The position numbers and the translations under genes were made by a program. From Sphingomonas bacterium (GTDB lineage Bacteria > Pseudomonadota > Alphaproteobacteria > Sphingomonadales > Sphingomonadaceae): 64,000 nt of DNA. The notes below the pieces were generated by a model, which was given only the letters and a program-made list of their open reading frames with translations, had not been told where the DNA came from and did no database searches. Numbering within the stretch: the stretch's first letter is position 1; each line of letters begins with the position of its first letter. This document shows positions 1 through 64,000 of this stretch, piece by piece. The stretch covers positions 61,768 to 125,767 of the forward strand of contig JASBRX010000036.1 of NCBI GenBank assembly GCA_030149245.1, read 5' to 3'.

Positions 1-1280
1 ACATCGTCCACCTGTTCGAACGCGACTGCTCGCTCCAGCGCCGCCACCAGAAGGTGATCGAGGAAGCCCCCGCGCCCGGCATGGACCCAGAAACCCGCGC
101 CGCCGTGTGCGACGCGGCGGTCAAGGCCGCGCGCGCGGTCGACTATGTCGGCGCGGGCACGATCGAATTCATCGCCGACGCCAGCGAAGGCCTGCGCGCC
201 GACCGCATCTGGTTCATGGAAATGAACACGCGGCTGCAGGTCGAACACCCGGTGACCGAGGCGATTACTGGCGTCGATCTGGTCGAATGGCAGCTGCGCG
301 TTGCCAGCGGCGAACCCTTGCCCAAGCGGCAGTTCGAAATTTCGATGGAGGGCTGGGCGATGGAGGCGCGGCTCTATGCCGAGGACCCGGAGAAGGGATT
401 CCTGCCGTCCATCGGCTCACTCGATTATTTCGCGCTGCCATACGGCATCCGTGTCGATACCGGCGTCGCCGAAGGGGCGACGGTCAGCCGATACTACGAT
501 CCCATGATCGCCAAGCTGATCGCGACTGGCCACCACCGCGATGCGGCGCGCGAGCAACTCGCCGAAGCCTGCAAGAACATCCGGGTGCAGCCTGTCCGGA
601 CGAATGCGGAGTTCTTGGTGCGTCTGTTGGAATCGCAGGCCTTCGTGGACGCGGAGATCGACACCGGCCTGATCGAGCACAACCTCGATACGCTCGTCGA
701 ACGCGAAGCGCCGGATGCGCAGCTGCTTTCGGCTGGCGCGCTGCTTCTGCTCGCCGCACCGGATAAGGGGCTGGCCGAACAGCCGCTGCTTTCCGGCAAA
801 GGAAACCGCGAATGGGTGGTGTCCTCGGGCACGCAGTGGAATCCGCTGTTCGGCTTCCGTCTGAATGCGGCGGCAAAGCGCACCGTGCGCCTCGCCGTGG
901 ACGGTAGGCCCATGGAGATCGACCTGGATGCCACGGGGCCGGTCGAGCCCAGCCGCTATGACATCGATGGCGATAGCGTCTGGGTTCAGGCCGAAGATGG
1001 CATTGCGGCGCATCGGTTCTCGTTCCCGCTCTCCGCCGCGTCCCAAACCAGTGGCGCCGCAGGCGACGGCGCAGTCCTCGCACCGATGCCCGGCCGCATC
1101 GTCTCGGTCGAGGTCAGCGAAGGGCAGGCGGTCACCGCCGGTCAAAAGCTGCTGGTGCTCGAAGCCATGAAGATGGAACAGGCCCTGCTCGCCCCGTTCG
1201 ACGGCGTGGTCGAAACCCTGACCGCCACGCCCGGCGCGCAGGTTCAGGTCGATGTGCTGCTGGTGAAGGTGGCCAAATAA
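1..1280 (+). CDS. acetyl/propionyl/methylcrotonyl-CoA carboxylase biotin-containing subunit, 3' part (5' end outside window)
   Basis: Frame is open from base 3 (IVHLFERDCSLQRRHQKVIEEAPAPG); biotin carboxylase motif EMNTRLQVEHPVTE; C-terminal biotinyl motif VLEAMKMEQ. Confidence 0.93.
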   Translation, partial: IVHLFERDCSLQRRHQKVIEEAPAPGMDPETRAAVCDAAVKAARAVDYVGAGTIEFIADASEGLRADRIWFMEMNTRLQVEHPVTEAITGVDLVEWQLRVASGEPLPKRQFEISMEGWAMEARLYAEDPEKGFLPSIGSLDYFALPYGIRVDTGVAEGATVSRYYDPMIAKLIATGHHRDAAREQLAEACKNIRVQPVRTNAEFLVRLLESQAFVDAEIDTGLIEHNLDTLVEREAPDAQLLSAGALLLLAAPDKGLAEQPLLSGKGNREWVVSSGTQWNPLFGFRLNAAAKRTVRLAVDGRPMEIDLDATGPVEPSRYDIDGDSVWVQAEDGIAAHRFSFPLSAASQTSGAAGDGAVLAPMPGRIVSVEVSEGQAVTAGQKLLVLEAMKMEQALLAPFDGVVETLTATPGAQVQVDVLLVKVAK

Positions 1281-1282
1281 CC

Positions 1283-1432
1283 GTCGCCCCGGCGCAGGCC
1301 GGGGCCGCCAGAGGCTCAAGCGACCCCCTCTACCCAGGCCCGACCCACCTCGTCGCCCCGGCGCAGGCCGGGGCCGCCAAGTTTTGCGCGCCCACCTATC
1401 CTTCTAGCGGCCCCGGCCAGCGCCGGGGCGAC
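1283..1432. repeat. REP-like palindromic repeat cluster (GTCGCCCCGGCGCAGGCCGGGGCCGCC twice direct, once inverted)
   Basis: Copies at 1283-1309, 1352-1378 and inverted at 1407-1432; related pair at 54311-54395. Confidence 0.85.
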
Positions 1433-1767
1433 GGGGGTGGTTCGGGCGCGTGACTAGGTGTCGCTTGATCTTCTCGCGCCGACGGCACGCGTCTCGATCC
1501 ACTCTGCCGACATTCCCTAATGCAAGAGACACACCCCACCCGACACCCACGGCGCGTTCATCCGCGACATGTTCGCATCGCCGATTCAACCCGCCAGCGC
1601 CGAATCACCCCACCACGCCAAACAATCGGTCCAAACACCGCGCGCCCAACCACCAAAAACCCTCGCAAAACCGCGGGCTACAGCCCTGCATCTTTCCTAC
1701 AAGAACCCATTTGGCTAAAATACATTCTCATAAACCAGCCGGAAATGAGAATGTACACACACGCCGC

Positions 1768-2529
1768 CTATTCCCGCCAGCTGGTATCCACCCGATCGAC
1801 CAGCCGCACCATCGCCGCAAAATCCGCCGCGCCCGGCCCGCCAGGCACCTGCGCCATATGCAGGTCGCGCTGGTGCACCGCGACCACTTCGGGCGACACC
1901 GTCAGCGGCTTGCCCATCGACAGCGTCGCCAGCTGGATCTCGCACGCGCGCTGCAGCGACCAATGCTTGATGAACGCCTCGGGCAATGTCCGCCCCATCG
2001 CGACGATGCCATGGTTGCGCAGCAACAGCATGCGCTTGTCGCCAAGGTTCGCGACCAGCCGCGCGCCCTCTTCGTCGCGCACCGTCACGCCCTCGAAATC
2101 ATGATAGGCGACCTGCCCCGCGAAATTGCACGCGTAGAAATTGATCGGCTGCAACCCGCCTTCCAGGCTCGAAACCGCCATCCCCGCCGTCGTATGCGTA
2201 TGCATGATGCAATGCACATCGGGCAAATGCCGGTGGAACACCGCATGCTGGACGAACCCGGCGCGGTTGACCGGATAGGGGCTGTCGTCGAGCTTGTTGC
2301 CGTCAATGTCGATCTTGACGAGGTTCGACGCCTTCACCTCGCTGAAATGCAGCCCGAACGGGTTGATCAGGAACGCGTGATCCTCGCCCGGTACCTTCAG
2401 CGTGATGTGGTTGTAGATCATCTCCGACCAGCCCAGGTGATCGAACACGCGATAGGCGGCGGCAAGCTGCTGCCGCGCCTCCCATTCGGCATCGGACATC
2501 GTGCGGGGCGCAACAGCGGCAGTAGCCAT
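1768..2529 (-). CDS. class II aldolase/adducin family protein
   Basis: SEMIYNHITLKVPGEDHAFLINPFGLHFSE, HTHTTAGMAVSSL, LLLRNHGIVAMGRT motifs; start chosen at MATAAVAPRTM. Confidence 0.88.
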   Translation of the reverse strand: MATAAVAPRTMSDAEWEARQQLAAAYRVFDHLGWSEMIYNHITLKVPGEDHAFLINPFGLHFSEVKASNLVKIDIDGNKLDDSPYPVNRAGFVQHAVFHRHLPDVHCIMHTHTTAGMAVSSLEGGLQPINFYACNFAGQVAYHDFEGVTVRDEEGARLVANLGDKRMLLLRNHGIVAMGRTLPEAFIKHWSLQRACEIQLATLSMGKPLTVSPEVVAVHQRDLHMAQVPGGPGAADFAAMVRLVDRVDTSWRE

Positions 2530-2629
2530 GATCCTCTCCATTTTTCGTGGTTGCGGTATGTATGCCATGAGCGGGCGGGGCGACGCAACTTGCGCTGCGG
2601 CGCAGCATGCGCTAGGGGCCGCGACAGTC

Positions 2630-2800
2630 ATCTGGGGAGTAGCCAGCCGTCTTCGGACGGGCCTTCGCGTCAACATACTTGGTCGAGAGACCATGGCGCG
2701 AAGGGAGCGGCCGCATCACGCGGCGTTCGGGCGAGACCAATGGCGCCATGCTTTCCGTCCGGGCTGGGCGGAGGGGCGTGGTGTCGTTGGAATTCGCATC
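2630..2800 (+). ncRNA. yybP-ykoY (manganese) riboswitch
   Basis: CTGGGGAGTAGCC ... GCGTCAACATACTTGGTCGAGAGACC ... GCGAGACCAATGGCGC immediately upstream of a TMEM165/Gdt1 family gene, a known regulon partner. Confidence 0.82.
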
Positions 2801-2820
2801 CGCCCGGCCCGGAGACTGTC

Positions 2821-3387
2821 TTGGAACCCTTTCTCACCTCCACCGCCGTGGTCGCGCTCGCCGAAATCGGCGACAAGACGCAATTGCTCGCGATCCTGCT
2901 GGCGACGCGGTTCAAGCGGCCCTTGCCGATCGTCGCGGGCATCCTCGTCGCCACGCTCGCCAACCATTTTCTCGCGGCGCTGGTCGGGCAACAGGCGGCG
3001 GCGCTGCTCCAAGGCGACTGGTTCCGCTATTTGGTCGCGGCCTCCTTCATCGCTATGGCGGCATGGACGCTCGTGCCCGACAAGATCGACGATCTGGAGG
3101 ACAAACCCGCGCGCTTCGGGCCGTTCCTGACCACCACCATCGCCTTCTTCCTGGTCGAAATGGGCGACAAGACCCAGATCGCCACCGTCGCGCTCGGCGC
3201 ACGCTTTGCCGAGGTCGGCTGGGTCACGGCGGGCACGACGCTCGGCATGATGCTGGCGAACGTCCCCGCGGTCTATCTCGGCAACGAACTGGTCAAGCGC
3301 GTGCCGATGCGCACCGTGCGGATCGTCGCGGCGTTGCTGTTCCTCGCCATCGGCATCTGGGTGCTGGTCCAGACGATACGGGGTTAG
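2821..3387 (+). CDS. TMEM165/GDT1 (UPF0016) family transporter, TTG start
   Basis: Duplicated EIGDKTQLL / EMGDKTQIA motifs; hydrophobic; in-frame TTG at 2821 after GGAG. Confidence 0.9.
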   Translation: MEPFLTSTAVVALAEIGDKTQLLAILLATRFKRPLPIVAGILVATLANHFLAALVGQQAAALLQGDWFRYLVAASFIAMAAWTLVPDKIDDLEDKPARFGPFLTTTIAFFLVEMGDKTQIATVALGARFAEVGWVTAGTTLGMMLANVPAVYLGNELVKRVPMRTVRIVAALLFLAIGIWVLVQTIRG

Positions 3388-4151
3388 TCGAGAAAGCGGA
3401 TCGTCGGGCCATATTCGTCACGGACGATCCGCACCTGCACGTCGTACAGCTCGGACAGCGTGCGATCGCGCATCACCTCCGGTGCAGGCCCGGCGGCGAG
3501 GATGTGCCCTTGGCGAACCGCGACCACGTCATCGGCAAAGCGAAAGGCAAGGTCGATGTCGTGGATCGCCATCACCACCGTCCGCCCGGCATCGGCGCGC
3601 GCGCGCAGGCGGCGGGCGGCGTCGATCGCGTGGCGTGGGTCGAGATCGGCGGTGGGCTCGTCGACGATCAGCAATTCGGGATCGCCGACGATGGCGCGGG
3701 CAAGCAGCACGCGGGCCAGCTCGCCCCCGGACAAGTCGGTCGCGGGGCGATCACGCAGCGCCAACAGGTCGCACTCCGCCAGCGCGCGCTCGATCGCGGG
3801 CAGCAACGCCGCGGGCAGGCCGCCGAACGCCGGAAGCTGGGGCAGCAGGCCCAGCGCAACCACCCGCTCCACGCTGATCGGCCAATCGACGCCAACCCGC
3901 TGCGGCAGATAGGCGCGGCGCAGCGCCAGATCCTGCCGCCGCAGCGTGGGCAGGGGGGTATCACCAAGCCGCACGTCCCCGCCTTCGGGCTTGAGCAGCC
4001 CCGCCGCGACTTCCAGCATGCTCGACTTGCCCGCGCCATTGGGGCCGATCACCGCCGTCAGCCGCCCCGCGGCGAACGTCGCGGATACGTCGTCGAGCAC
4101 CAGCCGCCCGCCGCGCTTCAGCGTGATCGCTTGAAGGGTCAGCGCGGTCAT
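3384..4151 (-). CDS. ABC transporter ATP-binding protein (B12/heme/siderophore type, BtuD/HmuV-like)
   Basis: Walker A GPNGAGKSS, signature LSGGE, Walker B LLIVDEPTADLD; start at MTALTLQAITLKRGG. Confidence 0.92.
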   Translation of the reverse strand: MTALTLQAITLKRGGRLVLDDVSATFAAGRLTAVIGPNGAGKSSMLEVAAGLLKPEGGDVRLGDTPLPTLRRQDLALRRAYLPQRVGVDWPISVERVVALGLLPQLPAFGGLPAALLPAIERALAECDLLALRDRPATDLSGGELARVLLARAIVGDPELLIVDEPTADLDPRHAIDAARRLRARADAGRTVVMAIHDIDLAFRFADDVVAVRQGHILAAGPAPEVMRDRTLSELYDVQVRIVRDEYGPTIRFLD

Positions 4152-5134
4152 GGCGTCCGGCTCCGCATCCGCAGCACCAGCCACAGGAAAAAGGGCGCCC
4201 CGACCAGCGCAGTGAACACGCCCAGATGGATCGGGCTGTCGAGCCGGATCAGCCGCGTCGCGATATCGGCTGCAGTCAGCAACGCCGCGCCCGCCAGCGC
4301 CGCCGGGACCAATGTCGCGCCCGGCCGATGCCCCACGAACGGCCGCACCAGATGCGGCGCGACCAGCCCAATAAAGCCGATCGTCCCGACGACTGCCGTC
4401 GCCGCGCCGACCCCAAGCCCGGTGCCGGCAAGTGCGAGCAGCCGCGTGCGCCCGACATCGACCCCCAGGCTCTCGGCCTGCACCTCGCCCAGCGCCAGCG
4501 CGTCGAGCGACCGCGCCGTGGCGAGCAGCGCAGCGCCCCCAACCACGATTAGCGGCGCGGCCAGCAGGATCTCCTCCCACCCGCGATTGGCGAGCGAACC
4601 CATCAGCCAGGTCATGATCTCATAAGCAGCATAGGGATTGGGCGCGAGGTTGAGCGAGAGGCTGATCCCCGCACCGGCAAGGCTGGAAATGGCAGCGCCC
4701 GCGAGGATCAGCGCCAACGTCCCCCCGCCACGCGCGAGCAGCAACGCCGCAAACCCCGCCGCAATCGCTCCGGCCAGCCCCGCCAGCGGCGCGGCGAGCG
4801 GGGCCACTGCGGCCAGCCCGTAGTAGATCGCGATCACCGCCCCCAGCGACGCGCCGCCCGAAATGCCGAGCAGCCCCGGCTCGGCCAGCGGATTGCGCAA
4901 CAGCCCCTGAAGCACCGCGCCGGAGAGTCCGAGGATTGCGCCGGTCAGCACGCCGAGCAGCATGCGCGGCAGGCGGATTTCGGTAATCACCACGCCAGTC
5001 AGCCGCGCGGTGCCGCTGGTCTCGCCGCCCAGCCATCCGGCATAATCGAGTCCCAGCGTACCGATGCCGAGCGAGATCAGGCCCAGCAGGATCGTCACCA
5101 CGACCAGCACCGGGATCAGCAGCCGCCCGCTCAT
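4148..5134 (-). CDS. FecCD/BtuC-family ABC transporter permease
   Basis: Typical FecCD sequence (GLSGAVLQGLLRNPLAEPGLLGISGGASLGAV); 4-nt overlap with neighbours. Confidence 0.93.
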   Translation of the reverse strand: MSGRLLIPVLVVVTILLGLISLGIGTLGLDYAGWLGGETSGTARLTGVVITEIRLPRMLLGVLTGAILGLSGAVLQGLLRNPLAEPGLLGISGGASLGAVIAIYYGLAAVAPLAAPLAGLAGAIAAGFAALLLARGGGTLALILAGAAISSLAGAGISLSLNLAPNPYAAYEIMTWLMGSLANRGWEEILLAAPLIVVGGAALLATARSLDALALGEVQAESLGVDVGRTRLLALAGTGLGVGAATAVVGTIGFIGLVAPHLVRPFVGHRPGATLVPAALAGAALLTAADIATRLIRLDSPIHLGVFTALVGAPFFLWLVLRMRSRTP

Positions 5135-5991
5135 CGCGCTGCCTCAAGCTGATCGCGCAGAGCGGCCGCCGCATTGGCGATCAGCGGCGTACCGCAAATA
5201 TAGGCGCGCGGGCTGACCGCGACCTGCCGCCCGGCCCATCGCCTACGCACCAGCGGATGCCGCGCAACCCGATCGCGCAGGCTCTGCCCGACCACGCCGC
5301 CGACCGGCGCGACCAGGATGTCGGGGTTCAGCGCCAGCAGCGCCTCGACATCGGTGCCCGCCACGCCTTCCTTCGCCGCATTGCGTGCACCCGCCGCGTC
5401 GAGCACCGCGTCGTACAAAGCGCCCTCGCCCCGCGACAGGCCATCGCCGCTCCACGACGCGACGCGCAAATTGAGGGGCGGGCGGCGCGCCAGCTCGGCC
5501 AGCCGCGCGTCCATCCCCGCAATCAGCGCTTCGCCGCGCGCGACCGTCCCCAGCCGAACGGCCAGCGTGCGCACGGTCGCACGGATCTCATCGAAGCTCT
5601 GCGGTTGCGCCACCTCGATCATCGGAAAGCCGAAACGGCGCAGTGCCGCCCGCGTCGCCGCCGATCCAAAGCTGTCGGCGACGATCAGGTCGGGCTGCTG
5701 CCGCACCACATCCTCGATCTCGCCGCGATTGGCCGCCACGCCGCGCGCCCGCGCCGCCATCAGCGACAGCAACGGATCGCGCGACAGCCAGGTGACCGAC
5801 GCGATCCGCTCGGGCGGCAACAGCATCAGCACCAGCTGGTCGGTGCACTGGTTGATCGACATCACCCGCATCGGCAGTGCGGGCTGCGCCTTGGCGGCCT
5901 GCGCAGTGGCCACAGGCGGCGGAGCGCTGCCGGCCGAAACCGGCAGCGCCATTGCCGCGATCGCCAGCAGGATGCCGGCGCGCCGCATCAC
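5131..5991 (-). CDS. ABC transporter substrate-binding protein (BtuF-like)
   Basis: MRVMSINQCTDQLVLMLLPPERIASVTWLS; signal peptide; operon with TonB receptor under a B12 riboswitch. Confidence 0.88.
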   Translation of the reverse strand: MMRRAGILLAIAAMALPVSAGSAPPPVATAQAAKAQPALPMRVMSINQCTDQLVLMLLPPERIASVTWLSRDPLLSLMAARARGVAANRGEIEDVVRQQPDLIVADSFGSAATRAALRRFGFPMIEVAQPQSFDEIRATVRTLAVRLGTVARGEALIAGMDARLAELARRPPLNLRVASWSGDGLSRGEGALYDAVLDAAGARNAAKEGVAGTDVEALLALNPDILVAPVGGVVGQSLRDRVARHPLVRRRWAGRQVAVSPRAYICGTPLIANAAAALRDQLEAAR

Positions 5992-7925
5992 AGCTTGACG
6001 CGCACGCCGGCGAACGCGCCGATGCCGGGCGTCGCAAAGCTGAACACCTCTTCGTAATCGACGTCGAAAAGGTTCTCGACGCGCCCGAACAGCTGCACCT
6101 TCTCCACCACGTCGAACGCGATGTTGAAGTTCACCAGCGTATAGGGCTTCAGCGACACCCGCACCGGAACATAGCTGGGGTCGGTGAAGGCGACATCGGT
6201 CATCCGCCCGTTATGCCGCACGGTCAGCGTGGTCGAAAGCCGCTCGTCGCTGGATGTGTAGGTCGCGTTGACGCTGGCGATGTCGCCCGGACGGCGCACT
6301 TCCTCGACCCCGTTCTCCTTGGCATTCAGATGCGTGTAGCTCGCATCGAACCGCAGCTGCGGGATCGGCCGCGCGCTCGCGAACAGCTCGACGCCATGCT
6401 GTTTCGACAGCGTCGTGCGGTTGGCCGGCGTCGCGACAAAAGTCGGGGCGGGGTAGGTCGTGTAAATCTCGCCCTTCAGCGTGGAATCGAAATAGGTCGC
6501 GCCGAACGTGATGGACTCGTCGGCAAAGCTCTGCTCGATCCCGGCTTCCCAGCCTTCCGACTTTTCCGGCTTCAGGTTCGGGTTGCCGATATAGACGCCG
6601 TCGGAAAAGCCGTAGAGCTCGTAATAGCCGGGGTTCTTGACGCCCGTGCCATATGCCCCGCGCACGCGCGTGCCGGTCGGCAGGCGATAGCTGCCCTGCA
6701 CGCGCCAAGTGGTCGCGTCGTCGAAGCGGTTATTGTCGTCGTGCCGCACCGATGCCCCCGCCGCAAAGCCGCCCGCGGTCAGCTCATATTGCGCGACCAG
6801 CCCGATATTGTCGGTGCTGCGCTTGCCGGTAAAGGCGTCGAACGGCGATCCGGTGCCGGGCGTGGTGTTGCGGAACTCTTCGCGCTCGACATCGACCGCG
6901 CCCGTAACGCGATGGGTGACCGCGTCGCTCCCGAAGCGCAGGCTGGACACCAGCGAGCCCTTGTAGCGCGTGCCGACATTGCCGAAATCGACGACATCAT
7001 TGGCGCGGAACATCGTCCGCTCGGTATCGGCGAACTGGCCCGTCAGGCTGGTCGTCCAGCGTCCGTCCATCGCGCTGAACTGCGCACTGAGCAGGCCGTA
7101 AAAGCCGCGATTGCGATAATGCACGCCGGGGCTGTCGATCGTGTAGCCAAAGGTCGGGCTGGCGGGGTTGCCGTCGCTGTTGTTCGCATCGGCATCGGTC
7201 ACCGCATAGCGCAGCACGCCGGTCAGCGTCAGGCTGTCGCTCGGGGTCCAGTTGAACTTGCCGCTCAGCGCGCCGCTTTCCGATCCGATATTGCGGGTGC
7301 CGCCGCGCGCGGTGGGGGTGCCGTCGGTCAGATAGCCGGTCGCCGACAGCGCATAATCGAAGTCACCCGATATACCCGCCGCGCGCGCTGCGGCGCTCAC
7401 CGTACCGAACGAACCGCCTTCGATCCGTGCGCTGAGCCCCGGTGCCTCACGGCCCGACAAGGTGAGGTAGTGGATCACGCCACCGATCGCGTCAGAGCCG
7501 TACAGCGAGGACTGCTGCCCACGCAGCACCTCGACCCGCGCCGCGCTGTCGGCCAGCACGCCGCTATAGTCGAACTCGCCCTGGAAGGGGTCCGACACTT
7601 CGATTCCGTCGATCAGGGTCAGGACATGATTGCCCTCGGTCCCGCGGATGCGGATCTGGGTCAGCCCGCCGATCTGGCGGTTGACCGCAACCCCCGGCAC
7701 GTCGCGCAGCACATCGGACAGATTGCGCGTCTGGCGCTGGTCGAGCGCCTCAGCGTCGATCACGGTGACGGACGCGCTGACCTGATCGACCGGAACCGCT
7801 TCGCCCGAACGCGACGCGGTGACGACCACCGTGTCGCTGGATTCTTCGGCAACAACAGTCTCGCGCGCAAAGGCGGGCGATGCCGCGGCGATGGCGAGTG
7901 TCGATACGGACAATAACTTCAACAT
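5988..7925 (-). CDS. TonB-dependent receptor, BtuB-like
   Basis: Plug domain (VTVIDAEALDQRQTRNLSDVLRDVPGVAVNRQIGGLTQIRIRGTEGNHVLTLIDGIEV), beta-barrel, C-terminal aromatic/hydrophobic strand; cobalamin riboswitch upstream. Confidence 0.9.
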   Translation of the reverse strand: MLKLLSVSTLAIAAASPAFARETVVAEESSDTVVVTASRSGEAVPVDQVSASVTVIDAEALDQRQTRNLSDVLRDVPGVAVNRQIGGLTQIRIRGTEGNHVLTLIDGIEVSDPFQGEFDYSGVLADSAARVEVLRGQQSSLYGSDAIGGVIHYLTLSGREAPGLSARIEGGSFGTVSAAARAAGISGDFDYALSATGYLTDGTPTARGGTRNIGSESGALSGKFNWTPSDSLTLTGVLRYAVTDADANNSDGNPASPTFGYTIDSPGVHYRNRGFYGLLSAQFSAMDGRWTTSLTGQFADTERTMFRANDVVDFGNVGTRYKGSLVSSLRFGSDAVTHRVTGAVDVEREEFRNTTPGTGSPFDAFTGKRSTDNIGLVAQYELTAGGFAAGASVRHDDNNRFDDATTWRVQGSYRLPTGTRVRGAYGTGVKNPGYYELYGFSDGVYIGNPNLKPEKSEGWEAGIEQSFADESITFGATYFDSTLKGEIYTTYPAPTFVATPANRTTLSKQHGVELFASARPIPQLRFDASYTHLNAKENGVEEVRRPGDIASVNATYTSSDERLSTTLTVRHNGRMTDVAFTDPSYVPVRVSLKPYTLVNFNIAFDVVEKVQLFGRVENLFDVDYEEVFSFATPGIGAFAGVRVKL

Positions 7926-8114
7926 GGAAAACTGACCCCCGGCGCCGTACAACGAGGGCAGGGGCCTGCCGTCCAGTCCGAACGGCCGGTAGCCATGCGT
8001 CAGCCGGGCGCATGAACGCCTGACGCACGATACCGACGCGGCCCCCGCCGCTTGGTTCGTCGCTCAGACGGAGGACCGTGCCGCGGCCATTCCCTGGACC
8101 AAGGCAAGAGCGAC

Positions 8115-8310
8115 CCTGCGCCGGCAGGTCTCCTGGCTCGCGGGTCAGGGCGGGATGCACGGCCTTCCCGGGCGGTCGCCCAGTGGCTGTTCCCTCGAAC
8201 GGGGAACAAGTGCATCGCGCTCGCCGCTTACAGTTGCAGGGACAGCTGCGGATTTGGACGGCCAAGGCCGCCCGCACCGCATTCCCGTTTAAGCCCCTTT
8301 CGGGGCACCG
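8115..8310 (-). ncRNA. cobalamin riboswitch
   Basis: Minus strand: GGGAATGCGGTGCG near the 5' side and B12 box CGAGCCAGGAGACCTGCCGGCGC near the 3' side, upstream of btuB-like gene. Confidence 0.93.
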
Positions 8311-8421
8311 GCGCGATCATGAAACATGGGGTCGCCCCCAGGTTCCGAGTGGGTCCTTACGCCTGCTTATGGGGCTCGGCAAGCTTAATATAAAGAATTC
8401 TTTATATCCCGTAGACGCGGC

Positions 8422-8979
8422 TTAGCTTCCCGGCGCGGTGCCGGGGCGCAGATGAGCGAACATGTGCGCGACGTAATCGACCTTGCCCAGCTCAACCCCC
8501 TGTGCCCGCAGGATCGCATAGGCGGTCATCAGGTGGAAATAGAATTGCGGCAGCGCCCAATCGCGCACGAACTGCTCGGCCGTCAGGTCGAACACCATTC
8601 CTTGCGGTAGCGCGTGCGCGATCGGAGCCGCCGGATCGACCGCGGGCATACCGCCGCGGACCTGTTCCAGAAGCGCCAGTGTCTCGGCAATGCGCGCGCG
8701 GGCATCGGCGATCGTGCCCGGGCGCTCGCCAGCGTTGCGGCCTTCGTCGAGCAGCTCGGTGACCGCGGGCGGGAATGCCTCGCCGCGCAGGCGGTACACG
8801 CCCTCCTGCGCCTGAACGCAGGCAAAGCGGATCTGGGTCGCGAGCGGGAACATGTCGGGGGCGAGCCGCGCGGACATGATTGCGTCCCCGCTGCCCTGTG
8901 TATCCGCCTTGCCCAGCCATCCCGACAGCGCGCCAAGCATTTGAACATAGGTCGGAATGATCAGGTCGGGCAGGGTCAC
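8422..8979 (-). CDS. DUF1993 family protein
   Basis: Whole-length resemblance to DUF1993 (IPTYVQMLGALSGWLGKA ... YFHLMTAYAILRAQGVELGKVDYVAHM). Confidence 0.8.
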   Translation of the reverse strand: MTLPDLIIPTYVQMLGALSGWLGKADTQGSGDAIMSARLAPDMFPLATQIRFACVQAQEGVYRLRGEAFPPAVTELLDEGRNAGERPGTIADARARIAETLALLEQVRGGMPAVDPAAPIAHALPQGMVFDLTAEQFVRDWALPQFYFHLMTAYAILRAQGVELGKVDYVAHMFAHLRPGTAPGS

Positions 8980-9074
8980 GTTGGTCTCCTAAAGGCTATT
9001 GCGGGTCGGTTTAGGACAGGTTGTTGGCCGGTGCCATCAAATCCGGACTGACTGCATATACAGCCCGAAAAATA

Positions 9075-9089
9075 GAACATATAAAGAAC
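9075..9089 (+). promoter_or_regulatory. LexA box (alphaproteobacterial GAAC-N7-GAAC)
   Basis: GAACATATAAAGAAC just upstream of imuA. Confidence 0.88.
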
Positions 9090-9091
9090 AT

Positions 9092-9889
9092 ATGCGTGTC
9101 GATTCGCTCTCCTTGATTCAGCGGCGCATCGCGTTGATCGAGCGCGGTGGGCGGACCGCGAGCGAGGCTGCGGGGCATGTGCCGACCGGGCATGACCGGA
9201 TCGATCGCGCGCTGGGGGGCGGCGTCATGCGTGCGCGGGTGCATGAGCTGGTGGCGGAGAGCGAGGCGGCGGGCAGCGGGGCGGGGTTTGCCGGTGTGCT
9301 GGCGCATCGGCTGGGCGGCGAAATGATCTGGCTGCGCGAACGCGATGCCGAATTGCGCTGTGGCCAGCTGCACGCACCCGGTATCGCCGCGATCGGTATC
9401 GATCCGGCGCGGTTGCTGCTGGGCGTGTTGCCCGATGCGGCTTCCGTGCTGCGGGCGGCGGTGGACGCGGTGCGCTGTGCCGGGCTGGGCAGCGTGGTGA
9501 TCGAACTGTGGGGCAATCCGCGCGCCTATGACCTCACTGCCAGCCGACGACTGGCGCTGTTGGCAGAGGCGTCGGGAGTGACTGCGCTGCTGCTGCGGGT
9601 GGGCGGCGACGTTGCGCCCAGCGCGGCGCAGACGCGGATCGGCGTGGCGCCAGCCCCGTCGGTGCCGTTGGCGGCAGATGCGCCGGGACATCCGGCCTGG
9701 ACGGTCGAATTGCAACGCCAGCGCGGCCGACCGGCTGGTGGCATCTGGCGGGTGGAATGGGATCGGGAACACGGCCAATTACGGGATCAAGATCATGACG
9801 CAGCGACGCTATCTGGCGTTGTTCCTCCCCTTTCTGGCGACCGATCGACTGGTACGATCCGGGCCGCCGGACTCCGCCGCACGGGATAG
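9092..9889 (+). CDS. imuA: ImuA-like RecA-related mutasome protein
   Basis: GHDRIDRALGGGVMRARVHELVAES; position upstream of imuB-dnaE2. Confidence 0.88.
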   Translation: MRVDSLSLIQRRIALIERGGRTASEAAGHVPTGHDRIDRALGGGVMRARVHELVAESEAAGSGAGFAGVLAHRLGGEMIWLRERDAELRCGQLHAPGIAAIGIDPARLLLGVLPDAASVLRAAVDAVRCAGLGSVVIELWGNPRAYDLTASRRLALLAEASGVTALLLRVGGDVAPSAAQTRIGVAPAPSVPLAADAPGHPAWTVELQRQRGRPAGGIWRVEWDREHGQLRDQDHDAATLSGVVPPLSGDRSTGTIRAAGLRRTG

Positions 9890-11330
9890 CGCGCCGCGCG
9901 TCGTGGTCGAGCGGCAGCGCGGCGCGATCCGGCTGACCGCGTGCGACTCCGAAGCGATGGCGCTGGGGCTGGCCCCCGGCCTGACGCTGGCCGATGCGCG
10001 GGCGCGGGTGCCCGACCTGGCGGTAGCGGACGCCGATCCGGTCGCCGACCTGCTGTGGCTGGAGCGGATTGCCGATGCCTGCGACCGGTTCACGCCGCGC
10101 GTCGCGATCGAGCCGCCCGACGGGCTGGTGCTCGACATCACCGGCTGCGCGCATCTGTTCGGCGGCGAATATGGCTTGCTGGAGGCGGTCGAGGCGCGGA
10201 TGCGGCGCTGGACCGGGCATTTGCGCCATGCCCTGGCCGATACGCCGGAGGGTGCGCGGGCACTCGCGCGGTTTCAGACCGCCCCGGCCGCCAGCGAGGC
10301 GGCGGCGTTGCGGCGCCTGCCGGTCGCGGCGCTGGAGCTGGAGGGCGAGACCGAGGCGGCGTTGCGCGGCGCGGGCCTCAAGACCATCGACGACCTCGTC
10401 TCGCGCCCGACCGGGCCGCTGGCGGCGCGGTTCGGGGCCGAGCTGCCCGACCTGCTCGCGCGCATTCTGGGCAAGTCGGGCAAGCCGATCGCGCCGCGCC
10501 ACACTGCACCCGCCTGGCAGTTCGAACGCCGCTTTGCCGAGCCGATTGCGCGCGCCGACGATGCGTTGCGCGTCATCGGCGAACTGGCGGCGGAAGCGGG
10601 GCAGGCGATGGAGGCGCGTCGTCAGGGCGGGCGGCGCTTTACCGCGCGGCTGTTTCGCAGCGACGGGCATGTCGTCGATCTGGCGGTCGATTGCGGACAG
10701 CCGTTGCGCGATCCGGCGCGGATCATGCGGCTGTTTACCGAGCGGATCGGCGCATTGGCCGACCCGATCGATCCGGGGTTCGGGTTCGACATGATCCGCT
10801 TGTCGGTGCCGCGCGCCGAGCCGCTCGACTTTGCCCAGCTCGAACTGGAGGGCGGGGCGGTGCATGCCGAGGATGTCTCGGCATTGATCGACCGGTTGAG
10901 CGTGCGGGCGGGCAGCGGGCGCATCCGCCGCTTCGTGCCGCGCGACTCGCACATTCCCGAACAGGCGGTGCTCGCGCTGCCCGCGACCGCGAGCGACCGG
11001 CAGGACTGGCCCGCGCCGCCCCCGGGCGAACCGCCGCGCCGACCGATCCATTTGTTCGATCCGCCCCAGCGGGTCGAGGTGATCGCCGAAGAACCCGATG
11101 GCCCGCCGCGCAGCTTTCGCTGGCAACGCACATTGCACGAAGTGACCCGCTTTGAGGGGCCGGAGCGGATCGCCGCCGAATGGTGGCACCGCGCGCCGGG
11201 CGATCCCGGCCTGACCCGCGACTATTACCGGGTAGAGGATATGCGCGGGCGGCGCTTGTGGCTGTTCCGTCACGGTCTCAATGATGAGCGGCCCGCGCCG
11301 CTCTGGTATGTCCACGGCCTATTTGCATGA
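9795..11330 (+). CDS. imuB: ImuB, Y-family polymerase-like mutasome protein
   Basis: RYLALFLPFLATDRL start, VLDITGCAHLFGGE; imuA-imuB-dnaE2 order. Confidence 0.93.
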   Translation: MTQRRYLALFLPFLATDRLVRSGPPDSAARDSAPRVVVERQRGAIRLTACDSEAMALGLAPGLTLADARARVPDLAVADADPVADLLWLERIADACDRFTPRVAIEPPDGLVLDITGCAHLFGGEYGLLEAVEARMRRWTGHLRHALADTPEGARALARFQTAPAASEAAALRRLPVAALELEGETEAALRGAGLKTIDDLVSRPTGPLAARFGAELPDLLARILGKSGKPIAPRHTAPAWQFERRFAEPIARADDALRVIGELAAEAGQAMEARRQGGRRFTARLFRSDGHVVDLAVDCGQPLRDPARIMRLFTERIGALADPIDPGFGFDMIRLSVPRAEPLDFAQLELEGGAVHAEDVSALIDRLSVRAGSGRIRRFVPRDSHIPEQAVLALPATASDRQDWPAPPPGEPPRRPIHLFDPPQRVEVIAEEPDGPPRSFRWQRTLHEVTRFEGPERIAAEWWHRAPGDPGLTRDYYRVEDMRGRRLWLFRHGLNDERPAPLWYVHGLFA

Positions 11331-14300
11331 CCGGCTTTGCCGAGCTGGTCGCGGCGTCGCATTTCTCGTTCCTGCGCGGGGCGTCGCACCCGGCGGACCT
11401 GATTGGGTGCGCGATCGAGCTTGGCCTGACCGGCATCGGCATTGCCGATCGCAACACGGTGGCAGGCGTCGTCCGCGCCCAGCTGGCACTGCGTCACGCG
11501 CGGACGGCGGCGCAGGACGCTGGCCTTCCACCGCCAGCATTGAAGTTCGTTCCCGGCGCGCGGCTGGTGTTTGTCGACGGCACGCCGGACATCGTTGCCT
11601 ATCCCGCCAACCGGCGCGGTTGGGGGCGGCTGACGCGCTTGCTGACGACCGGCAATCTGCGCGCGCAAAAGGGTGACTGCATCCTGCGGCTGGAGGATCT
11701 GATCGCGTTTCACGACGATCTGCTGCTGATCGTCCTGCCCGGGTCGAGCGCGGTGGCGCAGCGCGCGCATCGCGATCCGGTCGCGCATGACAGCGACGCG
11801 CCGGTCCCGCCGCTCGCGTTGGTCCAGCCTGCGGGGTTGCAACCGCTGTTGACCCGGCTCGCGCGGATCGCGCCGGGGCGGGTGTGGCTGGGCGCGTGCA
11901 TGGCGCGGCGTGGCGACGATGCGCGGCGGCTGGCGGCGTTGCAGGTGCTGGCGACGTCCGCGGGCGTGCCGCTGATCGCGACTGCGGATGTGCTCTATGC
12001 CACGCCGGATTGCCGCCCGCTCCACGACATATTGACCTGCATCCAGGCCGGGGTGACGATCACCCAGGCCGGGCGGCGGCTGGAGGCGAATGCCGAGCGG
12101 CATCTGAAATCGCCGGAGGAAATGGCACGGCTGTTCGCAACCTGCCCCGACGCGATCGCGCAAACCGGGGTGCTGCTCGACCGGATCGGCTTCGACCTCG
12201 ATCAGCTGCGCTACGACTATCCGCACGAACCGGTGCCACAGGGCTGGGACGCGCAGGACTGGCTGGAGCATATCGTGATCGAGGCGGCCAAAGCACGCTA
12301 CGGCGCGGACCTGCCGGACAAGGTCACCGCGTTGCTGGCCGAAGAATTCACGCTGATCCGCGCGCGCAACTATGCCTTTTACTTTCTGACCGTCCACGAT
12401 CTGGTGAAGTTCGCGCGTAGTCAGCAGCCGCCGATCCTGTGTCAAGGGCGCGGCAGCGCGGCCAATTCGATCGTGTGTTTTCTGTTGGGTGTCACCTCGG
12501 TCGATCCGACCGAATATGATCTGCTCTTCTCGCGCTTCGTGTCGGAGGAGCGCGACGAGCCGCCCGACATCGACGTCGATTTCGAACATGAACGGCGCGA
12601 GGAGGTGATCCAGTATATCTATCGCCGCTATGGTCGCCACCGCGCGGCCATCGCCGCCACGGTGATCCATTATCGCCCGCGCAGCGCGGTGCGCGAGGTC
12701 GGCAAGGCGCTGGGGCTGAGCGAGGATGTCACGGCGCGGATCGTGAGCACGGTGTGGGGCAGCTTCAGCCGCGACCTGCCCGACAAGCGGGTCAGCGAGG
12801 CGGGGTTCGACCCGGAAGCGCCCGAAATCCGCCGCCTGATCGACCTGGCCGGCCAATTGCTCGCCGCACCGTTCCCGCGCCATCTGTCCCAGCATGTCGG
12901 CGGCTTCGTGCTGACGCAGGACCGGCTGGATGAAACGGTGCCGCTGCACCATGGCGCGATGGAGGGGCGCACCTTCATCGAATGGGACAAGGACGATATC
13001 GACGCGCTGTCGATCATGAAGGTCGATGTGCTCGCGCTCGGCATGCTGACCTGTATCCGCAAGGCGTTCGACCTGATCCGTGCGCAGGGGGAGGGAGATC
13101 ACACGCTGGAGGTCGATCTCCAGTCCGAAGATCCCGCCGTCTATGCGATGCTCCAGCGCGGCGACAGCGTCGGGGTGTTTCAGGTCGAAAGTCGGGCGCA
13201 GATGAACATGCTCCCGCGCCTCAAACCCCGCAATCTCTATGACCTGACCGTGCAGGTCGCGATCGTGCGGCCCGGGCCGATCGAGGGGGATATGGTCCAC
13301 CCCTATCTGCGGCGGCGCTGCGGGGAGGAGCGGGCAGAGTTCCCCTCGCCCAAACCGCCGCATGATCCCGATGAGCTGCGCACCCTGCTCGGCAAAACCT
13401 ATGGCGTGCCGATCTTTCAGGAACAGGCGATGAAGCTGGCGATCGTCGCGGCGGGCTTCACCCCGTCGGAAGCGAACCAGCTGCGCCGGGCAATGGCCAC
13501 GTTCCGCAATGTCGGCACGATCGGGCTGTTCGAAGCGAAGATGATCGATGGCATGGTCGCCAAGGGCTATACGGCGGACTTCGCCCAGCGTTGCTACAAC
13601 CAGATCAAGGGGTTCGGCAGCTACGGCTTTCCCGAAAGCCATGCGCTGTCCTTCGCGCGGCTGGTCTATGTGTCGTCGTGGATCAAATGCCATCATCCGG
13701 CTGCCTTCGCCTGCGCCTTGCTCAATTCGCAGCCGATGGGCTTTTACGCCCCGGCGCAGATCGTGCGCGATGCGCGCGAACATGGGGTGGAGGTGCGCGC
13801 GATCGACGTGAACCACAGCGGCTGGGACAATAGCCTGGAGCGCGATGCGGCGGGGGCGTTGGCGCTGCGGCTGGGCTTGCGCCAGATCGACGGGTTTCGC
13901 GTCGATTGGGCCGATGCGCTGGTGGCGACGCGCGCGGCGGGGCGGTTCGACGCGATCGAGCCGCTGGCACGTCGCGCCGATCTGCCCGCGCGCGCGCTGC
14001 GGCTGCTGGCCGATGCCGATGCCTATGGATCGCTCGGCCTGTCGCGGCGCGATGCATTGTGGGAGGCGCGGCGCACCCCGTCGGGCGAGCTCCCGCTGTT
14101 CGCCGCCGCATGCGCGCGCGAGCTTGGGACCGAACCGGCGATCGACCTGCCCGCCATGCCGCAAAGTGAAGAAGTAGCGGCGGATTACCAGACGATCCGC
14201 CTGTCGCTGAAAGACCATCCGATGACCTTCCTGCGCCCAGTGTTGAAGGCGGAAGGGGTGCTGAGCTGCGCCGAAACCAGCGCGGCAAAAGCGGGGCGCC

Positions 14301-14665
14301 GCGTGCGTACCGGCGGTGTCGTGCTGATCCGCCAGCGCCCGGGCAAGGGCAATGCCATCTTCATCACGATCGAGGATGAGACCGGCGTGACCAACGTCCT
14401 GCTTTGGGCGCGCCTGTTTGAAATCAACCGCCGCGCCGTGATGAGCGCGCGCCTGATGGTGGTTGAGGGCGAAGTTCAGCGCAGCAAGGAGGGCGTAGTC
14501 CACCTGATGGCGTCGCGCGTGTTCGACCGGACCGACCTGCTCCGCACCCTCGCCGACGAAGCGCCGCAGCCAGCGCTGTGCCGCCCCGATGAAGTCGCGC
14601 GCCCGGTCCAGAGCCGCCATCCGCGCGACGTTCGGATACTGCCGCGATCACGCGATTTTCATTGA
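11327..14665 (+). CDS. dnaE2: error-prone DNA polymerase DnaE2
   Basis: PHP N-terminus FAELVAASHFSFLRGASHP, CQGRGSAANSIVCFLLG, PDIDVDFEHERREEVIQYIYRRYGR, C-terminus HPRDVRILPRSRDFH. Confidence 0.96.
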   Translation: MTGFAELVAASHFSFLRGASHPADLIGCAIELGLTGIGIADRNTVAGVVRAQLALRHARTAAQDAGLPPPALKFVPGARLVFVDGTPDIVAYPANRRGWGRLTRLLTTGNLRAQKGDCILRLEDLIAFHDDLLLIVLPGSSAVAQRAHRDPVAHDSDAPVPPLALVQPAGLQPLLTRLARIAPGRVWLGACMARRGDDARRLAALQVLATSAGVPLIATADVLYATPDCRPLHDILTCIQAGVTITQAGRRLEANAERHLKSPEEMARLFATCPDAIAQTGVLLDRIGFDLDQLRYDYPHEPVPQGWDAQDWLEHIVIEAAKARYGADLPDKVTALLAEEFTLIRARNYAFYFLTVHDLVKFARSQQPPILCQGRGSAANSIVCFLLGVTSVDPTEYDLLFSRFVSEERDEPPDIDVDFEHERREEVIQYIYRRYGRHRAAIAATVIHYRPRSAVREVGKALGLSEDVTARIVSTVWGSFSRDLPDKRVSEAGFDPEAPEIRRLIDLAGQLLAAPFPRHLSQHVGGFVLTQDRLDETVPLHHGAMEGRTFIEWDKDDIDALSIMKVDVLALGMLTCIRKAFDLIRAQGEGDHTLEVDLQSEDPAVYAMLQRGDSVGVFQVESRAQMNMLPRLKPRNLYDLTVQVAIVRPGPIEGDMVHPYLRRRCGEERAEFPSPKPPHDPDELRTLLGKTYGVPIFQEQAMKLAIVAAGFTPSEANQLRRAMATFRNVGTIGLFEAKMIDGMVAKGYTADFAQRCYNQIKGFGSYGFPESHALSFARLVYVSSWIKCHHPAAFACALLNSQPMGFYAPAQIVRDAREHGVEVRAIDVNHSGWDNSLERDAAGALALRLGLRQIDGFRVDWADALVATRAAGRFDAIEPLARRADLPARALRLLADADAYGSLGLSRRDALWEARRTPSGELPLFAAACARELGTEPAIDLPAMPQSEEVAADYQTIRLSLKDHPMTFLRPVLKAEGVLSCAETSAAKAGRRVRTGGVVLIRQRPGKGNAIFITIEDETGVTNVLLWARLFEINRRAVMSARLMVVEGEVQRSKEGVVHLMASRVFDRTDLLRTLADEAPQPALCRPDEVARPVQSRHPRDVRILPRSRDFH

Positions 14666-14765
14666 GATCAAGCTCACGCGCACGACGGAGAAAGAGAGGT
14701 TTCTCGATTTTCCTAAAGGATGGAGATCCCGTGGCAGCTCAAAATGGCACTATCTATTTGATTTA

Positions 14766-14996
14766 TTAGTAAAATACTGCAAACGCAGCATTGATTCCGT
14801 CCCAGATATCATCAGGCTTGTTGGATGTATCTGCGCCGTTTGAGACGATCCCAAAGACAGAAGCAGCGTTTCTGGCACCGTACAAAACCGCAGTCGCCGT
14901 GCGTTGCGCGGCGCTAAGTGACGTAAACTGCCGTTGCAGACCATCTGCATTAGCGAAACCCGCAAAGTTTCCGAACGGCTGCCCACTCTGCATCAT
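14766..14996 (-). CDS. hypothetical small protein (76 aa), low-GC island edge
   Basis: ORF MMQSGQPFGNFAGFANADGLQRQFTSLSAAQRTATAVLYGARNAASVFGIVSNGADTSNKPDDIWDGINAAFAVFY; no recognised family. Confidence 0.35.
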   Translation of the reverse strand: MMQSGQPFGNFAGFANADGLQRQFTSLSAAQRTATAVLYGARNAASVFGIVSNGADTSNKPDDIWDGINAAFAVFY

Positions 14997-15179
14997 TGCC
15001 CGACGCCTTTGCGCATTGATGGAAACTGTCACACGGCAAATTCGCAGCATAATAATGAAAGATGTTACTTGGTAGCAGGGTTGATTCTCTCCAATCTTGA
15101 TGATTCCCCTTACTAAAGAATATTTCCGTACAAACAGTTGAGTGCTACGCTTAGGCTGCAATATTGTGAGGTGATGGCC

Positions 15180-15998
15180 ATGGGTATCATTCCAAACTGC
15201 AAGGACCCGACGCTTTCCGCAATAAAGTCAAAGGGCTATAACGTTGTTCGCCTACCGCGGATCGATATGGCGCCGACTCAGTTGCTGGTCGCAAACGGCA
15301 AGACGCTGCAGCGGCTGGGCGACCTTCTCTCAGTTTTCGTGCCCGACCCGGATGGTCCGCCGCCGCCGCCCATCAGCGCCGACCGCCCGGGCCCCAATAT
15401 CCAGGGCACGAAGTCCGCTGATATCGGGCTCGACATCGGGCTCAATATCCTCGGAGGTCTGATCGCTGCGTTGGGTGGATCGCAAATCGGTGTTAATTTC
15501 GCATACAAGCAGGCGCGATCGGTGCAGTTCGAGTTTGGCTCGACGCTGGAAAACAGTACTCAGCTTGCCCAGATTGACGCGTTCCTCGCCTCCGCCAAGA
15601 TCAACAGCTTCGCGCGCGCGGTCGCGCAGATGCTGGAGGCGGATAAGGTGTTCGTCGTCACCAGCACGCTCAAGTCGGCGAACCTGACGGTGGCCGCCAA
15701 GGACAGCCAGAACCACTCGCTGGGGCTCGATATGCCGGTGATCCAGAATGCAATTGGCGGCAACCTGAAGGTCACCTCGGCCTCTTCAGACAATTCGGTG
15801 GTCACGTATCAGGGCTCGGTGCCACTGGTGTTCGGCTTCCAGACGGTGCAGCTGATCTTCGACAACGGCAAGTACCGCACGATGAAGCTGGTCGATGCGG
15901 GATCGCGGGTGGCAGAGGCTGGGGCCATCGGCGCGATCGAAGCGCCGGGCGGACCCGACGCACCGGCAATGCTGGAAACCGAGGCGATGCTGGCTTGA
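15180..15998 (+). CDS. probable bacterial gasdermin (bGSDM) pore-forming protein
   Basis: About 272 aa; MGIIPNC N-terminus with an early Cys; GYNVVRLPRIDMAPTQLLVANGKTLQRLGDLLSVF; hydrophobic Gly/Ala segment GLNILGGLIAALGG; FVVTSTLKSANLTV; VPLVFGFQTVQLIFDNGKYRTMKLVDAG; short C-terminal tail; protease genes directly downstream. Confidence 0.8.
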   Translation: MGIIPNCKDPTLSAIKSKGYNVVRLPRIDMAPTQLLVANGKTLQRLGDLLSVFVPDPDGPPPPPISADRPGPNIQGTKSADIGLDIGLNILGGLIAALGGSQIGVNFAYKQARSVQFEFGSTLENSTQLAQIDAFLASAKINSFARAVAQMLEADKVFVVTSTLKSANLTVAAKDSQNHSLGLDMPVIQNAIGGNLKVTSASSDNSVVTYQGSVPLVFGFQTVQLIFDNGKYRTMKLVDAGSRVAEAGAIGAIEAPGGPDAPAMLETEAMLA

Positions 15999-16045
15999 TG
16001 CATGGGCCGTGTGCCCAACGGCGCGCGGTTTCGGTGGGGGTGTGA

Positions 16046-17194
16046 ATGGGATTGTTCACCTTTGGCGAACTGAATGAAATCGTGCAGCGCGCGATCCAGG
16101 CAGGGCTCGCCGCACGCCGCGAAAGCCTGTTGTTCGCGTTCCCGCCCGGGTTTGTCGCAGCACTTTCCGGATGGGGGCAAAGCAATCCCGCCGATGCGCT
16201 GAGAGCTGATCTCGGGCAGCTCAACGACCTGGACCAGCCTGTCGGCGGTGAAATCCCGATGGTGATGTGGCTGGGCAACGCCCATTCGACCACTGCGGCG
16301 ACAAGGCCGGCGGACGCCAAATACTTCAACGCGAAGGCGCTCCTCGCCGCGGAGCGCGCCGCCGCGCAGAACGGGCCCGTTACACCGGCGCCGTCAGTCG
16401 CCGCCGCCCTGACGGCGCTGACCATTCCCCAACTCGTCCTGTTCCGCAACGATCTGCTGCCCGACAGCTTCTTCAAGCTGGCGGCCGAGCGCGCCCAATC
16501 GGTCGCGCGGCTGACGGTCTATGCGTATCAGGACGGCAACCAACGCCTCCTCCCTTCCGGCAATCCGGACGGGGTCTACGGCACGGCGTGGCTGATCGGC
16601 GCGAGGCATCTGATCACCAACTGGCATGTCGTCACGGCGCGGCAGGATGGCGAGGCGCCACCCGGTCAGGCCGACATCGATCTGCAGGTCGCCAATATGC
16701 GTATCGAGTTCGATCTTATCGCGCCCGGAGCGATGACCCATATGGCGCTTGCGGCGCGGCTGGCGCACGGCAATGCGGCGCTCGATTATGCCGTCATCGA
16801 ACTGACCCAGCCAGAACCGCGCAGCGTCTTCCCGCTCGCCTCCACACTGCCGACGATCAGTGGCACCGATCCGCTGGCCGCGAACATCATTCAGCATCCC
16901 GCAGGCGAGCCGCGCCAATATGGCATCCGCGACAATCTGGTAGCCGTGGTCCAGGGCGACGACCTTGCCTATTTCACCGATACCAAAGGTGGGTCATCCG
17001 GTTCGCCGGTGTGCGACGATCAGTGGCGCGCGCTGGCGCTCCACAAGGCGACGACCGCGCAGCTGGGGAACTTCACCTTCCAGGGCAAGCAGACGGCGTG
17101 GATCAACATCGGCACGGTCATGCCGGCGATCATGGCCGACCTGAAGACCAAACAGCCTGCGCTGTGGGCCGCCATCGGCGCGAAGGTGGTCTGA
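16046..17194 (+). CDS. EAD/death-like adaptor domain + trypsin-like serine protease
   Basis: N-term FGELNEIVQRAIQAGLAARRESLLFAFPPGF...LNDLDQPVGGEIPMVMWLGNA; protease triad contexts TNWHVV, LDYAVIEL, GGSSGSPV. Confidence 0.85.
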   Translation: MGLFTFGELNEIVQRAIQAGLAARRESLLFAFPPGFVAALSGWGQSNPADALRADLGQLNDLDQPVGGEIPMVMWLGNAHSTTAATRPADAKYFNAKALLAAERAAAQNGPVTPAPSVAAALTALTIPQLVLFRNDLLPDSFFKLAAERAQSVARLTVYAYQDGNQRLLPSGNPDGVYGTAWLIGARHLITNWHVVTARQDGEAPPGQADIDLQVANMRIEFDLIAPGAMTHMALAARLAHGNAALDYAVIELTQPEPRSVFPLASTLPTISGTDPLAANIIQHPAGEPRQYGIRDNLVAVVQGDDLAYFTDTKGGSSGSPVCDDQWRALALHKATTAQLGNFTFQGKQTAWINIGTVMPAIMADLKTKQPALWAAIGAKVV

Positions 17195-17198
17195 GGCG

Positions 17199-18530
17199 AT
17201 GACAAAGCTGCTCGATTTCAACGCGCTTACAACCCTTTGCGAACGGGCGATCGAGGCCGGACTTGCGCCACCTCCGCGTGATGCGCTTTTCCTGGGATTT
17301 GACGCGGCCGTCAAAGCTGCCACCTTTTCAGACGCCGCGCCGGGTGACGCCCTGAAGATCGAAATCGACCGCCTGAACGGCTATATCGATCCGATCGAAG
17401 GCGACATCTATTTCCTGGCAATGTGGCTGATCAACGCAGCGAACAAGGTCAACGCTACCCGGCCAGAGACTGCAGGATTTTTCCGAAACCTGGCGGACAG
17501 GGTCAATGCCATTCCCCGCCCGGCACCGGCAACGGGTGTAACCACCGCAGCGCTGATCCCGGGCGCACGCGCTGAAGCGCTGATCAACCCGGCCGTCGGC
17601 GCGGCCGTGCAGATCCTGCGTGGATCAATGCCGGGAATGAACCGCAGAGCTACCAATCTGATGGTGAGCAAGCGGATGCATGACGCTCTACATCATATCC
17701 AGCTTTATACGCTGCCAATGTGGTCCGCGAGCGTGGCGGCATTGTCGAGCAGTCCCGATTACGCCCGGCAGATGGTGGAGGACAAGCATCGGGAACTGAG
17801 AGATAAGAGCGAGGCTCTACCCGGTGAGTTCGGCTTTCTTTCGACCAATGAAACGCTGCGAGCTGTCGCACAGCAGACGACCGACGCCCTGCTCTCGGCC
17901 GCCGCCGCCGCCGACACGGCGCTTGCCGCGGGCGATGCGGACGGCCTGAAGTCCGTGATCGCAAAGGTTCGTGACATCGTAAAGGCGGCCATGCCGGTTT
18001 ATGCGGGCAAGATGGACAGTTACCAGGAAGGTCTCGATCTTTCTGAGCTGGTCGCAAGCCTTACCATCATCGCTCAAAATTCGTCCGACGACGCGCTGAA
18101 CGCGAACGCAAGCCGCCTCGCCAGTTCGCTGACGACAATCATCCAGGACCTTAGCGTCATCGGGACCCAGCACAGCGAATGGCAGCTGCTGGACATGCGC
18201 CTCGGCGCGCTCGAAAACTGGTTCGGTTTCCTGCATCTGGGGCCGAGCGTCTACGCCTCGTTCAACCTGGACTGGGACGCAGTCCATTCCGCCATTGAGA
18301 CCCTGTCGAGTCAGGGGCCAAGTGAACGCTTCGATCCAGTCAAGCGGCTGCGTGAAGCCTTTCTGCAAATTTGCCCTGTGCCCATCCAAGGCGCTCCTGA
18401 GAAAGAGGCGACGAAGGCGTTCGTCGACTTCGTGATCCAGGCGCGCACGGTGTTCTACGGGGTGGACGTCCGCATGAAGCAAATCTGCAACCAGCTGCGC
18501 GAAATGACCAATCTGCTGGCGCAATTGTAA
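17199..18530 (+). CDS. EAD/death-like adaptor domain protein with uncharacterised helical C-terminal region
   Basis: N-term FNALTTLCERAIEAGLAPPPRDALFLGFDAAV...LNGYIDPIEGDIYFLAMWLINAANKVNATRPE aligns with N-term of the adjacent protease; remainder unassigned. Confidence 0.7.
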   Translation: MTKLLDFNALTTLCERAIEAGLAPPPRDALFLGFDAAVKAATFSDAAPGDALKIEIDRLNGYIDPIEGDIYFLAMWLINAANKVNATRPETAGFFRNLADRVNAIPRPAPATGVTTAALIPGARAEALINPAVGAAVQILRGSMPGMNRRATNLMVSKRMHDALHHIQLYTLPMWSASVAALSSSPDYARQMVEDKHRELRDKSEALPGEFGFLSTNETLRAVAQQTTDALLSAAAAADTALAAGDADGLKSVIAKVRDIVKAAMPVYAGKMDSYQEGLDLSELVASLTIIAQNSSDDALNANASRLASSLTTIIQDLSVIGTQHSEWQLLDMRLGALENWFGFLHLGPSVYASFNLDWDAVHSAIETLSSQGPSERFDPVKRLREAFLQICPVPIQGAPEKEATKAFVDFVIQARTVFYGVDVRMKQICNQLREMTNLLAQL

Positions 18531-18540
18531 GGACCGCGAA

Positions 18541-20163
18541 ATGTACCGGGTTGCCTTCGAGGAAAATCAGGCTGAGCCATTCGCATCGCCGGTGGAGGGC
18601 GAGCAGGCGCATATCAAGCTGGTCGAGCGGGTACGCGAGATAGAGGCCGCGATCAGTACAGTCGATACACCGCCTGCCGGTGCGATCGACAGTCTCGCTC
18701 AACTGCGGGACGACATTGCCGTCTATGAGGCCCGGCTGGTCGCGTCTGGCGCCCATATGCCCGAAGGCAGCCGGCGCGATCTTTCCCAGAGCGTTTTGGA
18801 TTTTTGGGCGCTCCGCCAATCCGATCTTGCGGCGCTGGCGGCTCGCTATTCTCCGAACGAGCAGACAATGGTCCGGCAGGAGTTGCCCGCGGCCAAACTG
18901 CTTGCGCCCTATGATGAGGCAACTGCCGTCGCTGCCGCGGCCAAGGCCGAGGAATGCTATGTCGCGCTGCCCGACGATTCGGCGCGCGACGCGGCGCGCG
19001 GCGCCTTCCTCTCTCTCCTGCAGCGCAACGCTCCGCTCTCGCCCCCGGAAATCGCGGCGCTGGAGCCGTTCGCCGAGGCGGGTGTGCTCAGTCGATTGCC
19101 CACCGATGTGCTGGAGCCGGGCTATGATCTGGGGCACGAAGCACTTCCGCAGGCTTGGCAGAGGCTTGCCGAGTGGCAGCTCCAGGCGGCGAAGGTCCTT
19201 AGCGATCTGGATCGGGTACGAAGCAGCGCGCAGGCGTGGACGGAGACCAAGAGCTTCTCCGAATTGCCCCAGGGGCCGGCGGTCGATGTGGTCGCCAAGT
19301 TGGCCGAGCATGACGATTCGTTGAAGGAATATGCCGCTGCTGCCTACCGCCGCCGCACGCGCGCGCGCGCAATTGCGTGGGCAGCCGGGGTGATCTTCGC
19401 TGTTGCGCTTATTGGTGTCGGCACCTTAACTGTCCTCCTCACCTCGCGCCGGCCATCGCCCCCGGGCACGTCCATAGCGGCTGAATTCCAGGCCACGCAG
19501 AACGAGGCTTCGGAAGAGGTCATCGTCTCCGATCAGCCGCAGTCCGGCAAATCCGATACGGCGCAAGGTTCCACGGGCTGGATCTGGCTCGGTTCCACTG
19601 CGCTTCCGCAGGTGACGCTTGAAAACGGCACGCTGGCGGATCCGGCCGGCTTCAAGGGCGGGATGAAAGTGCGGACCCGCGCCAACCTCAAGATTCGTCA
19701 ACGCGGGCCAGAAGACAATGGCGAGAATATCGCCGGAGACCGGATCGGCCAGGTGTCGAGCGACGTGATCGTAGAATTGAAAAAGACGACGTCGGTGACG
19801 GTTGATGGCGTGGAGCAATATTGGGCCGAGGTACGGGTGATCCCGGTCGTGTATGTCCAGCGCTTCAGGGCAGCGGACCTGCGCATGGCCGAACTCCGGA
19901 AGGCGTTGGCGGACCGCGGCTTTCCGGCCCTGTACGAGCAGAAGCTCGACAGGATCGTGCAGGTCGACCCCGGACTGCCCTTCGACGTTCGCTACTATTA
20001 CGAGCAGGATAAGCAGGCGGCGAGCGAGGTGGCCGGCATCTTGCTACGCTGGCTTGGCAACGAACGCGTGCCGGTGGACAGAACCCTGTTCCCCCTGGTC
20101 GACACGCCAATCGCCGAACGGGTGAAAACCGGGACGATTGAAGTTTGGCTTTACCAGCGTTGA
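18541..20163 (+). CDS. membrane protein resembling the C-terminal tail of STAND NTPases (no NTPase domain) with SH3-like extra-membrane region
   Basis: GYDLGHEALPQAWQRLAEWQ resembles the HEALL-x-WPRL-xx-WL motif of nSTAND proteins; RRRTRARAIAWAAGVIFAVALIGVGTLTVLL TM; RTRANLKIRQRGP...IGQVSSDVIVEL SH3-like. Confidence 0.6.
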   Translation: MYRVAFEENQAEPFASPVEGEQAHIKLVERVREIEAAISTVDTPPAGAIDSLAQLRDDIAVYEARLVASGAHMPEGSRRDLSQSVLDFWALRQSDLAALAARYSPNEQTMVRQELPAAKLLAPYDEATAVAAAAKAEECYVALPDDSARDAARGAFLSLLQRNAPLSPPEIAALEPFAEAGVLSRLPTDVLEPGYDLGHEALPQAWQRLAEWQLQAAKVLSDLDRVRSSAQAWTETKSFSELPQGPAVDVVAKLAEHDDSLKEYAAAAYRRRTRARAIAWAAGVIFAVALIGVGTLTVLLTSRRPSPPGTSIAAEFQATQNEASEEVIVSDQPQSGKSDTAQGSTGWIWLGSTALPQVTLENGTLADPAGFKGGMKVRTRANLKIRQRGPEDNGENIAGDRIGQVSSDVIVELKKTTSVTVDGVEQYWAEVRVIPVVYVQRFRAADLRMAELRKALADRGFPALYEQKLDRIVQVDPGLPFDVRYYYEQDKQAASEVAGILLRWLGNERVPVDRTLFPLVDTPIAERVKTGTIEVWLYQR

Positions 20164-20191
20164 AGTAGCTGCCCCCGCGAGGAGGATCACG

Positions 20192-22960
20192 ATGGCCAAT
20201 GACAAGGGGCTGCCCGCCGCCCGCTTTGCCCGCACACTGCTAGCGAAGGCCGCGCCGGGCGGAGGGCACCGGACTGAGGCCGCGGGCCTGGCATCGGCGG
20301 GGGAACTGGCCGAGGCTGTGGGTCCTTCGGTGGAAGAGTTGGTCCCGAAGTCGGTACCCGAAGGCTTTTCACGCGATGAGGTGGAGGCGGTTGCGCGCAA
20401 GCTGCTCGTCACCGACGAGCTTAGCCCGCGCGAGACCTTCGTCACCGAGGCGATCATCATTCCCGACTTGCGCCCTGCGGTGTTCGTGACCGGCAACGAC
20501 TATGCGATCGATCACCCGGCATGGACCGACTATGTCGCGGGCACGCCCGCGCACGCCAATTTCTGCCGGGCGATTCCGTCGGTCGGGCGGATCGAACTGA
20601 TCGGGAATCCGAGCCTGCCGTTCGGAGGAACCGGCTTCGTCGTCGCGCGGGATCTGGTGATGACCAACCGCCACGTCGCATCGCTGTTCGCGGCCGGCAT
20701 TGGCGTGCGCAACCTGCGTTTTCAGGACCAGCTGGGTGCGGCGGTCGATTTCGTGCGCGAACATGGCCAATCGTCCGGCGGCACGCCGTTCGCGGTACGC
20801 GATATCGTGATGATCCACCCCTATTGGGATCTGGCGCTGCTGCGCGTTGAAGGCCTTGAAGATCGCGAGCCGTTGACGTTCGCGACCTATGAGCCGGATC
20901 CCGCCAAGCCGCGACGTATCGCCGTGATCGGCTATCCCGCGTTCGACCCGCGCAACGATGCCAGCGTACAGAATCAAGTGTTTCACGGCGTCTACAACGT
21001 CAAGCGGCTGCAGCCGGGCCTGTATAACGGGCGCCGCAAGATCGACAGCTATGGCAAGCTGGTCGATGCCGGGACCCATGACAGCTCCACACTGGCTGGC
21101 AATTCCGGTTCGGTAGTGGTCGAGGCCGACGGTGGCCAAGTCGTCGGGCTGCACTTTGCGGGGATCTACAAGGACAGCAACTTCGCGGTGCCGGCAGTCG
21201 ATCTGGCGCGCGATCCGCGGATGATCGACGCCGGCTTGAAGTTCGCGCCGGGAGCGGAAGCGAGCAGCGGGCCGTGGGACATCTTTTGGGCCGCAACATC
21301 GTCGGTCGGGAATGAATTCGGCACGGCGCAAAGAGGGCAGGCGGTGATGGCGGAACAAGGCAAGACCATAAGGCTGACGGTGCCGGTGGAAATCGAGCTT
21401 TCCATCGGCGTGACCGGTGCGAGCATTGCGGGCGCGACGGCGGCGGTGGGCGGTGGTGCGCTGACCGAGAAGATGGTCGAACCCTTCCACGATCCGATCG
21501 AGCTGCCGCGTGAGGGCTATGATCCCGGCTTCCTGGGCATCGCCGTGCCCATGCCCGTGCCGCGCCGCCCGAACGAATGCGCGCAGCTGGCCGATGGGTC
21601 GAACGAGCTGAAATATTATAACTTCTCGATCGTGATGAACGCTGGCCGGCGCTTGGCACTCTTCGCCGCGTCGAACGTGGATGCGCGGGCAGTGGCGAAG
21701 GAGCCGGAGCCCGGCCACAAATATACGCGTGCCGGCCTGAGCGGGCTGGACGAAGGCGATGTCGAGAAGTGGTTCACCGACCCGCGCATCCGCGGCATCG
21801 AGCAGCTGCCCGACCGTTTCTTCACCAAAGATCGCAAGGCGTTCGACAAGGGCCATATCGTCCGACGCGAGGATGTGGCGTGGGGCGGGAGCTTCTCCGA
21901 AGTGCGCCGTGCCAATGGTGATACCTATTTCGTCACCAATTGCTCGCCGCAGACCGCCGGGTTCAACCGTTCGAACCGGAAGGACAATTGGGGCGCGCTC
22001 GAGGATCTGGTGCTAAAGCAGGCAAAGGCCGAGAAATACTGCCTGTTCGCCGGGCCTGTGCTGCACGCGGCTGATCCCGAATTCACCGGGGTCGATGATT
22101 TCGGCGGCGTCAAGGTCCGTATTCCGCAGAAATATTGGAAGGTCGTTGTCGCGCGCGCCGGGAACGCGCTCAAGAGCTTCGCCTTCGTGCTCAATCAGGA
22201 CGTCTCGCAGACGCCGATGGAGTTCGCGGTGCCGGCGACCTGGCAGCGGCATATGGTCAGGCTATCGGACTTGCAGGCGGAGCTGGACAGCCTCGATTTC
22301 GCGCCGGAACTGATAGCGGCCGACCAGTATGACGCCGTGCGCGATGGCAGCGAAACCGCCGCGCTGGACTCGGTAATGGAGGCAATCATCGCGATGGCCC
22401 CGGCCGAAGTCGTGACGGAAGGACCTCCGCGCCAGCACGGCCGCTTCGTTGGCTTGCCGCTGCAAGTGGCATTCAACACCGATCAGGACGAGCGCCGCTC
22501 GGCCCAGCTGCTCTCGCCGCTAAGCTATTTCCAGCCCGACGAGTCCGAATGGCCGGTACCGGCGGATGCCAGACTTGATGGCGCCTCGATCCCCAGGCCG
22601 TTCTGGTCCGTGATTGGTGGGCCATTCGAGGGACTCTACCTCGAGGCTTCGGTGGTTCACGATTACTATTGCGACCATCATGTGCGCCCATGGCGCGACG
22701 TCCACCGGATGTTCTACGATGCGATGCTGTGCCGCGGGGTCGGCGGATTCTGGGCACGGATCATGTATTATGCGGTCTACCGCTTCGGGCCACGATGGGA
22801 GATGGTCGAGGGCCTAGGGTCGGTCGCCATCCCGGCCGAGGCCCTCACGGACGACAAGGCGCCGTCCATTCTGGCCGACGCGAAAATTCTGGTGCACGAT
22901 CTGCCGCGTGAAATGATCGAGGCACTTGCCGAAAAGAGCGCTGCGAAAGCGGGACGGTAG
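20192..22960 (+). CDS. trypsin-like protease + EndoG/NucA-type nonspecific nuclease + DUF1353 fusion
   Basis: Triad contexts MTNRHVASL, WDLALLRVE, LAGNSGSVVV; nuclease motif KAFDKGHIVRREDVAWG with FNRSNRKDNWGALED; C-term LDGASIPRPFWSVIGGPFEGLYLEASVVHDYYCDHH; RBS GGAGG at 20181. Confidence 0.85.
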   Translation: MANDKGLPAARFARTLLAKAAPGGGHRTEAAGLASAGELAEAVGPSVEELVPKSVPEGFSRDEVEAVARKLLVTDELSPRETFVTEAIIIPDLRPAVFVTGNDYAIDHPAWTDYVAGTPAHANFCRAIPSVGRIELIGNPSLPFGGTGFVVARDLVMTNRHVASLFAAGIGVRNLRFQDQLGAAVDFVREHGQSSGGTPFAVRDIVMIHPYWDLALLRVEGLEDREPLTFATYEPDPAKPRRIAVIGYPAFDPRNDASVQNQVFHGVYNVKRLQPGLYNGRRKIDSYGKLVDAGTHDSSTLAGNSGSVVVEADGGQVVGLHFAGIYKDSNFAVPAVDLARDPRMIDAGLKFAPGAEASSGPWDIFWAATSSVGNEFGTAQRGQAVMAEQGKTIRLTVPVEIELSIGVTGASIAGATAAVGGGALTEKMVEPFHDPIELPREGYDPGFLGIAVPMPVPRRPNECAQLADGSNELKYYNFSIVMNAGRRLALFAASNVDARAVAKEPEPGHKYTRAGLSGLDEGDVEKWFTDPRIRGIEQLPDRFFTKDRKAFDKGHIVRREDVAWGGSFSEVRRANGDTYFVTNCSPQTAGFNRSNRKDNWGALEDLVLKQAKAEKYCLFAGPVLHAADPEFTGVDDFGGVKVRIPQKYWKVVVARAGNALKSFAFVLNQDVSQTPMEFAVPATWQRHMVRLSDLQAELDSLDFAPELIAADQYDAVRDGSETAALDSVMEAIIAMAPAEVVTEGPPRQHGRFVGLPLQVAFNTDQDERRSAQLLSPLSYFQPDESEWPVPADARLDGASIPRPFWSVIGGPFEGLYLEASVVHDYYCDHHVRPWRDVHRMFYDAMLCRGVGGFWARIMYYAVYRFGPRWEMVEGLGSVAIPAEALTDDKAPSILADAKILVHDLPREMIEALAEKSAAKAGR

Positions 22961-23018
22961 GTGATCGCCGCAGCGAGTTCATCGGCTTGAAGGCGGTGAG
23001 CTACCCGTGCCGCTATAG

Positions 23019-23398
23019 ATGAGTAAATCCGCGAGGACCGCCGTCGGGGTCCGTTACCTCCTCGCCGTCGTCGACGACTTTGCATGCAAGAGTCTGGCGC
23101 TGGTGGTGGACACGTCACTGTTGGGCGCTGGTGTTGCGTACCAACCCGATGCGATCATCACGGTGCGTGGCCGGCCGCTGGTGATCGTCAGCGACAGCGG
23201 GATCGATCTGACGATCCTGGCGATCCTGCGCTGGGCGCAGGACCGGCAGATCGAGCGGCACTACATCGCGCCGGGCAAGCCACGGCAGAACGGCTACGTC
23301 GGGAGCGTCAATGATAGCTTGCACGTCAATCGCTGCGGGGCCGTTCCTTACCTCGTGAAAGAGCATCGAGTACGCCCCGACAAACGAGCATGACGACG
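23019..23398 (+). pseudogene. IS3-family transposase OrfB (rve) remnant
   Basis: YLLAVVDDFACKSLALVVDTSL...RPLVIVSDSGIDLT...HYIAPGKPRQNGYVGSVNDSL; catalytic Glu context (GFVESFNG) changed to GYVGSVND; truncated both ends. Confidence 0.8.
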
Positions 23399-23466
23399 TC
23401 ACATCGGGGACAATGAATCCGGGCAGGCTTCTCGACCGCGGTCGAGTCGCATGCGCGTGGTGTGTT

Positions 23467-24267
23467 TCATTTATCTTCCGCGTACAATTTGTTCAGGAGA
23501 TGATCGATCGCATATTGCCCGACTTCATTGAGCGTCCGCTCTTCGAATTCCTGGATCAGCTGTAGCGCCAGCACGAGTACCGAGGCGAGCACGAGTGCGA
23601 TGAAGGTGGTATTGAAAGCGAGGCTCAGGTCGCCGATCGTCACTTCGAGCATCTTCTGGAACTGTTCCGGATCCTGCGGATTCATGCCCTTCATTCCCGC
23701 CAGGCCGCGCGAGAGGCCCCAGACCGTGCCGATGAAGCCGACCGTCGGCAGCAGCCAGGTGAGGTAGCGCGAGAGATTGTAGCCGAGGTCGAGCTCGTGC
23801 TGCTGGAGTTCGAGCGTCGAATCCATGATCTCTGCGGCGAGCCCGATCGAACGCGTGCCCTGGAACTGCCAGATCACGCGGAGCAGCAGGCGCTGGAGAT
23901 AATGGTCCCGGCCGGTCGCCCGGATGCTGCGCGCGATCCCGGGCAGAGCGCGTGGATCGATCATCGCGTCGTCGCGCTCGGGGAGCAGGCTGCGGCCAAG
24001 CTGTTTCCGCTCCGCGCGCGCGTGCAGATAGCGCCCGGCAAGCTCGCCGCAACCGATGCCGAACACCAGCCATTCGAGGCAGCTGATCGTCACCGGGAAC
24101 GGCGGAACCGCCCCGTCTCGGTAGTCGAACAGGAGGATCGCGAGCCAGCTGCCCTTCGGCAACAGCGCGCCTGCAGCGACGATCGCGATGCCGAGCGCCA
24201 GGCCGCCGAGGCGAAAGAGAGTCTGCGTGGGCGGCTTTCGCTTTGCGGCTTCGATGTTGCTGCTCAT
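23467..24267 (-). CDS. MotA/TolQ/ExbB proton-channel family protein
   Basis: YLTWLLPTVGFIGTVWGLSRGLAGM ... VTIGDLSLAFNTTFIALVLASVLVL. Confidence 0.8.
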   Translation of the reverse strand: MSSNIEAAKRKPPTQTLFRLGGLALGIAIVAAGALLPKGSWLAILLFDYRDGAVPPFPVTISCLEWLVFGIGCGELAGRYLHARAERKQLGRSLLPERDDAMIDPRALPGIARSIRATGRDHYLQRLLLRVIWQFQGTRSIGLAAEIMDSTLELQQHELDLGYNLSRYLTWLLPTVGFIGTVWGLSRGLAGMKGMNPQDPEQFQKMLEVTIGDLSLAFNTTFIALVLASVLVLALQLIQEFEERTLNEVGQYAIDHLLNKLYAEDK

Positions 24268-24295
24268 CCTTCCCCCTTTTGACGTGCGGTGCGAG

Positions 24296-25111
24296 TCATT
24301 CAGCCATCGCGATCAGCAGCGAAAGCGCGAACGAGGAGCCGGGTGCGGGCACCTTGCCGTTCCCCCGCTGCGCGAGTTCGGAGTAGAAGCTCATGGTGGT
24401 GGCGGAGTCGCCCTCGACGAACGCCGAGAGGCGCGCGCCGCTGCCCCCCCACGCGGTCGCGAACGCGAAGGCCTGGGCGATCTCGTCGGCGCTGCGCGGG
24501 GGGTTGTCGCCGATCACGACGATGAAGCGGTTGTCCGGGTTCGCCTTCCAGTCGAGCCCGCGCGCCGCGATCAGACCGCCCAGGACCTGCTCCTCCGCTT
24601 CCTCGTTGGTGCACGGGACGCCGGCCTCGAGCGAGTTGGCGAACGACTGGAGCTGCTGGAGGCCATTCGCGTCGATCAGCGTGAGCGGCTGGACGCGGAC
24701 CGCCGCGCTGCCCATGCAATAGTCCTTATATTCGACGATCGCGATGCGCGCCTGGTCCGTCAGCTTGTTCAGGATCATTGAAAGGCTGCGTATCTCCTCC
24801 TTGAGGCGGCCGATGGGCTGCTGCATCGATGCGGTCGTGTCGATCACGATGGCGATGTCGGTCGCCCGCTGCTGCAGGCCGCGCTTGAGCTCTTCGATCG
24901 CGGCGTCGCGCTCGGTTTCGGCCTTGCTGAGCTGTTCCTTGAGCGTCTGGTTCTCGCGCTTGATCGCGGCGACCTCCTCCGCCTTGGGGCCTAGGTTCGG
25001 GGCGAACAGCGAGAAGAGGATCGCGAGGAACATGAACGCGCCCAGCGCGGAGCAGAACATGTCGAGCGCCGACATGCTGACGATATTGATTTCGCGCGAT
25101 CGGATCTTCAA
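24296..25111 (-). CDS. TolR/MotB-like membrane anchor + coiled coil + von Willebrand A-like domain
   Basis: EINIVSMSALDMFCSALGAFMFLAILF TM; DIAIVIDTTASMQQPIGRLKEEI MIDAS-like motif. Confidence 0.75.
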   Translation of the reverse strand: MKIRSREINIVSMSALDMFCSALGAFMFLAILFSLFAPNLGPKAEEVAAIKRENQTLKEQLSKAETERDAAIEELKRGLQQRATDIAIVIDTTASMQQPIGRLKEEIRSLSMILNKLTDQARIAIVEYKDYCMGSAAVRVQPLTLIDANGLQQLQSFANSLEAGVPCTNEEAEEQVLGGLIAARGLDWKANPDNRFIVVIGDNPPRSADEIAQAFAFATAWGGSGARLSAFVEGDSATTMSFYSELAQRGNGKVPAPGSSFALSLLIAMAE

Positions 25112-25695
25112 CGTACGCGATCCATCGCCACCGCCCGAGTCAGCTCGTATGGCAAGACGGCCTTGCGGGGATGGGACGCCGCGTCCGGCAGCAGGTCGAC
25201 GCCCGCCGCGCGCAAGACTCGCCAGGCAAGCTCCGTGCAGTAAATCCGCGAAGGCTCGCCGAGGTCGAAGGCGAAATCGTAAAGTAGTTTCCGGCCGCGC
25301 AGCGCCTCAACCGAGCGGCGCACGGCCCGGTCGAAACGCGCCCGCGCGTCTGCGCCGTGCCATCGCACGCGCATGACGCGATAGTCGCCGTTGCGGGCGA
25401 AGCGGATGAAGTCTTCGACTGGTTCGGTCTGCACGGCGCCGTGCGGCCCGCCGGGAAGCGCGTGCACCACCTGCCACGCGCCGCCGCTCCGGTAGATCAC
25501 CCCCACATGCGAATAGCCATTGCCGACGATGCTCAGCATGCGGGTCTCGATGCCGAACCCGGTCCGAAAGATTAGGTCCCCGTTCCGCAGCGCATTGGCA
25601 GGGAGCGCGCGCGCCGCAGGCGCGGAGTGGACGGCCGCGGTGGTGGTGAGGCCTGCGACGAGCGCGATGGCCATCAGCGGCACGAGCGGCCTCAT
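25108..25695 (-). CDS. YiiX/YebB-like (permuted NlpC/P60 papain-fold) hydrolase
   Basis: NGDLIFRTG...YSHVGVIYRSGGAWQVVHALPGG...IYCTELAWRVLRAAG; signal peptide. Confidence 0.75.
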   Translation of the reverse strand: MRPLVPLMAIALVAGLTTTAAVHSAPAARALPANALRNGDLIFRTGFGIETRMLSIVGNGYSHVGVIYRSGGAWQVVHALPGGPHGAVQTEPVEDFIRFARNGDYRVMRVRWHGADARARFDRAVRRSVEALRGRKLLYDFAFDLGEPSRIYCTELAWRVLRAAGVDLLPDAASHPRKAVLPYELTRAVAMDRVR

Positions 25696-26288
25696 GGGTG
25701 CATCCATCCCGGCATGCGCCGCAATATCGCCTGGCGCTTGGGGGCATGCCACAGCGCCCGGAACGCCTTCGCGGTCTCGATGATCGAGAACACATATATC
25801 AGCCATGCGGCGAGCACGAAGAAAGCGCCGACCACCCAGCCGAAGCCGCCCAGCGCATCGAGCCATCTGGAGAACTTCTCCATGTTGCTCAGCGTCTTGA
25901 AGCCGCCCATGAAGTGCGGGAGGATGAGATAGGCAAAGAAGAAGAACCAGCCGACTAGGGCAGGAAAGCCGGCGAGGAACAGCAGCCCGTGCCGACGCGT
26001 CCATCGCCGCGGCCTTTGCTCCATCAGGCCACAATAGGCGAGGAAGAACGGCATTCCGACAAGGAAGAAGAAGCCGGCGATCAATAGGCCCGTCGCCAGT
26101 ATCTCGAACATCATGCCGATCGCGCCGCCCCCCTCCCGGGGGTATGCTAGCATGCTGCCCTGGACGAACAGCGCGAGCGCGATGCCGGCATAGGACAGGA
26201 CGGTCAGCAGCCCCGCCAGCACGATCGCGACGATCCCGGGGATCCGGCCGGCAGGCGGCGTCGAAGGCGAATGCGTGGATGCCATCAT
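25692..26288 (-). CDS. multi-pass membrane protein of unknown function
   Basis: Several hydrophobic segments; overlaps flanking operon genes. Confidence 0.65.
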   Translation of the reverse strand: MMASTHSPSTPPAGRIPGIVAIVLAGLLTVLSYAGIALALFVQGSMLAYPREGGGAIGMMFEILATGLLIAGFFFLVGMPFFLAYCGLMEQRPRRWTRRHGLLFLAGFPALVGWFFFFAYLILPHFMGGFKTLSNMEKFSRWLDALGGFGWVVGAFFVLAAWLIYVFSIIETAKAFRALWHAPKRQAILRRMPGWMHP

Positions 26289-26303
26289 GCGATTCCGTTT
26301 CGT

Positions 26304-27956
26304 CTACATTGCGTTGTCGGCGGTCATCTCCGATGCGTCTAGCGCTTCCGCGCTCTCGCAGTTTATCGAAAGATAATAGACGCCGTTCTCGTAATAGGGT
26401 TCTAGAACTCGCCAGCTGACCTTGCCAAGTTCGGGGGCGGGGTACATATTTTCGCTGCCGTCCCCAAACCATCCATGGGTGGAGCCAAAGATTTTCCCAT
26501 AATAGTATAGGGGGGAGTTCGAGAAGAGAACCCGGCGAAATCTGCCGGAATCTAGGAAGGTCAGTGTGTTCTTTGTTGGTCCATTGAAGGTCCAATATTC
26601 GATCATTAGTTCGTTGTTTTCGTCGTACCAGCGGACCCAGACCTTGTGGGTCATCGAACAGCGGCTGTCGATGCCGAGCTGGCTCGCGATCACCGGGGGA
26701 GTTGCGACGTTACCCATCACATCCGCCGTCACGGAAGCATTATCAATAGCGGTGACGTTATCAGCGGCAGTTTCCAGCGCATCGGCCGTATTCTCGGTGC
26801 CGGCATCGTCCGTCGAAATCTGCTGAGCCGTTGGCCTGGCGAGGATGAGCAACACCATAATCACGACGAAGATCGCGATCGCGATGCTGAGACCGATGCC
26901 GGATCGATTCTTCGCGGGCGGTGGGGGCGGTGGGGGCGGCGGGGGCGGCGGGGGCGGTGGGGGGGGAGGCGGAGGCGGAGGCGAGGAAGGACGCGTCCTG
27001 CCCCGGGCACCGCCTGCCTCTTCCCCGATCGCTGCAAGCCAATCGCGCGCCGATTGGAACCGGGCAGATGGCTCGACCTCCAGCGCCCGATCGATGGCTT
27101 CGAGAAACGGCGCGGGACCTGCGACGCGTCCCGCCAGCGGCTCGTAGTTGGCTTTGCCGGTGAACCGAAGCAGGCCGTCGGGCGGCGCTCGCCCGGTTAG
27201 GGCATAATGGGCCACGCCGCCCAGGGCATAGATGTCGGTGGGCGGCCCCTGTTTCGGAAAATTGGGGCTCACATGGGTGTATTGCTCGTAGGGAGCATAG
27301 CCCTGAGTGAGGATCGCAGTGAGCGTGTTAGTGCGCTCGCCGATGACATGGCGCGCTGCGCCGAAGTCGATCAGCACGGGGCTGAGCGTTCCGTCGCGCA
27401 GCAGGATGTTACCGGGCTTGATGTCTCGGTGGATCAGCTGCGGTTCCGCCTCATGGAGCGCGACTAGGGCGTTGAGCAGGGGAATCAGGATCGGAGCCAA
27501 CGTCTCGGTGGTCAGCGGAGCGAAATGGCGCGTGTCGGTCGGCGAGCGCGGCGGCTCGCCGACGAACGCGCGCAGCGTCTTTCCCTCGATCAGTTCCATC
27601 ACCATATAGGCGGTGCCGTTCTGCTTGAAATAGTCGAGCACCTCGACGACGTTGGGGTGCGCGCTTCCGTGAGCCTGACGGTAATGGTCATGGAAGTCGG
27701 CGACGCGATCGGCCTCGTCGTTGAACTCCTCTAGGTTGAGGAGAAATATTCCGGCGGAATCGTCGTCGGAGGGTTGGACCGTGTCTTCGCCACGCGCGCG
27801 CTCGACTAGGTTGCGTGGGAACAGTTCCTTGATCGCGCGGACGCGGTCCGGAAACCTCACATGATGGGTACGATAGGTGATGCCGAACTGGCCCTGGCCA
27901 AGATGCCCGTCGATCTCATAGGCGCCGATCCGGTCCTTCGCCTTGAGCCGCGTCAT
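26304..27956 (-). CDS. membrane serine/threonine protein kinase with poly-Pro linker
   Basis: LGQGQFGITYRTH, AIKELFP, LIHRDIKPGNILL, DFGAARH; poly-Pro then TM segment. Confidence 0.92.
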   Translation of the reverse strand: MTRLKAKDRIGAYEIDGHLGQGQFGITYRTHHVRFPDRVRAIKELFPRNLVERARGEDTVQPSDDDSAGIFLLNLEEFNDEADRVADFHDHYRQAHGSAHPNVVEVLDYFKQNGTAYMVMELIEGKTLRAFVGEPPRSPTDTRHFAPLTTETLAPILIPLLNALVALHEAEPQLIHRDIKPGNILLRDGTLSPVLIDFGAARHVIGERTNTLTAILTQGYAPYEQYTHVSPNFPKQGPPTDIYALGGVAHYALTGRAPPDGLLRFTGKANYEPLAGRVAGPAPFLEAIDRALEVEPSARFQSARDWLAAIGEEAGGARGRTRPSSPPPPPPPPPPPPPPPPPPPPPPAKNRSGIGLSIAIAIFVVIMVLLILARPTAQQISTDDAGTENTADALETAADNVTAIDNASVTADVMGNVATPPVIASQLGIDSRCSMTHKVWVRWYDENNELMIEYWTFNGPTKNTLTFLDSGRFRRVLFSNSPLYYYGKIFGSTHGWFGDGSENMYPAPELGKVSWRVLEPYYENGVYYLSINCESAEALDASEMTADNAM

Positions 27957-29170
27957 TCGTTCTCTCCGGTTTGGCCTTCGGATTGATTCTCAGCCGGAGG
28001 GGGTGTTGTCTCCGCGGTGGGAGGCTGTGTCGAATTGCCGGTCGGATCGCCAGTTATGGGTTCCGTTCCGTCTGCTTGGACGTTGCCCGGAGCTGACACG
28101 TTACGGACCGACACACCCCCCTCCGCTTGACCCGCCTCCTCCTCCTCCTCTTGCTTCTCCGGCGGCGCGGGCACGGTTTGGTTGGCCACCGGGGGCGGCG
28201 GGGCGACTGTAGCGACGCCGTTGTCGGGCGCTGCGGTGGCATTCTCAGTGTCGTTGGGAAACAGGGCCGGGAACCACATGTCGCGAAGCTTGTCGTAGAA
28301 GAGCCAACCCGCCACCGCTGCGGCAACGAGGGCGAGCAGCATCACTCCGCCAAGAAGCCGCTTCCCGCGTCCGCCGCTATTGCGGGCGGCGGCTGCGTCG
28401 GTTCGACCCGGCTGCCATAGGCAAATCGTCGTGTTGTCCTGCCGGGGCCGATTTGCCCTGACTATGGCGTCGAGCATGGCGCGGCCCGCGGCTTCCGTGC
28501 TGGCGGCTGATCGCAGGATGCTCGTCATCTCGCCTTCGTCGAGTGTCTCAATGCCGTCGGTGGCCGCAATCAGCCAGTCGTCCGGCGCCAGCGCGAGCGG
28601 CGCGGAGGAAGCGTCGACGAGCTCCGGGACACCTTCGCCCAGCGCCGAGCGCAGCTGGTTCCGATGCGGATGGTTCTGCGCCTCCTCGGCGGTCATTTCG
28701 CCGCGCTCCGCCATCTCGGCGAACAGCGCGCGCATCGAGTGATCCTCGGACAGCCGAGTCAGCCGATTGTCCGCGAAGCGCCACAGGGGCGAATCGCCGA
28801 CGCTGATCCAGTGGAGCCCGTCGCTGCCTTTGGCGACCGCGATCAGGGTCGTTCCCATACCCTCCAGCGCCGGATCGGCGACGATCGCGTCGGAGATCGC
28901 GTGGCTCGCTTCTTCCAGCGCGGTGCGCAGCCGGTCGCGCGTGGTGCCCGTGGTCTGGCGCTCATAGCTTGCGACGAAGGTCCGCACGGCAATGCCGCTG
29001 GCGACATCGCCGCCAGCGTGCCCGCCCATCCCGTCGGCGACGACGACGAGGTTGGGCAGGGAGGTGCCCTTGCGCAGGCTGACTCCGTAGGAATCCTCCT
29101 GCCGTTTCCGAGCGCCGAGAATCTGACCGATGAAATATGGCGGTGGGGGAGGCCCGGTCCTTCGGGCCAT
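27953..29170 (-). CDS. PP2C-family protein phosphatase with C-terminal TM/low-complexity tail
   Basis: VVADGMGGHAGGDVAS, WISVGDSPLW, ATDGIETL. Confidence 0.92.
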   Translation of the reverse strand: MARRTGPPPPPYFIGQILGARKRQEDSYGVSLRKGTSLPNLVVVADGMGGHAGGDVASGIAVRTFVASYERQTTGTTRDRLRTALEEASHAISDAIVADPALEGMGTTLIAVAKGSDGLHWISVGDSPLWRFADNRLTRLSEDHSMRALFAEMAERGEMTAEEAQNHPHRNQLRSALGEGVPELVDASSAPLALAPDDWLIAATDGIETLDEGEMTSILRSAASTEAAGRAMLDAIVRANRPRQDNTTICLWQPGRTDAAAARNSGGRGKRLLGGVMLLALVAAAVAGWLFYDKLRDMWFPALFPNDTENATAAPDNGVATVAPPPPVANQTVPAPPEKQEEEEEAGQAEGGVSVRNVSAPGNVQADGTEPITGDPTGNSTQPPTAETTPPPAENQSEGQTGENE

Positions 29171-29736
29171 CAGAGGTCGGTCCAGTCGAACGCCGTGTCG
29201 CAGAACGGCATGAAGCGCAAGCTCGTCCCGCCGACGATCAGCGTGTCGCCAGCGGAGAGCTCGTGCGGCTGGCGTACCTTCTGGCCATTGTGCTCCGCGC
29301 TGTCGCCAGTGCCGGGGATTAGATAGAATTTGCGGTCTTTAGCATCATATTCCAGCCGCACATGATCCTTGTTGGACACACGCTTGTCGCCGAAGTTGAG
29401 CCGGAGATTGGCTTCGGGCCCGCGAGCGATGACGTTCATTCCCGGACGGATCGTGAGCACGCTGCCAATGCCGGGCCCCTCGACAACCACCAGCCAGCCG
29501 ACCGGTTGCGGATGTTTGCGTGTCGGGTCGCCGCGGATGGTCGCATCGGGATCCTCGCCACTTGCCGAGTCGGGATCCTCGTCCGATTCCCATTTCCGCC
29601 GGCCATGGGGATGCGCCACCGTCGGCTTCCAGGTCGGGGCCTCGGCATCGGGCTTGTCATTGGGGCCAAAGAGATGCTCGGTTTCGCCGACCGGATCCGC
29701 ATCGTCTCCGCCGCCCTCGTTCAATATCCGTCCCAT
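29170..29736 (-). CDS. FHA domain protein
   Basis: GMNVIARGPEANLRLNFGDKRVSNKDHVRLEYD; contacts PP2C gene end to start. Confidence 0.75.
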   Translation of the reverse strand: MGRILNEGGGDDADPVGETEHLFGPNDKPDAEAPTWKPTVAHPHGRRKWESDEDPDSASGEDPDATIRGDPTRKHPQPVGWLVVVEGPGIGSVLTIRPGMNVIARGPEANLRLNFGDKRVSNKDHVRLEYDAKDRKFYLIPGTGDSAEHNGQKVRQPHELSAGDTLIVGGTSLRFMPFCDTAFDWTDL

Positions 29737-29791
29737 GATTCCCCCTCATGTTCAGTTGCAAACTCATCTGTCTGGTCGTGATTCGTCAATA

Positions 29792-31093
29792 TCAACTGTC
29801 GGATTGTTCGAATGACACGCTAAATTCTTTCTGAGCGAGGCGGATGCGATTGCCTCTTCTTAGCTCGACGGGCTCGAATGGCTTGAGCGATACACCTTCG
29901 ACCGCACTGCCGTTGCTCGACCCGAGATCCTCCGCAACGACCCCGCCGTCGCTGGCCCGCAGCCGCAAGTGTCGCCGTGAGAGCGTAGGATCGTCGATAC
30001 AATGGTCGACGAAACGGCGCGCGCGGCCTAGCACCACGCCGGCGCGGCGCCCGAGATCGGCGGTCGGCACCCTCACGCTCGTCCCGCCGCCGACTGGAGT
30101 CAGCACGAGCGTCCGCAGCGATCCCGGGAGCGGCGAGGTGGGGGTGGGGCCGACCGAACTGCCGCCGGCCGAGGGCTTGTCAGAACGCCCGCGCGCGCGG
30201 AAAGCGGCGACGGCGGCGACCGCGCCCAGCAACGCGACCGCGAGCCCGCCCGCATAGGGAAGCATCTCGCCGAGGTTTGCGGAAGGCGCGGGCGCGGGCG
30301 CGGGCGCGGGGGAAGGGGTGGCAGTCGGCGTTCCGGACGGCGTCAGTGTCGGCGTGGGCGTGGGCGTGGGCGTGGGCGTGGGCGATGGCGTCGGACCGCA
30401 AGCGGGGCCGGTTTCGAGCGTCACGCCCAGCGAAGCCTGCATCAGGCGCGCGCGGAGCACCTGGCTCGCCGAGGCGATGTAGATCGCCTCGGCCTTGGTG
30501 GGGAGGGCGGTGTTGACGCCCACCACCTGCCCGCAGGTGTTGAGCAGCGGGCCGCCGCTATTGCCTTGCGAGATCGCGGCGCTGTGGATGATCGTATCGA
30601 CCTTGCCGCCGCCCTGGCCGAGCTGCATCGGATATTCCGACGAGACGATCCCCGTCGTCAGCGCCATCACCACGGTGTCGTTTCCCTGCTGCCATTGCAG
30701 CGAGACGCCCGGGAAACCTGCAGCCCAGACCGGATCGCCCTGTTCGGGTGCGGCCGACGCCAGCGCGATCGCGGGGTTGGGCAGCCCGGGGACGTCGAGC
30801 AGGGCGAGATCCGCCTCGGTGTCGCTCCAAAGCAGCCGGGCAGGATAGGCGGTGTTTGGCGGGGCGACCACGAGATAGCGGTCGTAGCCGGCCTCCAGGA
30901 CGACATGCGCGTTGGTCACGACCTTGCCCGGCGCCACAACGAAGCCCGATCCGACCACGCTCTGGTTGGTGTTGCTGGCGCTGAGGGCGTTGATCAGGAC
31001 GACGCCGCGCAGCTGCTCGCGCTTCGGGTTAGCGTGTGCCGCGGTTCCCCACCATGCAAGGGCGACGAGCGCCGTGATCAGCCCGCCGCGCAT
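29792..31093 (-). CDS. secreted/membrane trypsin-like protease fused to FHA domain
   Basis: GSGFVVAPGKVVTNAHVV, ADLALLDV, SQGNSGGPL; PTPTPT/APAPAP linker; TM; GVVLGRARRFVDHCIDDPTLSRRHLRLR...DLGSSNGSAVEG. Confidence 0.88.
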   Translation of the reverse strand: MRGGLITALVALAWWGTAAHANPKREQLRGVVLINALSASNTNQSVVGSGFVVAPGKVVTNAHVVLEAGYDRYLVVAPPNTAYPARLLWSDTEADLALLDVPGLPNPAIALASAAPEQGDPVWAAGFPGVSLQWQQGNDTVVMALTTGIVSSEYPMQLGQGGGKVDTIIHSAAISQGNSGGPLLNTCGQVVGVNTALPTKAEAIYIASASQVLRARLMQASLGVTLETGPACGPTPSPTPTPTPTPTPTLTPSGTPTATPSPAPAPAPAPSANLGEMLPYAGGLAVALLGAVAAVAAFRARGRSDKPSAGGSSVGPTPTSPLPGSLRTLVLTPVGGGTSVRVPTADLGRRAGVVLGRARRFVDHCIDDPTLSRRHLRLRASDGGVVAEDLGSSNGSAVEGVSLKPFEPVELRRGNRIRLAQKEFSVSFEQSDS

Positions 31094-31094
31094 G

Positions 31095-31913
31095 TTATTT
31101 GAGGATTCGGAACTGGAACTGGTGAACGGAGAAGGTCAGCCGGTCCCCGCTGGCCAGCGCCGCCGGCGCATGGCTCTCGAGCGGGACGCCGTTGAGGAAG
31201 GTCCCGTTCTCCGATCCCAGGTGCTCGACGAAATAGCTCCCGTCCCGATATTCGAAACGCGCATGCTCGCGGCCGACATCGCCCTTCGACAGCACTGCGG
31301 TCGCTTTGGCGGGGTTGCGCCCCAGCACCACGCCGCCCAGCGCGGCCGGCAGCTGCGCGCCGGGCAAGAGCAGGTCGCTTTCTTCGCCCTCCAGTACGCA
31401 ATTCGCCACCGGTTGCGTCAATGCCCTGCGGCGGCGGAGCCGTAGGGCGATCGCCAGCGTGGCAATCGCGGCCACCAGCACGCCGCCGCCGATCCTCAAC
31501 CAGGTCAGCCGCTCGCGCGCGGCGCGACGGTCGATTTCCGCCTTCAGCTCCGCCGCCGACTGGACCAGCCGCTTCCGCTCCTCCGCGGTGCGCCGGGCGA
31601 TCTCGGCGTCGCGATCCGCCCGCTGCTTGGATTCGCGCGCCTGCCGCTCTGCCTCGGCCCGCGCCGAGGCCGCCTCGCTGGCAAGGCGGTTCACCTCCGC
31701 CGCCCTGCGCGCGGCTTCGCGGCGCGAGCGCTCGGCGCGGAATTCCGCGGCGCGGGCGTCCCGCTGCGAATCTCGCAATGCATCCTCGATGCTGCTCAGT
31801 CGGCGCTCGATCTCCGCGGCCGATCCATTGGCCGGGTCCTGAGCGGACCGGGCGTCGGCCGCCACGGCGCCGCACGCCATCACCAGCAGGGCCAGTCCGA
31901 GAAGGCGCCGCAT
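31095..31913 (-). CDS. signal peptide/coiled-coil/TM protein with C-terminal FHA domain
   Basis: VVLGRNPAKATAVLSKGDVGREHARFEYRDGSYFVEHLGSENGTFLNG. Confidence 0.85.
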   Translation of the reverse strand: MRRLLGLALLVMACGAVAADARSAQDPANGSAAEIERRLSSIEDALRDSQRDARAAEFRAERSRREAARRAAEVNRLASEAASARAEAERQARESKQRADRDAEIARRTAEERKRLVQSAAELKAEIDRRAARERLTWLRIGGGVLVAAIATLAIALRLRRRRALTQPVANCVLEGEESDLLLPGAQLPAALGGVVLGRNPAKATAVLSKGDVGREHARFEYRDGSYFVEHLGSENGTFLNGVPLESHAPAALASGDRLTFSVHQFQFRILK

Positions 31914-32488
31914 CAGCGAATCTCCACAAAGGAGCGATAATGGTCGCGCGTATACCATGTCCGCCCGCTCCGCGAGTCGCGCACGATCCGTTCCGCGCCC
32001 TTGTCGTGCCAACGGGAGCCCTGGATCATCTGATATTCGCGATACTGGCCGCGTTCGGGTAGCCGCTGGTACCCGGGACGCGGTGTGTTGCTATAGGCCT
32101 GGCTGGAATAGTTCGGGTGCGCCTTGCCCTGATTCTGGTGCAGGTAGCGGGCATATTGAACTGCGCGCGGCGTCGGGCGATAGTTTTGGTGCTCGGCGGC
32201 GCGGCGGGCATATTCGGCGCGGCGCAGGGCCGGCGTGGTGCGCTTGTTCTCCAGCTTGCGCTCGCGCTTCGCGATTTCCTGTCGGCGCTTGTTCTCCAGC
32301 TTCTCGCGCGCACGCCGCTCCATCGCCGCGCGTTCGCGCTGCTTCTGGCGTTCGACCCTTGCCTTTTCGCGCGTCTCGCGCGGCGGCTTGCCGCCGCCGC
32401 CAACCTGAGCCTGCGCCGGCAGCGCCAGCGCCGCCGCGAGCAGGGCGGCGACCGGGAACAGCAGGATGCGTTGTGGCACGCAGAACAT
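31913..32488 (-). CDS. secreted basic coiled-coil protein of unknown function
   Basis: Signal peptide MFCVPQRILLFPVAALLAAALALPAQAQ; ATGA overlap with neighbour. Confidence 0.55.
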   Translation of the reverse strand: MFCVPQRILLFPVAALLAAALALPAQAQVGGGGKPPRETREKARVERQKQRERAAMERRAREKLENKRRQEIAKRERKLENKRTTPALRRAEYARRAAEHQNYRPTPRAVQYARYLHQNQGKAHPNYSSQAYSNTPRPGYQRLPERGQYREYQMIQGSRWHDKGAERIVRDSRSGRTWYTRDHYRSFVEIR

Positions 32489-32496
32489 GCTTCCTC

Positions 32497-32883
32497 CTAT
32501 CCGTACAGGACTTCGCCGGTCTCCGGGTTGCGCCGGATCAGAAGGTCTCCGCCCGGTGTCGGCGCGGGCCCGGGTGCGGGTTGGCGCGGACGGGGTGCCT
32601 CGTCGGCCAGCGCGGCGCGCCGCAGCTGCGCGCCGGTGATCTCGAAGCCGGCGAAGCGGATCCGAGTCGCATCGTCGATCAGGTCCTGCCGCACCGCCAC
32701 CCATGCGCCTTCGCGCTGCACCCAGGTACCGCCCTTCGACTTACGGTCGATCAGCAGCATTTCCTTCCCGTCTGCAATGGTGAGCTCGGCATGGCGCCGC
32801 GAGACTTCCGGATGTCCCCGGATCTCCAACTCGCAGTCGGAGCTGCGTCCAATCAGAAAAGTGCGGTGCACCATCCGGATCAT
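32497..32883 (-). CDS. FHA domain protein
   Basis: TFLIGRSSDCELEIRGHPEVSRRHAELTIADGKEMLLIDRKSKGGTWV. Confidence 0.85.
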   Translation of the reverse strand: MIRMVHRTFLIGRSSDCELEIRGHPEVSRRHAELTIADGKEMLLIDRKSKGGTWVQREGAWVAVRQDLIDDATRIRFAGFEITGAQLRRAALADEAPRPRQPAPGPAPTPGGDLLIRRNPETGEVLYG

Positions 32884-33386
32884 CTCCCTTCGTGTTCACG
32901 TGACGGGGGTCGCATCTCGACGCGCCAGCGCGCGCCGTGAACGTCGATCGTCGCCCCCGGCCAAAGCGGCTGGGGCTTGAATTGTTCGATCCGCTCGCCG
33001 TCGAGCCAGGTGCCGCTGCGGCTGCCGAGATCCTCGACCGTCAGGTTGGCGCCGTGGAGCAACTCGACGCGCGCGTGGCGGAGCTCGCCGCCGGCATCGC
33101 GCACGAGGATGTCGCATCCCGGCGCCCATCGCCCGATCACAAGCGCCCGCCGCTCGGCGGTGACCGCGTGCGAAGGTGCGTCGCCGTCGCCACGCAGGAT
33201 GGCCAGCGCGTCGCCGAAGCCGTCGACCGGGGTTGGGCGCGGGCGCTTGTGCGCAGCCGCGTCGGCCGACCTCCCGGCGCGGCTCCTGTTCTGGAAGAAC
33301 AGGCGCAGGCCGAGCGCCCCGAGCGAGACGATGAACACCGCCGCTGCGGCATAGGCCGGCCAGGGAAGTTGAAGCAGATCCGGCAT
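32880..33386 (-). CDS. TM-anchored FHA domain protein
   Basis: LVIGRWAPGCDILVRDAGGELRHARVELLHGANLTVEDLGSRSGTWLDG. Confidence 0.82.
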   Translation of the reverse strand: MPDLLQLPWPAYAAAAVFIVSLGALGLRLFFQNRSRAGRSADAAAHKRPRPTPVDGFGDALAILRGDGDAPSHAVTAERRALVIGRWAPGCDILVRDAGGELRHARVELLHGANLTVEDLGSRSGTWLDGERIEQFKPQPLWPGATIDVHGARWRVEMRPPSREHEGR

Positions 33387-33563
33387 GTCGCCTTGACTTC
33401 CCCTCAACGTGCGCAGGTTTCGGGCGAGGGCGGCGTTTCCTGCGCAACGTCCCGGACGCAAGGACGACAAAATGCCATGATGAATTGTCCCCCGAACAAT
33501 CGCTGCTATGCTATTTATCTTGAGGGCAGTAGGCAATCCCAGGTCTGAACTCGGCTAAAACGG

Positions 33564-34691
33564 ATGCGTTTCGACAGGATTTCGCTTGCGCTGGCGGCGC
33601 TTTGCCTGGTGTCGGCCACGGTCGTCGCCCTTGCGCTGCTGCCTGCCGCGACGACGGTCAATCAGGCCGAGCCGGCGCCGGAACCGCGCGATCCGCCCGA
33701 GGATGCCGCCTGGACCACCGCGATGTGCCTCGAGAATTCCGACCCCGACGATCCCAGGCGCCCTGGCACCGTGCCGGGAGAACATCGAACCGAGCTGGAG
33801 ACGCTGGCGGTAGACGAGCCCGCGTTCGTCGACGAGATGATTGCCGCCTGCTCGAATTTCGCCGCCAACGAGCGGGACCAGGCGCTGGCCGACCAGCTCG
33901 ATTATGTCGTCGCTCGGCTCCACGATGTCCGGCAGCGCCGCGAGCACTATCTGCGCTTGCTCGAAAAGCTCGCGCCGCGCTATCCGAGCGCAGCCTACTT
34001 CCTGGCGCTGGATCTCGACGACAAGCCCCACGAGGTCGGTACCGCCGAGTTCGACCGTGTGCTCGAGTTGCTGCGCTTTGCATATAAGGGGGGTGACCTC
34101 CGCGCGGAGCAGCGACTGCTCGCCAAGCTGGGTGAGCTCTATCCGGTTGAGGAATTTGATTTCCCGACGCTCTTCCTGGCGCTCTATCGCGGGGATTTCG
34201 CCACCGTTCCGGATACGATCGAGACGCGGATGGCCGCGCATAGCCTGTGGGAGGGCTATCTGCAGCGCTGTAAGGCGTGGGAGGTCGCGCCGCTAGCACC
34301 GGCCGACGAAGCCACTATCAAGAATTTTATGATCCCGGTCCAGGTCCAACGGATCAAGGACCTGATCCAGCAGGCCCCGACCATGGCGGGAGCCGTGAAG
34401 GACTGGTTCAACAATGTGGGCACAATCACGCTCGAGCAGGCGTTGCGCGACATCAACACGGCGACCGCGCATCCGAGCCAGATCCTGTTCGTCGCCGACA
34501 CTGCGGCGCATCGCGATGGATCGCATGTCTATGACAAGTTCACCTGTTCGGGCGTGCGCGCGCAAACCATGATCAAGCACCTGATCTGGTTTTTCAGGGA
34601 GCGTGAAACCGTCGGCGCGGTCCGCACCGACCCGGAAAGCATCAAGGTGCTCGCCGCGAGACCCGATCTGCGGAAGCTGCTTGCCGATTGA
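33564..34691 (+). CDS. exported/membrane-anchored hypothetical protein, helical-repeat-like
   Basis: N-terminal hydrophobic signal; divergent from the FHA operon. Confidence 0.6.
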   Translation: MRFDRISLALAALCLVSATVVALALLPAATTVNQAEPAPEPRDPPEDAAWTTAMCLENSDPDDPRRPGTVPGEHRTELETLAVDEPAFVDEMIAACSNFAANERDQALADQLDYVVARLHDVRQRREHYLRLLEKLAPRYPSAAYFLALDLDDKPHEVGTAEFDRVLELLRFAYKGGDLRAEQRLLAKLGELYPVEEFDFPTLFLALYRGDFATVPDTIETRMAAHSLWEGYLQRCKAWEVAPLAPADEATIKNFMIPVQVQRIKDLIQQAPTMAGAVKDWFNNVGTITLEQALRDINTATAHPSQILFVADTAAHRDGSHVYDKFTCSGVRAQTMIKHLIWFFRERETVGAVRTDPESIKVLAARPDLRKLLAD

Positions 34692-34726
34692 AAATGTTGG
34701 CGCTGGTGCCCCCCTTCGGAAGCTTC

Positions 34727-34804
34727 TTCAACAAACTCAAACATTTCCGCGCTGTCGCTACCAGCTATGACAAAGCCGACGACAACTTCCTCCCATCCGT
34801 CTGA
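34727..34804 (+). pseudogene. IS5-family transposase C-terminal remnant
   Basis: Translation FNKLKHFRAVATSYDKADDNFLPSV* resembles IS5 transposase C-termini (NRLKxFRxxATRYDKxxxNFLA). Confidence 0.65.
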
Positions 34805-34810
34805 CTCGCG

Positions 34811-35194
34811 TCACATGCGCACCCGGTCATCCCAATACTCGCCGCGGGTATAAGCGCGGCGAACTGCGTTGCCATCGCAGTGCGCAAGCTGCCGCTCGAT
34901 CGCGTCAGCATACCACAGGCCCATTTCATTGAGCAGGGTCGCAGCCATCGCTCGGAAGCCGTGTCCGACTATCTGGTTTTGAACATAGACCACGCGGCGC
35001 AGGGCGGCGTTGGTCTTGTTCTCCGGCCATACGCGAAACACCAGGGGCTTCTGCTTTCCCAGATGTCGGTAGTTCATTCGCCAGTAGCGCCCGCCCGCAG
35101 GCGTCACGAGCAGGTAAAGCCCGTCGCTGTCACTAAGCTTGTACGCCTTGTCGCGACTCCTGGCGGCTTTGATCGCCACAACCGAAAACGCCAT
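34811..35194 (-). pseudogene. P4-type tyrosine integrase with large internal deletion
   Basis: N-term DKAYKLSDSDGLYLLVTPAGGRYWRMNYRHLGKQK (DUF4102-like) directly joined to C-term GHGFRAMAATLLNEMGLWYADAIERQLAHCDGNAVRRAYTRGEYWDDRVRM. Confidence 0.85.
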
Positions 35195-35342
35195 GATGGC
35201 ATTTCCATCGAAGCGACCCGCGTCGTGCCATCAGATATACCATCAGATTGTTGGTATGGAGTGGCTTTTCACCGACCCATTGGGATGATTATACCACAAG
35301 AGCCGCAGAAAAAGGCCGTTCTGGATGCTCTGGGAAGCGGCC

Positions 35343-35418
35343 TGGTGACCCCTACGGGACTCGAACCCGTGTTTTCGCCGTGAGAGGGCGACGTCCTAGA
35401 CCGCTAGACGAAGGGGCC
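35343..35418 (-). tRNA. tRNA-Glu (CUC)
   Basis: Reverse complement GGCCCCTTCGTCTAGCGGTCTAGGACGTCGCCCTCTCACGGCGAAAACACGGGTTCGAGTCCCGTAGGGGTCACCA folds as cloverleaf, anticodon CTC, encoded CCA. Confidence 0.95.
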
Positions 35419-35528
35419 GCGCGAGCGGAAGCGGGGCCTTTATCGGGGGGCGGGCGGGGCGTCAAGCCGGATGGGGAAAACACCGGGCGGGGTGGCGTTC
35501 GTCACAATCGCGTCCTATCTGGCCAGTA

Positions 35529-36065
35529 ATGGCGCGTTCTTCACGATCGATGGATTGGGGCTTCCCCCGCTGGCGCGCCTATGGCGCCGAGCGCGAGGCG
35601 GTGAAAGTGCGCCTGTGCGACCGTGAGGGTTGCGACAAGCCCGGCGATCGCCCCGCGCCCAAATCGCCCAACAGCCCGGAACGCTGGTATTTCTGCGAAG
35701 AACATGCCGGCGAGTACAATCGCAACTGGAACTACTTCGAAGGGCTGACCGCCGAAGAGGCGGCCAAACGCGAGGCCGATGAGCGGCGCACCGCGAACGG
35801 CTATGCCGAAAGCAAGCATAATGCCTGGGCTGGCCCCGGTGACGGCACCCGCTCACGCGACGAAATGCGCGCGCTCGACGTGCTCGAGCTAGAGCCGGAC
35901 GCGAGCTTTGAGGACGTGCGCACGGCGTGGCGGCGGCTGGCCAAGTCGAACCACCCGGATATCCGCCCCGGCGATGCCGAGGCGGCCAAGCGCTTTCAGG
36001 CGATTCAGGCGGCCTATGAAGTCCTGCGCACCGCCGAAGAGCGGCGGCAATGGCGGCCGGATTGA
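35529..36065 (+). CDS. J-domain (DnaJ-like) protein
   Basis: C-term ALDVLELEPDASFEDVRTAWRRLAKSNHPDIRPGD. Confidence 0.88.
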   Translation: MARSSRSMDWGFPRWRAYGAEREAVKVRLCDREGCDKPGDRPAPKSPNSPERWYFCEEHAGEYNRNWNYFEGLTAEEAAKREADERRTANGYAESKHNAWAGPGDGTRSRDEMRALDVLELEPDASFEDVRTAWRRLAKSNHPDIRPGDAEAAKRFQAIQAAYEVLRTAEERRQWRPD

Positions 36066-36361
36066 AGACGCGGGTCCGGTCGAACTGGGCGAACGCCGTC
36101 CTCGTCTGCGCCAAATGCTCGAAGAAACTTGACGGCGGGTTCGGGCCGAAGGGCAAGGCTCCGCTGGGCAAGGCGCTGCGCAAGCATCTCCATCTGAAGA
36201 AGGGGCGCAAGGCGGCGGCGGGGATCGTCGACGTCAAATGCCTCGGCGTCTGCCCGCGTGGCGCAGTGACCATGGTCAATGGTGCGGCGAGCCGCGAATG
36301 GCTGCTGGTTCCGGCGGGCGCCGATCTCGACGCGGTGGCCGATGAACTTGGCCTTGGCTGA
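36050..36361 (+). CDS. (2Fe-2S) ferredoxin domain-containing protein
   Basis: VCAKCSKK...VKCLGVCPRGAVTMVNG. Confidence 0.75.
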   Translation: MAAGLKTRVRSNWANAVLVCAKCSKKLDGGFGPKGKAPLGKALRKHLHLKKGRKAAAGIVDVKCLGVCPRGAVTMVNGAASREWLLVPAGADLDAVADELGLG

Positions 36362-36406
36362 TCACGGCAGCTTGCGCACGACGCCGGGTGCGTTAGGGTT
36401 CGCGCC

Positions 36407-36979
36407 GTGACGCCGTCATCGCCCTCCGCAAGTCTCGCGCGCAAGCGGTTGGCCGACGCCCTCATTTCGGTGGGTCGGGGCGATCGCGCCGCGCTGGCAG
36501 AAGTCTATAATCTGACCAGCGCGAAGCTTTTCGGCATTTGCCTGCGTATCTGTGGGGACCGGGAGGAAGCAGAGGACGTGGTGCAGGAAGTCTATGTGAA
36601 GGTGTGGCAGCGTGCGGGGCGGTTTGACCCTGAACGCGCCAGCCCGATCACCTGGCTTGCCGCCATCGCCCGCAACAGCGCAATCGACCGGTTGCGGTCC
36701 CGTCCGGCAGCGGCCGTCGCGCCGATCGATTCCGCCGCGATGGTCGCCGATGACCGCCCCGCCGCCGACGCCGTGATCGAGGATGCGCAGGAGCAAGGCC
36801 GCATGCGCGCCTGTCTCGACGCGCTGGAGGCGCGCGCTTCGTCCGCGATCCGGGCGGCCTTTTTCGGTGGGCTGACCTATGCCGAGCTGGCGGAGCGCGA
36901 CCGGGTGCCGCTGGGCACGATGAAGACGTGGATCCGCCGCGGCCTGTTGCAGTTGAAGGCGTGCCTGGGCGATGGTTGA
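36407..36979 (+). CDS. ECF-type RNA polymerase sigma factor
   Basis: Sigma-70 region 2 DREEAEDVVQEVYVKVWQRAGRFDP and region 4 TYAELAERDRVPLGTMKTWIRRGLLQL. Confidence 0.92.
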   Translation: MTPSSPSASLARKRLADALISVGRGDRAALAEVYNLTSAKLFGICLRICGDREEAEDVVQEVYVKVWQRAGRFDPERASPITWLAAIARNSAIDRLRSRPAAAVAPIDSAAMVADDRPAADAVIEDAQEQGRMRACLDALEARASSAIRAAFFGGLTYAELAERDRVPLGTMKTWIRRGLLQLKACLGDG

Positions 36980-37700
36980 CCCGATGGACCTTCCCGACGA
37001 GCGCGAACTGCTTGCTGCCGAGCTGGCGCTGGGCGTGCTGGAGGGCGATGCGCTCGCTGCCGCCAACCGCCGCCTGCTGACCGACGCGGCGTTCGCCGAA
37101 GAGGTCGAGGCGTGGCGCGAGCGGCTGGCGGGCATGGCGCTCGACGTACCCGACGAAACGCCGCCGGATGACCTGTGGAACCGGATCGAGCGTGCGATCG
37201 ACGGCATCGCCCCCGCGCCGGTGGTTGATCTGGTGCCGCGTCGCCAGCTGCGCCGCTGGCAGTTCGGCACCGCCGCCGCCGGAGCGGTCGCCGCCGCACT
37301 CGCCGTGATGCTCGTTATCCCCCGCCCCGAGCCCGTCGCTCCCGCGCCGACCCAGGTCGCGGTGCAGCCCGCCATCGTCGCGCAGTTGCGTGGCGAAGGG
37401 GAGGGGCCGTTCGTCGCCGCACGCTACGATCAGGCGACGGCCCAACTGCGGCTGGTTGCGCAGGATATGGGCGAGGATCCGCGCGTACCGGAGCTGTGGA
37501 TCATTCCCGAAGACGGCATCCCGCGTTCGCTCGGGGTGATCCAGCCGGCGGGCAATACAGAGCTGGTCGTGGCCGAAGGGCATCGGTCGATGATCCATGA
37601 CGGCGCGACGCTGGCGATCACGATGGAGCCGCGCGCGACCGCGCCGCACCCTGCGCCGACCGGTCCGCGCGTCGCGGCAGGAAAAATTTTCGGCATCTGA
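36972..37700 (+). CDS. anti-sigma factor (RskA/ChrR-like)
   Basis: Overlaps sigma gene; single TM; C-term ...PEDGIPRSLGVI...LAITMEPR. Confidence 0.85.
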   Translation: MVDPMDLPDERELLAAELALGVLEGDALAAANRRLLTDAAFAEEVEAWRERLAGMALDVPDETPPDDLWNRIERAIDGIAPAPVVDLVPRRQLRRWQFGTAAAGAVAAALAVMLVIPRPEPVAPAPTQVAVQPAIVAQLRGEGEGPFVAARYDQATAQLRLVAQDMGEDPRVPELWIIPEDGIPRSLGVIQPAGNTELVVAEGHRSMIHDGATLAITMEPRATAPHPAPTGPRVAAGKIFGI

Positions 37701-37783
37701 CATCCGGCGCGCATCCGCGCCCGTATCTCCTGCGCAACCCGGCCAGCACAGGGTCGGGCACTGCCACGAAAGCAGGAGGATCT

Positions 37784-38341
37784 ATGAAGTTTCGTACCTC
37801 GCATTTCGCACTGGCGCTTGCCGGTGCCGCCCTGGCCACCGGTTCGGTCGCAATTGCCGGTCAGACCAAGATGGTCGGCGGTGCCGCCATGTATCCGACC
37901 AAGGATATCGTCGATAACGCCGTCAACTCGAAGGATCACACCACGCTGGTCGCTGCGGTGAAGGCCGCTGGCCTGGTCGATACGCTGAAGTCGCCCGGAC
38001 CGTTCACGGTGTTCGCGCCGACCAACGCCGCATTCGCCAAGCTTCCCGCCGGCACCGTCGACACCCTCTTAAAGCCCGAGAACAAGGGCACGCTGACCGC
38101 CGTGCTGACCTATCATGTCGTCCCCGGCAAGATGATGGCCGCCGACATCGCCGCCAAGGCGAAGGCCAATGGCGGCAAGCTCGATCTGACCACCGTTCAG
38201 GGTGAGAAGATCACGCTGTCGATGCGCGGCAATGGCTGGATCGTCACCGATGCCAAGGGCGGGACGTCCAACATCACCATCGCCGACGTCGCACAGAAGA
38301 ACGGCGTGATCCACGTCGTCGACACCGTCCTGATGCCCTGA
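37784..38341 (+). CDS. fasciclin domain-containing secreted protein
   Basis: GPFTVFAPTNAAFAKLPAGTVDTLLKPENK; VIHVVDTVLMP. Confidence 0.95.
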   Translation: MKFRTSHFALALAGAALATGSVAIAGQTKMVGGAAMYPTKDIVDNAVNSKDHTTLVAAVKAAGLVDTLKSPGPFTVFAPTNAAFAKLPAGTVDTLLKPENKGTLTAVLTYHVVPGKMMAADIAAKAKANGGKLDLTTVQGEKITLSMRGNGWIVTDAKGGTSNITIADVAQKNGVIHVVDTVLMP

Positions 38342-38447
38342 ACCGACCCCCGTCGCGCGGGTTTTACCCGGTCCCGCGCGGCACCCCGCCGGTGTTGTTT
38401 CCCTCTTTAACCACCGGCGGGACTACCGCCCGCCCGGCCACTGTCTC

Positions 38448-39788
38448 TCAGGCCGGGCGGGTACGGTTGAGCCAGCGTGCAGCGCGCGGAACGCGCGGCA
38501 GGATAAGCCGGTCGAACACGAACACCACGATCAGCGACAGCGCGAGCATCGGCAGCAATGCAGCCATCACCAGCGTGATCGCCGCCACCACGCGAAGCTT
38601 TGCATCGGCAGGACGCGGCGGCGCGCCGAGCGATCCATCGGGACGTCTCCGCCACCACATGACGACTCCGCTGACCGCCAGGAGCATCAGCGCAACCGCC
38701 GTCAGCACGCCGACCAGCTGGTTGATCCACCCGAACAACTGCCCTTCATGCCAGGCGATGCCATAGCCGATCGCGCGATCAATCGGGTGCTTGTCGGCAA
38801 ATCCGCTGCGCGCGGTGACATTGCCGGTCATCGGATCGAACTGGACGGTGCGCGCGATCGGGCGGTTCTGCGTCGTGCTGGTCAGCTTCCAGATATTGCC
38901 GTTGGGCGGCCCGAACTGCGCGGGTGCACCGGGCGGGGACAGGATTGCTGGGGCGGGCACACCCTCCGCTTGCGCGCGCGCGACCATGTCGGTCAGCGTC
39001 ATGCCCATCGGCATCGGCGTCCCGTTCGCCGCCGCGCGCAGCATCGCGTCATGGTCGTGCTCGGCATGCAGGTCGACGCCGCCCTTCCACTGCTGCGGGC
39101 CTTGCACCAGCCCCAGCTCGGCCCGGACTGCGCGGAAGGCGGTCGCCCAGCCATCGGTCCAGGGCAGGCCGGAGACGAGCAGCACCAGCGCCAGACCGGA
39201 TACCCAAAAGCCCGTCACCGCATGCAGATCGCGCCACACGACGCGCCCGCGCGCGCTCAGTCGTGGCCACAGCACCCCCGCCGGACCGCGCCCGCGCGGC
39301 CACCACAGATACAGGCCCGACAGGATCAGCAGGATCGCCCAGCTCGCGGCGATCTCGACCAGAAAGCCGCCCCATTTGCCCAGAAGCAGCGAGCCGTGGA
39401 TGCGCGAGACAGTCGCGGCGATCCGCGCCTCGGGATAGTCTATCGCGATCACCTTGCCCTGCGGCGACACCGCAATGTCGCGCATGCCCCCTTCAGCAAG
39501 ACCGACATGGATCACGGCGGCGTCACCTGAAGCTGCGGGCAGCCGGTAGCTGTGGAAGCTTGCGCCCGGCACCGCCGCCAGCGCCGCCTTGAGCTGCGCA
39601 TCCGGCGTCACCGCCCCGGCGACGGGCAGGCCGCGCCAGTCGCGCTCCTGCCACGCATCCAGCTGGGGCTTGAACAGATAAATCGCCCCGGTCAGCGCCA
39701 GCAGCAGGATGAACGGCACGACAAACAAGCCGGCATAGAAATGCCAGCGCCAGATCGCGCGGTAGAGTTTGCCCCCTTCGGCGCTCAT
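38448..39788 (-). CDS. PepSY-associated TM helix domain protein
   Basis: LYRAIWRWHFYAGLFVVPFILLLALTGAIYLFKPQLD; VWRDLHAVTGFWVSG. Confidence 0.9.
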   Translation of the reverse strand: MSAEGGKLYRAIWRWHFYAGLFVVPFILLLALTGAIYLFKPQLDAWQERDWRGLPVAGAVTPDAQLKAALAAVPGASFHSYRLPAASGDAAVIHVGLAEGGMRDIAVSPQGKVIAIDYPEARIAATVSRIHGSLLLGKWGGFLVEIAASWAILLILSGLYLWWPRGRGPAGVLWPRLSARGRVVWRDLHAVTGFWVSGLALVLLVSGLPWTDGWATAFRAVRAELGLVQGPQQWKGGVDLHAEHDHDAMLRAAANGTPMPMGMTLTDMVARAQAEGVPAPAILSPPGAPAQFGPPNGNIWKLTSTTQNRPIARTVQFDPMTGNVTARSGFADKHPIDRAIGYGIAWHEGQLFGWINQLVGVLTAVALMLLAVSGVVMWWRRRPDGSLGAPPRPADAKLRVVAAITLVMAALLPMLALSLIVVFVFDRLILPRVPRAARWLNRTRPA

Positions 39789-40192
39789 GCCGCGTAGCGT
39801 TCCGCCGTTGCGCGGATCAGAGCGATCATGTTGGGGATGCCCTGCGTCCGGTTGGAGCTGAGCTGGTTGCGCAGGTCGAACGGGGCAAGCGCACCTTCGA
39901 TATCGGTGGCCAATATGTCGCCCGGCGCGCGATCCTGCACGGTCAGCAGCACCAGCGCGATGATCCCCTTGGTAATCGCGGCATTGCTGTCGGCCAGGAA
40001 GTGGAGCGACCCGTCGTCGCGCACCGTCGGATAGACCCACACCGCCGCCGAACATCCGCGCACCAAGGTCGCGTCGGTCTTGAGCGCGTCGGGCATTGGC
40101 TCCAGCGCCTTGCCCAGCTCGATCAGCAACCGGTAGCGGTCGTCGGCGTCGAGGAACTCATATTCGTCGGTCAGGTCGGACAGGCTGGTCAT
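39785..40192 (-). CDS. SufE family protein
   Basis: YRLLIELGKALEPMPDALKTDATLVRGCSAAVWVYP. Confidence 0.92.
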   Translation of the reverse strand: MTSLSDLTDEYEFLDADDRYRLLIELGKALEPMPDALKTDATLVRGCSAAVWVYPTVRDDGSLHFLADSNAAITKGIIALVLLTVQDRAPGDILATDIEGALAPFDLRNQLSSNRTQGIPNMIALIRATAERYAA

Positions 40193-40287
40193 GCCGCGCC
40201 CTTAGCGGGACCACGCGCCCGCGTCACCGGTCTTGCGCGCAGGGACGCGCGGCCCCTAGGCTGGGCTTCGAGTAGAGGAGAGTGTGG

Positions 40288-41154
40288 ATGCTGAGATTGA
40301 TTGGCCTGGGACTGGCGGCGACGGTATTGGCGGCGCCCGCGCCCGCGCGCCAGGCCGCCCCTGCCGTCGTCAGCCAGCGCGACATCGTTTATCGCACCAC
40401 CGAAACCGGCCCGCTGCACCTCGACCTGCACCGACCGCAGTCCGCCAAGGGCAAACACGCGCCGGTGCTGGTTGTGATCCATGGCGGGGCCTGGGCACGC
40501 GGCGAGCGGCCCAAGGGCTGGACCGGCTATCGCCGCTTCGTCGATGCGGGGTTCGCGGTGGTCAGCATGCAATATCGCCTGGCGGGACAGGCGCGCGCAC
40601 CCGCGGCGGTCGAGGATGTCCGGTGCGTCATGGGCTGGATCGCGCGCGCGGCGGAGCGCGAAGGGCTGGACTCGAAGCGGATCGTGCTGATGGGCACATC
40701 GGCGGGCGCGCATCTCGCGCTGATGGCGGCGAGCGTCGACAAAAATGAAGGGCTCGACCCGGCCGAGTGCGGGCCCGCGCCGCGCGCCGCCGCCGTGATC
40801 GACTTTTACGGCCCGACCGATCTGCGTCGGGAAGCGCTCGGGGCCTGGACCAGTCCGTCGATCGGCAAATGGGTGGGCGAGGGGGAGGCGGGCGCCGCGA
40901 TGGCCGCCCGCATGTCCCCGATCGCCCGCGTCCGCACGGGCCAGCCGCCGGTGTTCATCGTCCATGGCGATGCCGATCCGGTCGTCCCGCTCGCCGCATC
41001 GACCGCGCTGAAAGCCGCGCTCGACCGGGCGAAAGTGCCGACCGAACTGCACATTGTGCCCGGCGGGGTGCATGGGAAATTCGGTCCCGAGGTGCAGGAC
41101 CGGCTGATGGCCGATGCGGTGACCTTCCTGAAGCGTCACCGCGTGATTGACTGA
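40288..41154 (+). CDS. alpha/beta hydrolase (esterase/lipase family)
   Basis: HGGAWARGE oxyanion hole, LMGTSAGAHLAL nucleophile, VHGDADPVVP, PGGVHG. Confidence 0.9.
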   Translation: MLRLIGLGLAATVLAAPAPARQAAPAVVSQRDIVYRTTETGPLHLDLHRPQSAKGKHAPVLVVIHGGAWARGERPKGWTGYRRFVDAGFAVVSMQYRLAGQARAPAAVEDVRCVMGWIARAAEREGLDSKRIVLMGTSAGAHLALMAASVDKNEGLDPAECGPAPRAAAVIDFYGPTDLRREALGAWTSPSIGKWVGEGEAGAAMAARMSPIARVRTGQPPVFIVHGDADPVVPLAASTALKAALDRAKVPTELHIVPGGVHGKFGPEVQDRLMADAVTFLKRHRVID

Positions 41155-41184
41155 ACGGTTTTCGGTGACTGAGGTTTCCGGCCG

Positions 41185-41257
41185 GCCCTTCGACAAGCTC
41201 AGGGCAAACGGCGGTTTGGAAAGCCTCCCCCCGTTGGTGCTGAGCTTGTCGAAGCAC
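41185..41257. repeat. palindromic dispersed repeat (CTTCGACAAGCTCAG ... CTGAGCTTGTCGAAG)
   Basis: Inverted arms; second copy at 48971-49050. Confidence 0.85.
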
Positions 41258-41385
41258 GAAGCGGGGCGCTCTGTTGTCGTCCTGCGCCAAGGCGGGGCAG
41301 GGGTGGGAGCGGCGTCTGCAGCTGCCGCTCCCGTGGTGCAGTGGCGGTGGCCTCCCAACCGTTCCGCCGCTGCTCCGGGGGTTGG

Positions 41386-41634
41386 TTAGAGGTCGACGCC
41401 CGCGGCGATCGCCTCAAGCTTGCGGATGCGTTCCTTGAGGTCCGCGATCTCGATCCGCGCGCCGGCATTGGTCGGTTCGGCGTGGGCGGTCTCACCCTGA
41501 TGCACCAGCGACAGCTCCTGCCGCTTCAGCGCCAGCCAGCCGCGCCATCCGGCCAGGCCCGCTCCGGTCACCATGCCCAGCCCCGCAAGGGTCGCCAGCG
41601 CCATGACCATGTAGAAATTGGGGTCGGTCATCAC
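41386..41634 (-). CDS. small TM/coiled-coil protein of psp-linked array
   Basis: One TM plus C-term EIADLKERIRKLEAIAAGVDL. Confidence 0.65.
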   Translation of the reverse strand: MMTDPNFYMVMALATLAGLGMVTGAGLAGWRGWLALKRQELSLVHQGETAHAEPTNAGARIEIADLKERIRKLEAIAAGVDL

Positions 41635-41659
41635 ATCCTCCTCCGGTTCTGGCCGGACT

Positions 41660-41926
41660 TCAGTTGCGGTCGTCGCGCAGCTTCTCGATCTCGCGGTCGA
41701 GGCTCACGCTCGAATGATTGTCGGTGATCACGCGCTCCAGCACCGCGATGCGGTCCTTCAGCGTGCGCACTTCCTGCTCCAGGCGGCGGGCTTCGGCGCT
41801 CGCCGCGGGGTCATGGGCGACATAGTCGTTGCCGCGGCCATCCTTCTGGATGCCCATCTTGGCGCGGACGATGTTGCCGATGGTTACGATCGCCACGATC
41901 GCGACCACCATGAACGCCCAATCCAT
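41660..41926 (-). CDS. small TM/coiled-coil protein of psp-linked array
   Basis: LKDRIAVLERVITDNHSSVSLDREIEKLRDDRN. Confidence 0.75.
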   Translation of the reverse strand: MDWAFMVVAIVAIVTIGNIVRAKMGIQKDGRGNDYVAHDPAASAEARRLEQEVRTLKDRIAVLERVITDNHSSVSLDREIEKLRDDRN

Positions 41927-41966
41927 ATCCTGCCTCCTGTTCGTATGATCTGGTCAGCCCGGGGGC

Positions 41967-42098
41967 TTATTCGGCCGGCTGGGCCGCCGCTTCGCGTGCC
42001 AGTCGCTCGGCGCGACGGACGGGGCGGTCCCGCTTTTCGGCCATCGCGACGCCGATCGCGCCAATGACGCCGAGCACCGCGAAAACTCCGATCAACAT
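41967..42098 (-). CDS. 43-aa single-TM small protein within psp-linked array
   Basis: MLIGVFAVLGVIGAIGVAMAEKRDRPVRRAERLAREAAAQPAE. Confidence 0.5.
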   Translation of the reverse strand: MLIGVFAVLGVIGAIGVAMAEKRDRPVRRAERLAREAAAQPAE

Positions 42099-42128
42099 GG
42101 TAGATACTCCCTCACAAAACTCGTTGGT

Positions 42129-42410
42129 TCAGTTCACCGGCCGGTCGTCGCGCAGCCGTTCAATCTCGTCAGCCAGGTCGACACCCTTGTCGGTGACGAT
42201 CCGCTCCAGCACCCGCACCCGTTGCTCCAGCCGCTCGGTATGTGCCGCATATTGCGCGGCCTTTTCGGCGGTCTGGGCGCTGAGCGCCTCGGCCATCTTC
42301 TCCTTGTGCTTCAGCCAGCGTCGGAACATGTCGCCGCCGACGCCGAGGATCACCGGGATACCGACCACGATGAAGAAGAAGCCGAGGATAAAGCTCTGTT
42401 TGTCGCCCAT
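42129..42410 (-). CDS. small TM/coiled-coil protein of psp-linked array
   Basis: LEQRVRVLERIVTDKGVDLADEIERLRDD. Confidence 0.75.
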   Translation of the reverse strand: MGDKQSFILGFFFIVVGIPVILGVGGDMFRRWLKHKEKMAEALSAQTAEKAAQYAAHTERLEQRVRVLERIVTDKGVDLADEIERLRDDRPVN

Positions 42411-42420
42411 CGTCCGGTCC

Positions 42421-42732
42421 TCAATTCTTGCCCAGCCGCAGCGCTTCGATCTCGCGATCCAGCGCGTGGCTGCTGTCGGTCACGATCCGCTCGACATTGG
42501 CCAGCCGGTCCTTGACCGAACCCAGTTCCGCGCGGAGCTGGGCATTTTCCTGGCTGATCAGCTTGATCCGCTCGACCAGTTCCTCATTCTTCTGCGGATA
42601 GACCGCCTGGCCCCAGGCCCCGTCGAGCGGGTACCCATTCTTGATGCGGAGCCAGGTGGTGAAGATCCAGCCACCGACCGCGAGGACGCCCACCACCGCA
42701 ACGACCGGGGCAAAGGCTTCAAAAGGAAACAT
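42421..42732 (-). CDS. small TM/coiled-coil protein of psp-linked array
   Basis: VKDRLANVERIVTDSSHALDREIEALRLGKN. Confidence 0.75.
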   Translation of the reverse strand: MFPFEAFAPVVAVVGVLAVGGWIFTTWLRIKNGYPLDGAWGQAVYPQKNEELVERIKLISQENAQLRAELGSVKDRLANVERIVTDSSHALDREIEALRLGKN

Positions 42733-42757
42733 GCGTCAAACTCCCGATGCCGGCTGC

Positions 42758-43048
42758 TCAGCGCAGCGCGTCGATTTCGCGGGCGGTCCGCTCGGCCGGG
42801 TCGGTGGCGATGCGTTCAAGCACCGCGATCCGCTCCTCCAGCCGGCTGATCTGTCCGGTCAGCCGCGCATTCTCATTGGTCAGCAATTCGATCTTGCGTG
42901 CCGCGCCGGCATCGCCCTTTTCTGCAGTGCCTGACCATTCATTCTCGATCGGGTATCCGTGCTTGGCGCGGATCCAGGTCGAAGCGAGCCATCCGAAGGT
43001 CGAGATCGCGATGATCGCGATGACAAAACCCGGTCCACCCCAGTTCAT
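42758..43048 (-). CDS. small TM/coiled-coil protein of psp-linked array
   Basis: LEERIAVLERIATDPAERTAREIDALR. Confidence 0.75.
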   Translation of the reverse strand: MNWGGPGFVIAIIAISTFGWLASTWIRAKHGYPIENEWSGTAEKGDAGAARKIELLTNENARLTGQISRLEERIAVLERIATDPAERTAREIDALR

Positions 43049-43077
43049 TGTATTTTCCTCCTGTTGAGCGCGCGCTG

Positions 43078-43455
43078 TCAGCGCAGGCGCTCGATCTCGT
43101 CGGCGAGCTGCGTGTTGCGGCTCGTGTAGAATGTTTCGATATCGGCCATGCGGCGATCGATGTCGCGCAGCTTGGAGCGGACTTCCTGGGTCGAGCGGCG
43201 CGGATTGGCCCGCACGCCCTGCCAGAACTTTGCGTCCTCCTTGGTCTCATAGAGGCCCATGGGCTTCTGCGACACGACCATGGCGAGGCCGATGTAAACG
43301 AACAGCATCAGCGGGAAGGTGGCGAAGGTCAGGACCAGGAAGCCCAGGCGGATCCACAGCGGGTCGACCCCGGTATATTCGCCCAGACCTTCACAGATCC
43401 CGAGCCATTTGCCGTTAACCTTGTCACGATACAGTTGCGTGCGGCTGACAGACAT
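43078..43455 (-). CDS. pspC: PspC-domain envelope stress protein
   Basis: QLYRDKVNGKWLGICEGLGEYTGVDPLWIRLGFLVL; extra C-term IDRRMADIETFYTSRNTQLADEIERLR. Confidence 0.92.
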   Translation of the reverse strand: MSVSRTQLYRDKVNGKWLGICEGLGEYTGVDPLWIRLGFLVLTFATFPLMLFVYIGLAMVVSQKPMGLYETKEDAKFWQGVRANPRRSTQEVRSKLRDIDRRMADIETFYTSRNTQLADEIERLR

Positions 43456-43456
43456 C

Positions 43457-43738
43457 TCAGTTCCTCCGTGCGCGTTCATAGTCGGGGAGTTCGCGGGCCG
43501 GCGGCGTGTCATTGCCGCGCAGACGGAACTCGGGATTATCGGCGGCGATGATCCGCTCGATCGTGTGGAGGCGATCCTCCAGGCGGCGTGCCGTATAGTG
43601 CAGCTCGTCCAGCAGGTTTTCGTCCTCGCCGGTCAGCGTCTTGGCCTGCTTCCACTTGGTGACATAGTGGAGGATGACCCAGGGCATGCCGATGAAGAGC
43701 ATGCCGACGACGCCGATCGGGACCAGGATGTCTTCCAT
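43457..43738 (-). CDS. pspB: PspB envelope stress protein
   Basis: VPIGVVGMLFIGMPWVILHYVTKWKQ...LEDRLHTIERIIAADNPEFR. Confidence 0.88.
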   Translation of the reverse strand: MEDILVPIGVVGMLFIGMPWVILHYVTKWKQAKTLTGEDENLLDELHYTARRLEDRLHTIERIIAADNPEFRLRGNDTPPARELPDYERARRN

Positions 43739-43741
43739 GGT

Positions 43742-44410
43742 TTAGTTCCCCTTGTTCAGGCGCGCCTTGAGCGCGGCCAGCTCGGCATCGACCTTCTCGG
43801 CCGACTGGAGCTCGGCGATTTCCTCCTCCAGCGTCTTCTTCGGCGCGCCCAGTGCCAGCGCATCGGCGCGGCCCTCGGCAAAGTCGACGCGGCGCTCGAG
43901 CAGGTCGAAGCGGCTGAACGCGTCGCTGACCTTCGACCCGTGCGTCATCTCGCGCAGCTTGACGCGGTTGTTGGCGCTTTCCAGGCGGGTCAAGATCGCA
44001 GTCTGACGGGCACGGGCGTCGCGCAGCTTGGTCTGCAGCTTGGCGATGTCCTCTTCCGACGCGCGCAGCGCATCGTCGAGCACCGCGATTTCCGCATTCA
44101 GCTGGTCGCACATGTCATACGCCTTCTGGCGCTCGACCAGTGCGGCCTTGGCCAGGTCCTCGCGGTCCTTGCTCAGCGCCAGCTCGGCCTTTTCGGTCCA
44201 GCTCATCTGGAGGTTCTCCAGCTTGGCGATGTGGCGGCGCATTTCCTTCTGGTCGGCGATGGTGCGGGCCGCGCTGGCGCGGACCTCGACCAGCGTCTCC
44301 TCCATTTCGAGGATGATCATGCGGATCATCTTCGCCGGGTCTTCCGCCTTGTCGAGCAGGTCGGTGAAGTTGGCGGCGATGATGTCGCGGGTGCGAGAGA
44401 AAATGCCCAT
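43742..44410 (-). CDS. pspA: phage shock protein A
   Basis: MGIFSRTRDIIAANFTDLLDKAEDPAKMIRMIILEMEETLVEVR. Confidence 0.95.
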   Translation of the reverse strand: MGIFSRTRDIIAANFTDLLDKAEDPAKMIRMIILEMEETLVEVRASAARTIADQKEMRRHIAKLENLQMSWTEKAELALSKDREDLAKAALVERQKAYDMCDQLNAEIAVLDDALRASEEDIAKLQTKLRDARARQTAILTRLESANNRVKLREMTHGSKVSDAFSRFDLLERRVDFAEGRADALALGAPKKTLEEEIAELQSAEKVDAELAALKARLNKGN

Positions 44411-44477
44411 CTGAATTTAGCTCCTTGGAAACTCGTGCCGCCGGGCGGGCTAGGGGGTACCCGCCCGGCGGGATCGC

Positions 44478-44624
44478 TTACGCGATGGCTCGGGTGGAAA
44501 CCGCAACCCCATCCGTCGCCGTGACGGCGGGGCCGACCACGGTTGCCAGGCTGGTGGTGCTGACGATCAGGGTGCAGACCAGCGCCGCCAGCGTCGTGCG
44601 AAAGCTGTTGTTGCCCTTATACAT
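44478..44624 (-). CDS. 48-aa exported small protein heading the psp operon
   Basis: MYKGNNSFRTTLAALVCTLIVSTTSLATVVGPAVTATDGVAVSTRAIA; lies between sigma-54 promoter and pspA. Confidence 0.6.
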   Translation of the reverse strand: MYKGNNSFRTTLAALVCTLIVSTTSLATVVGPAVTATDGVAVSTRAIA

Positions 44625-44684
44625 TGTTTTCCGTCCCTCGATTTCTTCGTTTGGCTGCCGCCCTTCGCGGCATGCCAGACACTT

Positions 44685-44700
44685 TGCACGGGGCGTGCCA
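44685..44700 (-). promoter_or_regulatory. sigma-54 promoter of psp operon
   Basis: Minus strand TGGCACGCCCCGTGCA matches the -24/-12 consensus TGGCACG-N4-TTGCA with one mismatch. Confidence 0.8.
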
Positions 44701-44774
44701 AAACAGTTTAGCCGCAGTTTTCCGCCATTTTTTGCCCAAATGGCAATGTGGGGGAAACTTCGCACTTGCCAAAA

Positions 44775-44793
44775 CTTGGGAAAATATCCCAAG
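44775..44793. promoter_or_regulatory. inverted repeat CTTGGGAAAATATCCCAAG, candidate PspF UAS/autoregulatory operator
   Basis: Perfect 7-bp arms, about 85 bp upstream of the psp -24 element and 9 bp before pspF start. Confidence 0.55.
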
Positions 44794-44801
44794 AGTTCGG
44801 C

Positions 44802-45836
44802 ATGGAGCGCACTACCCATGTCGTTGGCCAGTCGGGCGCCTTTCTCGACGCGCTCGAACTCGCCTCACGCGCGGCCGCGCTCGACCGTCCGGTGCTGGTG
44901 ATCGGCGAGCGCGGGACGGGCAAGGAGCTGGTTGCCGAGCGCCTGCACCGCCTGTCGCCGCGCTGGGATCAGCCGCTCGTCGTGATGAACTGCGCGGCAT
45001 TGCCAGAAACGCTGATCGAGGCCGAACTGTTCGGGCATGAGGCGGGATCGTTTACCGGCGCGACCAAGGGGCGTCCCGGCCGGTTCGAGGAAGCCGATGG
45101 CGGCACCCTGTTCCTCGACGAACTCGGCACGCTCAGCATGGCGGCGCAGGACCGGCTGCTGCGCGCGGTCGAATATGGTGAGATTACCCGGATCGGCTCA
45201 TCCCGTCCGATGCGCGTCGATGTCCGCATCGTTGCGGCGACCAATGAGGATTTGCCGTACCGGGTCGAGAAGGGGACGTTCCGCGCCGATCTGCTCGACC
45301 GGTTGAGCTTTGAGGTGGTCACGCTGCCCCCGTTGCGCGCCCGCGCCGGCGACGTCCTGGTGCTCGCCGAGTTTTTCGGGCGGCGCATGGCGGCGGAACT
45401 GGGACGTGAGTGGGACGGCTTTGGCCCAACCGCACTCGATGGACTGACCAATCACGATTGGCCCGGCAATGTGCGCGAACTGCGCAACGTGGTCGAACGG
45501 TCGGTCTATCGCTGGGACCGGTCGGGGCCGGTGGACGAAATCCAGATCGACCCCTTCGCATCGCCCTATCGCCCACGCCCGATGCCGCACAGCATCCCCG
45601 GCAATGCCGCCCCGGTGCAGCTGACCACCGAAGAACCCGGCCCGCTGCCGCGCGGTGAGGACGATCTGTCGGGCGACTTCAAGAGCCGCGTCAACCGCTT
45701 CGAACGCGAACTGCTTAGCCGCGCGCTCTCGGAAAACCGCTTCAATCAGCGCGCGACGGCAGAGGCGCTCGGCCTCAGCTACGACCAGCTCCGCCACGCG
45801 CTCAAGCGGCACGACCTGCTCAACGCGGGCGGCTGA
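44802..45836 (+). CDS. pspF: PspF-type sigma-54 enhancer-binding protein
   Basis: GERGTGKELVAERLH, ELFGHEAGSFTGATKG, GGTLFLDELG; Fis-type HTH C-term; divergent from pspABC. Confidence 0.93.
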   Translation: MERTTHVVGQSGAFLDALELASRAAALDRPVLVIGERGTGKELVAERLHRLSPRWDQPLVVMNCAALPETLIEAELFGHEAGSFTGATKGRPGRFEEADGGTLFLDELGTLSMAAQDRLLRAVEYGEITRIGSSRPMRVDVRIVAATNEDLPYRVEKGTFRADLLDRLSFEVVTLPPLRARAGDVLVLAEFFGRRMAAELGREWDGFGPTALDGLTNHDWPGNVRELRNVVERSVYRWDRSGPVDEIQIDPFASPYRPRPMPHSIPGNAAPVQLTTEEPGPLPRGEDDLSGDFKSRVNRFERELLSRALSENRFNQRATAEALGLSYDQLRHALKRHDLLNAGG

Positions 45837-45839
45837 TCA

Positions 45840-46003
45840 ATTCCTCCCCCAGCTTGCTGGGGGAGGGGGACCAGCCAAAGGCTGGTGGAGGGGCCGCCGC
45901 GAAGACGGCGGAATTTTGCCGAGCTGCTCACGGCCGTCTGCGCGGCCGCCCCTCCGTCACGCTGCGCGTGCCACCTCCCCTGCGGGGCAGGGGAGGAATG
46001 ACC
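45840..46003. repeat. intergenic palindromic repeat element (TCCTCCCCC...GGGGGAGG class)
   Basis: TTCCTCCCCCAGCTTGCTGGGGGAGG ... CCACCTCCCCTGCGGGGCAGGGGAGGA; related units at 50798-50940 and 63721-64000. Confidence 0.7.
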
Positions 46004-46116
46004 CGCTGATCGCCCCACTCGATCGGGTCCGTCGATTACCGGCGCAGAAAAATTTGTGCGGCAATGACGGGCTTCATGCGTTAGGCGGGCGCGAACAACA
46101 AAACGGAGGGTAACCC

Positions 46117-46734
46117 ATGGCGTTCGAACTTCCCACGCTCCCCTATGCCAAGGACGCGCTCGCGCCGACGATCTCGGCCGAAACGCTCGAATTTCACTAT
46201 GGCAAGCATCACAAGGCCTATGTCGACAAGACCAACGGGTTCGTCGCCGACAAGGGCCTCGAAGGCAAGTCGCTGGTCGAGGTGATCAAGCACGCCAAGG
46301 AAACCGGCGACAAGGGCCTGTTTAACAACAGCGCACAGATCTGGAACCACAGCTTCTACTGGTTCGGCCTGACGCCGGAGCCCAAGGAGCCGACCGGCAA
46401 GCTCGCAGAGATGATCGCGGCGAAGTTCGGTTCGAAGGAAGAGCTGGTCAAGCAGCTGATCGCCGAATCCACCGCGCATTTCTCGAACGGCTGGGGCTGG
46501 CTGGTGCTCGACGGCGACGAGATCAAGGTGACCTCGCTCCACGACGCCGACACGCCGGTGGTCTATGACTATAAGCCGCTGCTGACGATCGACGTGTGGG
46601 AGCACGCTTACTACATCGATTACCGCAACGCGCGCCCGGGCTATCTCGAAGCGATCACCAAGATCATCGACTGGGACTTCGTCGCCGCCAACCTCGACGG
46701 CGAAGGCGTCAGCCGCGCGGACCAGGCCGGCTGA
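46117..46734 (+). CDS. sodB: Fe/Mn superoxide dismutase
   Basis: LEFHYGKHHKAYVDKTN, WNHSFYW, DVWEHAYYIDYRNARPGYLE. Confidence 0.97.
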   Translation: MAFELPTLPYAKDALAPTISAETLEFHYGKHHKAYVDKTNGFVADKGLEGKSLVEVIKHAKETGDKGLFNNSAQIWNHSFYWFGLTPEPKEPTGKLAEMIAAKFGSKEELVKQLIAESTAHFSNGWGWLVLDGDEIKVTSLHDADTPVVYDYKPLLTIDVWEHAYYIDYRNARPGYLEAITKIIDWDFVAANLDGEGVSRADQAG

Positions 46735-46759
46735 TCTACGCGATCATGGATTGAAGAAG

Positions 46760-46796
46760 CGGGCCGGGGGAAACTCCGGCCCGTTTTGGTTTTTGA
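46760..46796 (+). terminator. rho-independent terminator after sodB
   Basis: CGGGCCGGGGGAAACTCCGGCCCGTTTTGGTTTTT. Confidence 0.8.
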
Positions 46797-46798
46797 GC

Positions 46799-47290
46799 GA
46801 GTTTGTCTCGCACAAAGACACAAAGACACAAAGGCACGAAGCGGTCAGGGGTTTGGCCGGAAGTAGTTGTTCGCGAGCCGACGCACGCCTTGCTTGAAGG
46901 TCGGGGCGCCGAAGTTCATCAATAGGCCCAGTGGCAGGTTCAGCAGGCGTAGATAGGTGATGACCTGCTTGGCGTGGACCGGGGCATGCGCCTCGGTTGA
47001 TTTGAGCTCGATCAGCAGACAGTTTTCGACCAACAAATCGGCGCGAAACCCTTCTGACAAGGTGACCCCTTTGTATGTGATCGGGATTGCCTTCTGCCGC
47101 TCAACGAACAGACCGCGCTCGCGCAATGCCTCGAAAAGGCAGATTTCATAGACACTCTCCAGCAAGCCTGGACCCAACTCATCATGGAGCCGATAGCCGC
47201 AATCCACGGCAATGGTCGCGACCTGTTCCAGAGCTTCGCTCAATCGCCCCTCACTTTTCGTGGCTTCGTGTCTTTGTGCGAGTCAAACTC
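46799..47290. mobile_element. putative non-autonomous cassette: GxxExxY gene between terminal inverted repeats
   Basis: Left GAGTTTGTCTCGCACAAAGACAC...GGCACGAAG; right, inverted, CTTCGTGTCTTTGTGCGAGTCAAACTC. Confidence 0.65.
46845..47243 (-). CDS. GxxExxY family protein (PD-(D/E)XK-like)
   Basis: YRLHDELGPGLLESVYEICLFEALRERGL, LLIELKSTEAHAPVHAKQVITYLRLLNLPLGLLMNFG. Confidence 0.93.
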   Translation of the reverse strand: MSEALEQVATIAVDCGYRLHDELGPGLLESVYEICLFEALRERGLFVERQKAIPITYKGVTLSEGFRADLLVENCLLIELKSTEAHAPVHAKQVITYLRLLNLPLGLLMNFGAPTFKQGVRRLANNYFRPNP

Positions 47291-47291
47291 T

Positions 47292-47921
47292 TCATTGCTC
47301 CGGTGGCAACGCCTTGTCGACGATCTCGCCATCGGTCTTCAGCCCATGGCGCAGCAGCAACGGCACGTTCCCGATCGCGAACAACAGGGTCAGCGGCACC
47401 ACGCCCCACAGCTTGAACGCGACCCAGAAGTCCCAGCTCTGCGTGCGCCAGACGATCTCGTTCAGCACCGCCATCGCGACGAAGAACACCGCCCAGTTGA
47501 TGGTCAGCAACTGCCACCCGCGCGCGGTGAGCCCGGGATAGGCGCTCTCGAGCAGCATCTGCAGCAGCGGCTTCTTGGTGATCAGGCCGTAAATCAGGAC
47601 GATCGCGAACATCGCATAGACGAGCGTCGGCTTGACCTTGATGAACGTGTCGTTGTGGAACCACAGGGTCAGCCCGCCAAATACCAGCACCAGCACGCCG
47701 GAGATCCACAGCATCGGCGAGATATGCTTGGTCTTCCACAGCGACAGCCCCATGGCGAGGAAGATCGCGACCATGAATGCCGCCGTCGCCGCGAGCATCC
47801 GCGTCAGCTGCGGCCCGCCCATGAAACTGTTGACGGCAAAGAACACCGCCAACGGACCGAAATCGATCAGCATGCGCAGGCCGGGGGAGGGGGCGGCTTT
47901 GGTCGGGGCAGATTCGGTCAT
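47292..47921 (-). CDS. yciB: inner membrane-spanning protein YciB (septation protein A)
   Basis: LIDFGPLAVFFAVN; NWAVFFVAMAVLNEIVWRTQSWDFWVAFKLWGVVPLTLLFA. Confidence 0.93.
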   Translation of the reverse strand: MTESAPTKAAPSPGLRMLIDFGPLAVFFAVNSFMGGPQLTRMLAATAAFMVAIFLAMGLSLWKTKHISPMLWISGVLVLVFGGLTLWFHNDTFIKVKPTLVYAMFAIVLIYGLITKKPLLQMLLESAYPGLTARGWQLLTINWAVFFVAMAVLNEIVWRTQSWDFWVAFKLWGVVPLTLLFAIGNVPLLLRHGLKTDGEIVDKALPPEQ

Positions 47922-47970
47922 GCGGGCACTCTATAACGGGTCGGGCTTGTCGAAACATCTGCGAAACGGG

Positions 47971-48903
47971 TCACCCCTTGGTCAACGCCTCCACCCCGGC
48001 GATGATCCGCGACACTTCGCGCGGGTCGAATCCGCGCAGGTCGTCGACCTTTTCGCCGACGCCGATCGCGTGGATCGGCAGGCCGTATTTCTCCGCCGCC
48101 GCGACCAGTACGCCGCCGCGCGCAGTGCCGTCGAGCTTGGTCATCACCATGCCGGTGACGCCCGCGACTTCCTGAAACACCGCGATCTGGTTCAGCGCAT
48201 TCTGACCCGTCGTCGCATCGAGCACCAGCAGCACATCGTGCGGCGCATCAGGATCGAGCTTGCCCAGCACGCGGCGGATTTTCGCCAGCTCGTCCATCAG
48301 CTCGCGCTTGTTCTGCAAGCGGCCCGCGGTGTCGACGATCAGCAGATCGATCCCCTCGGCGGTCGCGCGGCGCAGCGCCTCATGCGCGACCCCTGCGGCG
48401 TCGCCACCCTCGGCCCCCGCGACGATCGGCACGCCGATCCGCTCGGCCCAGGTACGCAGCTGGCCGATCGCGGCCGCGCGGAACGTGTCGCCCGCCGCGA
48501 CCATCACCTTCAGCCCCTGATCCTTCAAGATCGCGGCGAGCTTGGCGATGGTGGTGGTCTTGCCTGATCCGTTGACGCCGATCACCAGCATCACCTGTGG
48601 CCGCGCCTTGTCGGTGATCAGCGGCTTGGCGACCTTGGTCAGCACCTTCTCGATCTCGTCGGCGACGACGAGGCGGATGCCCAGCTCCTCCATCCCGCGC
48701 TCGACCTGCTCCTCCGCCAGTCGCTCGCGGATTCGCGCCGCCGTCGCCGGGCCAAGATCCGACGCGATCAGCGCCTCCTCGATCTCGTCGAGCGTCGCGT
48801 CATCCAGCCGCCCGGTGCCAAGCCCCGCCAGATTGCCGACCAGCCGGTCCGACGTCTTCTTGAACCCGCCGAGCAACCGCTCGCGCCAGCTGGGGCCGCT
48901 CAT
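47971..48903 (-). CDS. ftsY: signal recognition particle receptor FtsY
   Basis: GVNGSGKTTTIAKLA, AGDTFRAAAIGQL, DTAGRLQNKRELMDELAKIRRV, TKLDGTARGG. Confidence 0.96.
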   Translation of the reverse strand: MSGPSWRERLLGGFKKTSDRLVGNLAGLGTGRLDDATLDEIEEALIASDLGPATAARIRERLAEEQVERGMEELGIRLVVADEIEKVLTKVAKPLITDKARPQVMLVIGVNGSGKTTTIAKLAAILKDQGLKVMVAAGDTFRAAAIGQLRTWAERIGVPIVAGAEGGDAAGVAHEALRRATAEGIDLLIVDTAGRLQNKRELMDELAKIRRVLGKLDPDAPHDVLLVLDATTGQNALNQIAVFQEVAGVTGMVMTKLDGTARGGVLVAAAEKYGLPIHAIGVGEKVDDLRGFDPREVSRIIAGVEALTKG

Positions 48904-50216
48904 GCCTGTGCCCCGATCAGTTTGCCGTCGTCCACTCCGGTTATCGTCACCGTCACGATCGTCCCAACCTCCGTTTGCCCTGAGCTTGTCGAAGGGCTTT
49001 GCATGTCATTGTCGTCTGGAAGGCGCTTCGACAAGCTCAGCGCAAACGGGGTAGGGTATAGCCGCACCTCCGCGAAATTCTCCGCATGCCCCCGGTCGCC
49101 CGGCCGTTCGACCAGCACCCTCTGCGTCGTCCCGACCATATCGCGCAGCCAGTCCGCCCGCCGCGCCGCCGCGCGCTTGCGCAACGCCGCCGCCCGCGCC
49201 TTGGCCATCCCCAGCGCAACCTGCGGCATCCGCGCCGCCGGGGTGCCCTCGCGCGGGCTATAGGGGAAGATATGCGCGTGCACGATGTCGCAATCGTCGA
49301 TCAGCGCCAGCGTATTGGCGGCCATGCCCTCATCCTCGGTCGGAAAGCCCGCGATCAAATCCGCGCCGATGGCGATCTCGGGCCGCGCCGCCTTCAGCCG
49401 CTCCACCAACGCCACCGATTGCGCCCGCGAATGCCGCCGCTTCATCCGCTTGAGCACCATGTCATCGCCCGCCTGCAGCGACAGATGCACATGCGGCAGC
49501 ACCCGCGCTTCCTGCGTCAACAGCGCGAACAGCCGGTCATCAATCTCGATCCCGTCGAGCGACGACAGCCGCAGCCGCTCGACCGCCGTATGCGCCAGCA
49601 CCCGCTCTACCAACTGCCCCAACGACGGCGCGCCCGGCAAATCGGGCCCGTAGCTCGTCAAATCCACCCCGGTCAGCACGATCTCACGATGCCCGGCCTC
49701 GACCAAAGCCTGCACCCGATCGATCACCGCGCCCGCTGGCACCGACCGGCTGTTGCCGCGCCCGAACGGGATCGCACAGAAAGTGCAGCGATGGTCGCAG
49801 CCATTCTGTACCTCGACGAACGCGCGGACATGCGCGGAAAAACTTGCCGCCAGATGCGGCGCGGTCTGGCGCACCGCCATGATGTCCTGCACCAGTGCCG
49901 CATCGTCGCGTTGCCACGATGCCGGAACCAGCTTTTCGGCATTGCCGATCACCCGGTCCACCTCTGGCATCGCGCCGAACGACGCCGGGTCGATCTGCGC
50001 CGCACAGCCCGTTACCACCAGCTGTGCCGAGGGTCGGGCACGTCGCGCGCGGCGGATCGCCTGGCGTGTCTGGCGCACCGCTTCGTTGGTCACGGCACAG
50101 CTGTTGACCACGACGACATCGCGGGAGCCAAGCAGCGCGCGGATCGTTTCGCTTTCGGCAAGGTTGAGCCGACAGCCAAGGCTGATTACCTCTGGTGCGG
50201 CAATGGAGGACGACAT
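48900..50216 (-). CDS. mtaB: tRNA t6A methylthiotransferase MtaB, carrying an in-frame repeat insertion
   Basis: LGCRLNLAESE, GCDHRCTFCAIPFGRGNSRS radical SAM, TRAM-like C-term; repeat-encoded PFALSLSKRLPDDNDMQSPSTSSGQT. Confidence 0.94.
   Translation of the reverse strand: MSSSIAAPEVISLGCRLNLAESETIRALLGSRDVVVVNSCAVTNEAVRQTRQAIRRARRARPSAQLVVTGCAAQIDPASFGAMPEVDRVIGNAEKLVPASWQRDDAALVQDIMAVRQTAPHLAASFSAHVRAFVEVQNGCDHRCTFCAIPFGRGNSRSVPAGAVIDRVQALVEAGHREIVLTGVDLTSYGPDLPGAPSLGQLVERVLAHTAVERLRLSSLDGIEIDDRLFALLTQEARVLPHVHLSLQAGDDMVLKRMKRRHSRAQSVALVERLKAARPEIAIGADLIAGFPTEDEGMAANTLALIDDCDIVHAHIFPYSPREGTPAARMPQVALGMAKARAAALRKRAAARRADWLRDMVGTTQRVLVERPGDRGHAENFAEVRLYPTPFALSLSKRLPDDNDMQSPSTSSGQTEVGTIVTVTITGVDDGKLIGAQA
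48971..49050. repeat. palindromic repeat inserted in mtaB coding sequence
   Basis: CCGTTTGCCCTGAGCTTGTCGAAGGG ... CGCTTCGACAAGCTCAGCGCAAACGGG; same family as 41185-41257. Confidence 0.9.
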
Positions 50217-50793
50217 GACAGGCGATCTAGAGACGCACGGGGTCGAAGTCCATGCGTGCGCGCAGGCGGTGCTGGACTATTGGTTCGACGAACTGAAGCC
50301 CGAACAGCAATTCGCGAAGGACGATGCGGTCGATGCGGAAATTACGCGCCGCTTTGGTCACGCGCGGGATGTGGTGCTGGCGAGCGGCGCTGCGGGCCGG
50401 CGCGATCACCCCGACGCCTTGCTCGCCGCGGTGATCCTGCTCGACCAGTTCAGCCGCAACATCCATCGCGGCAGCCCGCAAGCCTATGCCGCCGACCCGC
50501 TGGCGCTCGCGCTGACGCTGGAGGCGATCGGCAAGGGCTGGGACGGCGAGATGCCGCCCGAACGCGCCACGTTCCTCTACATGCCGCTGATGCACGCCGA
50601 AAATGCCGAGGCGCAGCGGATGTGCCTCGAGAAATTCATCGCACTGGGACGCCCCGAAAACCTGCGCTTCGCGATGGATCATGCGGTGGTGATCGAACAA
50701 TTCGGCCGCTTCCCGTCGCGCAACGAAGCGCTTGGCCGCGAATCGACGGCGGAGGAGCTGGAGTATCTGAAGCGTCCCGACGCAGGCTGGTGA
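50215..50793 (+). CDS. DUF924 family protein
   Basis: VLDYWFDELKPEQQFAKDDAVDAEITRRFG; LLAAVILLDQFSRNIHRGSPQAYAADPLA. Confidence 0.93.
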   Translation: MTGDLETHGVEVHACAQAVLDYWFDELKPEQQFAKDDAVDAEITRRFGHARDVVLASGAAGRRDHPDALLAAVILLDQFSRNIHRGSPQAYAADPLALALTLEAIGKGWDGEMPPERATFLYMPLMHAENAEAQRMCLEKFIALGRPENLRFAMDHAVVIEQFGRFPSRNEALGRESTAEELEYLKRPDAGW

Positions 50794-50797
50794 TCTG

Positions 50798-50940
50798 AAA
50801 ATCCTCCCCCGCCAGGGGGAGGTGGCGCCGAAGGCGACGGGGGGGGGGGAGGACGGCGATGCCCCCTCGCCGCAAGCCGATACCCTTCCGCCCCCTCCGT
50901 CAGCTACGCTGACACCTCCCCCTGGCGGGGGAGGATTAAG
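50798..50940. repeat. intergenic palindromic repeat element
   Basis: ATCCTCCCCCGCCAGGGGGAGGTGGCGCCGAAGGCGACGG ... CACCTCCCCCTGGCGGGGGAGGATT. Confidence 0.8.
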
Positions 50941-50944
50941 GTGG

Positions 50945-52603
50945 CTACCCCGCCATCCTGTCCGGGCGCTGCACCGGCAGTTCGCTTTCGATCGTCGGCT
51001 CAACCGGCATCTGAACCAGCAGCCGGCGCTCGGCGAGCAAGCGACGCGCACCGCTGACCGACAGCGGCTTTCCGTAATGCCAGCCCTGCGCCTTGGCACA
51101 GCCCAGCGCCTTCAGCCGCGCCGCGATCGCCTCGTCCTCCACGCCCTCGGCGGTGATCGGCAGGTTGAGGCTTTCGCCCAGCGACACGATCGCGTTGACG
51201 ATCGCCGCCGAATCCGCGCTTTCGTTGAGCGAAATCACGAAGCTCTTGTCGATCTTGATCCGGTCGAACGGCAGCGCGCGCAGATGCGCCAGCGACGAAT
51301 AGCCGGTGCCGAAATCGTCGAGCGCCAGGCGGACGCCCTGATTCTTCAGGCTGCCGACGATCGACTGGGCGAGCGAGAGATTGTCGAACAGCGAGCTTTC
51401 GGTGATCTCCACCTCCAGCCGGCTGGCCGGGAAGCGCGTCTCGGTCAGCACCTTGATGATCTTTTGCGCCAGCCAGGCGTCGCGCAACTGGACCGGCGAG
51501 ATATTGACCGACAAGCTTAGCGAGCTGTCCCAGTCGCGCGCGGCGGTGAATGCCTGGTGCATCAGCGCCAGCGACATGTCGGCAATCAGGCCGGTTTCTT
51601 CGGCGATCGGGATGAACAGCTCCGGGCTGATCAGCCCGCGCGTCGGGTGTTCCCAGCGGGCCAGCACCTCGAACCCGATCAGCTTGCCGGTCTGCAGGTC
51701 GATCTGCTGTTCGAAATAAGGGACGATCTCGCCGCGCGGGATCGCGGTGCGCAGCCCGTTTTCCAGCTCGTTGCGCGTCTGCAGCTCGCGCTCCATCGAA
51801 TGGTCGAACCAGGCATAGCGGTTGCGGCCCGATTTCTTGGCGACATACATCGCAATGTCCGCCGATCGCATCAGCGAATCGACCGACTGGCAATCAAAGT
51901 CCGACCGCGCGATGCCGACCGAACAGCTGACATGCAGCCGCAGCCCTTCGGCCTCGAATGGCTGCGCCATCTGCGCGATCAGCTTCTCCGCGATCCGTTC
52001 GATCAAGTCGGGATGCTGCGGGTCGAACAGGAAGGCGCAGGCGAATTCGTCGCCGCCCAGTCGCGCGGTCAGTGCGATCGGCGGCATCGCGCCGGCAATC
52101 TCGCCCGCCGCCGCGCGCAGCAGCGCGTCGCCGACGGCATGGCCGTGCATGTCGTTGACCGTCTTGAAGTGATCGAGGTCGATGATCATCATCGCCATCG
52201 CCTTGCGCCGCTTTTGTCCGCGCACGAACATCGCTGCGCCTTCTTCGGCCAGGCTGCGGCGGTTGAGGAAGCCGGTGAGCGGGTCGCGGCTCGCCAGCAT
52301 CTGCGCGCGCTCCTCGGCGGCGGCGCGGATGCGTACTTCGTTGCTCAGACCCCGGTGGCGACGCCAGCCAAACAGGATCAGCGCGACGTTGAGCAACAGC
52401 GCGATCACCAATGTGCGATCCGCCGGCGCCGCGCCCTCCAGATAATGGCGCAGCGTCTTCGACAGCACCGAACTGCCGGTCCCGACGAACATCAGGATCG
52501 CGGCCACGCTGATCGCGCCCGTGATCAGGTCCGATCCGGCACCACTGCGTTCGGTGTGATCGTCGTCGATGCCCAGCGACATGCCGGAATTGCTCCCCTT
52601 CAT
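50945..52603 (-). CDS. membrane GGDEF/EAL cyclic-di-GMP protein
   Basis: LGGDEFACAF (GGDEF) and EVLARWEHP variant EAL domain; DDFGTGYSSL; two N-term TMs. Confidence 0.93.
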   Translation of the reverse strand: MKGSNSGMSLGIDDDHTERSGAGSDLITGAISVAAILMFVGTGSSVLSKTLRHYLEGAAPADRTLVIALLLNVALILFGWRRHRGLSNEVRIRAAAEERAQMLASRDPLTGFLNRRSLAEEGAAMFVRGQKRRKAMAMMIIDLDHFKTVNDMHGHAVGDALLRAAAGEIAGAMPPIALTARLGGDEFACAFLFDPQHPDLIERIAEKLIAQMAQPFEAEGLRLHVSCSVGIARSDFDCQSVDSLMRSADIAMYVAKKSGRNRYAWFDHSMERELQTRNELENGLRTAIPRGEIVPYFEQQIDLQTGKLIGFEVLARWEHPTRGLISPELFIPIAEETGLIADMSLALMHQAFTAARDWDSSLSLSVNISPVQLRDAWLAQKIIKVLTETRFPASRLEVEITESSLFDNLSLAQSIVGSLKNQGVRLALDDFGTGYSSLAHLRALPFDRIKIDKSFVISLNESADSAAIVNAIVSLGESLNLPITAEGVEDEAIAARLKALGCAKAQGWHYGKPLSVSGARRLLAERRLLVQMPVEPTIESELPVQRPDRMAG

Positions 52604-52825
52604 ATGAACCGGGGATATCCCATGCCGACCGTGTAGAAGGGGTTAAGGCAATCGCAGGAAGAGGGTTAACGTCGCCGCAGTTGCACTTATCTAGGAATGC
52701 GGCTAAGCGCGCCTCCAACCGTTCTCACGAACGCGACGACATATGCCCCCGGGCAACGCTGGCTGACGAGGTTTCGTCCGCCGGCGTTTTATGCGTTTCG
52801 GACGTGAGAGCAATGGGAGAAGCGA

Positions 52826-54310
52826 GTGTTTGACAGTCTGAGCGAACGGCTTGGCGGCGTATTTGACCGTCTCAAGGGCCGTGGCGCGCTGACCGAAGCG
52901 GATGTGCGGACCGCGATGCGCGAAGTGCGTATCGCGCTGCTCGAAGCTGACGTCGCGCTGCCGGTCGCCCGCCAGTTCGTCGACAAGGTGACCGAGGAAG
53001 CGGTCGGCCAGCAGGTGCTGCGCTCGGTCACGCCGGGGCAACAGGTCGTCAAGATCGTCAACGACGCGCTGGTCGCGATGCTCGGCCCCGATACCGCCGA
53101 GCTTCAGATCGACGTTACCCCGCCCGCCGTGATCATGATGGTCGGCCTGCAGGGCTCGGGCAAGACGACCACCACCGCCAAGCTCGCCCGCCTGCTCAAG
53201 AAGCAGGGCAAGAAGGTCATGATGGCGTCGCTCGACGTCAATCGCCCGGCCGCGCAGGAACAGCTGGCGGTGCTCGGCACGCAGATCGAGGTCGCGACCC
53301 TTCCGATCGTCGCGGGTCAGCAGCCGGTCGATATCGGTCGCCGCGCGATGCAGGCCGCGAAGCTGCAGGGCTTCGACGTGCTGATGCTCGACACCGCTGG
53401 CCGCCTGCACGTCGACCAGCAGCTGATGGACGAGATGAAGGCGGTTGCCGACATCTCCAAGCCGCAGGAAATCCTGCTCGTCGTCGACTCGCTGACCGGT
53501 CAGGACGCGGTCAACGTCGCGCAGAACTTCAGCGATCAGGTGCCGCTGACCGGCGTCGTGCTGACCCGCATGGACGGCGATGCCCGCGGCGGCGCGGCGC
53601 TGTCGATGCGCGCGGTCACCGGCAAGCCGATCAAGTTTGCGGGCGTCGGCGAAAAGCTCGACCAGATCGAGCCCTTCCACCCCTCGCGCGTCGCCGGCCG
53701 CATCCTCGGCATGGGTGACGTCGTCTCGCTGGTCGAAAAAGCCGCGCAGGCGATCGAGCAGGAAGACGCCGAGAAGATGGCGGCGCGCTTGGCCAAGGGG
53801 CAGTTCGACATGAACGACCTGCGCAGCCAACTCGCGCAGATGCGCAAGATGGGCGGTCTGGGCGCGCTGGCGGGCATGATCCCCGGCATGAAGAAGGCGC
53901 AGGGCGCGGTCGAACAGGCCGGCGGCGACAAGATCCTGCTGCGCATGGACGCGATCATCACCTCGATGACGGTGAAGGAGCGCGCCAAGCCCGAGCTGAT
54001 CAACGCCAAGCGCAAGATCCGCATCGCCAAGGGTTCGGGCACGACCGTTCAGGACGTGAACAAGCTGCTCAAGATGCATCAGGAAATGTCCACCGCGATG
54101 AAGCGGCTCAAGAAGATGGGCGGCATCAAGGGCATGCTGGGCATGCTCGGCAAGGGCGGCATGGGCGGACTCGGCAACGCGCTCGGCGGCCCCGGCATGG
54201 GCGACATGATGGGCAAGATGGGCGGCCCCGGCGGCGGGCTGCCCGGCCTGCCCGGCGGGGACGGCAACATCCCGCCCGAACTCGCCAAGTTTTTGAACAA
54301 GAAGAAATAG
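52826..54310 (+). CDS. ffh: signal recognition particle protein Ffh (GTG start)
   Basis: GLQGSGKTTTTAKLA, DTAGRLHVDQQLMDEM, Met-rich M domain. Confidence 0.97.
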   Translation: MFDSLSERLGGVFDRLKGRGALTEADVRTAMREVRIALLEADVALPVARQFVDKVTEEAVGQQVLRSVTPGQQVVKIVNDALVAMLGPDTAELQIDVTPPAVIMMVGLQGSGKTTTTAKLARLLKKQGKKVMMASLDVNRPAAQEQLAVLGTQIEVATLPIVAGQQPVDIGRRAMQAAKLQGFDVLMLDTAGRLHVDQQLMDEMKAVADISKPQEILLVVDSLTGQDAVNVAQNFSDQVPLTGVVLTRMDGDARGGAALSMRAVTGKPIKFAGVGEKLDQIEPFHPSRVAGRILGMGDVVSLVEKAAQAIEQEDAEKMAARLAKGQFDMNDLRSQLAQMRKMGGLGALAGMIPGMKKAQGAVEQAGGDKILLRMDAIITSMTVKERAKPELINAKRKIRIAKGSGTTVQDVNKLLKMHQEMSTAMKRLKKMGGIKGMLGMLGKGGMGGLGNALGGPGMGDMMGKMGGPGGGLPGLPGGDGNIPPELAKFLNKKK

Positions 54311-54395
54311 CCGTCGCCCCGGCGGAGGCCGGGGCCGCCCTGTGGCAAGGCGGGAATACTGAAAACTAGCGGCCCCGGCCTCCGCCGGGGCGACG
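54311..54395. repeat. REP-like inverted repeat GTCGCCCCGGCGGAGGCCGGGGCCGC ... inverted
   Basis: Arms GTCGCCCCGGCGGAGGCCGGGGCCGC and GCGGCCCCGGCCTCCGCCGGGGCGAC. Confidence 0.9.
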
Positions 54396-54418
54396 AATTG
54401 AGAAGAAGGAAGTACACA

Positions 54419-54913
54419 ATGGCTCTCAGCATGCGTCTGTCGCGTGGCGGTTCGAAGAAGCGCCCTTACTACCGCATCGTCGTTGCCGATGCGCGCTCGC
54501 CCCGCGACGGCAAGTTCATCGAGAAGATCGGCACCTACAACCCGCTGCTCGCCAAGGATGACGAGAAGCGCATCGTGCTCGACACCGACCGTGCGAAGCA
54601 CTGGCTGAGCGTCGGCGCGCAGCCGACCGACCGCGTGGCCCGTTTCCTCGACGTCACCGGCGTCAAGGAGCGCACCGCGAAGAACAACCCGAACAAGGGC
54701 AAGCCGGGCGAAAAGGCCGTCGAGCGCGCCGAAGAAAAGGCCGAGAAGCTGAAGGCCGCCGAGGAAGCCGCCGCCGAAGCCAAGGCCGCTGCCGAAGCCG
54801 CCGCTGCTGCCCCGGCCGAAGAGCCCGCCGCTGAAGAAGCCCCGGCCGCTGCAGAAGCTGCTGCCGAGGAAGCTCCGGCCGCCGAAGCTGGCGAAGAAAA
54901 GGCCGAGGGCTGA
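54419..54913 (+). CDS. rpsP: 30S ribosomal protein S16 with Ala/Glu-rich C-terminal extension
   Basis: [43 protein letters not shown]. Confidence 0.97.
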
Positions 54914-54916
54914 TCC

Positions 54917-55393
54917 TTGGCGAACGACGCCCCCGTCACGCTCGCCGTCATCATCGGCGCGCACGGCGTGACGGGGGAGGTCCGCCTCAAGGTCTTTGCC
55001 GAAGACCTGTCGGTGCACCGCCGCTTCAACGGCGGCGCGCTGACGCTTAAATCGGTGCGCCCCGGCAATAACGGCGCGATCGCGCGCTTTGCCGAGGTGA
55101 CCGACCGCAACGCGGCCGAAGCGCTGCGCGGCACCGAACTCACCGTCGCGCGCGCCGAACTCCCGCCGCTGGGTGAGGGCGAATATTACCACGCCGACCT
55201 GATCGGCCTGTCCGCCGTCTCCGAAGGCGGCGATCCCATCGGCACCATCGTCACGATCGAGAATTTTGGCGCAGGCGACGTGCTTGAAATCGAAAAGTCC
55301 GACGGCAAGCGCTTCATGGTGCCAATGCGCGCGGAAGCGGTGCCCGCCTGGGACGCGACCACGCTGACCATCGCCGACGGCTGGGTGGACTAA
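54917..55393 (+). CDS. rimM: ribosome maturation factor RimM (TTG start)
   Basis: IIGAHGVTGEVRLKVF; EYYHADLIGL. Confidence 0.93.
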   Translation: MANDAPVTLAVIIGAHGVTGEVRLKVFAEDLSVHRRFNGGALTLKSVRPGNNGAIARFAEVTDRNAAEALRGTELTVARAELPPLGEGEYYHADLIGLSAVSEGGDPIGTIVTIENFGAGDVLEIEKSDGKRFMVPMRAEAVPAWDATTLTIADGWVD

Positions 55394-55519
55394 CCGCGCA
55401 TAAAGCGCGCAATCCCGAACTTTTCAGCCAATTGACCGCGCTCGCCGTGGCGCGGACGGCTGTACTCAGCCCAACTCGTGAGAAACACGCTTTACATACC
55501 CAGTGAGTTATATATCCAT

Positions 55520-55858
55520 ATGGCTATGGATGAGTCGCTCGATCTAGCCTTCGCCGCCCTTGCCGATCCCACCCGCCGCGCGATCCTCGCCCGGCTGGCC
55601 AAGGGGGAGGCGACGGTGTCCGAACTCGCCGCGCCGTTCGCGGTCAGCCAGCCCGCCATTTCCAAGCACCTCAAGGTGCTCGAACGCGCCGGCTTTGTCG
55701 AAACCGCCACCGCCGGCCAGTCGCGCCCGCGCCGCCTCAACCGCGCCGCGCTTGCGCTGCCCGCCGATTGGCTCGACCGGCTCGGTGCCGACTGGGATGC
55801 GAAGTTCGACCGCCTCGACGCCTATTTCGCTACGCTCAACACTGGAGACCCCATATGA
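55520..55858 (+). CDS. ArsR family transcriptional regulator
   Basis: LADPTRRAILARLAKGEATVSELAAPFAVSQPAISKHLKVLERAGFV. Confidence 0.93.
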   Translation: MAMDESLDLAFAALADPTRRAILARLAKGEATVSELAAPFAVSQPAISKHLKVLERAGFVETATAGQSRPRRLNRAALALPADWLDRLGADWDAKFDRLDAYFATLNTGDPI

Positions 55859-56355
55859 CCGACGCCGCTGTGACCCCCGAATTCACGATCCAGCGTACCT
55901 TCGCGGCCCTGATCGAACGCGTGTTCGACGCCTGGGCCGATCCGGTCCAGATGGCGCGCTGGTCGGGACCGGAGGGGACGCAGGTGACCGTGCTCAGCGG
56001 CACCATCGCCACCGGTGCAACGCTCCACGCCCGCTCCGACGCGGCGGATGGCGGCGTGCTCTACACGCTCTGCGATTATCGCACAGTCGATCGCCCCGAC
56101 CATCTCGTCTATGACCAGAGCTTCGCCGATGCCGACGGCAAGATCGTGCCATGCCCGTTCTTCGATGCCTGGCCCGCAACGTTGCGCACCGACATCCGGT
56201 TCGAGTCGGTCGAGGGCGGCACGCGCATCACGCTGCGCTGGATCCCGATCGATCCGACGGCGGAACAGGCGGCCAGCTTCGTCGCGGCGATGGAATCGAT
56301 GACCGGCGGCTGGAGCGGCAGCTTCGACAAGCTCGACAGCTACCTCGCGGCATAA
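55855..56355 (+). CDS. SRPBCC/AHSA1 domain protein
   Basis: FTIQRTFAALIERVFDAWADPVQMARWSGPEG; ATGA overlap with ArsR gene. Confidence 0.9.
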   Translation: MTDAAVTPEFTIQRTFAALIERVFDAWADPVQMARWSGPEGTQVTVLSGTIATGATLHARSDAADGGVLYTLCDYRTVDRPDHLVYDQSFADADGKIVPCPFFDAWPATLRTDIRFESVEGGTRITLRWIPIDPTAEQAASFVAAMESMTGGWSGSFDKLDSYLAA

Positions 56356-56404
56356 CGCGCGCGGGGGTTTGCGTGCGGGGCGAATTTCTGATTGGCTGCG
56401 CGCC

Positions 56405-57898
56405 ATGAAGTTCCGCCTCGCCGCCCTCGCGCTCGCCCCGCTGCCCGCGCTCGCCCAGACGCCAGCGGGCCAGATCCCGCCCGCTCAGGTGGCCGAGATC
56501 GGCGATCATTTCGCGCGGTATCGCGACCAGAACCGGACCCCCGGCATGGTGTATATGGTCATCAAGGACGGCAAGCCCGCTTTGTCCGCGATGGTCGGGA
56601 CGCAGACCCCCGGCGGTGCGCCGGTCACGCTCGATACGCGCTTCCGCATCGCGTCGATGAGCAAGGCGTTCACCGCGCTCGCGATCCTGCAACTGCGCGA
56701 TGAGGGGCGACTGGTCCTCGACGACCTCGCCGAAAGGCACATCCCCGAAATGCGCGGCTGGACATACCCCACGACCGACAGCCCGCGCATCCGCATCCGC
56801 GACCTGCTCGCGCATGTCGGCGGCATGGTCACCGACGATCCGTGGGGCGACCGGCAACAGGTGCTGAGCGAGGCGGAGTTCAGCGCGATGATCGCGCAGG
56901 GCGTGCCATGGAGCCGCACCGGCGGCATGGCGCACGAATACTCGAACTACGGCTATGCGCTGCTCGGCCGGATCATCACCAATGCGTCGGGCGAACCGTA
57001 TCAGCGTTATATCGGGCGCACGATCCTCAAGCCGCTCGGCATGACCGCGACCACCTACGACATCGCGCAAGTGCCGCGCGACAAGCTCGCGCTGGGCTAT
57101 CGCTGGGAGGATGAGACGTGGGTGGCCGAGCCGGAAATGCGCGATGGCGCGTTCGGGGCGATGGGTGGCATGATCACCACCGCCAATGATTATGCGAAGT
57201 GGGTCGGATTCCTCATCTCCGCCTGGCCCCCGCGCGACGGCGCCGAGACCGGTCCGGTCAAGCGCGCCACGGTGCGCGAGATGGTGCAGGGTCTGAACTT
57301 CGTCCGCGTCGGCCCGCGGCGTGGCGCGCCGGAGGGCGACACGTGCAAGCACGGCACCGCCTATGGCATGGGGCTGCGCATCACCAGCGATTGCGACCTC
57401 GGCACCGCGCTCGAACATGGCGGCGGTTACCCCGGCTATGGCAGCTATGTCGTGCTCGCCCCCGAGCGTGGCATCGCCGCCTTCGCCTTCACCAACAAGA
57501 CCTATACCGCCCCCGCCGTGCCGGTGTGGCAGTCGCTGTGGTCATTGGCGCGGGCAGGGGCAGCGGACCCCCGCGCTGTGCCAATCAATCCGCTATTGGC
57601 GCAAATGCACGACGCCGCCCGCGCCGCCTATGCCGCAGGCGACCTCAAACCGCTCGACGGCAAGCTCGCGATGAACTTCCTGCTCGACCGCGACGCCGCC
57701 CACTGGCGGACGGAATTCGTGCGGATCAAGGCGATGGTCGGCGACTGCCCCACCGCCGAACCGCTACAGCCGACCGGGAACCTCTCAACCGCATTCCGCT
57801 GGAATTGCAGCAAGGGCAAGCTGGACGGCCAGATCCTCCTCGCCCCCACCAACCCGCCGACGATCCAGGCGCTGCGGTTCTTGCCAAGGCCGGATTAA
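56405..57898 (+). CDS. serine hydrolase (beta-lactamase/class C family)
   Basis: RFRIASMSKAFTALAILQL (SxxK), YSNYGYALLG (YxN). Confidence 0.93.
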   Translation: MKFRLAALALAPLPALAQTPAGQIPPAQVAEIGDHFARYRDQNRTPGMVYMVIKDGKPALSAMVGTQTPGGAPVTLDTRFRIASMSKAFTALAILQLRDEGRLVLDDLAERHIPEMRGWTYPTTDSPRIRIRDLLAHVGGMVTDDPWGDRQQVLSEAEFSAMIAQGVPWSRTGGMAHEYSNYGYALLGRIITNASGEPYQRYIGRTILKPLGMTATTYDIAQVPRDKLALGYRWEDETWVAEPEMRDGAFGAMGGMITTANDYAKWVGFLISAWPPRDGAETGPVKRATVREMVQGLNFVRVGPRRGAPEGDTCKHGTAYGMGLRITSDCDLGTALEHGGGYPGYGSYVVLAPERGIAAFAFTNKTYTAPAVPVWQSLWSLARAGAADPRAVPINPLLAQMHDAARAAYAAGDLKPLDGKLAMNFLLDRDAAHWRTEFVRIKAMVGDCPTAEPLQPTGNLSTAFRWNCSKGKLDGQILLAPTNPPTIQALRFLPRPD

Positions 57899-57985
57899 AG
57901 ACACGCGCAATCAAAGTGGACGGTCGGCCGATGATTTCGACGCGTGGATTGGATGCCGCCAAGCAAAGATCGTTGGGAAACTACT

Positions 57986-58564
57986 ATGTCGAGTGGCGCG
58001 CAATCATTGCCAATGAAGCTTGAATCCGTTTTTGGTCCGATTCAGGAGGGGTGGGCTGGTCCCGCAATCGGAACCGTCGAGCCGGGTGTTCAGGTCGTTT
58101 CATTCGCCGGCACAAGATCAACTCCTCCGGTCCTCGCCACTCTAGGGCTGAGTGATCACATCTTGACCTCGCGGCAGAGCCAGCGCGGAATTCGGATCGA
58201 ACTGGTGTGCGTCGAGGTAGGCGACGTGGCGCATCTGGTGCCGCTAATGATGATGGTGTCGCAGAGGATAGTCCAGTCACACGACGCTGTGCTGAGAGGG
58301 GATTGGTTTAATATCAGCGGCTTATCCAGCGACTGGTCTGGTTTTTACATGACGCTACCCATCTTCATTGATGAGGTTGATCATGCGGTTCAGGCAGGCA
58401 ACGAGATCGTCAATCTGGTCTGGACCATTCCTATCAAGCAAGCTGAGGCTCACTTCATTGATCGGTCGGGGTGGCAGGCTTGGGAGGACGTGCTCGAAGA
58501 AAACTTAGACAAGCTGTCCGATCCTCGCCGCGCTTCGTTTATTGGAGCCGATGCTGCGTTCTAA
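57986..58564 (+). CDS. suppressor-of-fused (SUFU)-like domain protein
   Basis: SDHILTSRQSQRGIRIELVC; C-term WTIPIKQAEAHFIDRSGWQAWEDVLEENLDKLSDPRRAS resembles SUFU C-termini. Confidence 0.65.
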   Translation: MSSGAQSLPMKLESVFGPIQEGWAGPAIGTVEPGVQVVSFAGTRSTPPVLATLGLSDHILTSRQSQRGIRIELVCVEVGDVAHLVPLMMMVSQRIVQSHDAVLRGDWFNISGLSSDWSGFYMTLPIFIDEVDHAVQAGNEIVNLVWTIPIKQAEAHFIDRSGWQAWEDVLEENLDKLSDPRRASFIGADAAF

Positions 58565-58603
58565 ACGGTCAACGCTGATGTTCCCTCCGGCCTCTTGCCC
58601 GCA

Positions 58604-59512
58604 CTACCGCCAAATCGCCCGCTGCGCGCTCAGCATATTCCGGATCGTCGTCGACGCCACGCCCGCCTGACCCATCGCGTTGCTGATCTGGTCCAGCCCC
58701 TTCACCACGTCACCCGCCGCGAACAGGCCGGGGATGCTGGTGCGCTGGTGATCATCGACCTCAAGGCACCCCTCCGCCGTCGCCGCCGCGCCCGCCGCAA
58801 CCGCCAGGTCGGATCGGATGCGCGACCCCAGCGCCGGGTAGATGCTGTCGAACGCCATCCGCCCATGCGCGGTATCCAGCGCAATCCGGTCGCCTTCGAT
58901 CGCATAGCCCCCGCATGGCCCGTCGACTCGCGCGATCCCCGCTTCCTCCAGCTTGGCGACACACGCCGCATCCAGTCGATGCTCCACGTCCGGCGCGATC
59001 AGCGTCACGTCGCGGGTGAAGCCGCGCAGGAACAGTGCCTCGCGCATCCCATGGTCGCCGGTCCCGATCACGCCCACACGCGTGTCGGTAACCTCATAGC
59101 CGTCGCACACCGGGCAGTAGCGCAGCAGCCCGCGCGCCAGCGCCGGATCATGCACCGCATCCTCCAGCCCCTCGGGGCGGTGATTGACCACACCGGTCGC
59201 CAGCAGCACCGACCGCGTCGCAACCCGCCGCGCGCCGGCATGGACGATAAAGCCATCCGCCACGGGCTCGAGCCGCGTCACCTTGGCCGCCTCACGCACC
59301 GCGCCATACAGTTCCGCTTGTGCCAGCATCCGCCGCAGCAACTCGACCCCCGCGATCCCCTCGGGATAGCCGGCATGATTGTGCGTGCGCGGGATCAGCG
59401 CCGCCCGGCTCGACCCGCAATCGAACAGCCGGATCGACAGGTGATAGCGCGCCAGATAGATCGCCGCCGTCAGCCCGGCCGGCCCAGCGCCGATGATGAT
59501 GCAATCTTCCAT
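58604..59512 (-). CDS. thioredoxin reductase-like FAD oxidoreductase
   Basis: [52 protein letters not shown]. Confidence 0.93.
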
Positions 59513-59566
59513 GCCCGCCATAGCGCCGAGCGCGTAACATCGTTCCTTGAACGCTAGAGCGGTATT

Positions 59567-59587
59567 GTATATACATCACGTATATAC
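59567..59587. promoter_or_regulatory. putative VapB/VapBC operator: GTATATAC-N5-GTATATAC
   Basis: Two palindromic octamers separated by ATCAC, directly upstream of vapB. Confidence 0.65.
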
Positions 59588-59598
59588 AGGAGGCCGTG

Positions 59599-59871
59599 AT
59601 GGGCGATGAGTATCGCGCGAAGACGTTCAAGTCCGGCAATTCGGTCGCGCTGCGCCTGCCCAAGGCGCTAGGCATCAAGGAAGGAATGGAGATGAAGGTG
59701 CGCGAGGAACGCGGCAACTTCATCGTCGAACCGGTTCCTGAGACACCCAAGAAGATCGACATCAGCAAGTTCGCTGGAAAAGTCCCTTGGCTGAAACCGA
59801 TCCCGCCAGAGGATCGAATTTTTGAAGAGCGTGAACTGGACTGGGAACTGAAGCGGATCAAGGGTGACTGA
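59599..59871 (+). CDS. vapB: VapB/AbrB-MazE-type antitoxin
   Basis: AKTFKSGNSVALRLPKALGIKEG. Confidence 0.9.
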   Translation: MGDEYRAKTFKSGNSVALRLPKALGIKEGMEMKVREERGNFIVEPVPETPKKIDISKFAGKVPWLKPIPPEDRIFEERELDWELKRIKGD

Positions 59872-60247
59872 GCTGCGCTACCTTCTCGACACCAATATCT
59901 GCATCTACATTCTGGCGGATTTGACGAGCCCCGAGGCTCAGCGGTTGGCGCTACAGGACGCTGGGTCTGTGGGCGTTTCAGCGATCGTCTATGCCGAACT
60001 GGAGCGTGGTCTTGTGGGCGCAAGTCCAGAGGCGCGGGCGGCTGCGGATGCGCTCTACGAGGCCGCCCCGCCAGTCGACTTCGACCGGCGCGCCGCTGTC
60101 GCCTATGCACGAATACCGTTCAAACGCGGTAGTTTCGACCGCCTGATCGCCGCCCATGCCCTTTCGCTCAACCTCATTCTCGTGACCAACAACGAAGCCG
60201 ACTTCGCCGATATTCCCGGCCTCAAAACCGAAAACTGGACCCGATGA
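59864..60247 (+). CDS. vapC: VapC-type PIN domain toxin
   Basis: [54 protein letters not shown]. Confidence 0.93.
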
Positions 60248-60969
60248 CCTTCGCCACCACCGTCCTGACCCTCTACCCGGACATGTTTCCCGGCCCACTC
60301 GGCGCGTCCATCGCCGGGCGCGCGCTGAACGAGGGGAAATGGAGCCTCGACACCGTCCAGATCCGCGACTTCGCCACCGACAAGCACCGCACCGTCGATG
60401 ACACGCCGGCTGGGGGCGGGGCTGGGATGGTGCTCAAGCCCGACATCCTCGCCGCGGCGTGCGATTCAGTGGGTTATGACCGCCCGATGCTCGCCATGAC
60501 CCCGCGCGGCGCGCCGCTGACGCAGGATCGCGTGCGCGCGCTCGCTGCCGGTCCTGGCGTATCGATCCTGTGCGGCCGGTTCGAGGGGTTTGACGAGCGA
60601 TTGTTCGACGCGCGGCCGATCGAGCAGGTGTCGATCGGCGACTATGTGCTCTCGGGCGGCGAGATGGGCGCGCTGGTGCTGCTCGACGCTTGCATTCGGC
60701 TGCTTCCCGGCGTAATGGGCGCGCCTTCCAGCGGAGTCGAGGAAAGCTTCGAAAGCGGCCTTCTCGAATATCCGCAATATACCCGACCCGTCGAATGGGA
60801 AGGGCGCACGATCCCGCAAGTGCTGCGATCGGGGGATCATGCGCGGATCAACGCCTGGCGCAAGCAACAGGCCGAGACCGATACACGGCTAAGGAGGCCG
60901 GATCTTTGGGAGCGCCATGAGGGCGCTCGGGTCCAGTCTCCCTCTGGTGCGCGGCGCGAAAAGGAATGA
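60244..60969 (+). CDS. trmD: tRNA (guanine-N1)-methyltransferase TrmD
   Basis: [40 protein letters not shown]. Confidence 0.96.
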
Positions 60970-60974
60970 GAGCC

Positions 60975-61367
60975 ATGAACCTGCTCCAGCAGATCGAGGC
61001 CGAGAACGTCGCAAAGTTCTCTGCCGACAAGAAGATCCCCGAATTCCGCCCGGGCGACACCGTCCGCGTCGGCGTGAAGGTCGTCGAAGGCGAGCGCACC
61101 CGCGTTCAGGCCTATGAAGGCGTCTGCATCGCCCGCGCCAACAAGGGCATGGGCAGCAACTTCACCGTGCGCAAGATTTCGTTCGGTGAGGGCGTCGAGC
61201 GCGTCTTCCCGCTCTACTCGCCGAACATCGACAGCATCGAAGTCGTCCGTCGCGGCGTCGTGCGTCGTGCGAAGCTCTATTATCTGCGCGGTCGTACCGG
61301 CAAGTCGGCACGTATCGCCGAGCGTCGCGACCCGCGTCCGGCCAAGACCACCGAAGCCGCCGAATAA
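60975..61367 (+). CDS. rplS: 50S ribosomal protein L19
   Basis: [54 protein letters not shown]. Confidence 0.97.
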
Positions 61368-61391
61368 TCGGCCTTCGGCACGAACAAGCGC

Positions 61392-61426
61392 GAGGCGCGG
61401 GGCGAAAGCTTCCGCGCCCCGTTTGA
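61392..61426 (+). terminator. rho-independent terminator after rplS
   Basis: GAGGCGCGGGGCGAAAGCTTCCGCGCCCCGTTT hairpin. Confidence 0.7.
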
Positions 61427-61456
61427 TTCCGGGCCATGCGACACTAAGTTGGGCGG

Positions 61457-61846
61457 GTGACAGCCCGATCCGCCGCCTTTCCCGCCACAGACGCCCGGCC
61501 AGCCCGGGCGGCGGCGCTGTGGATCGCCCTGCTCGTCGCGCTGGCCTCCTCGCTGCTCAGCAGCGGGCCGCCGCGCACCGTGGCGTTCGGCTCGGCGTTC
61601 AACCCCGCAACCACGGTCGAGGCACTTCGCCCGCTGCGACCCTCGCCGCGGATCGTCGCACCCGATGTCCGACCTGACCCCGATCCGGTCGCCGGGGCCG
61701 GTGGCGCGACGTTGCCCAGCGTGACGCCGCTGATCGTCCCGGCCCCCGATGCCGTCGACGCGCGACCGTCCAGCGTCGCGACCGCCTCCATAAGCCCGTC
61801 CCACCCGCCGCGTGTCGGCAGCCCCCGCGCGCCGCCTGTAGCCTGA
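61457..61846 (+). CDS. hypothetical Pro/Ala-rich exported protein
   Basis: ORF with N-terminal hydrophobic segment; no family recognised. Confidence 0.4.
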   Translation: MTARSAAFPATDARPARAAALWIALLVALASSLLSSGPPRTVAFGSAFNPATTVEALRPLRPSPRIVAPDVRPDPDPVAGAGGATLPSVTPLIVPAPDAVDARPSSVATASISPSHPPRVGSPRAPPVA

Positions 61847-61888
61847 CATTCCCCGTTCGCGCTGCGGCGCGGTTTCAGGAGAGATGTC

Positions 61889-62002
61889 ATGAAGAATGCG
61901 CACGACAAACGGCAGCCCTGGTGGTTTGCGCCGATCGTATGGAGTGGAATGGCGGCCAGCACGGCGGCTGCAGCGCTCGTGATCGGTGGCACCAGCGGCT
62001 GA
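61889..62002 (+). CDS. 37-aa single-TM small protein
   Basis: MKNAHDKRQPWWFAPIVWSGMAASTAAAALVIGGTSG with RBS GGAGAG upstream. Confidence 0.45.
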   Translation: MKNAHDKRQPWWFAPIVWSGMAASTAAAALVIGGTSG

Positions 62003-62060
62003 CCGCACCGCCCGGACCGCACGCTGCGGTCCGGGCCAGAACCGGGACAGCTGCCAGCCT

Positions 62061-63698
62061 ATGCACCACACACCTCTAATTGCCACGATCGTGGCCGGAC
62101 TCGTCATCGCCTTCATCATGGGGGCGATCGCCCACAAGCTGAAGGTTTCGCCCATCGCGGGCTACCTCCTCGCCGGGATCATGGTCGGGCCGTTCACGCC
62201 CGGCTTTGTTGCCGATGGAGACCTGGCCGCAGAGCTGGCGGAGATCGGCGTCATCCTCCTGATGTTCGGCGTCGGCCTGCACTTCTCGCTGCGCGACCTG
62301 CTGGCGGTGCGCAAGATCGCGGTGCCCGGAGCGATCGGACAGATCGCCGCCGCAGTGGTGATGGGCATGGGTCTGTCCTGGACGCTGAGTTGGGACCCGC
62401 TCGCCGGATTCGTCTTCGGCCTGGCCCTGTCGGTCGCGAGCACGGTGGTGCTGCTGCGCGGGCTTCAGGGCTTCGGCATCGTCGATACTGAACGCGGGCG
62501 GATCGCGGTCGGCTGGCTGATCGTCGAGGATCTGGTGATGGTGCTCGCACTGGTGCTGCTGCCGGTGCTCGCGCAGATCGTGAAGAGCGACGGCCCGATG
62601 ACGTGGAGCGCGCTGCTGGTGCCGCTGGCGCAGATCGGGTTCAAGCTCACCGGCTTCCTCGTCGTCATGCTGCTGGTCGCGCGCCGCGTGATCCCGATGG
62701 CGCTGCATTGGGTGGTCCATACCGGATCGCGGGAGCTGTTCCGTCTCGCGGTCCTCGCCATCGCGCTCGGCGTCGCCTTCGGCGCGGCGGTAGTGTTCGA
62801 CGTGTCCTTCGCGCTGGGCGCCTTCTTCGCCGGCATGATCCTGGGCGAAACCCCGCTCAGCCGTCAGGCGACCGAGGAAACGCTGCCGCTGCGCGACGCG
62901 TTCGCGGTGCTGTTCTTCGTATCGGTCGGCATGTTGTTCAATCCGGCAGTGATCGTGGAGCAGCCGATCCCGCTGATCGCCACCGTCCTGATCATCGTGG
63001 TCGGCAAGTCGCTGGTCGCCTATGCCATCGTCCGGGCGCTCGGCCGCACGCATCGGATCGCCGTGACCGCCGCCGCCAGCCTTGCCCAGATCGGCGAATT
63101 TTCGTTCATCCTGGTCGGGCTCGGCGTATCGCTGCAGATCCTGCCGCCGGAAGGGCGCGATCTGGTGCTGGCAGGCGCGTTGCTGTCGATCCTCGCCAAT
63201 CCCTTTATCTTCAACGCCTTCGTCCCGCGCCGACAGGAGCAGACCGACCCGATCGAACCGCCGCGCGATACCGGCGACCGCACCGGCCACATCGTGCTGG
63301 TCGGCTATGGCCGGGTCGGCAAGCTGATCGCGCGCGATTTGCTGGCGAAGAAGCGCCCGTTCATCCTGATCGAGGATCAGCCGGACATCGCCACCATCGC
63401 GAAGGAAGCCGGGCTGGACGTCGTGCGCGGCAACGGCGTCGATCCCGAAGCGCTGAAGGCCGCCGGCGTGGACCGCGCCGCCAAGCTGCTGATCGCGATT
63501 CCCCACGGGTTCGAGGGCGGCGCCGTCGTCCAGGCTGCACGCGAGCTCAACCCCGGCATCGCCGTCGTCGCCCGCGCGCACTCCGACGCTGAAGTCGAAC
63601 ATCTCGAAGCCAAGGGCGCGGGCGACGTGGTCGTCGGCGAGCGCGAGATCGCCAGCCGCATGCTCAGCCTGTGCGCGGCGCGAGCGGGGCGGGCGTAA
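62061..63698 (+). CDS. Kef/YbaL-type cation:proton antiporter with TrkA-N domain
   Basis: HKLKVSPIAGYLLAGIMVGPFTPGFV; C-term HIVLVGYGRVGKLIARDLL. Confidence 0.95.
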   Translation: MHHTPLIATIVAGLVIAFIMGAIAHKLKVSPIAGYLLAGIMVGPFTPGFVADGDLAAELAEIGVILLMFGVGLHFSLRDLLAVRKIAVPGAIGQIAAAVVMGMGLSWTLSWDPLAGFVFGLALSVASTVVLLRGLQGFGIVDTERGRIAVGWLIVEDLVMVLALVLLPVLAQIVKSDGPMTWSALLVPLAQIGFKLTGFLVVMLLVARRVIPMALHWVVHTGSRELFRLAVLAIALGVAFGAAVVFDVSFALGAFFAGMILGETPLSRQATEETLPLRDAFAVLFFVSVGMLFNPAVIVEQPIPLIATVLIIVVGKSLVAYAIVRALGRTHRIAVTAAASLAQIGEFSFILVGLGVSLQILPPEGRDLVLAGALLSILANPFIFNAFVPRRQEQTDPIEPPRDTGDRTGHIVLVGYGRVGKLIARDLLAKKRPFILIEDQPDIATIAKEAGLDVVRGNGVDPEALKAAGVDRAAKLLIAIPHGFEGGAVVQAARELNPGIAVVARAHSDAEVEHLEAKGAGDVVVGEREIASRMLSLCAARAGRA

Positions 63699-63720
63699 TC
63701 CCGCTTCTTCTTCTCCTTCT

Positions 63721-64000
63721 ATAACCCCTCCCGCTTGCGGGAGGGGCAGGGGAGGGTCTTCTTCTTTTTATTCTTCTTCCTTCCAACCCGCCGCGCGGAA
63801 GACAGAAGAAGAAGACCCTCACCCAACCCTCTCCCGCAAGCGGGAGAGGGCTAAGAAGGAAGGTGCGTGCTAATCCTCCCCCGCCAGGGGGAGGTGGCGC
63901 CGAAGGCGACGGAGGGGGAGGACGGCTGTGTCCTGTTGGCTCTTGCCGAACCCCTTCCTGGCCCGCCGTCAGCTGGGCGGACACCTCCCCCAGGCGGGGG
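63721..64000. repeat. two intergenic palindromic repeat elements, back to back
   Basis: AACCCCTCCCGCTTGCGGGAGGGGCAGGGGAGGGTC...GACCCTCACCCAACCCTCTCCCGCAAGCGGGAGAGGG and CCTCCCCCGCCAGGGGGAGGTGG...CACCTCCCCCAGGCGGGGG. Confidence 0.8.

Follow-up and report, generated by a model that had tools for sequence, protein, structure and literature searches.

Background

According to reviews, most bacterial gasdermins (bGSDMs) are palmitoylated on an N-terminal Cys (PMC9612521, PMC9079055), and in the known members cleavage takes place some 20 aa before the C-terminus (PMC9612521). In some of these proteins the cut falls after Arg (PMC9612521), and the Runella bGSDM has L247 at P1 and Gly at P1′ (PMC9079055). 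For a different trypsin-like immune protease, the P1 residue is Ile (PMC12799240). In bacterial conflict systems, EAD pairs act as homotypic couplers, and trypsin-NucA systems, some of them with EAD1, have been described as System 3 (PMC7159879). In LypABC of Caulobacter, the protease serine of a trypsin-endonuclease protein is essential for lysis (PMC13236601). Among the papers that a literature search listed, none combined 'gasdermin' with 'effector-associated domain'.

Here, we analyse a 64,000-nucleotide stretch of Sphingomonas DNA (the window). It contains an operon without an NLR-type ATPase, most plausibly a gasdermin coupled to a conflict system of the EAD/NucA kind with two proteases.

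A gasdermin-led operon

The genes of the operon follow one another in this order:

15180..15998, + strand: bacterial gasdermin, 272 aa (translation, PADLOC, NCBIfam, PDB 7n51 match, fold)
16046..17194, + strand: EAD5 + Trypsin_2 protease (EAD5-trypsin), proposed initiator (Pfam EAD5 and Trypsin_2; relatives on rhizobial plasmids without bGSDM)
17199..18530, + strand: EAD5-like N-terminus and a second region, proposed to serve the EAD5-trypsin as adaptor or core partner (EAD5 similarity)
18541..20163, + strand: membrane protein, TM at about residues 282-300, with an nSTAND1-C-terminal-like stretch and no P-loop
20192..22960, + strand: Trypsin_2 + Endonuclease_NS (NucA) + DUF1353, proposed executioner that would cut the gasdermin (Pfam, PADLOC, relatives)

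The product of the first gene is a real bacterial gasdermin, and its matches are well beyond chance: E=1.3e-76 to the PADLOC bGSDM, 212 bits to NCBIfam prok_gasdermin (NF051890; cut-off 100) and E=1.3e-41 to PDB 7n51, the Vitiosangium gasdermin. Its AF2 model is of moderate confidence (mean pLDDT 63), and the best two fold matches of this model are 8sl0 (VIA Z 13.2) and 7n51 (12.6). Pfam alone did not recognise the protein. The reading frame is intact, and translation gives MGIIPNCKDP...KYRTMKLVDAGSRVAEAGAIGAIEAPGGPDAPAMLETEAMLA*, matching letter for letter the N-terminus, Cys7 and tail read in a preliminary description of this DNA. The start at 15180 is supported because GAGG lies at -12 and the start MG[IL][IL]P[NS]CKDP recurs in two relatives. 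It is presumably a suicide protein that forms membrane pores and is restrained by its tail, with cell death as the expected result of its release.

15198..15200, + strand: Cys7 codon, predicted lipidation site (alignment with the N-terminal Cys of relatives)

Cys7 is the sole Cys of this gasdermin. In alignment it matches the N-terminal Cys found in 7n51, in the Pedobacter (L005) and Labilithrix (L006) proteins, and in the gasdermins at L021, L022 and L023. This bears out the lipidatable N-terminal Cys of the preliminary description, and lipidation of Cys7 itself is predicted. Elsewhere, a gasdermin that adjoins a subtilisin-type protease (L024 4264-5250) has no Cys at the conserved N-terminal place.

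Two neighbouring proteins of the operon share EAD5 sequence: the N-terminus of the 17199-18530 product is 37% identical to the EAD5 region of the 16046-17194 product (E=9e-15). Its place is occupied by EAD5-VMAP in L010, and in Rhizobium phaseoli an EAD5-trypsin adjoins EAD5-VMAP, beside MoxR ATPase and SAV_2336-type genes. None of the five operon proteins contains a P-loop, and the search for an NLR-type NTPase found no Pfam NTPase domain in the operon except the C-terminal nSTAND1 fragment. Just past the operon, at 23019-23393 of the window, lies a short integrase-core (rve) remnant. On an IMG/VR viral contig (L027 2203-8089), phage-like genes are accompanied by a trypsin of the executioner type, a second trypsin whose EAD1 match is sub-threshold, an EAD1-like protein and a lysozyme-like gene.

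Relatives of the gasdermin and the protease linked to them

Relatives were sought in genome samples that are draws from larger taxa, and rarity figures are accordingly rough. In the family sample, 6 of 397 genomes (a rough figure) carry a gasdermin, five of them beyond the window. The window's own genome was the only match in the class-wide sample, the order sample gave a match below cut-off (G079), and further genus samples added none over cut-off. Pattern scans with the gasdermin alone returned no relative from genome_contigs or viral_contigs, nor did tblastn with the gasdermin from plasmids or phages. A weak match from the phylum sample (L004) does not read as a gasdermin.

The closest relatives, from the family-wide genome search, are the gasdermins of L021 (60% identity) and L022 (58%). 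At L021, the gasdermin gene and the beginning of a trypsin gene overlap; this trypsin is 34% identical (E=1.5e-23) to residues 75-331 of the 20192-22960 protein, its N-terminal trypsin domain. On the gasdermin's other side is a DUF1353 gene whose product shares 50% identity with the C-terminus of the same window protein across 207 aa. At L022, a protease of the 20192-22960 type (32% identical to that of L021, 27% to that of the window) is encoded directly downstream of the gasdermin. Beyond it come a trypsin matching the PADLOC gasdermin-system 'trypsin-like' profile and a 1075-aa P-loop protein, and the locus looks like a Lysobacter-type gasdermin system. The PADLOC protease profile PDLC03010 matches all three proteases, at E=3.7e-178 for L022, E=2.2e-40 for L021 and a modest E=1.2e-11 for the window.

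No EAD5-trypsin was found among the gasdermin neighbours at L021 and L022, and EAD5-trypsins without gasdermin occur on rhizobial plasmids and in G126. Together with the arrangements at L021 and L022, this linkage suggests that gasdermins of this clade travel with a protease of the 20192-22960 type, rather than with the 16046-17194 product that had earlier been chosen as the cutter.

Two side observations concern these loci. At L021, the DUF1353 gene (16579-18111) next to the gasdermin has a sub-threshold PF07737 (ATLF) match and an HExxH-type motif, HESLH. PDLC03010 is named 'nacht', yet it matches gasdermin-system trypsin-like proteases (L022 5370-6581, L021 14537-15718), and the label looks misassigned.

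The same loci bear on whether the gasdermin is a minor passenger and the NucA nuclease the main killer. Trypsin-NucA proteins without gasdermin are indeed common on alphaproteobacterial plasmids (database search; PMC7159879). However, the L021 protease has no nuclease domain, the window gasdermin keeps an intact frame with conserved Cys and tail, and LypC-dependent lysis in Caulobacter does not need the endonuclease residues (PMC13236601). We consider a leading role for the nuclease quite unlikely.

The tail and its candidate cut sites

15870..15890, + strand: KYRTMKL, residues 231-237, the final pore-domain beta strand (AF2 strand; kept in 8sl0)
15906..15908, + strand: R243, P1 candidate of the preliminary description (Ile and Val in two close relatives)
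15915..15920, + strand: E246-A247, predicted cut site (invariant in three protease-linked relatives; protease pocket)
15963..15992, + strand: PAMLETEAML, C-terminal stretch standing where other bGSDM tails have their anchor (last-16 similarity)

The Vitiosangium pore chain 8sl0 keeps a strand equivalent to KYRTMKL, and the match to it ends at its residue 233, which aligns with model residue 239 of the window gasdermin. On this model, the free tail would run from about residue 240 to 272, about 33 residues. A short tail past the pore domain, as first described, is thus present; the 27-40 residues given for its release were slightly off, with 29 aa for a cut at R243, 36 at K236, 39 at R233 and 41 at K231. 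Cleavage within KYRTMK, one of the two regions originally put forward, is unlikely: the solved pore form retains the equivalent strand, and a cut at K231 or R233 would take away a portion of it; K236 belongs to this strand as well.

Taken as a group, bGSDM tails show last-16 similarity above shuffles, and the window tail's own pairwise scores are weak. Over 9 residues at a time, the window tail scores above shuffles against the tails of L021 (p=0.048) and L022 (p=0.012), at DAGSRVAEA, and nowhere against those of Vitiosangium, L006 and L005. The three linked gasdermins (window, L021 and L022) read VAEAG, ALEAA and VAEAV here. E246-A247 is invariant among them, residue 243 is R, I and V respectively, and the L021 and L022 tails have no K/R past the last strand.

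These tails weigh against the other region of the preliminary description, AGSR, in which the EAD5-trypsin would cut after R243 and free 29 residues. Its gene lies 47 bp downstream of the gasdermin, closer than any other protease gene, and its product has Asp at trypsin position 189. R243 lies just beyond the last strand, and Arg cuts are known among bGSDMs (PMC9612521). Nevertheless, R243 is not conserved, the two relatives offer neither a K/R past the strand nor a neighbouring EAD5-trypsin, and EAD5-trypsins are found without any gasdermin. Beside its Asp, the window's EAD5-trypsin has Thr190 and His213 too, and 'trypsin-like' denotes a fold, not a P1 residue. We regard the R243 cut as unlikely.

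A hydrophobic site such as I250-G251, which would leave a 22-aa tail, recalls the Leu-Gly site of the Runella bGSDM (L247 with Gly at P1′; PMC9079055) and the Ile cut of the trypsin-like immune protease (PMC12799240). In L022, however, no residue clearly corresponds to I250, and the pocket of the linked protease is of Glu/Gln type. Cleavage there by an operon protease seems very unlikely.

The protease pocket and the predicted bond

The case for that pocket comes from the S1 motif. In the L021 protease, SHDASTLGGNSGS...IIGIHFGG is in register with RYDLSTVGGNSGS...VIGIHYGG of glutamyl endopeptidase, and overall sequence similarity between executioner protease and V8-type glutamyl endopeptidases is weak. 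The trypsin domain of the 20192-22960 product has Thr190, His213 and Gly216 in the pocket. Across 13 relatives of the executioner type, His213 and Gly216 are invariant and Thr/Ser190 is present in 12. Glu-specific enzymes require His213 and Thr/Ser190 in S1, and Gly216 is shared by V8-type enzymes and the Gln-specific 3C enzymes (PMC5508998). For the linked protease, a pocket of the glutamyl-endopeptidase/3C type is therefore predicted, accepting P1 Glu or Gln. Against a strict Glu reading, Gln-specific 3C proteases share His213 and Thr190, and a processed N-terminus contributes to pockets of the V8 type (PMC5508998). At pLDDT 40, the AF2 model of the executioner is too poor for a pocket check.

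Because this pocket appears to be of Glu/Gln type and E246-A247 is invariant in the three tails, we predict a cut at E246/A247 that would free 26 residues, a prediction drawn from three tails only.

20447..20452, + strand: E86-A87 of the executioner, possible self-processing site (Glu invariant in 13 relatives)

An E-[AST] pair is found in 13/13 proteases, some 60 residues ahead of the GTGF strand that is conserved in the catalytic domain. In the window protein this pair, E86-A87, may be a self-processing site or merely a structural feature.

Proposed mechanism

Our best explanation, to which we give slightly less than an even chance, is an operon of the abortive-infection type in which the second protease (20192-22960) cuts the gasdermin after E246. 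It builds on the identity of the gasdermin, its aligned Cys, the make-up of the operon, the linkage of the second protease, the pocket residues and the conservation of E246-A247. At rest, the gasdermin would carry a fatty acid on Cys7 and be kept inactive by the last 26-30 residues of its chain. A signal, possibly from a phage, would reach the EAD5 pair (the EAD5-trypsin and the 17199-18530 adaptor), with the participation of the membrane protein, and this pair would turn on the second protease. The glutamyl-endopeptidase-like trypsin domain of the latter would then cut after E246. Departure of the tail would allow the lipidated pore domains to oligomerise, and the cell would die.

Several points speak against this explanation. 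The E246-A247 bond is taken from three tails, and the gasdermin model leaves the tail disordered (pLDDT 27-32). In the window, but not at L021, the protease forms one protein with NucA and DUF1353, and the window protein matches PDLC03010 only modestly. Proteases of this type may also have other targets, as the Caulobacter LypC-type protein has no gasdermin in its operon (PMC13236601). The shared 3C residues, the processed N-terminus of V8-type pockets and the poor executioner model weigh in the same direction.

In a further proposal, which we hold to be rather doubtful, the EAD5 two-protease cascade runs without an NLR, and the Glu-specific executioner frees itself at E86-A87 before cleaving E246-A247 of the gasdermin, recognising E-A at both bonds. 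If the executioner does cut the gasdermin after Glu, a further kind of cut residue would join Leu and Arg among bacterial gasdermins. In that case, a two-step protease chain that resembles initiator and executioner caspases would also be working without an NLR. The minimal arrangement of L021 offers a simple system for examining the Glu-cut idea.

Comparison with known systems

The Vitiosangium bGSDM (7n51, 8sl0) resembles the window gasdermin in sequence (38% identity), in the register of the N-terminal Cys, in fold and in approximate tail length. The two differ in that the Cys is at position 7 in the window protein and at position 4 in Vitiosangium, whose tail has no K/R.

Lysobacter-type CARD-NLR gasdermin systems likewise combine a gasdermin, a PDLC03010-type protease and a second trypsin-like protease. 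In contrast to these, the window operon has neither an NLR-type ATPase nor a P-loop, and carries EAD5 on the first protease and its neighbour. For the first protease (16046-17194), the member that carries a CARD-like domain in CARD-NLR systems, the assignment by Pfam is EAD5.

LypABC shares with the window a trypsin-endonuclease protein with a partner trypsin, but includes the NLR-like LypB and has no gasdermin in the operon (PMC13236601). In System 3 of Kaur et al. 2020 (PMC7159879), as in the window, a trypsin-NucA protein occurs with an EAD-bearing second trypsin and an adjacent second EAD copy. The window differs in having EAD5 in place of EAD1, which is found in a subset of System 3 operons, and in adding a gasdermin effector, while the coupling principle is alike.

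Follow-up and report, generated by a model that had tools for sequence, protein, structure and literature searches.

Effector-associated domains (EADs) couple the components of bacterial conflict systems, and the EAD5 family has been predicted to be a mixed alpha+beta domain (Kaur et al. 2020, PMC7159879). System 3 NucA-trypsin of the same study is an alphaproteobacterial-type operon in which a trypsin-NucA fusion accompanies an EAD-trypsin. In the CARD-NLR gasdermin system of Lysobacter enzymogenes and in LypABC of Caulobacter, a trypsin carries an N-terminal helical docking domain and a second trypsin is present, which in LypC is fused to an endonuclease (PMC13236601). The CARD of LypA binds LypB, and lysis needs two trypsins (PMC13236601). 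Bacterial gasdermins are known to adjoin their activating proteases, and a Cys conserved at their N-terminus is reportedly palmitoylated (PMC9079055). Within the literature searched, no paper named a gasdermin together with an effector-associated domain.

We analyzed a 64,000-nucleotide stretch of DNA from a Sphingomonas bacterium (the window) that encodes a putative operon with features of each of these systems:

15180..15998 (+): bacterial gasdermin (bGSDM), about 272 aa; PADLOC, NCBIfam NF051890 and PDB 7n51/8sl0 matches
16046..17194 (+): EAD5-Trypsin_2 protease, 382 aa; Pfam EAD5 and Trypsin_2
16046..16372 (+): EAD5 domain of the protease, about residues 1-108; Pfam and AF2 model
17199..18530 (+): EAD5-helical adaptor-like protein, 443 aa; BLASTP, Pfam score of its orthologue, hydropathy and model
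17199..17525 (+): EAD5 domain of the adaptor-like protein, about residues 1-104; BLASTP, custom profile and EAD5 match
18541..20163 (+): 540-aa membrane protein with a STAND winged-helix region and no NTPase; Pfam nSTAND1 and hydropathy
20192..22960 (+): Trypsin_2 - Endonuclease_NS (NucA-type) - DUF1353 protein, 922 aa; Pfam and motif check

In the ORF list all five genes run in one direction, separated by short gaps. The gasdermin gene lies 5' of the protease gene on the same strand, 47 nt away, and the protease and adaptor ORFs, which are as originally described, are 4 nt apart. The sequence shows a tight operon with a gasdermin, two EAD5 domains, intact catalytic motifs in both proteases and a conserved core of four genes.

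The two EAD5 domains are homologous. The N-termini of the protease and the adaptor-like protein are identical at 35 of 94 residues (37%; BLASTP, 55 bits, E=1e-12), the similarity is confined to the N-termini, and the domain pair scores z=19.2 against shuffled sequence. Pfam EAD5 (PF19957) matches the protease at 3.5e-12 (46.7 bits; cut-off 27). The full-length adaptor ORF gave no EAD5 report at E<=1, and its EAD alone does match EAD5, as do all 46 of the 46 EAD domains at E<=1. A custom profile matches the adaptor EAD at 3e-21. The adaptor reaches the EAD5 cut-off only through its orthologue from a Porphyrobacter MAG (locus L016; 57% identical, 28.3 versus 27 bits), whereas the protease passes it directly. 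Taken together, the BLASTP alignment, the shuffling score and the EAD5 matches indicate true homology rather than chance. These data bear out two claims of the original prediction, that the adjacent proteins share a homologous N-terminal domain and that this domain is an EAD. The second copy sits in the adjacent gene on a different module. An analysis of four-way site patterns showed no clear evidence that gene conversion had acted between the copies, with two within-locus sites. A weak further EAD5 match, below the cut-off, occurs elsewhere in the same genome (L002, G000:C7:38729-38893; E=0.001), and a search of 399 genomes of the phylum returned only weak extra matches.

The protease matches Trypsin_2 at 3.9e-14, and its triad (H194/D247/S318) is invariant in five homologues. 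Its EAD5 was modeled by AF2 as an all-helical domain of six helices (pLDDT 95.7). The best PDB match is the CARD-CARD disk 5wvc, which is not significant (E=0.94, TM 0.43-0.45), and one of the 46 EAD5 members matches bDLD1 at 0.0044. The model therefore differs from the earlier alpha+beta prediction (PMC7159879) and points to an all-helical docking domain for EAD5, possibly with a death fold, for which the PDB match is not significant. No significant CARD match was obtained for the protease by Pfam or PDB structure search; the domain is EAD5.

After its EAD5 and a linker, the adaptor-like protein continues as an all-helical region of about 325 aa, which has no Pfam match and no recognized catalytic domain. 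The model places long helices after the EAD (pLDDT 84.5, pTM 0.65), and the helical part shows a partial resemblance to four-helix ligand-binding domains (match to 6s3b, E=1.3 despite a probability of 0.98). That this region might be a sensor is a guess, the structural matches being weak. The protein carries none of the recognized core components VMAP, iSTAND, Ubl and GAP1. In the 540-aa protein, residues 125-237 align with positions 251-375 of Pfam nSTAND1 (27.7 bits versus a cut-off of 27.1; 32.8 bits for its L016 orthologue), covering the STAND winged-helix region with an HEAL..W.RL..W motif. Hydropathy places one TM helix near residues 282-300, and by eye the C-terminal half looks SH3-like. 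The 922-aa protein combines Endonuclease_NS (3.5e-29) and Trypsin_2 (2.2e-17) in one chain and contains TNRHV, GNSGS, DKGH and NRSNRKDNWGALE. No Walker A or NTPase motif was found in the five operon proteins, and no STAND profile matched an NLR-like STAND ATPase in window positions 9001-27000.

The assignment to the gasdermins, which are pore-forming death proteins, is supported by a PADLOC bGSDM match (1.5e-76), a NCBIfam NF051890 score of 211.8 bits (cut-off 100) and matches to PDB 7n51/8sl0 of about 1e-41. The ORF opens with TTG at 15138, and the likely start is the ATG at 15180, with GAGG 8 nt upstream. Cys7 aligns with Cys4, the N-terminal Cys of PDB 7n51. The original prediction had missed this gene beside the EAD5 pair.

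The operon shares with CARD-NLR systems and LypABC a trypsin with a helical docking domain at its N-terminus and a second trypsin, and with the L. enzymogenes system a gasdermin effector (PMC13236601). Unlike those systems, it docks through EAD5 instead of CARD and has no NLR/STAND ATPase, encoding instead the EAD5-helical protein and the NTPase-less winged-helix membrane protein. As in EAD-coupled conflict systems of the EAD5 family (PMC7159879), one EAD occurs twice in adjacent genes, once on an effector-type enzyme, but the window lacks a VMAP, iSTAND, Ubl or GAP1 core and has a gasdermin. With System 3 it has in common a trypsin-NucA fusion together with an EAD-trypsin; it differs by using EAD5 rather than EAD1 and by the added gasdermin and winged-helix membrane protein. 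The pairing of a bGSDM with a protease recalls the operons with caspase-like or trypsin-like proteases of Johnson et al. 2022, as described in PMC9079055; the window protease differs in bearing EAD5 and in being paired with a second EAD5 protein. The locus thus joins bacterial gasdermins with EAD-coupled conflict systems, which were unlinked in the literature searched.

Rhizobial plasmids and 80 genome loci yielded full-length EAD5-trypsin homologues, and a scan of viral contigs returned one distant protease. In the Porphyrobacter MAG the last four genes are intact (69, 57, 52 and 71% identity in gene order) and are flanked by unrelated genes, one for an SDR and one for a P450. No gasdermin was found in that genome. 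Since the four-gene core is kept there without a gasdermin, it is the core that forms a conserved unit; the gasdermin is an addition to it and looks like a swappable effector. The adaptor ORF alone retrieved no relatives from genome contigs or plasmids, and from 385 genomes of the class it retrieved one weak match (30%, residues 80-237). A two-sequence adaptor profile found none outside the window's own genome in a 251-genome family search.

We compared 85 EAD5-trypsin loci, mostly from Streptomyces and phylogenetically related. Where a second EAD5 is missing, a STAND NTPase is adjacent or fused in 72 of 76 loci; where a second EAD5 is present, STAND occurs in one of nine, by a weak match (Fisher p=9e-8, which overstates significance because the loci are related and not independent). 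Outside actinobacteria, the corresponding counts are 11/12 and 1/9 (p=4e-4, likewise overstated by relatedness). The second EAD5 protein therefore seems to replace the NLR-like partner. This pattern predicts that the killing protease can be recruited with or without an NTPase platform, and this exclusivity, together with the gasdermin context, is what is new here. The second EAD5 is carried by a VMAP core protein (L011), a CHASE2 protein (L022), a trypsin (L017 and L018), an unclassified protein (L028, L013 and L014) or, in the window, the helical protein. Twenty-two Streptomyces loci encode STAND, EAD5 and trypsin in a single chain (L031, 5873-11134, and similar loci), and these natural fusions suggest that STAND and EAD5-trypsin cooperate.

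The EAD of the partner is closest to that of its own protease, ranking first of 85, in the window, L016, L011 and L028. Five pairs that are more distant (L013, L014, L017, L018 and L022) do not show this preference. Overall the cognate is the best match in four of nine pairs (permutation p=0.0008; 0.009 for seven less redundant pairs).

We consider it fairly probable that the locus is an inflammasome-like abortive-infection operon in which the gasdermin kills and the EAD5 pair docks in place of CARD. The helical part of the adaptor, acting by itself or together with the membrane winged-helix protein, would sense infection or envelope damage, and the triggered adaptor would expose or cluster its EAD5. 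EAD5-EAD5 contact would then collect the EAD5-protease, which could cut the C-terminal tail of the gasdermin, either itself or through activation of the trypsin-NucA protein. Released gasdermin would form pores, the NucA domain would cleave nucleic acid, and the infected cell would die. By analogy with EAD coupling (PMC7159879) and with LypABC and CARD-NLR systems (PMC13236601), gathering of the protease by the adaptor and a cascade to gasdermin cleavage is the most likely mechanism. We infer both the contact between the adaptor and protease EADs and the gasdermin cleavage and cell killing by the operon. The original prediction that the adaptor recruits and clusters the protease is plausible: it fits the published EAD principle, the conservation of the operon in Porphyrobacter, the cognate best matches and the replacement of STAND by a second EAD5. 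The best reading is a logic like that of CARD-NLR systems, built from different parts. More tentatively, and with rather less confidence, the operon could be an NTPase-free bacterial inflammasome, its STAND/NLR sensor replaced by the EAD5-helical sensor and the membrane-anchored, NTPase-less STAND winged-helix protein; gasdermin activation would then proceed by EAD5 clustering without nucleotide switching.

The adaptor and protease domains might instead not dock with each other, each binding a third partner, such as the membrane winged-helix protein, or self-assembling separately, and their likeness would then reflect duplication only. The 72 of 76 loci with STAND and no second EAD5 favor such a reading, since EAD5 can evidently work with a partner that lacks EAD5, or with no partner at all. 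It is nonetheless somewhat unlikely, because the second EAD5 occurs almost only where STAND is missing and because at four loci the closest match is the cognate copy. Slightly less likely again is that the adaptor is a negative regulator whose EAD5 caps that of the protease. Much as a decoy CARD-only protein would, the cap would hold the protease EAD5 in monomeric form until a trigger binds the helical region or that region is removed. The same anatomy, with no recognized catalytic domain, would serve this role equally, and a cap could be useful because the operon encodes a lethal effector. The VMAP core component in the same position at L011 speaks against a cap, pointing to an activating core there.

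The presence of the four genes without a gasdermin in Porphyrobacter is compatible with the gasdermin being an unrelated neighbor of a four-gene EAD5/NucA module that acts by nucleic-acid cleavage, and trypsin-NucA systems are already a known kind (PMC7159879). The only known orthologous operon has no gasdermin, so the functional link of the gasdermin is drawn from one locus and a different operon, L041. We nevertheless regard an unrelated neighbor as improbable. The gasdermin gene is codirectional and 47 nt away, and bacterial gasdermins are known beside their activating proteases (PMC9079055). At L041 (Solibacteraceae MAG, 232-11167), a gasdermin is likewise on the same strand as an EAD5-trypsin, the row being gasdermin, caspase, trypsin-hydrolase, small ATPase, STAND NTPase and EAD5-trypsin. 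Acting on the gasdermin next door is likely the purpose of the EAD5 protease.

Two other gasdermin candidates were seen. A gasdermin-like BLAST match in Streptomyces (L077, E=0.002) was rejected because the gasdermin profile did not confirm it. At L099 (9419-10249), a second gasdermin in the same order belongs to a different operon without EAD5.

Past the operon, a convergent cluster (23467-33536, -) encodes MotA/ExbB-like, vWA, C92 amidase, Ser/Thr kinase, PP2C, trypsin-FHA and several FHA proteins. It has no counterpart at the Porphyrobacter locus and was therefore left out of the operon; it looks like a separate signaling or defense module. On the other side, a small divergent ORF (14766-15161, -) in the AT-richer gap ahead of the gasdermin gene may encode a small regulator or be a chance reading frame. 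By eye from the ORF list, the gene immediately 5' of the gasdermin (11327-14665, +) is a dnaE2-like error-prone polymerase gene.

Follow-up and report, generated by a model that had tools for sequence, protein, structure and literature searches.

A candidate glutamyl-endopeptidase zymogen fused to a nuclease and a DUF1353 domain in a bacterial gasdermin operon

Introduction

In a protein that joins a trypsin-like protease, an EndoG-like nuclease and a DUF1353 domain, which part acts as the switch and which as the killer? This question is raised by a gene at positions 20192–22960 (+ strand) of the window, as we call the whole 64,000-nucleotide stretch of a Sphingomonas bacterium contig analyzed here. 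A preliminary description had read the product as a toxin-like fusion in which limited proteolysis activates or releases the nuclease during cell death. The analysis below partly supports that reading but re-centers the mechanism on the protease as a proposed gasdermin switch, with the nuclease and DUF1353 as exchangeable tails.

Domain architecture and selection

The gene encodes 922 amino acids in a single uninterrupted frame, with an AGGAGG ribosome-binding site upstream of the ATG at 20192 and a stop codon ending at 22960. Pfam matches above the curated cut-offs place Trypsin_2 at aa 146–320 (E = 2e-17), Endonuclease_NS at aa 469–690 (E = 3.5e-29) and DUF1353 at aa 772–862 (E = 9e-20). The catalytic motifs are found at the expected places: NRHVA, DLALL and GNSGS supply H161, D213 and S305 of the protease, while DKGH, GFNRSN and GALED supply H555, N592 and E604 of the nuclease. 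All six residues are invariant across 13 homologues (alignment A1), and the presence of the three domains in one polypeptide, as first described, is thereby confirmed. The term ‘toxin-like’, which suggests export, finds no support, as no transmembrane segment was detected in the 922-aa protein and its N terminus, judged by eye, is unlike a signal peptide. The full-length AlphaFold model is of moderate quality, with a mean pLDDT of 62.9.

For the operon as a whole, the nearest relative is that of Porphyrobacter (locus L024, genome searched as G220; 71% identical). Between the two proteins, dN/dS was lowest in the nuclease (0.125), followed by DUF1353 (0.205), the protease (0.27) and the segment that precedes the protease (0.42). 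The values of the three domains mark a maintained gene rather than a chance reading frame and indicate that all three are under purifying selection. Full-length matches to the protein were present in 2 of the 296 genomes sampled in the order, and no plasmid or phage record covered 80% of the protein. Apart from the window, the trypsin–NucA–DUF1353 architecture was found only in the Porphyrobacter relative.

A candidate V8-type zymogen

The protease module (aa 87–360; 20450–21271, + strand) was assigned by profile and VIA comparison as a V8-type, predicted glutamyl endopeptidase. The best PDB match of its profile is a glutamyl endopeptidase (E = 6.6e-8), and its AlphaFold model, with a VIA Z of 19.9 to pro-Esp, fits the solved V8/Esp proteases, pointing to a chymotrypsin fold with a His/Asp/Ser triad as in V8-type glutamyl endopeptidases. 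Thr/Ser190 and His213 are common to glutamyl endopeptidases (PMC5508998). Their equivalents in the window protein, T300 (five residues before S305) and H321, align to Esp in the profile match, are invariant in alignment A4 and are the predicted specificity residues.

In V8, BIGEP and Esp, removal of the propeptide creates a new N-terminal amino group that completes the S1 pocket (PMC5508998). The window protein begins with a poorly conserved pro-segment (aa 1–86; 20192–20449, + strand), in which the alignment columns are variable up to E86. From there, E86-A87-I88 and R94-P95 are invariant in alignment A1. The predicted zymogen activation site, E86|A87 (TEAIIIPDLRP; 20447–20452, + strand), keeps its Glu in all trypsin-module relatives seen, even distant ones at 35–38% identity, and a pro-site of the form E|[AS][IL] was present in every relative seen, across five named phyla. 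The E|A motif is missing from the EAD5-protease of the same operon and from other neighboring proteases. The module thus resembles a glutamyl-endopeptidase zymogen of the V8 type, whose Glu specificity and activation we infer; a cut after E86 is its predicted activating step.

Nuclease domain and exchange of tails

The protease is followed by an EndoG/NucA-type nuclease (aa 441–720; 21512–22351, + strand), assigned by Pfam, profile and VIA. Its profile aligns to EndoG in the PDB (E = 2.5e-9), and the nuclease part of the AlphaFold model gives a VIA Z of 19.6 to CPS-6 EndoG, with Z scores of about 19 for EndoG/Serratia nuclease. As read from the sequence, the DRGH-type motif with its catalytic His, the metal-binding Asn and a Glu correspond to the EndoG/NucA (Endonuclease_NS) signature. 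Matches to autotaxin in the fold search are due to the nuclease-like domain of autotaxin and are no pointer to lysophospholipase activity.

Protease modules 43–68% identical to that of the window were collected from 22 relatives in Pseudomonadota, Planctomycetota, Myxococcota, Acidobacteriota and Rokuibacteriota. Behind them stand NucA alone, NucA with S8, NucA with S41, S8, Lipase_3, alpha/beta hydrolase, endonuclease I or an AAA/SMC-type ATPase. The most frequent tail is NucA, and two relatives, L016 and L021, carry lipase-like tails on the same head. The NucA–DUF1353 tail occurs only in the window and the Porphyrobacter relative, which are sisters in the protease tree (support 100/100). Tail swaps were left uncounted because many deeper branches of that tree are weakly supported. 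The comparison argues for a conserved protease head on which different effector modules have replaced one another as tails over evolutionary time. Such a head with exchangeable nucleases, proteases, lipases and DUF1353 across phyla would amount to a simple modular logic for bacterial cell-death systems.

These data bear on the reading in which the nuclease is the main killer, released or activated by the protease through limited proteolysis, which we consider possible but rather doubtful. The nuclease residues are invariant, its dN/dS is the lowest of the protein and NucA is the commonest tail; a proteolytic cascade deploying NucA was proposed by Kaur et al. in 2020 for NucA–trypsin fusions (PMC7159879), and protease-activated pro-nucleases exist elsewhere, with MBL nucleases (PMC12799240). 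However, in Caulobacter LypC (Banks et al. 2026), the one relative studied experimentally, lysis requires the protease Ser but not the nuclease His/Asn, so that nuclease mutants still lyse (PMC13236601). Moreover, L016, L017 and L021 lack any nuclease, and no clear self-cleavage site was found between the domains. Proteolytic release of the nuclease, as proposed in the preliminary description, is plausible, but the E86 pro-site and the gasdermin E|A described below favor the protease as an activator of gasdermin. An EAII repeat in linker 2, between the nuclease and DUF1353 (aa 730), was also considered as a self-cleavage site and was discarded, because shuffled versions of the protein contain motifs of this kind at a chance rate of 0.43 per shuffle.

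A gasdermin operon and a predicted substrate

The gene is the last of a five-gene operon on the + strand. The first gene (15174–15998) encodes a bacterial gasdermin (bGSDM) of 274 aa from the ATG at 15174 (PADLOC bGSDM, E = 1.5e-76; NCBIfam prok_gasdermin, 211.8 bits with a cut-off of 100), and the co-occurrence with bGSDM that the preliminary description had suggested surveying is therefore found in the operon itself. It is followed by an EAD5-V8-type protease of 382 aa (16046–17194; Pfam EAD5, E = 3.5e-12 and Trypsin_2, E = 3.9e-14; motifs NWHVV, LDYAV, GSSGS and LALHK), a candidate initiator protease on which a Pfam sequence search detected EAD5 and no CARD. The third gene (17199–18530; 443 aa) encodes an EAD5-like domain joined to a helical protein; it has no Pfam match, and at its N terminus it shares 38% identity with the EAD5 encoded by the second gene (E = 3e-15). 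The fourth (18541–20163; 540 aa) encodes a protein with a single transmembrane segment at aa 282–300, identified by hydropathy and also present in the L024, L006 and L011 relatives; its C-terminal part is probably periplasmic. This protein has a weak nSTAND1 match, just at the cut-off, that covers the profile's C-terminal third. That match excepted, no ATPase domain was found in the operon, and no P-loop was found in the five operon proteins or in any open reading frame of at least 100 aa within 14600–23500. The operons of relatives often encode a long ATPase protein (L002, L003, L014, L017, L021 and L073, several of these matches being below the curated cut-off), so in the window the same executioner appears to be coupled to another kind of control unit.

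The Solibacteraceae operon of L021 (6458–17393) comprises a gasdermin, a caspase-like protein, a protease–alpha/beta hydrolase fusion, two P-loop ATPase proteins and an EAD5-protease. In the window, a DNA polymerase III alpha-type gene (11327–14665, + strand) lies just upstream of the operon and perhaps marks the insertion point of an island, and an integrase-core (rve) transposase fragment (23019–23393, + strand) lies directly downstream. Beside the operon, a cluster on the − strand (23467–32704) encodes a MotA/ExbB-type channel protein, a vWA protein, a Ser/Thr kinase, a PP2C phosphatase, an FHA protein, a trypsin–FHA fusion and a protein with a microbial ribonuclease domain (PF00545), and looks like a second signaling/conflict cluster.

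A predicted activating cut, E248|A249 (DAGSRVAE|AGA; 15915–15920, + strand), lies in the C-terminal tail of the gasdermin. The E|A is found seven residues past a conserved Asp in the gasdermins of the window (DAGSRVAE|A), L070 (DAGSIALE|AAL) and L077 (DGGGVVAE|AVA), three gasdermins from the same bacterial family that each stand beside such a V8-type protease. The L021 gasdermin has E|L one residue later, and E|A is absent from the L078 gasdermin, which has no such protease as a neighbor. Four of the seven Glu of the window gasdermin fall within its last 30 residues (P = 0.003). This pattern agrees with a Glu-specific enzyme that would cut the gasdermin after E248, although common descent could explain the shared E|A, as the gasdermins are few and three of them are about 58–60% identical to each other or closer. 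The way in which bacterial gasdermins are cut by proteases of their own is known for few systems, and the sequences here give the exact, testable predictions E86|A87 and E248|A249. At the L078 locus (7264–10682), the gasdermin is divergent and is followed by a 798-aa protein whose N-terminal part resembles an alpha/beta hydrolase; no V8-type protease was found there.

On balance, we lean slightly toward a reading in which the 922-aa protein, with its own nuclease attached, is cytosolic and serves as the Glu-specific executioner protease of an operon for gasdermin-based abortive infection. A cut after the invariant E86, by the protein itself or by the EAD5-protease, would free the N terminus at A87 and complete the S1 pocket; the active protease would then cut the bGSDM tail after E248, leading to a membrane pore. 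We infer that the EndoG-like tail would destroy DNA/RNA and that the trigger would arrive through EAD5–EAD5 contacts between the third protein and the EAD5-protease, together with the membrane-spanning fourth protein, these three standing in for the NLR ATPase of CARD-NLR operons. Underlying this proposal are features seen at the level of sequence, namely the domain content, the conservation of the active sites, the motif at the pro-site, the operon, the exchange of tails and purifying selection, and the essential protease Ser of LypC is in its favor. Against it, LypC works with an NLR partner and no gasdermin (PMC13236601), the gasdermins behind the shared E|A are few and related, and the full-length model is only of moderate quality. 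A further counterpoint is L024, which keeps the control genes of the operon although no gasdermin is detectable in its genome. The gasdermin can therefore not be the sole purpose of the 922-aa protein and, as seen from L024, appears to be an add-on that was gained or lost.

The operon could instead serve a host lysis program, such as gene-transfer-agent release or development, and not phage defense. Caulobacter LypABC, which has the same protease–nuclease architecture, controls lysis for gene-transfer-agent release (PMC13236601). However, the distribution is patchy, with 2 out of 396 genomes from the order encoding a bGSDM and full-length matches to the fusion protein similarly rare, which fits a mobile defense system better than a conserved program, and an integrase remnant lies just downstream. 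We therefore regard a host program as improbable.

The DUF1353 tail

The C-terminal domain (aa 772–862; 22505–22777, + strand), assigned by Pfam, alignments and PHROG 1158 (E = 3.6e-24), is a His-variant of DUF1353. The DUF1353 protein TtaP acts as a phospholipase A2 and has a His70/Asp85 dyad (PMC11525133). The window domain keeps H823-D824 but has H838 at the position of the catalytic Asp85, at the same ungapped spacing of 15, and a His occupies this position in every variant member examined, whether bacterial, fused (L045 and L051) or phage. With the catalytic Asp replaced, phospholipase A2 activity by plain transfer from TtaP was rejected, and a lipase activity of the tail is unproven. The fusion partners of DUF1353 named in the TtaP study include endonuclease and protease domains (PMC11525133), so such fusions had been seen before.

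Because the DUF1353 part of the full-length model is poor (pLDDT under 50), the domain was folded alone. The resulting model has a mean pLDDT of 76.6; its fold matches are viral DUF1353 models only, and a PDB fold search with it gave no match, a result compatible with a phospholipase A2 fold. A TtaP-like phospholipase A2 effector that joins the gasdermin in damaging the membrane would accord with the activity of TtaP, with the lipase-like tails on the same head in L016 and L021 and with the occurrence of the same DUF1353 variant beside a gasdermin in L070. The His at the D85 position required in TtaP and the absence of a phospholipase A2 fold match speak against it, although that absence is itself compatible with such a fold, and we judge this role quite improbable.

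The His-variant is common in phages as a stand-alone protein (13 viral loci plus phage records) and falls in PHROG 1158, labeled ‘tail assembly chaperone’. One example is a gene of Vibrio phage pv27 (L065, 4968–5378), located between baseplate and nucleotide-metabolism genes and annotated likewise. In one bacterial genome, the variant is fused to an unrelated trypsin (L051, 244–1971) and to a PDZ domain (L045, 1243–2280). The L070 locus (5537–9111) is a compact set of three genes, in which a gasdermin and a V8-type protease accompany a DUF1353 protein that has a weak metallopeptidase-like region, so the window is not alone in linking DUF1353 to a gasdermin system. A Fisher test of whether DUF1353 and bGSDM occur together in the family gave P = 0.0008 with the window and 0.03 once it was left out, and is for that reason taken as supportive only.

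The tail may alternatively be a captured phage protein that serves as bait or sensor, with phage infection engaging it and so releasing the protease. The many stand-alone phage copies and the presence of the variant in unrelated bacterial peptidase-type proteins (L051, L045 and L070) are in line with this idea. Most tails of the protease are enzymes, however, which fit effectors better, and the phage function is an annotation label; we find a bait very unlikely. A full combination, in which a DUF1353 bait and the Glu zymogen lead to a gasdermin pore and nucleic-acid destruction, would unite sensor, switch and killer in one protein without an NLR ATPase, but we judge it slightly less likely still. 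Should the variant prove active or a phage bait, a function would follow for a large phage protein family.

Comparison with known systems

The window protease resembles the V8/Esp-type glutamyl endopeptidases (PMC5508998) in fold, triad, Thr190/His213 equivalents and the N terminus expected from propeptide removal. It differs in being apparently intracellular, in residing inside a multidomain effector and in having an invariant Glu as P1 of the pro-site. The DUF1353 domain and its HD motif are shared with TtaP (PMC11525133), whereas the His at the catalytic Asp position and the placement as a C-terminal tail set the window protein apart. Like LypC, it combines an N-terminal trypsin-like peptidase with a C-terminal NucA-type endonuclease and is encoded beside another trypsin-like protein; LypABC differs by its NLR ATPase LypB, its CARD protease LypA and the lack of a gasdermin, and LypC has no DUF1353 (PMC13236601).

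The NucA–trypsin fusions of Kaur et al., termed ‘System 3’ and mostly from alphaproteobacteria, likewise come with another trypsin in the operon that carries an EAD (PMC7159879). The window operon differs from them by EAD5 instead of EAD1, the lack of a STAND NTPase, the gasdermin and DUF1353 as a third domain. DUF1353 is absent from the published text of that study, and gasdermin from its System 3 section (PMC7159879). The EAD1 that marks the trypsin paralogue in a subset of System 3 was not found in the window operon, where Pfam identifies the adaptor as EAD5.

In the Lysobacter CARD-NLR gasdermin systems of Wein et al. 2025, a protease of the operon that bears an adaptor domain reportedly activates the gasdermin. 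A gasdermin effector and an adaptor-bearing protease in one operon are common to those systems and the window, but here there is no NLR-like ATPase and no CARD was detected, an EAD5 adaptor and a one-TM protein being present instead. In the literature searched, which did not include Wein et al. 2025, presumably the paper likeliest to contain overlapping data, there was no gasdermin operon with a trypsin–nuclease–DUF1353 protein, no zymogen or Glu-specificity prediction and no DUF1353 His-variant. What appears to be new here is the conserved protease with exchanged tails, its reading as a Glu zymogen, the E|A shared among gasdermins and the His-variant of DUF1353.
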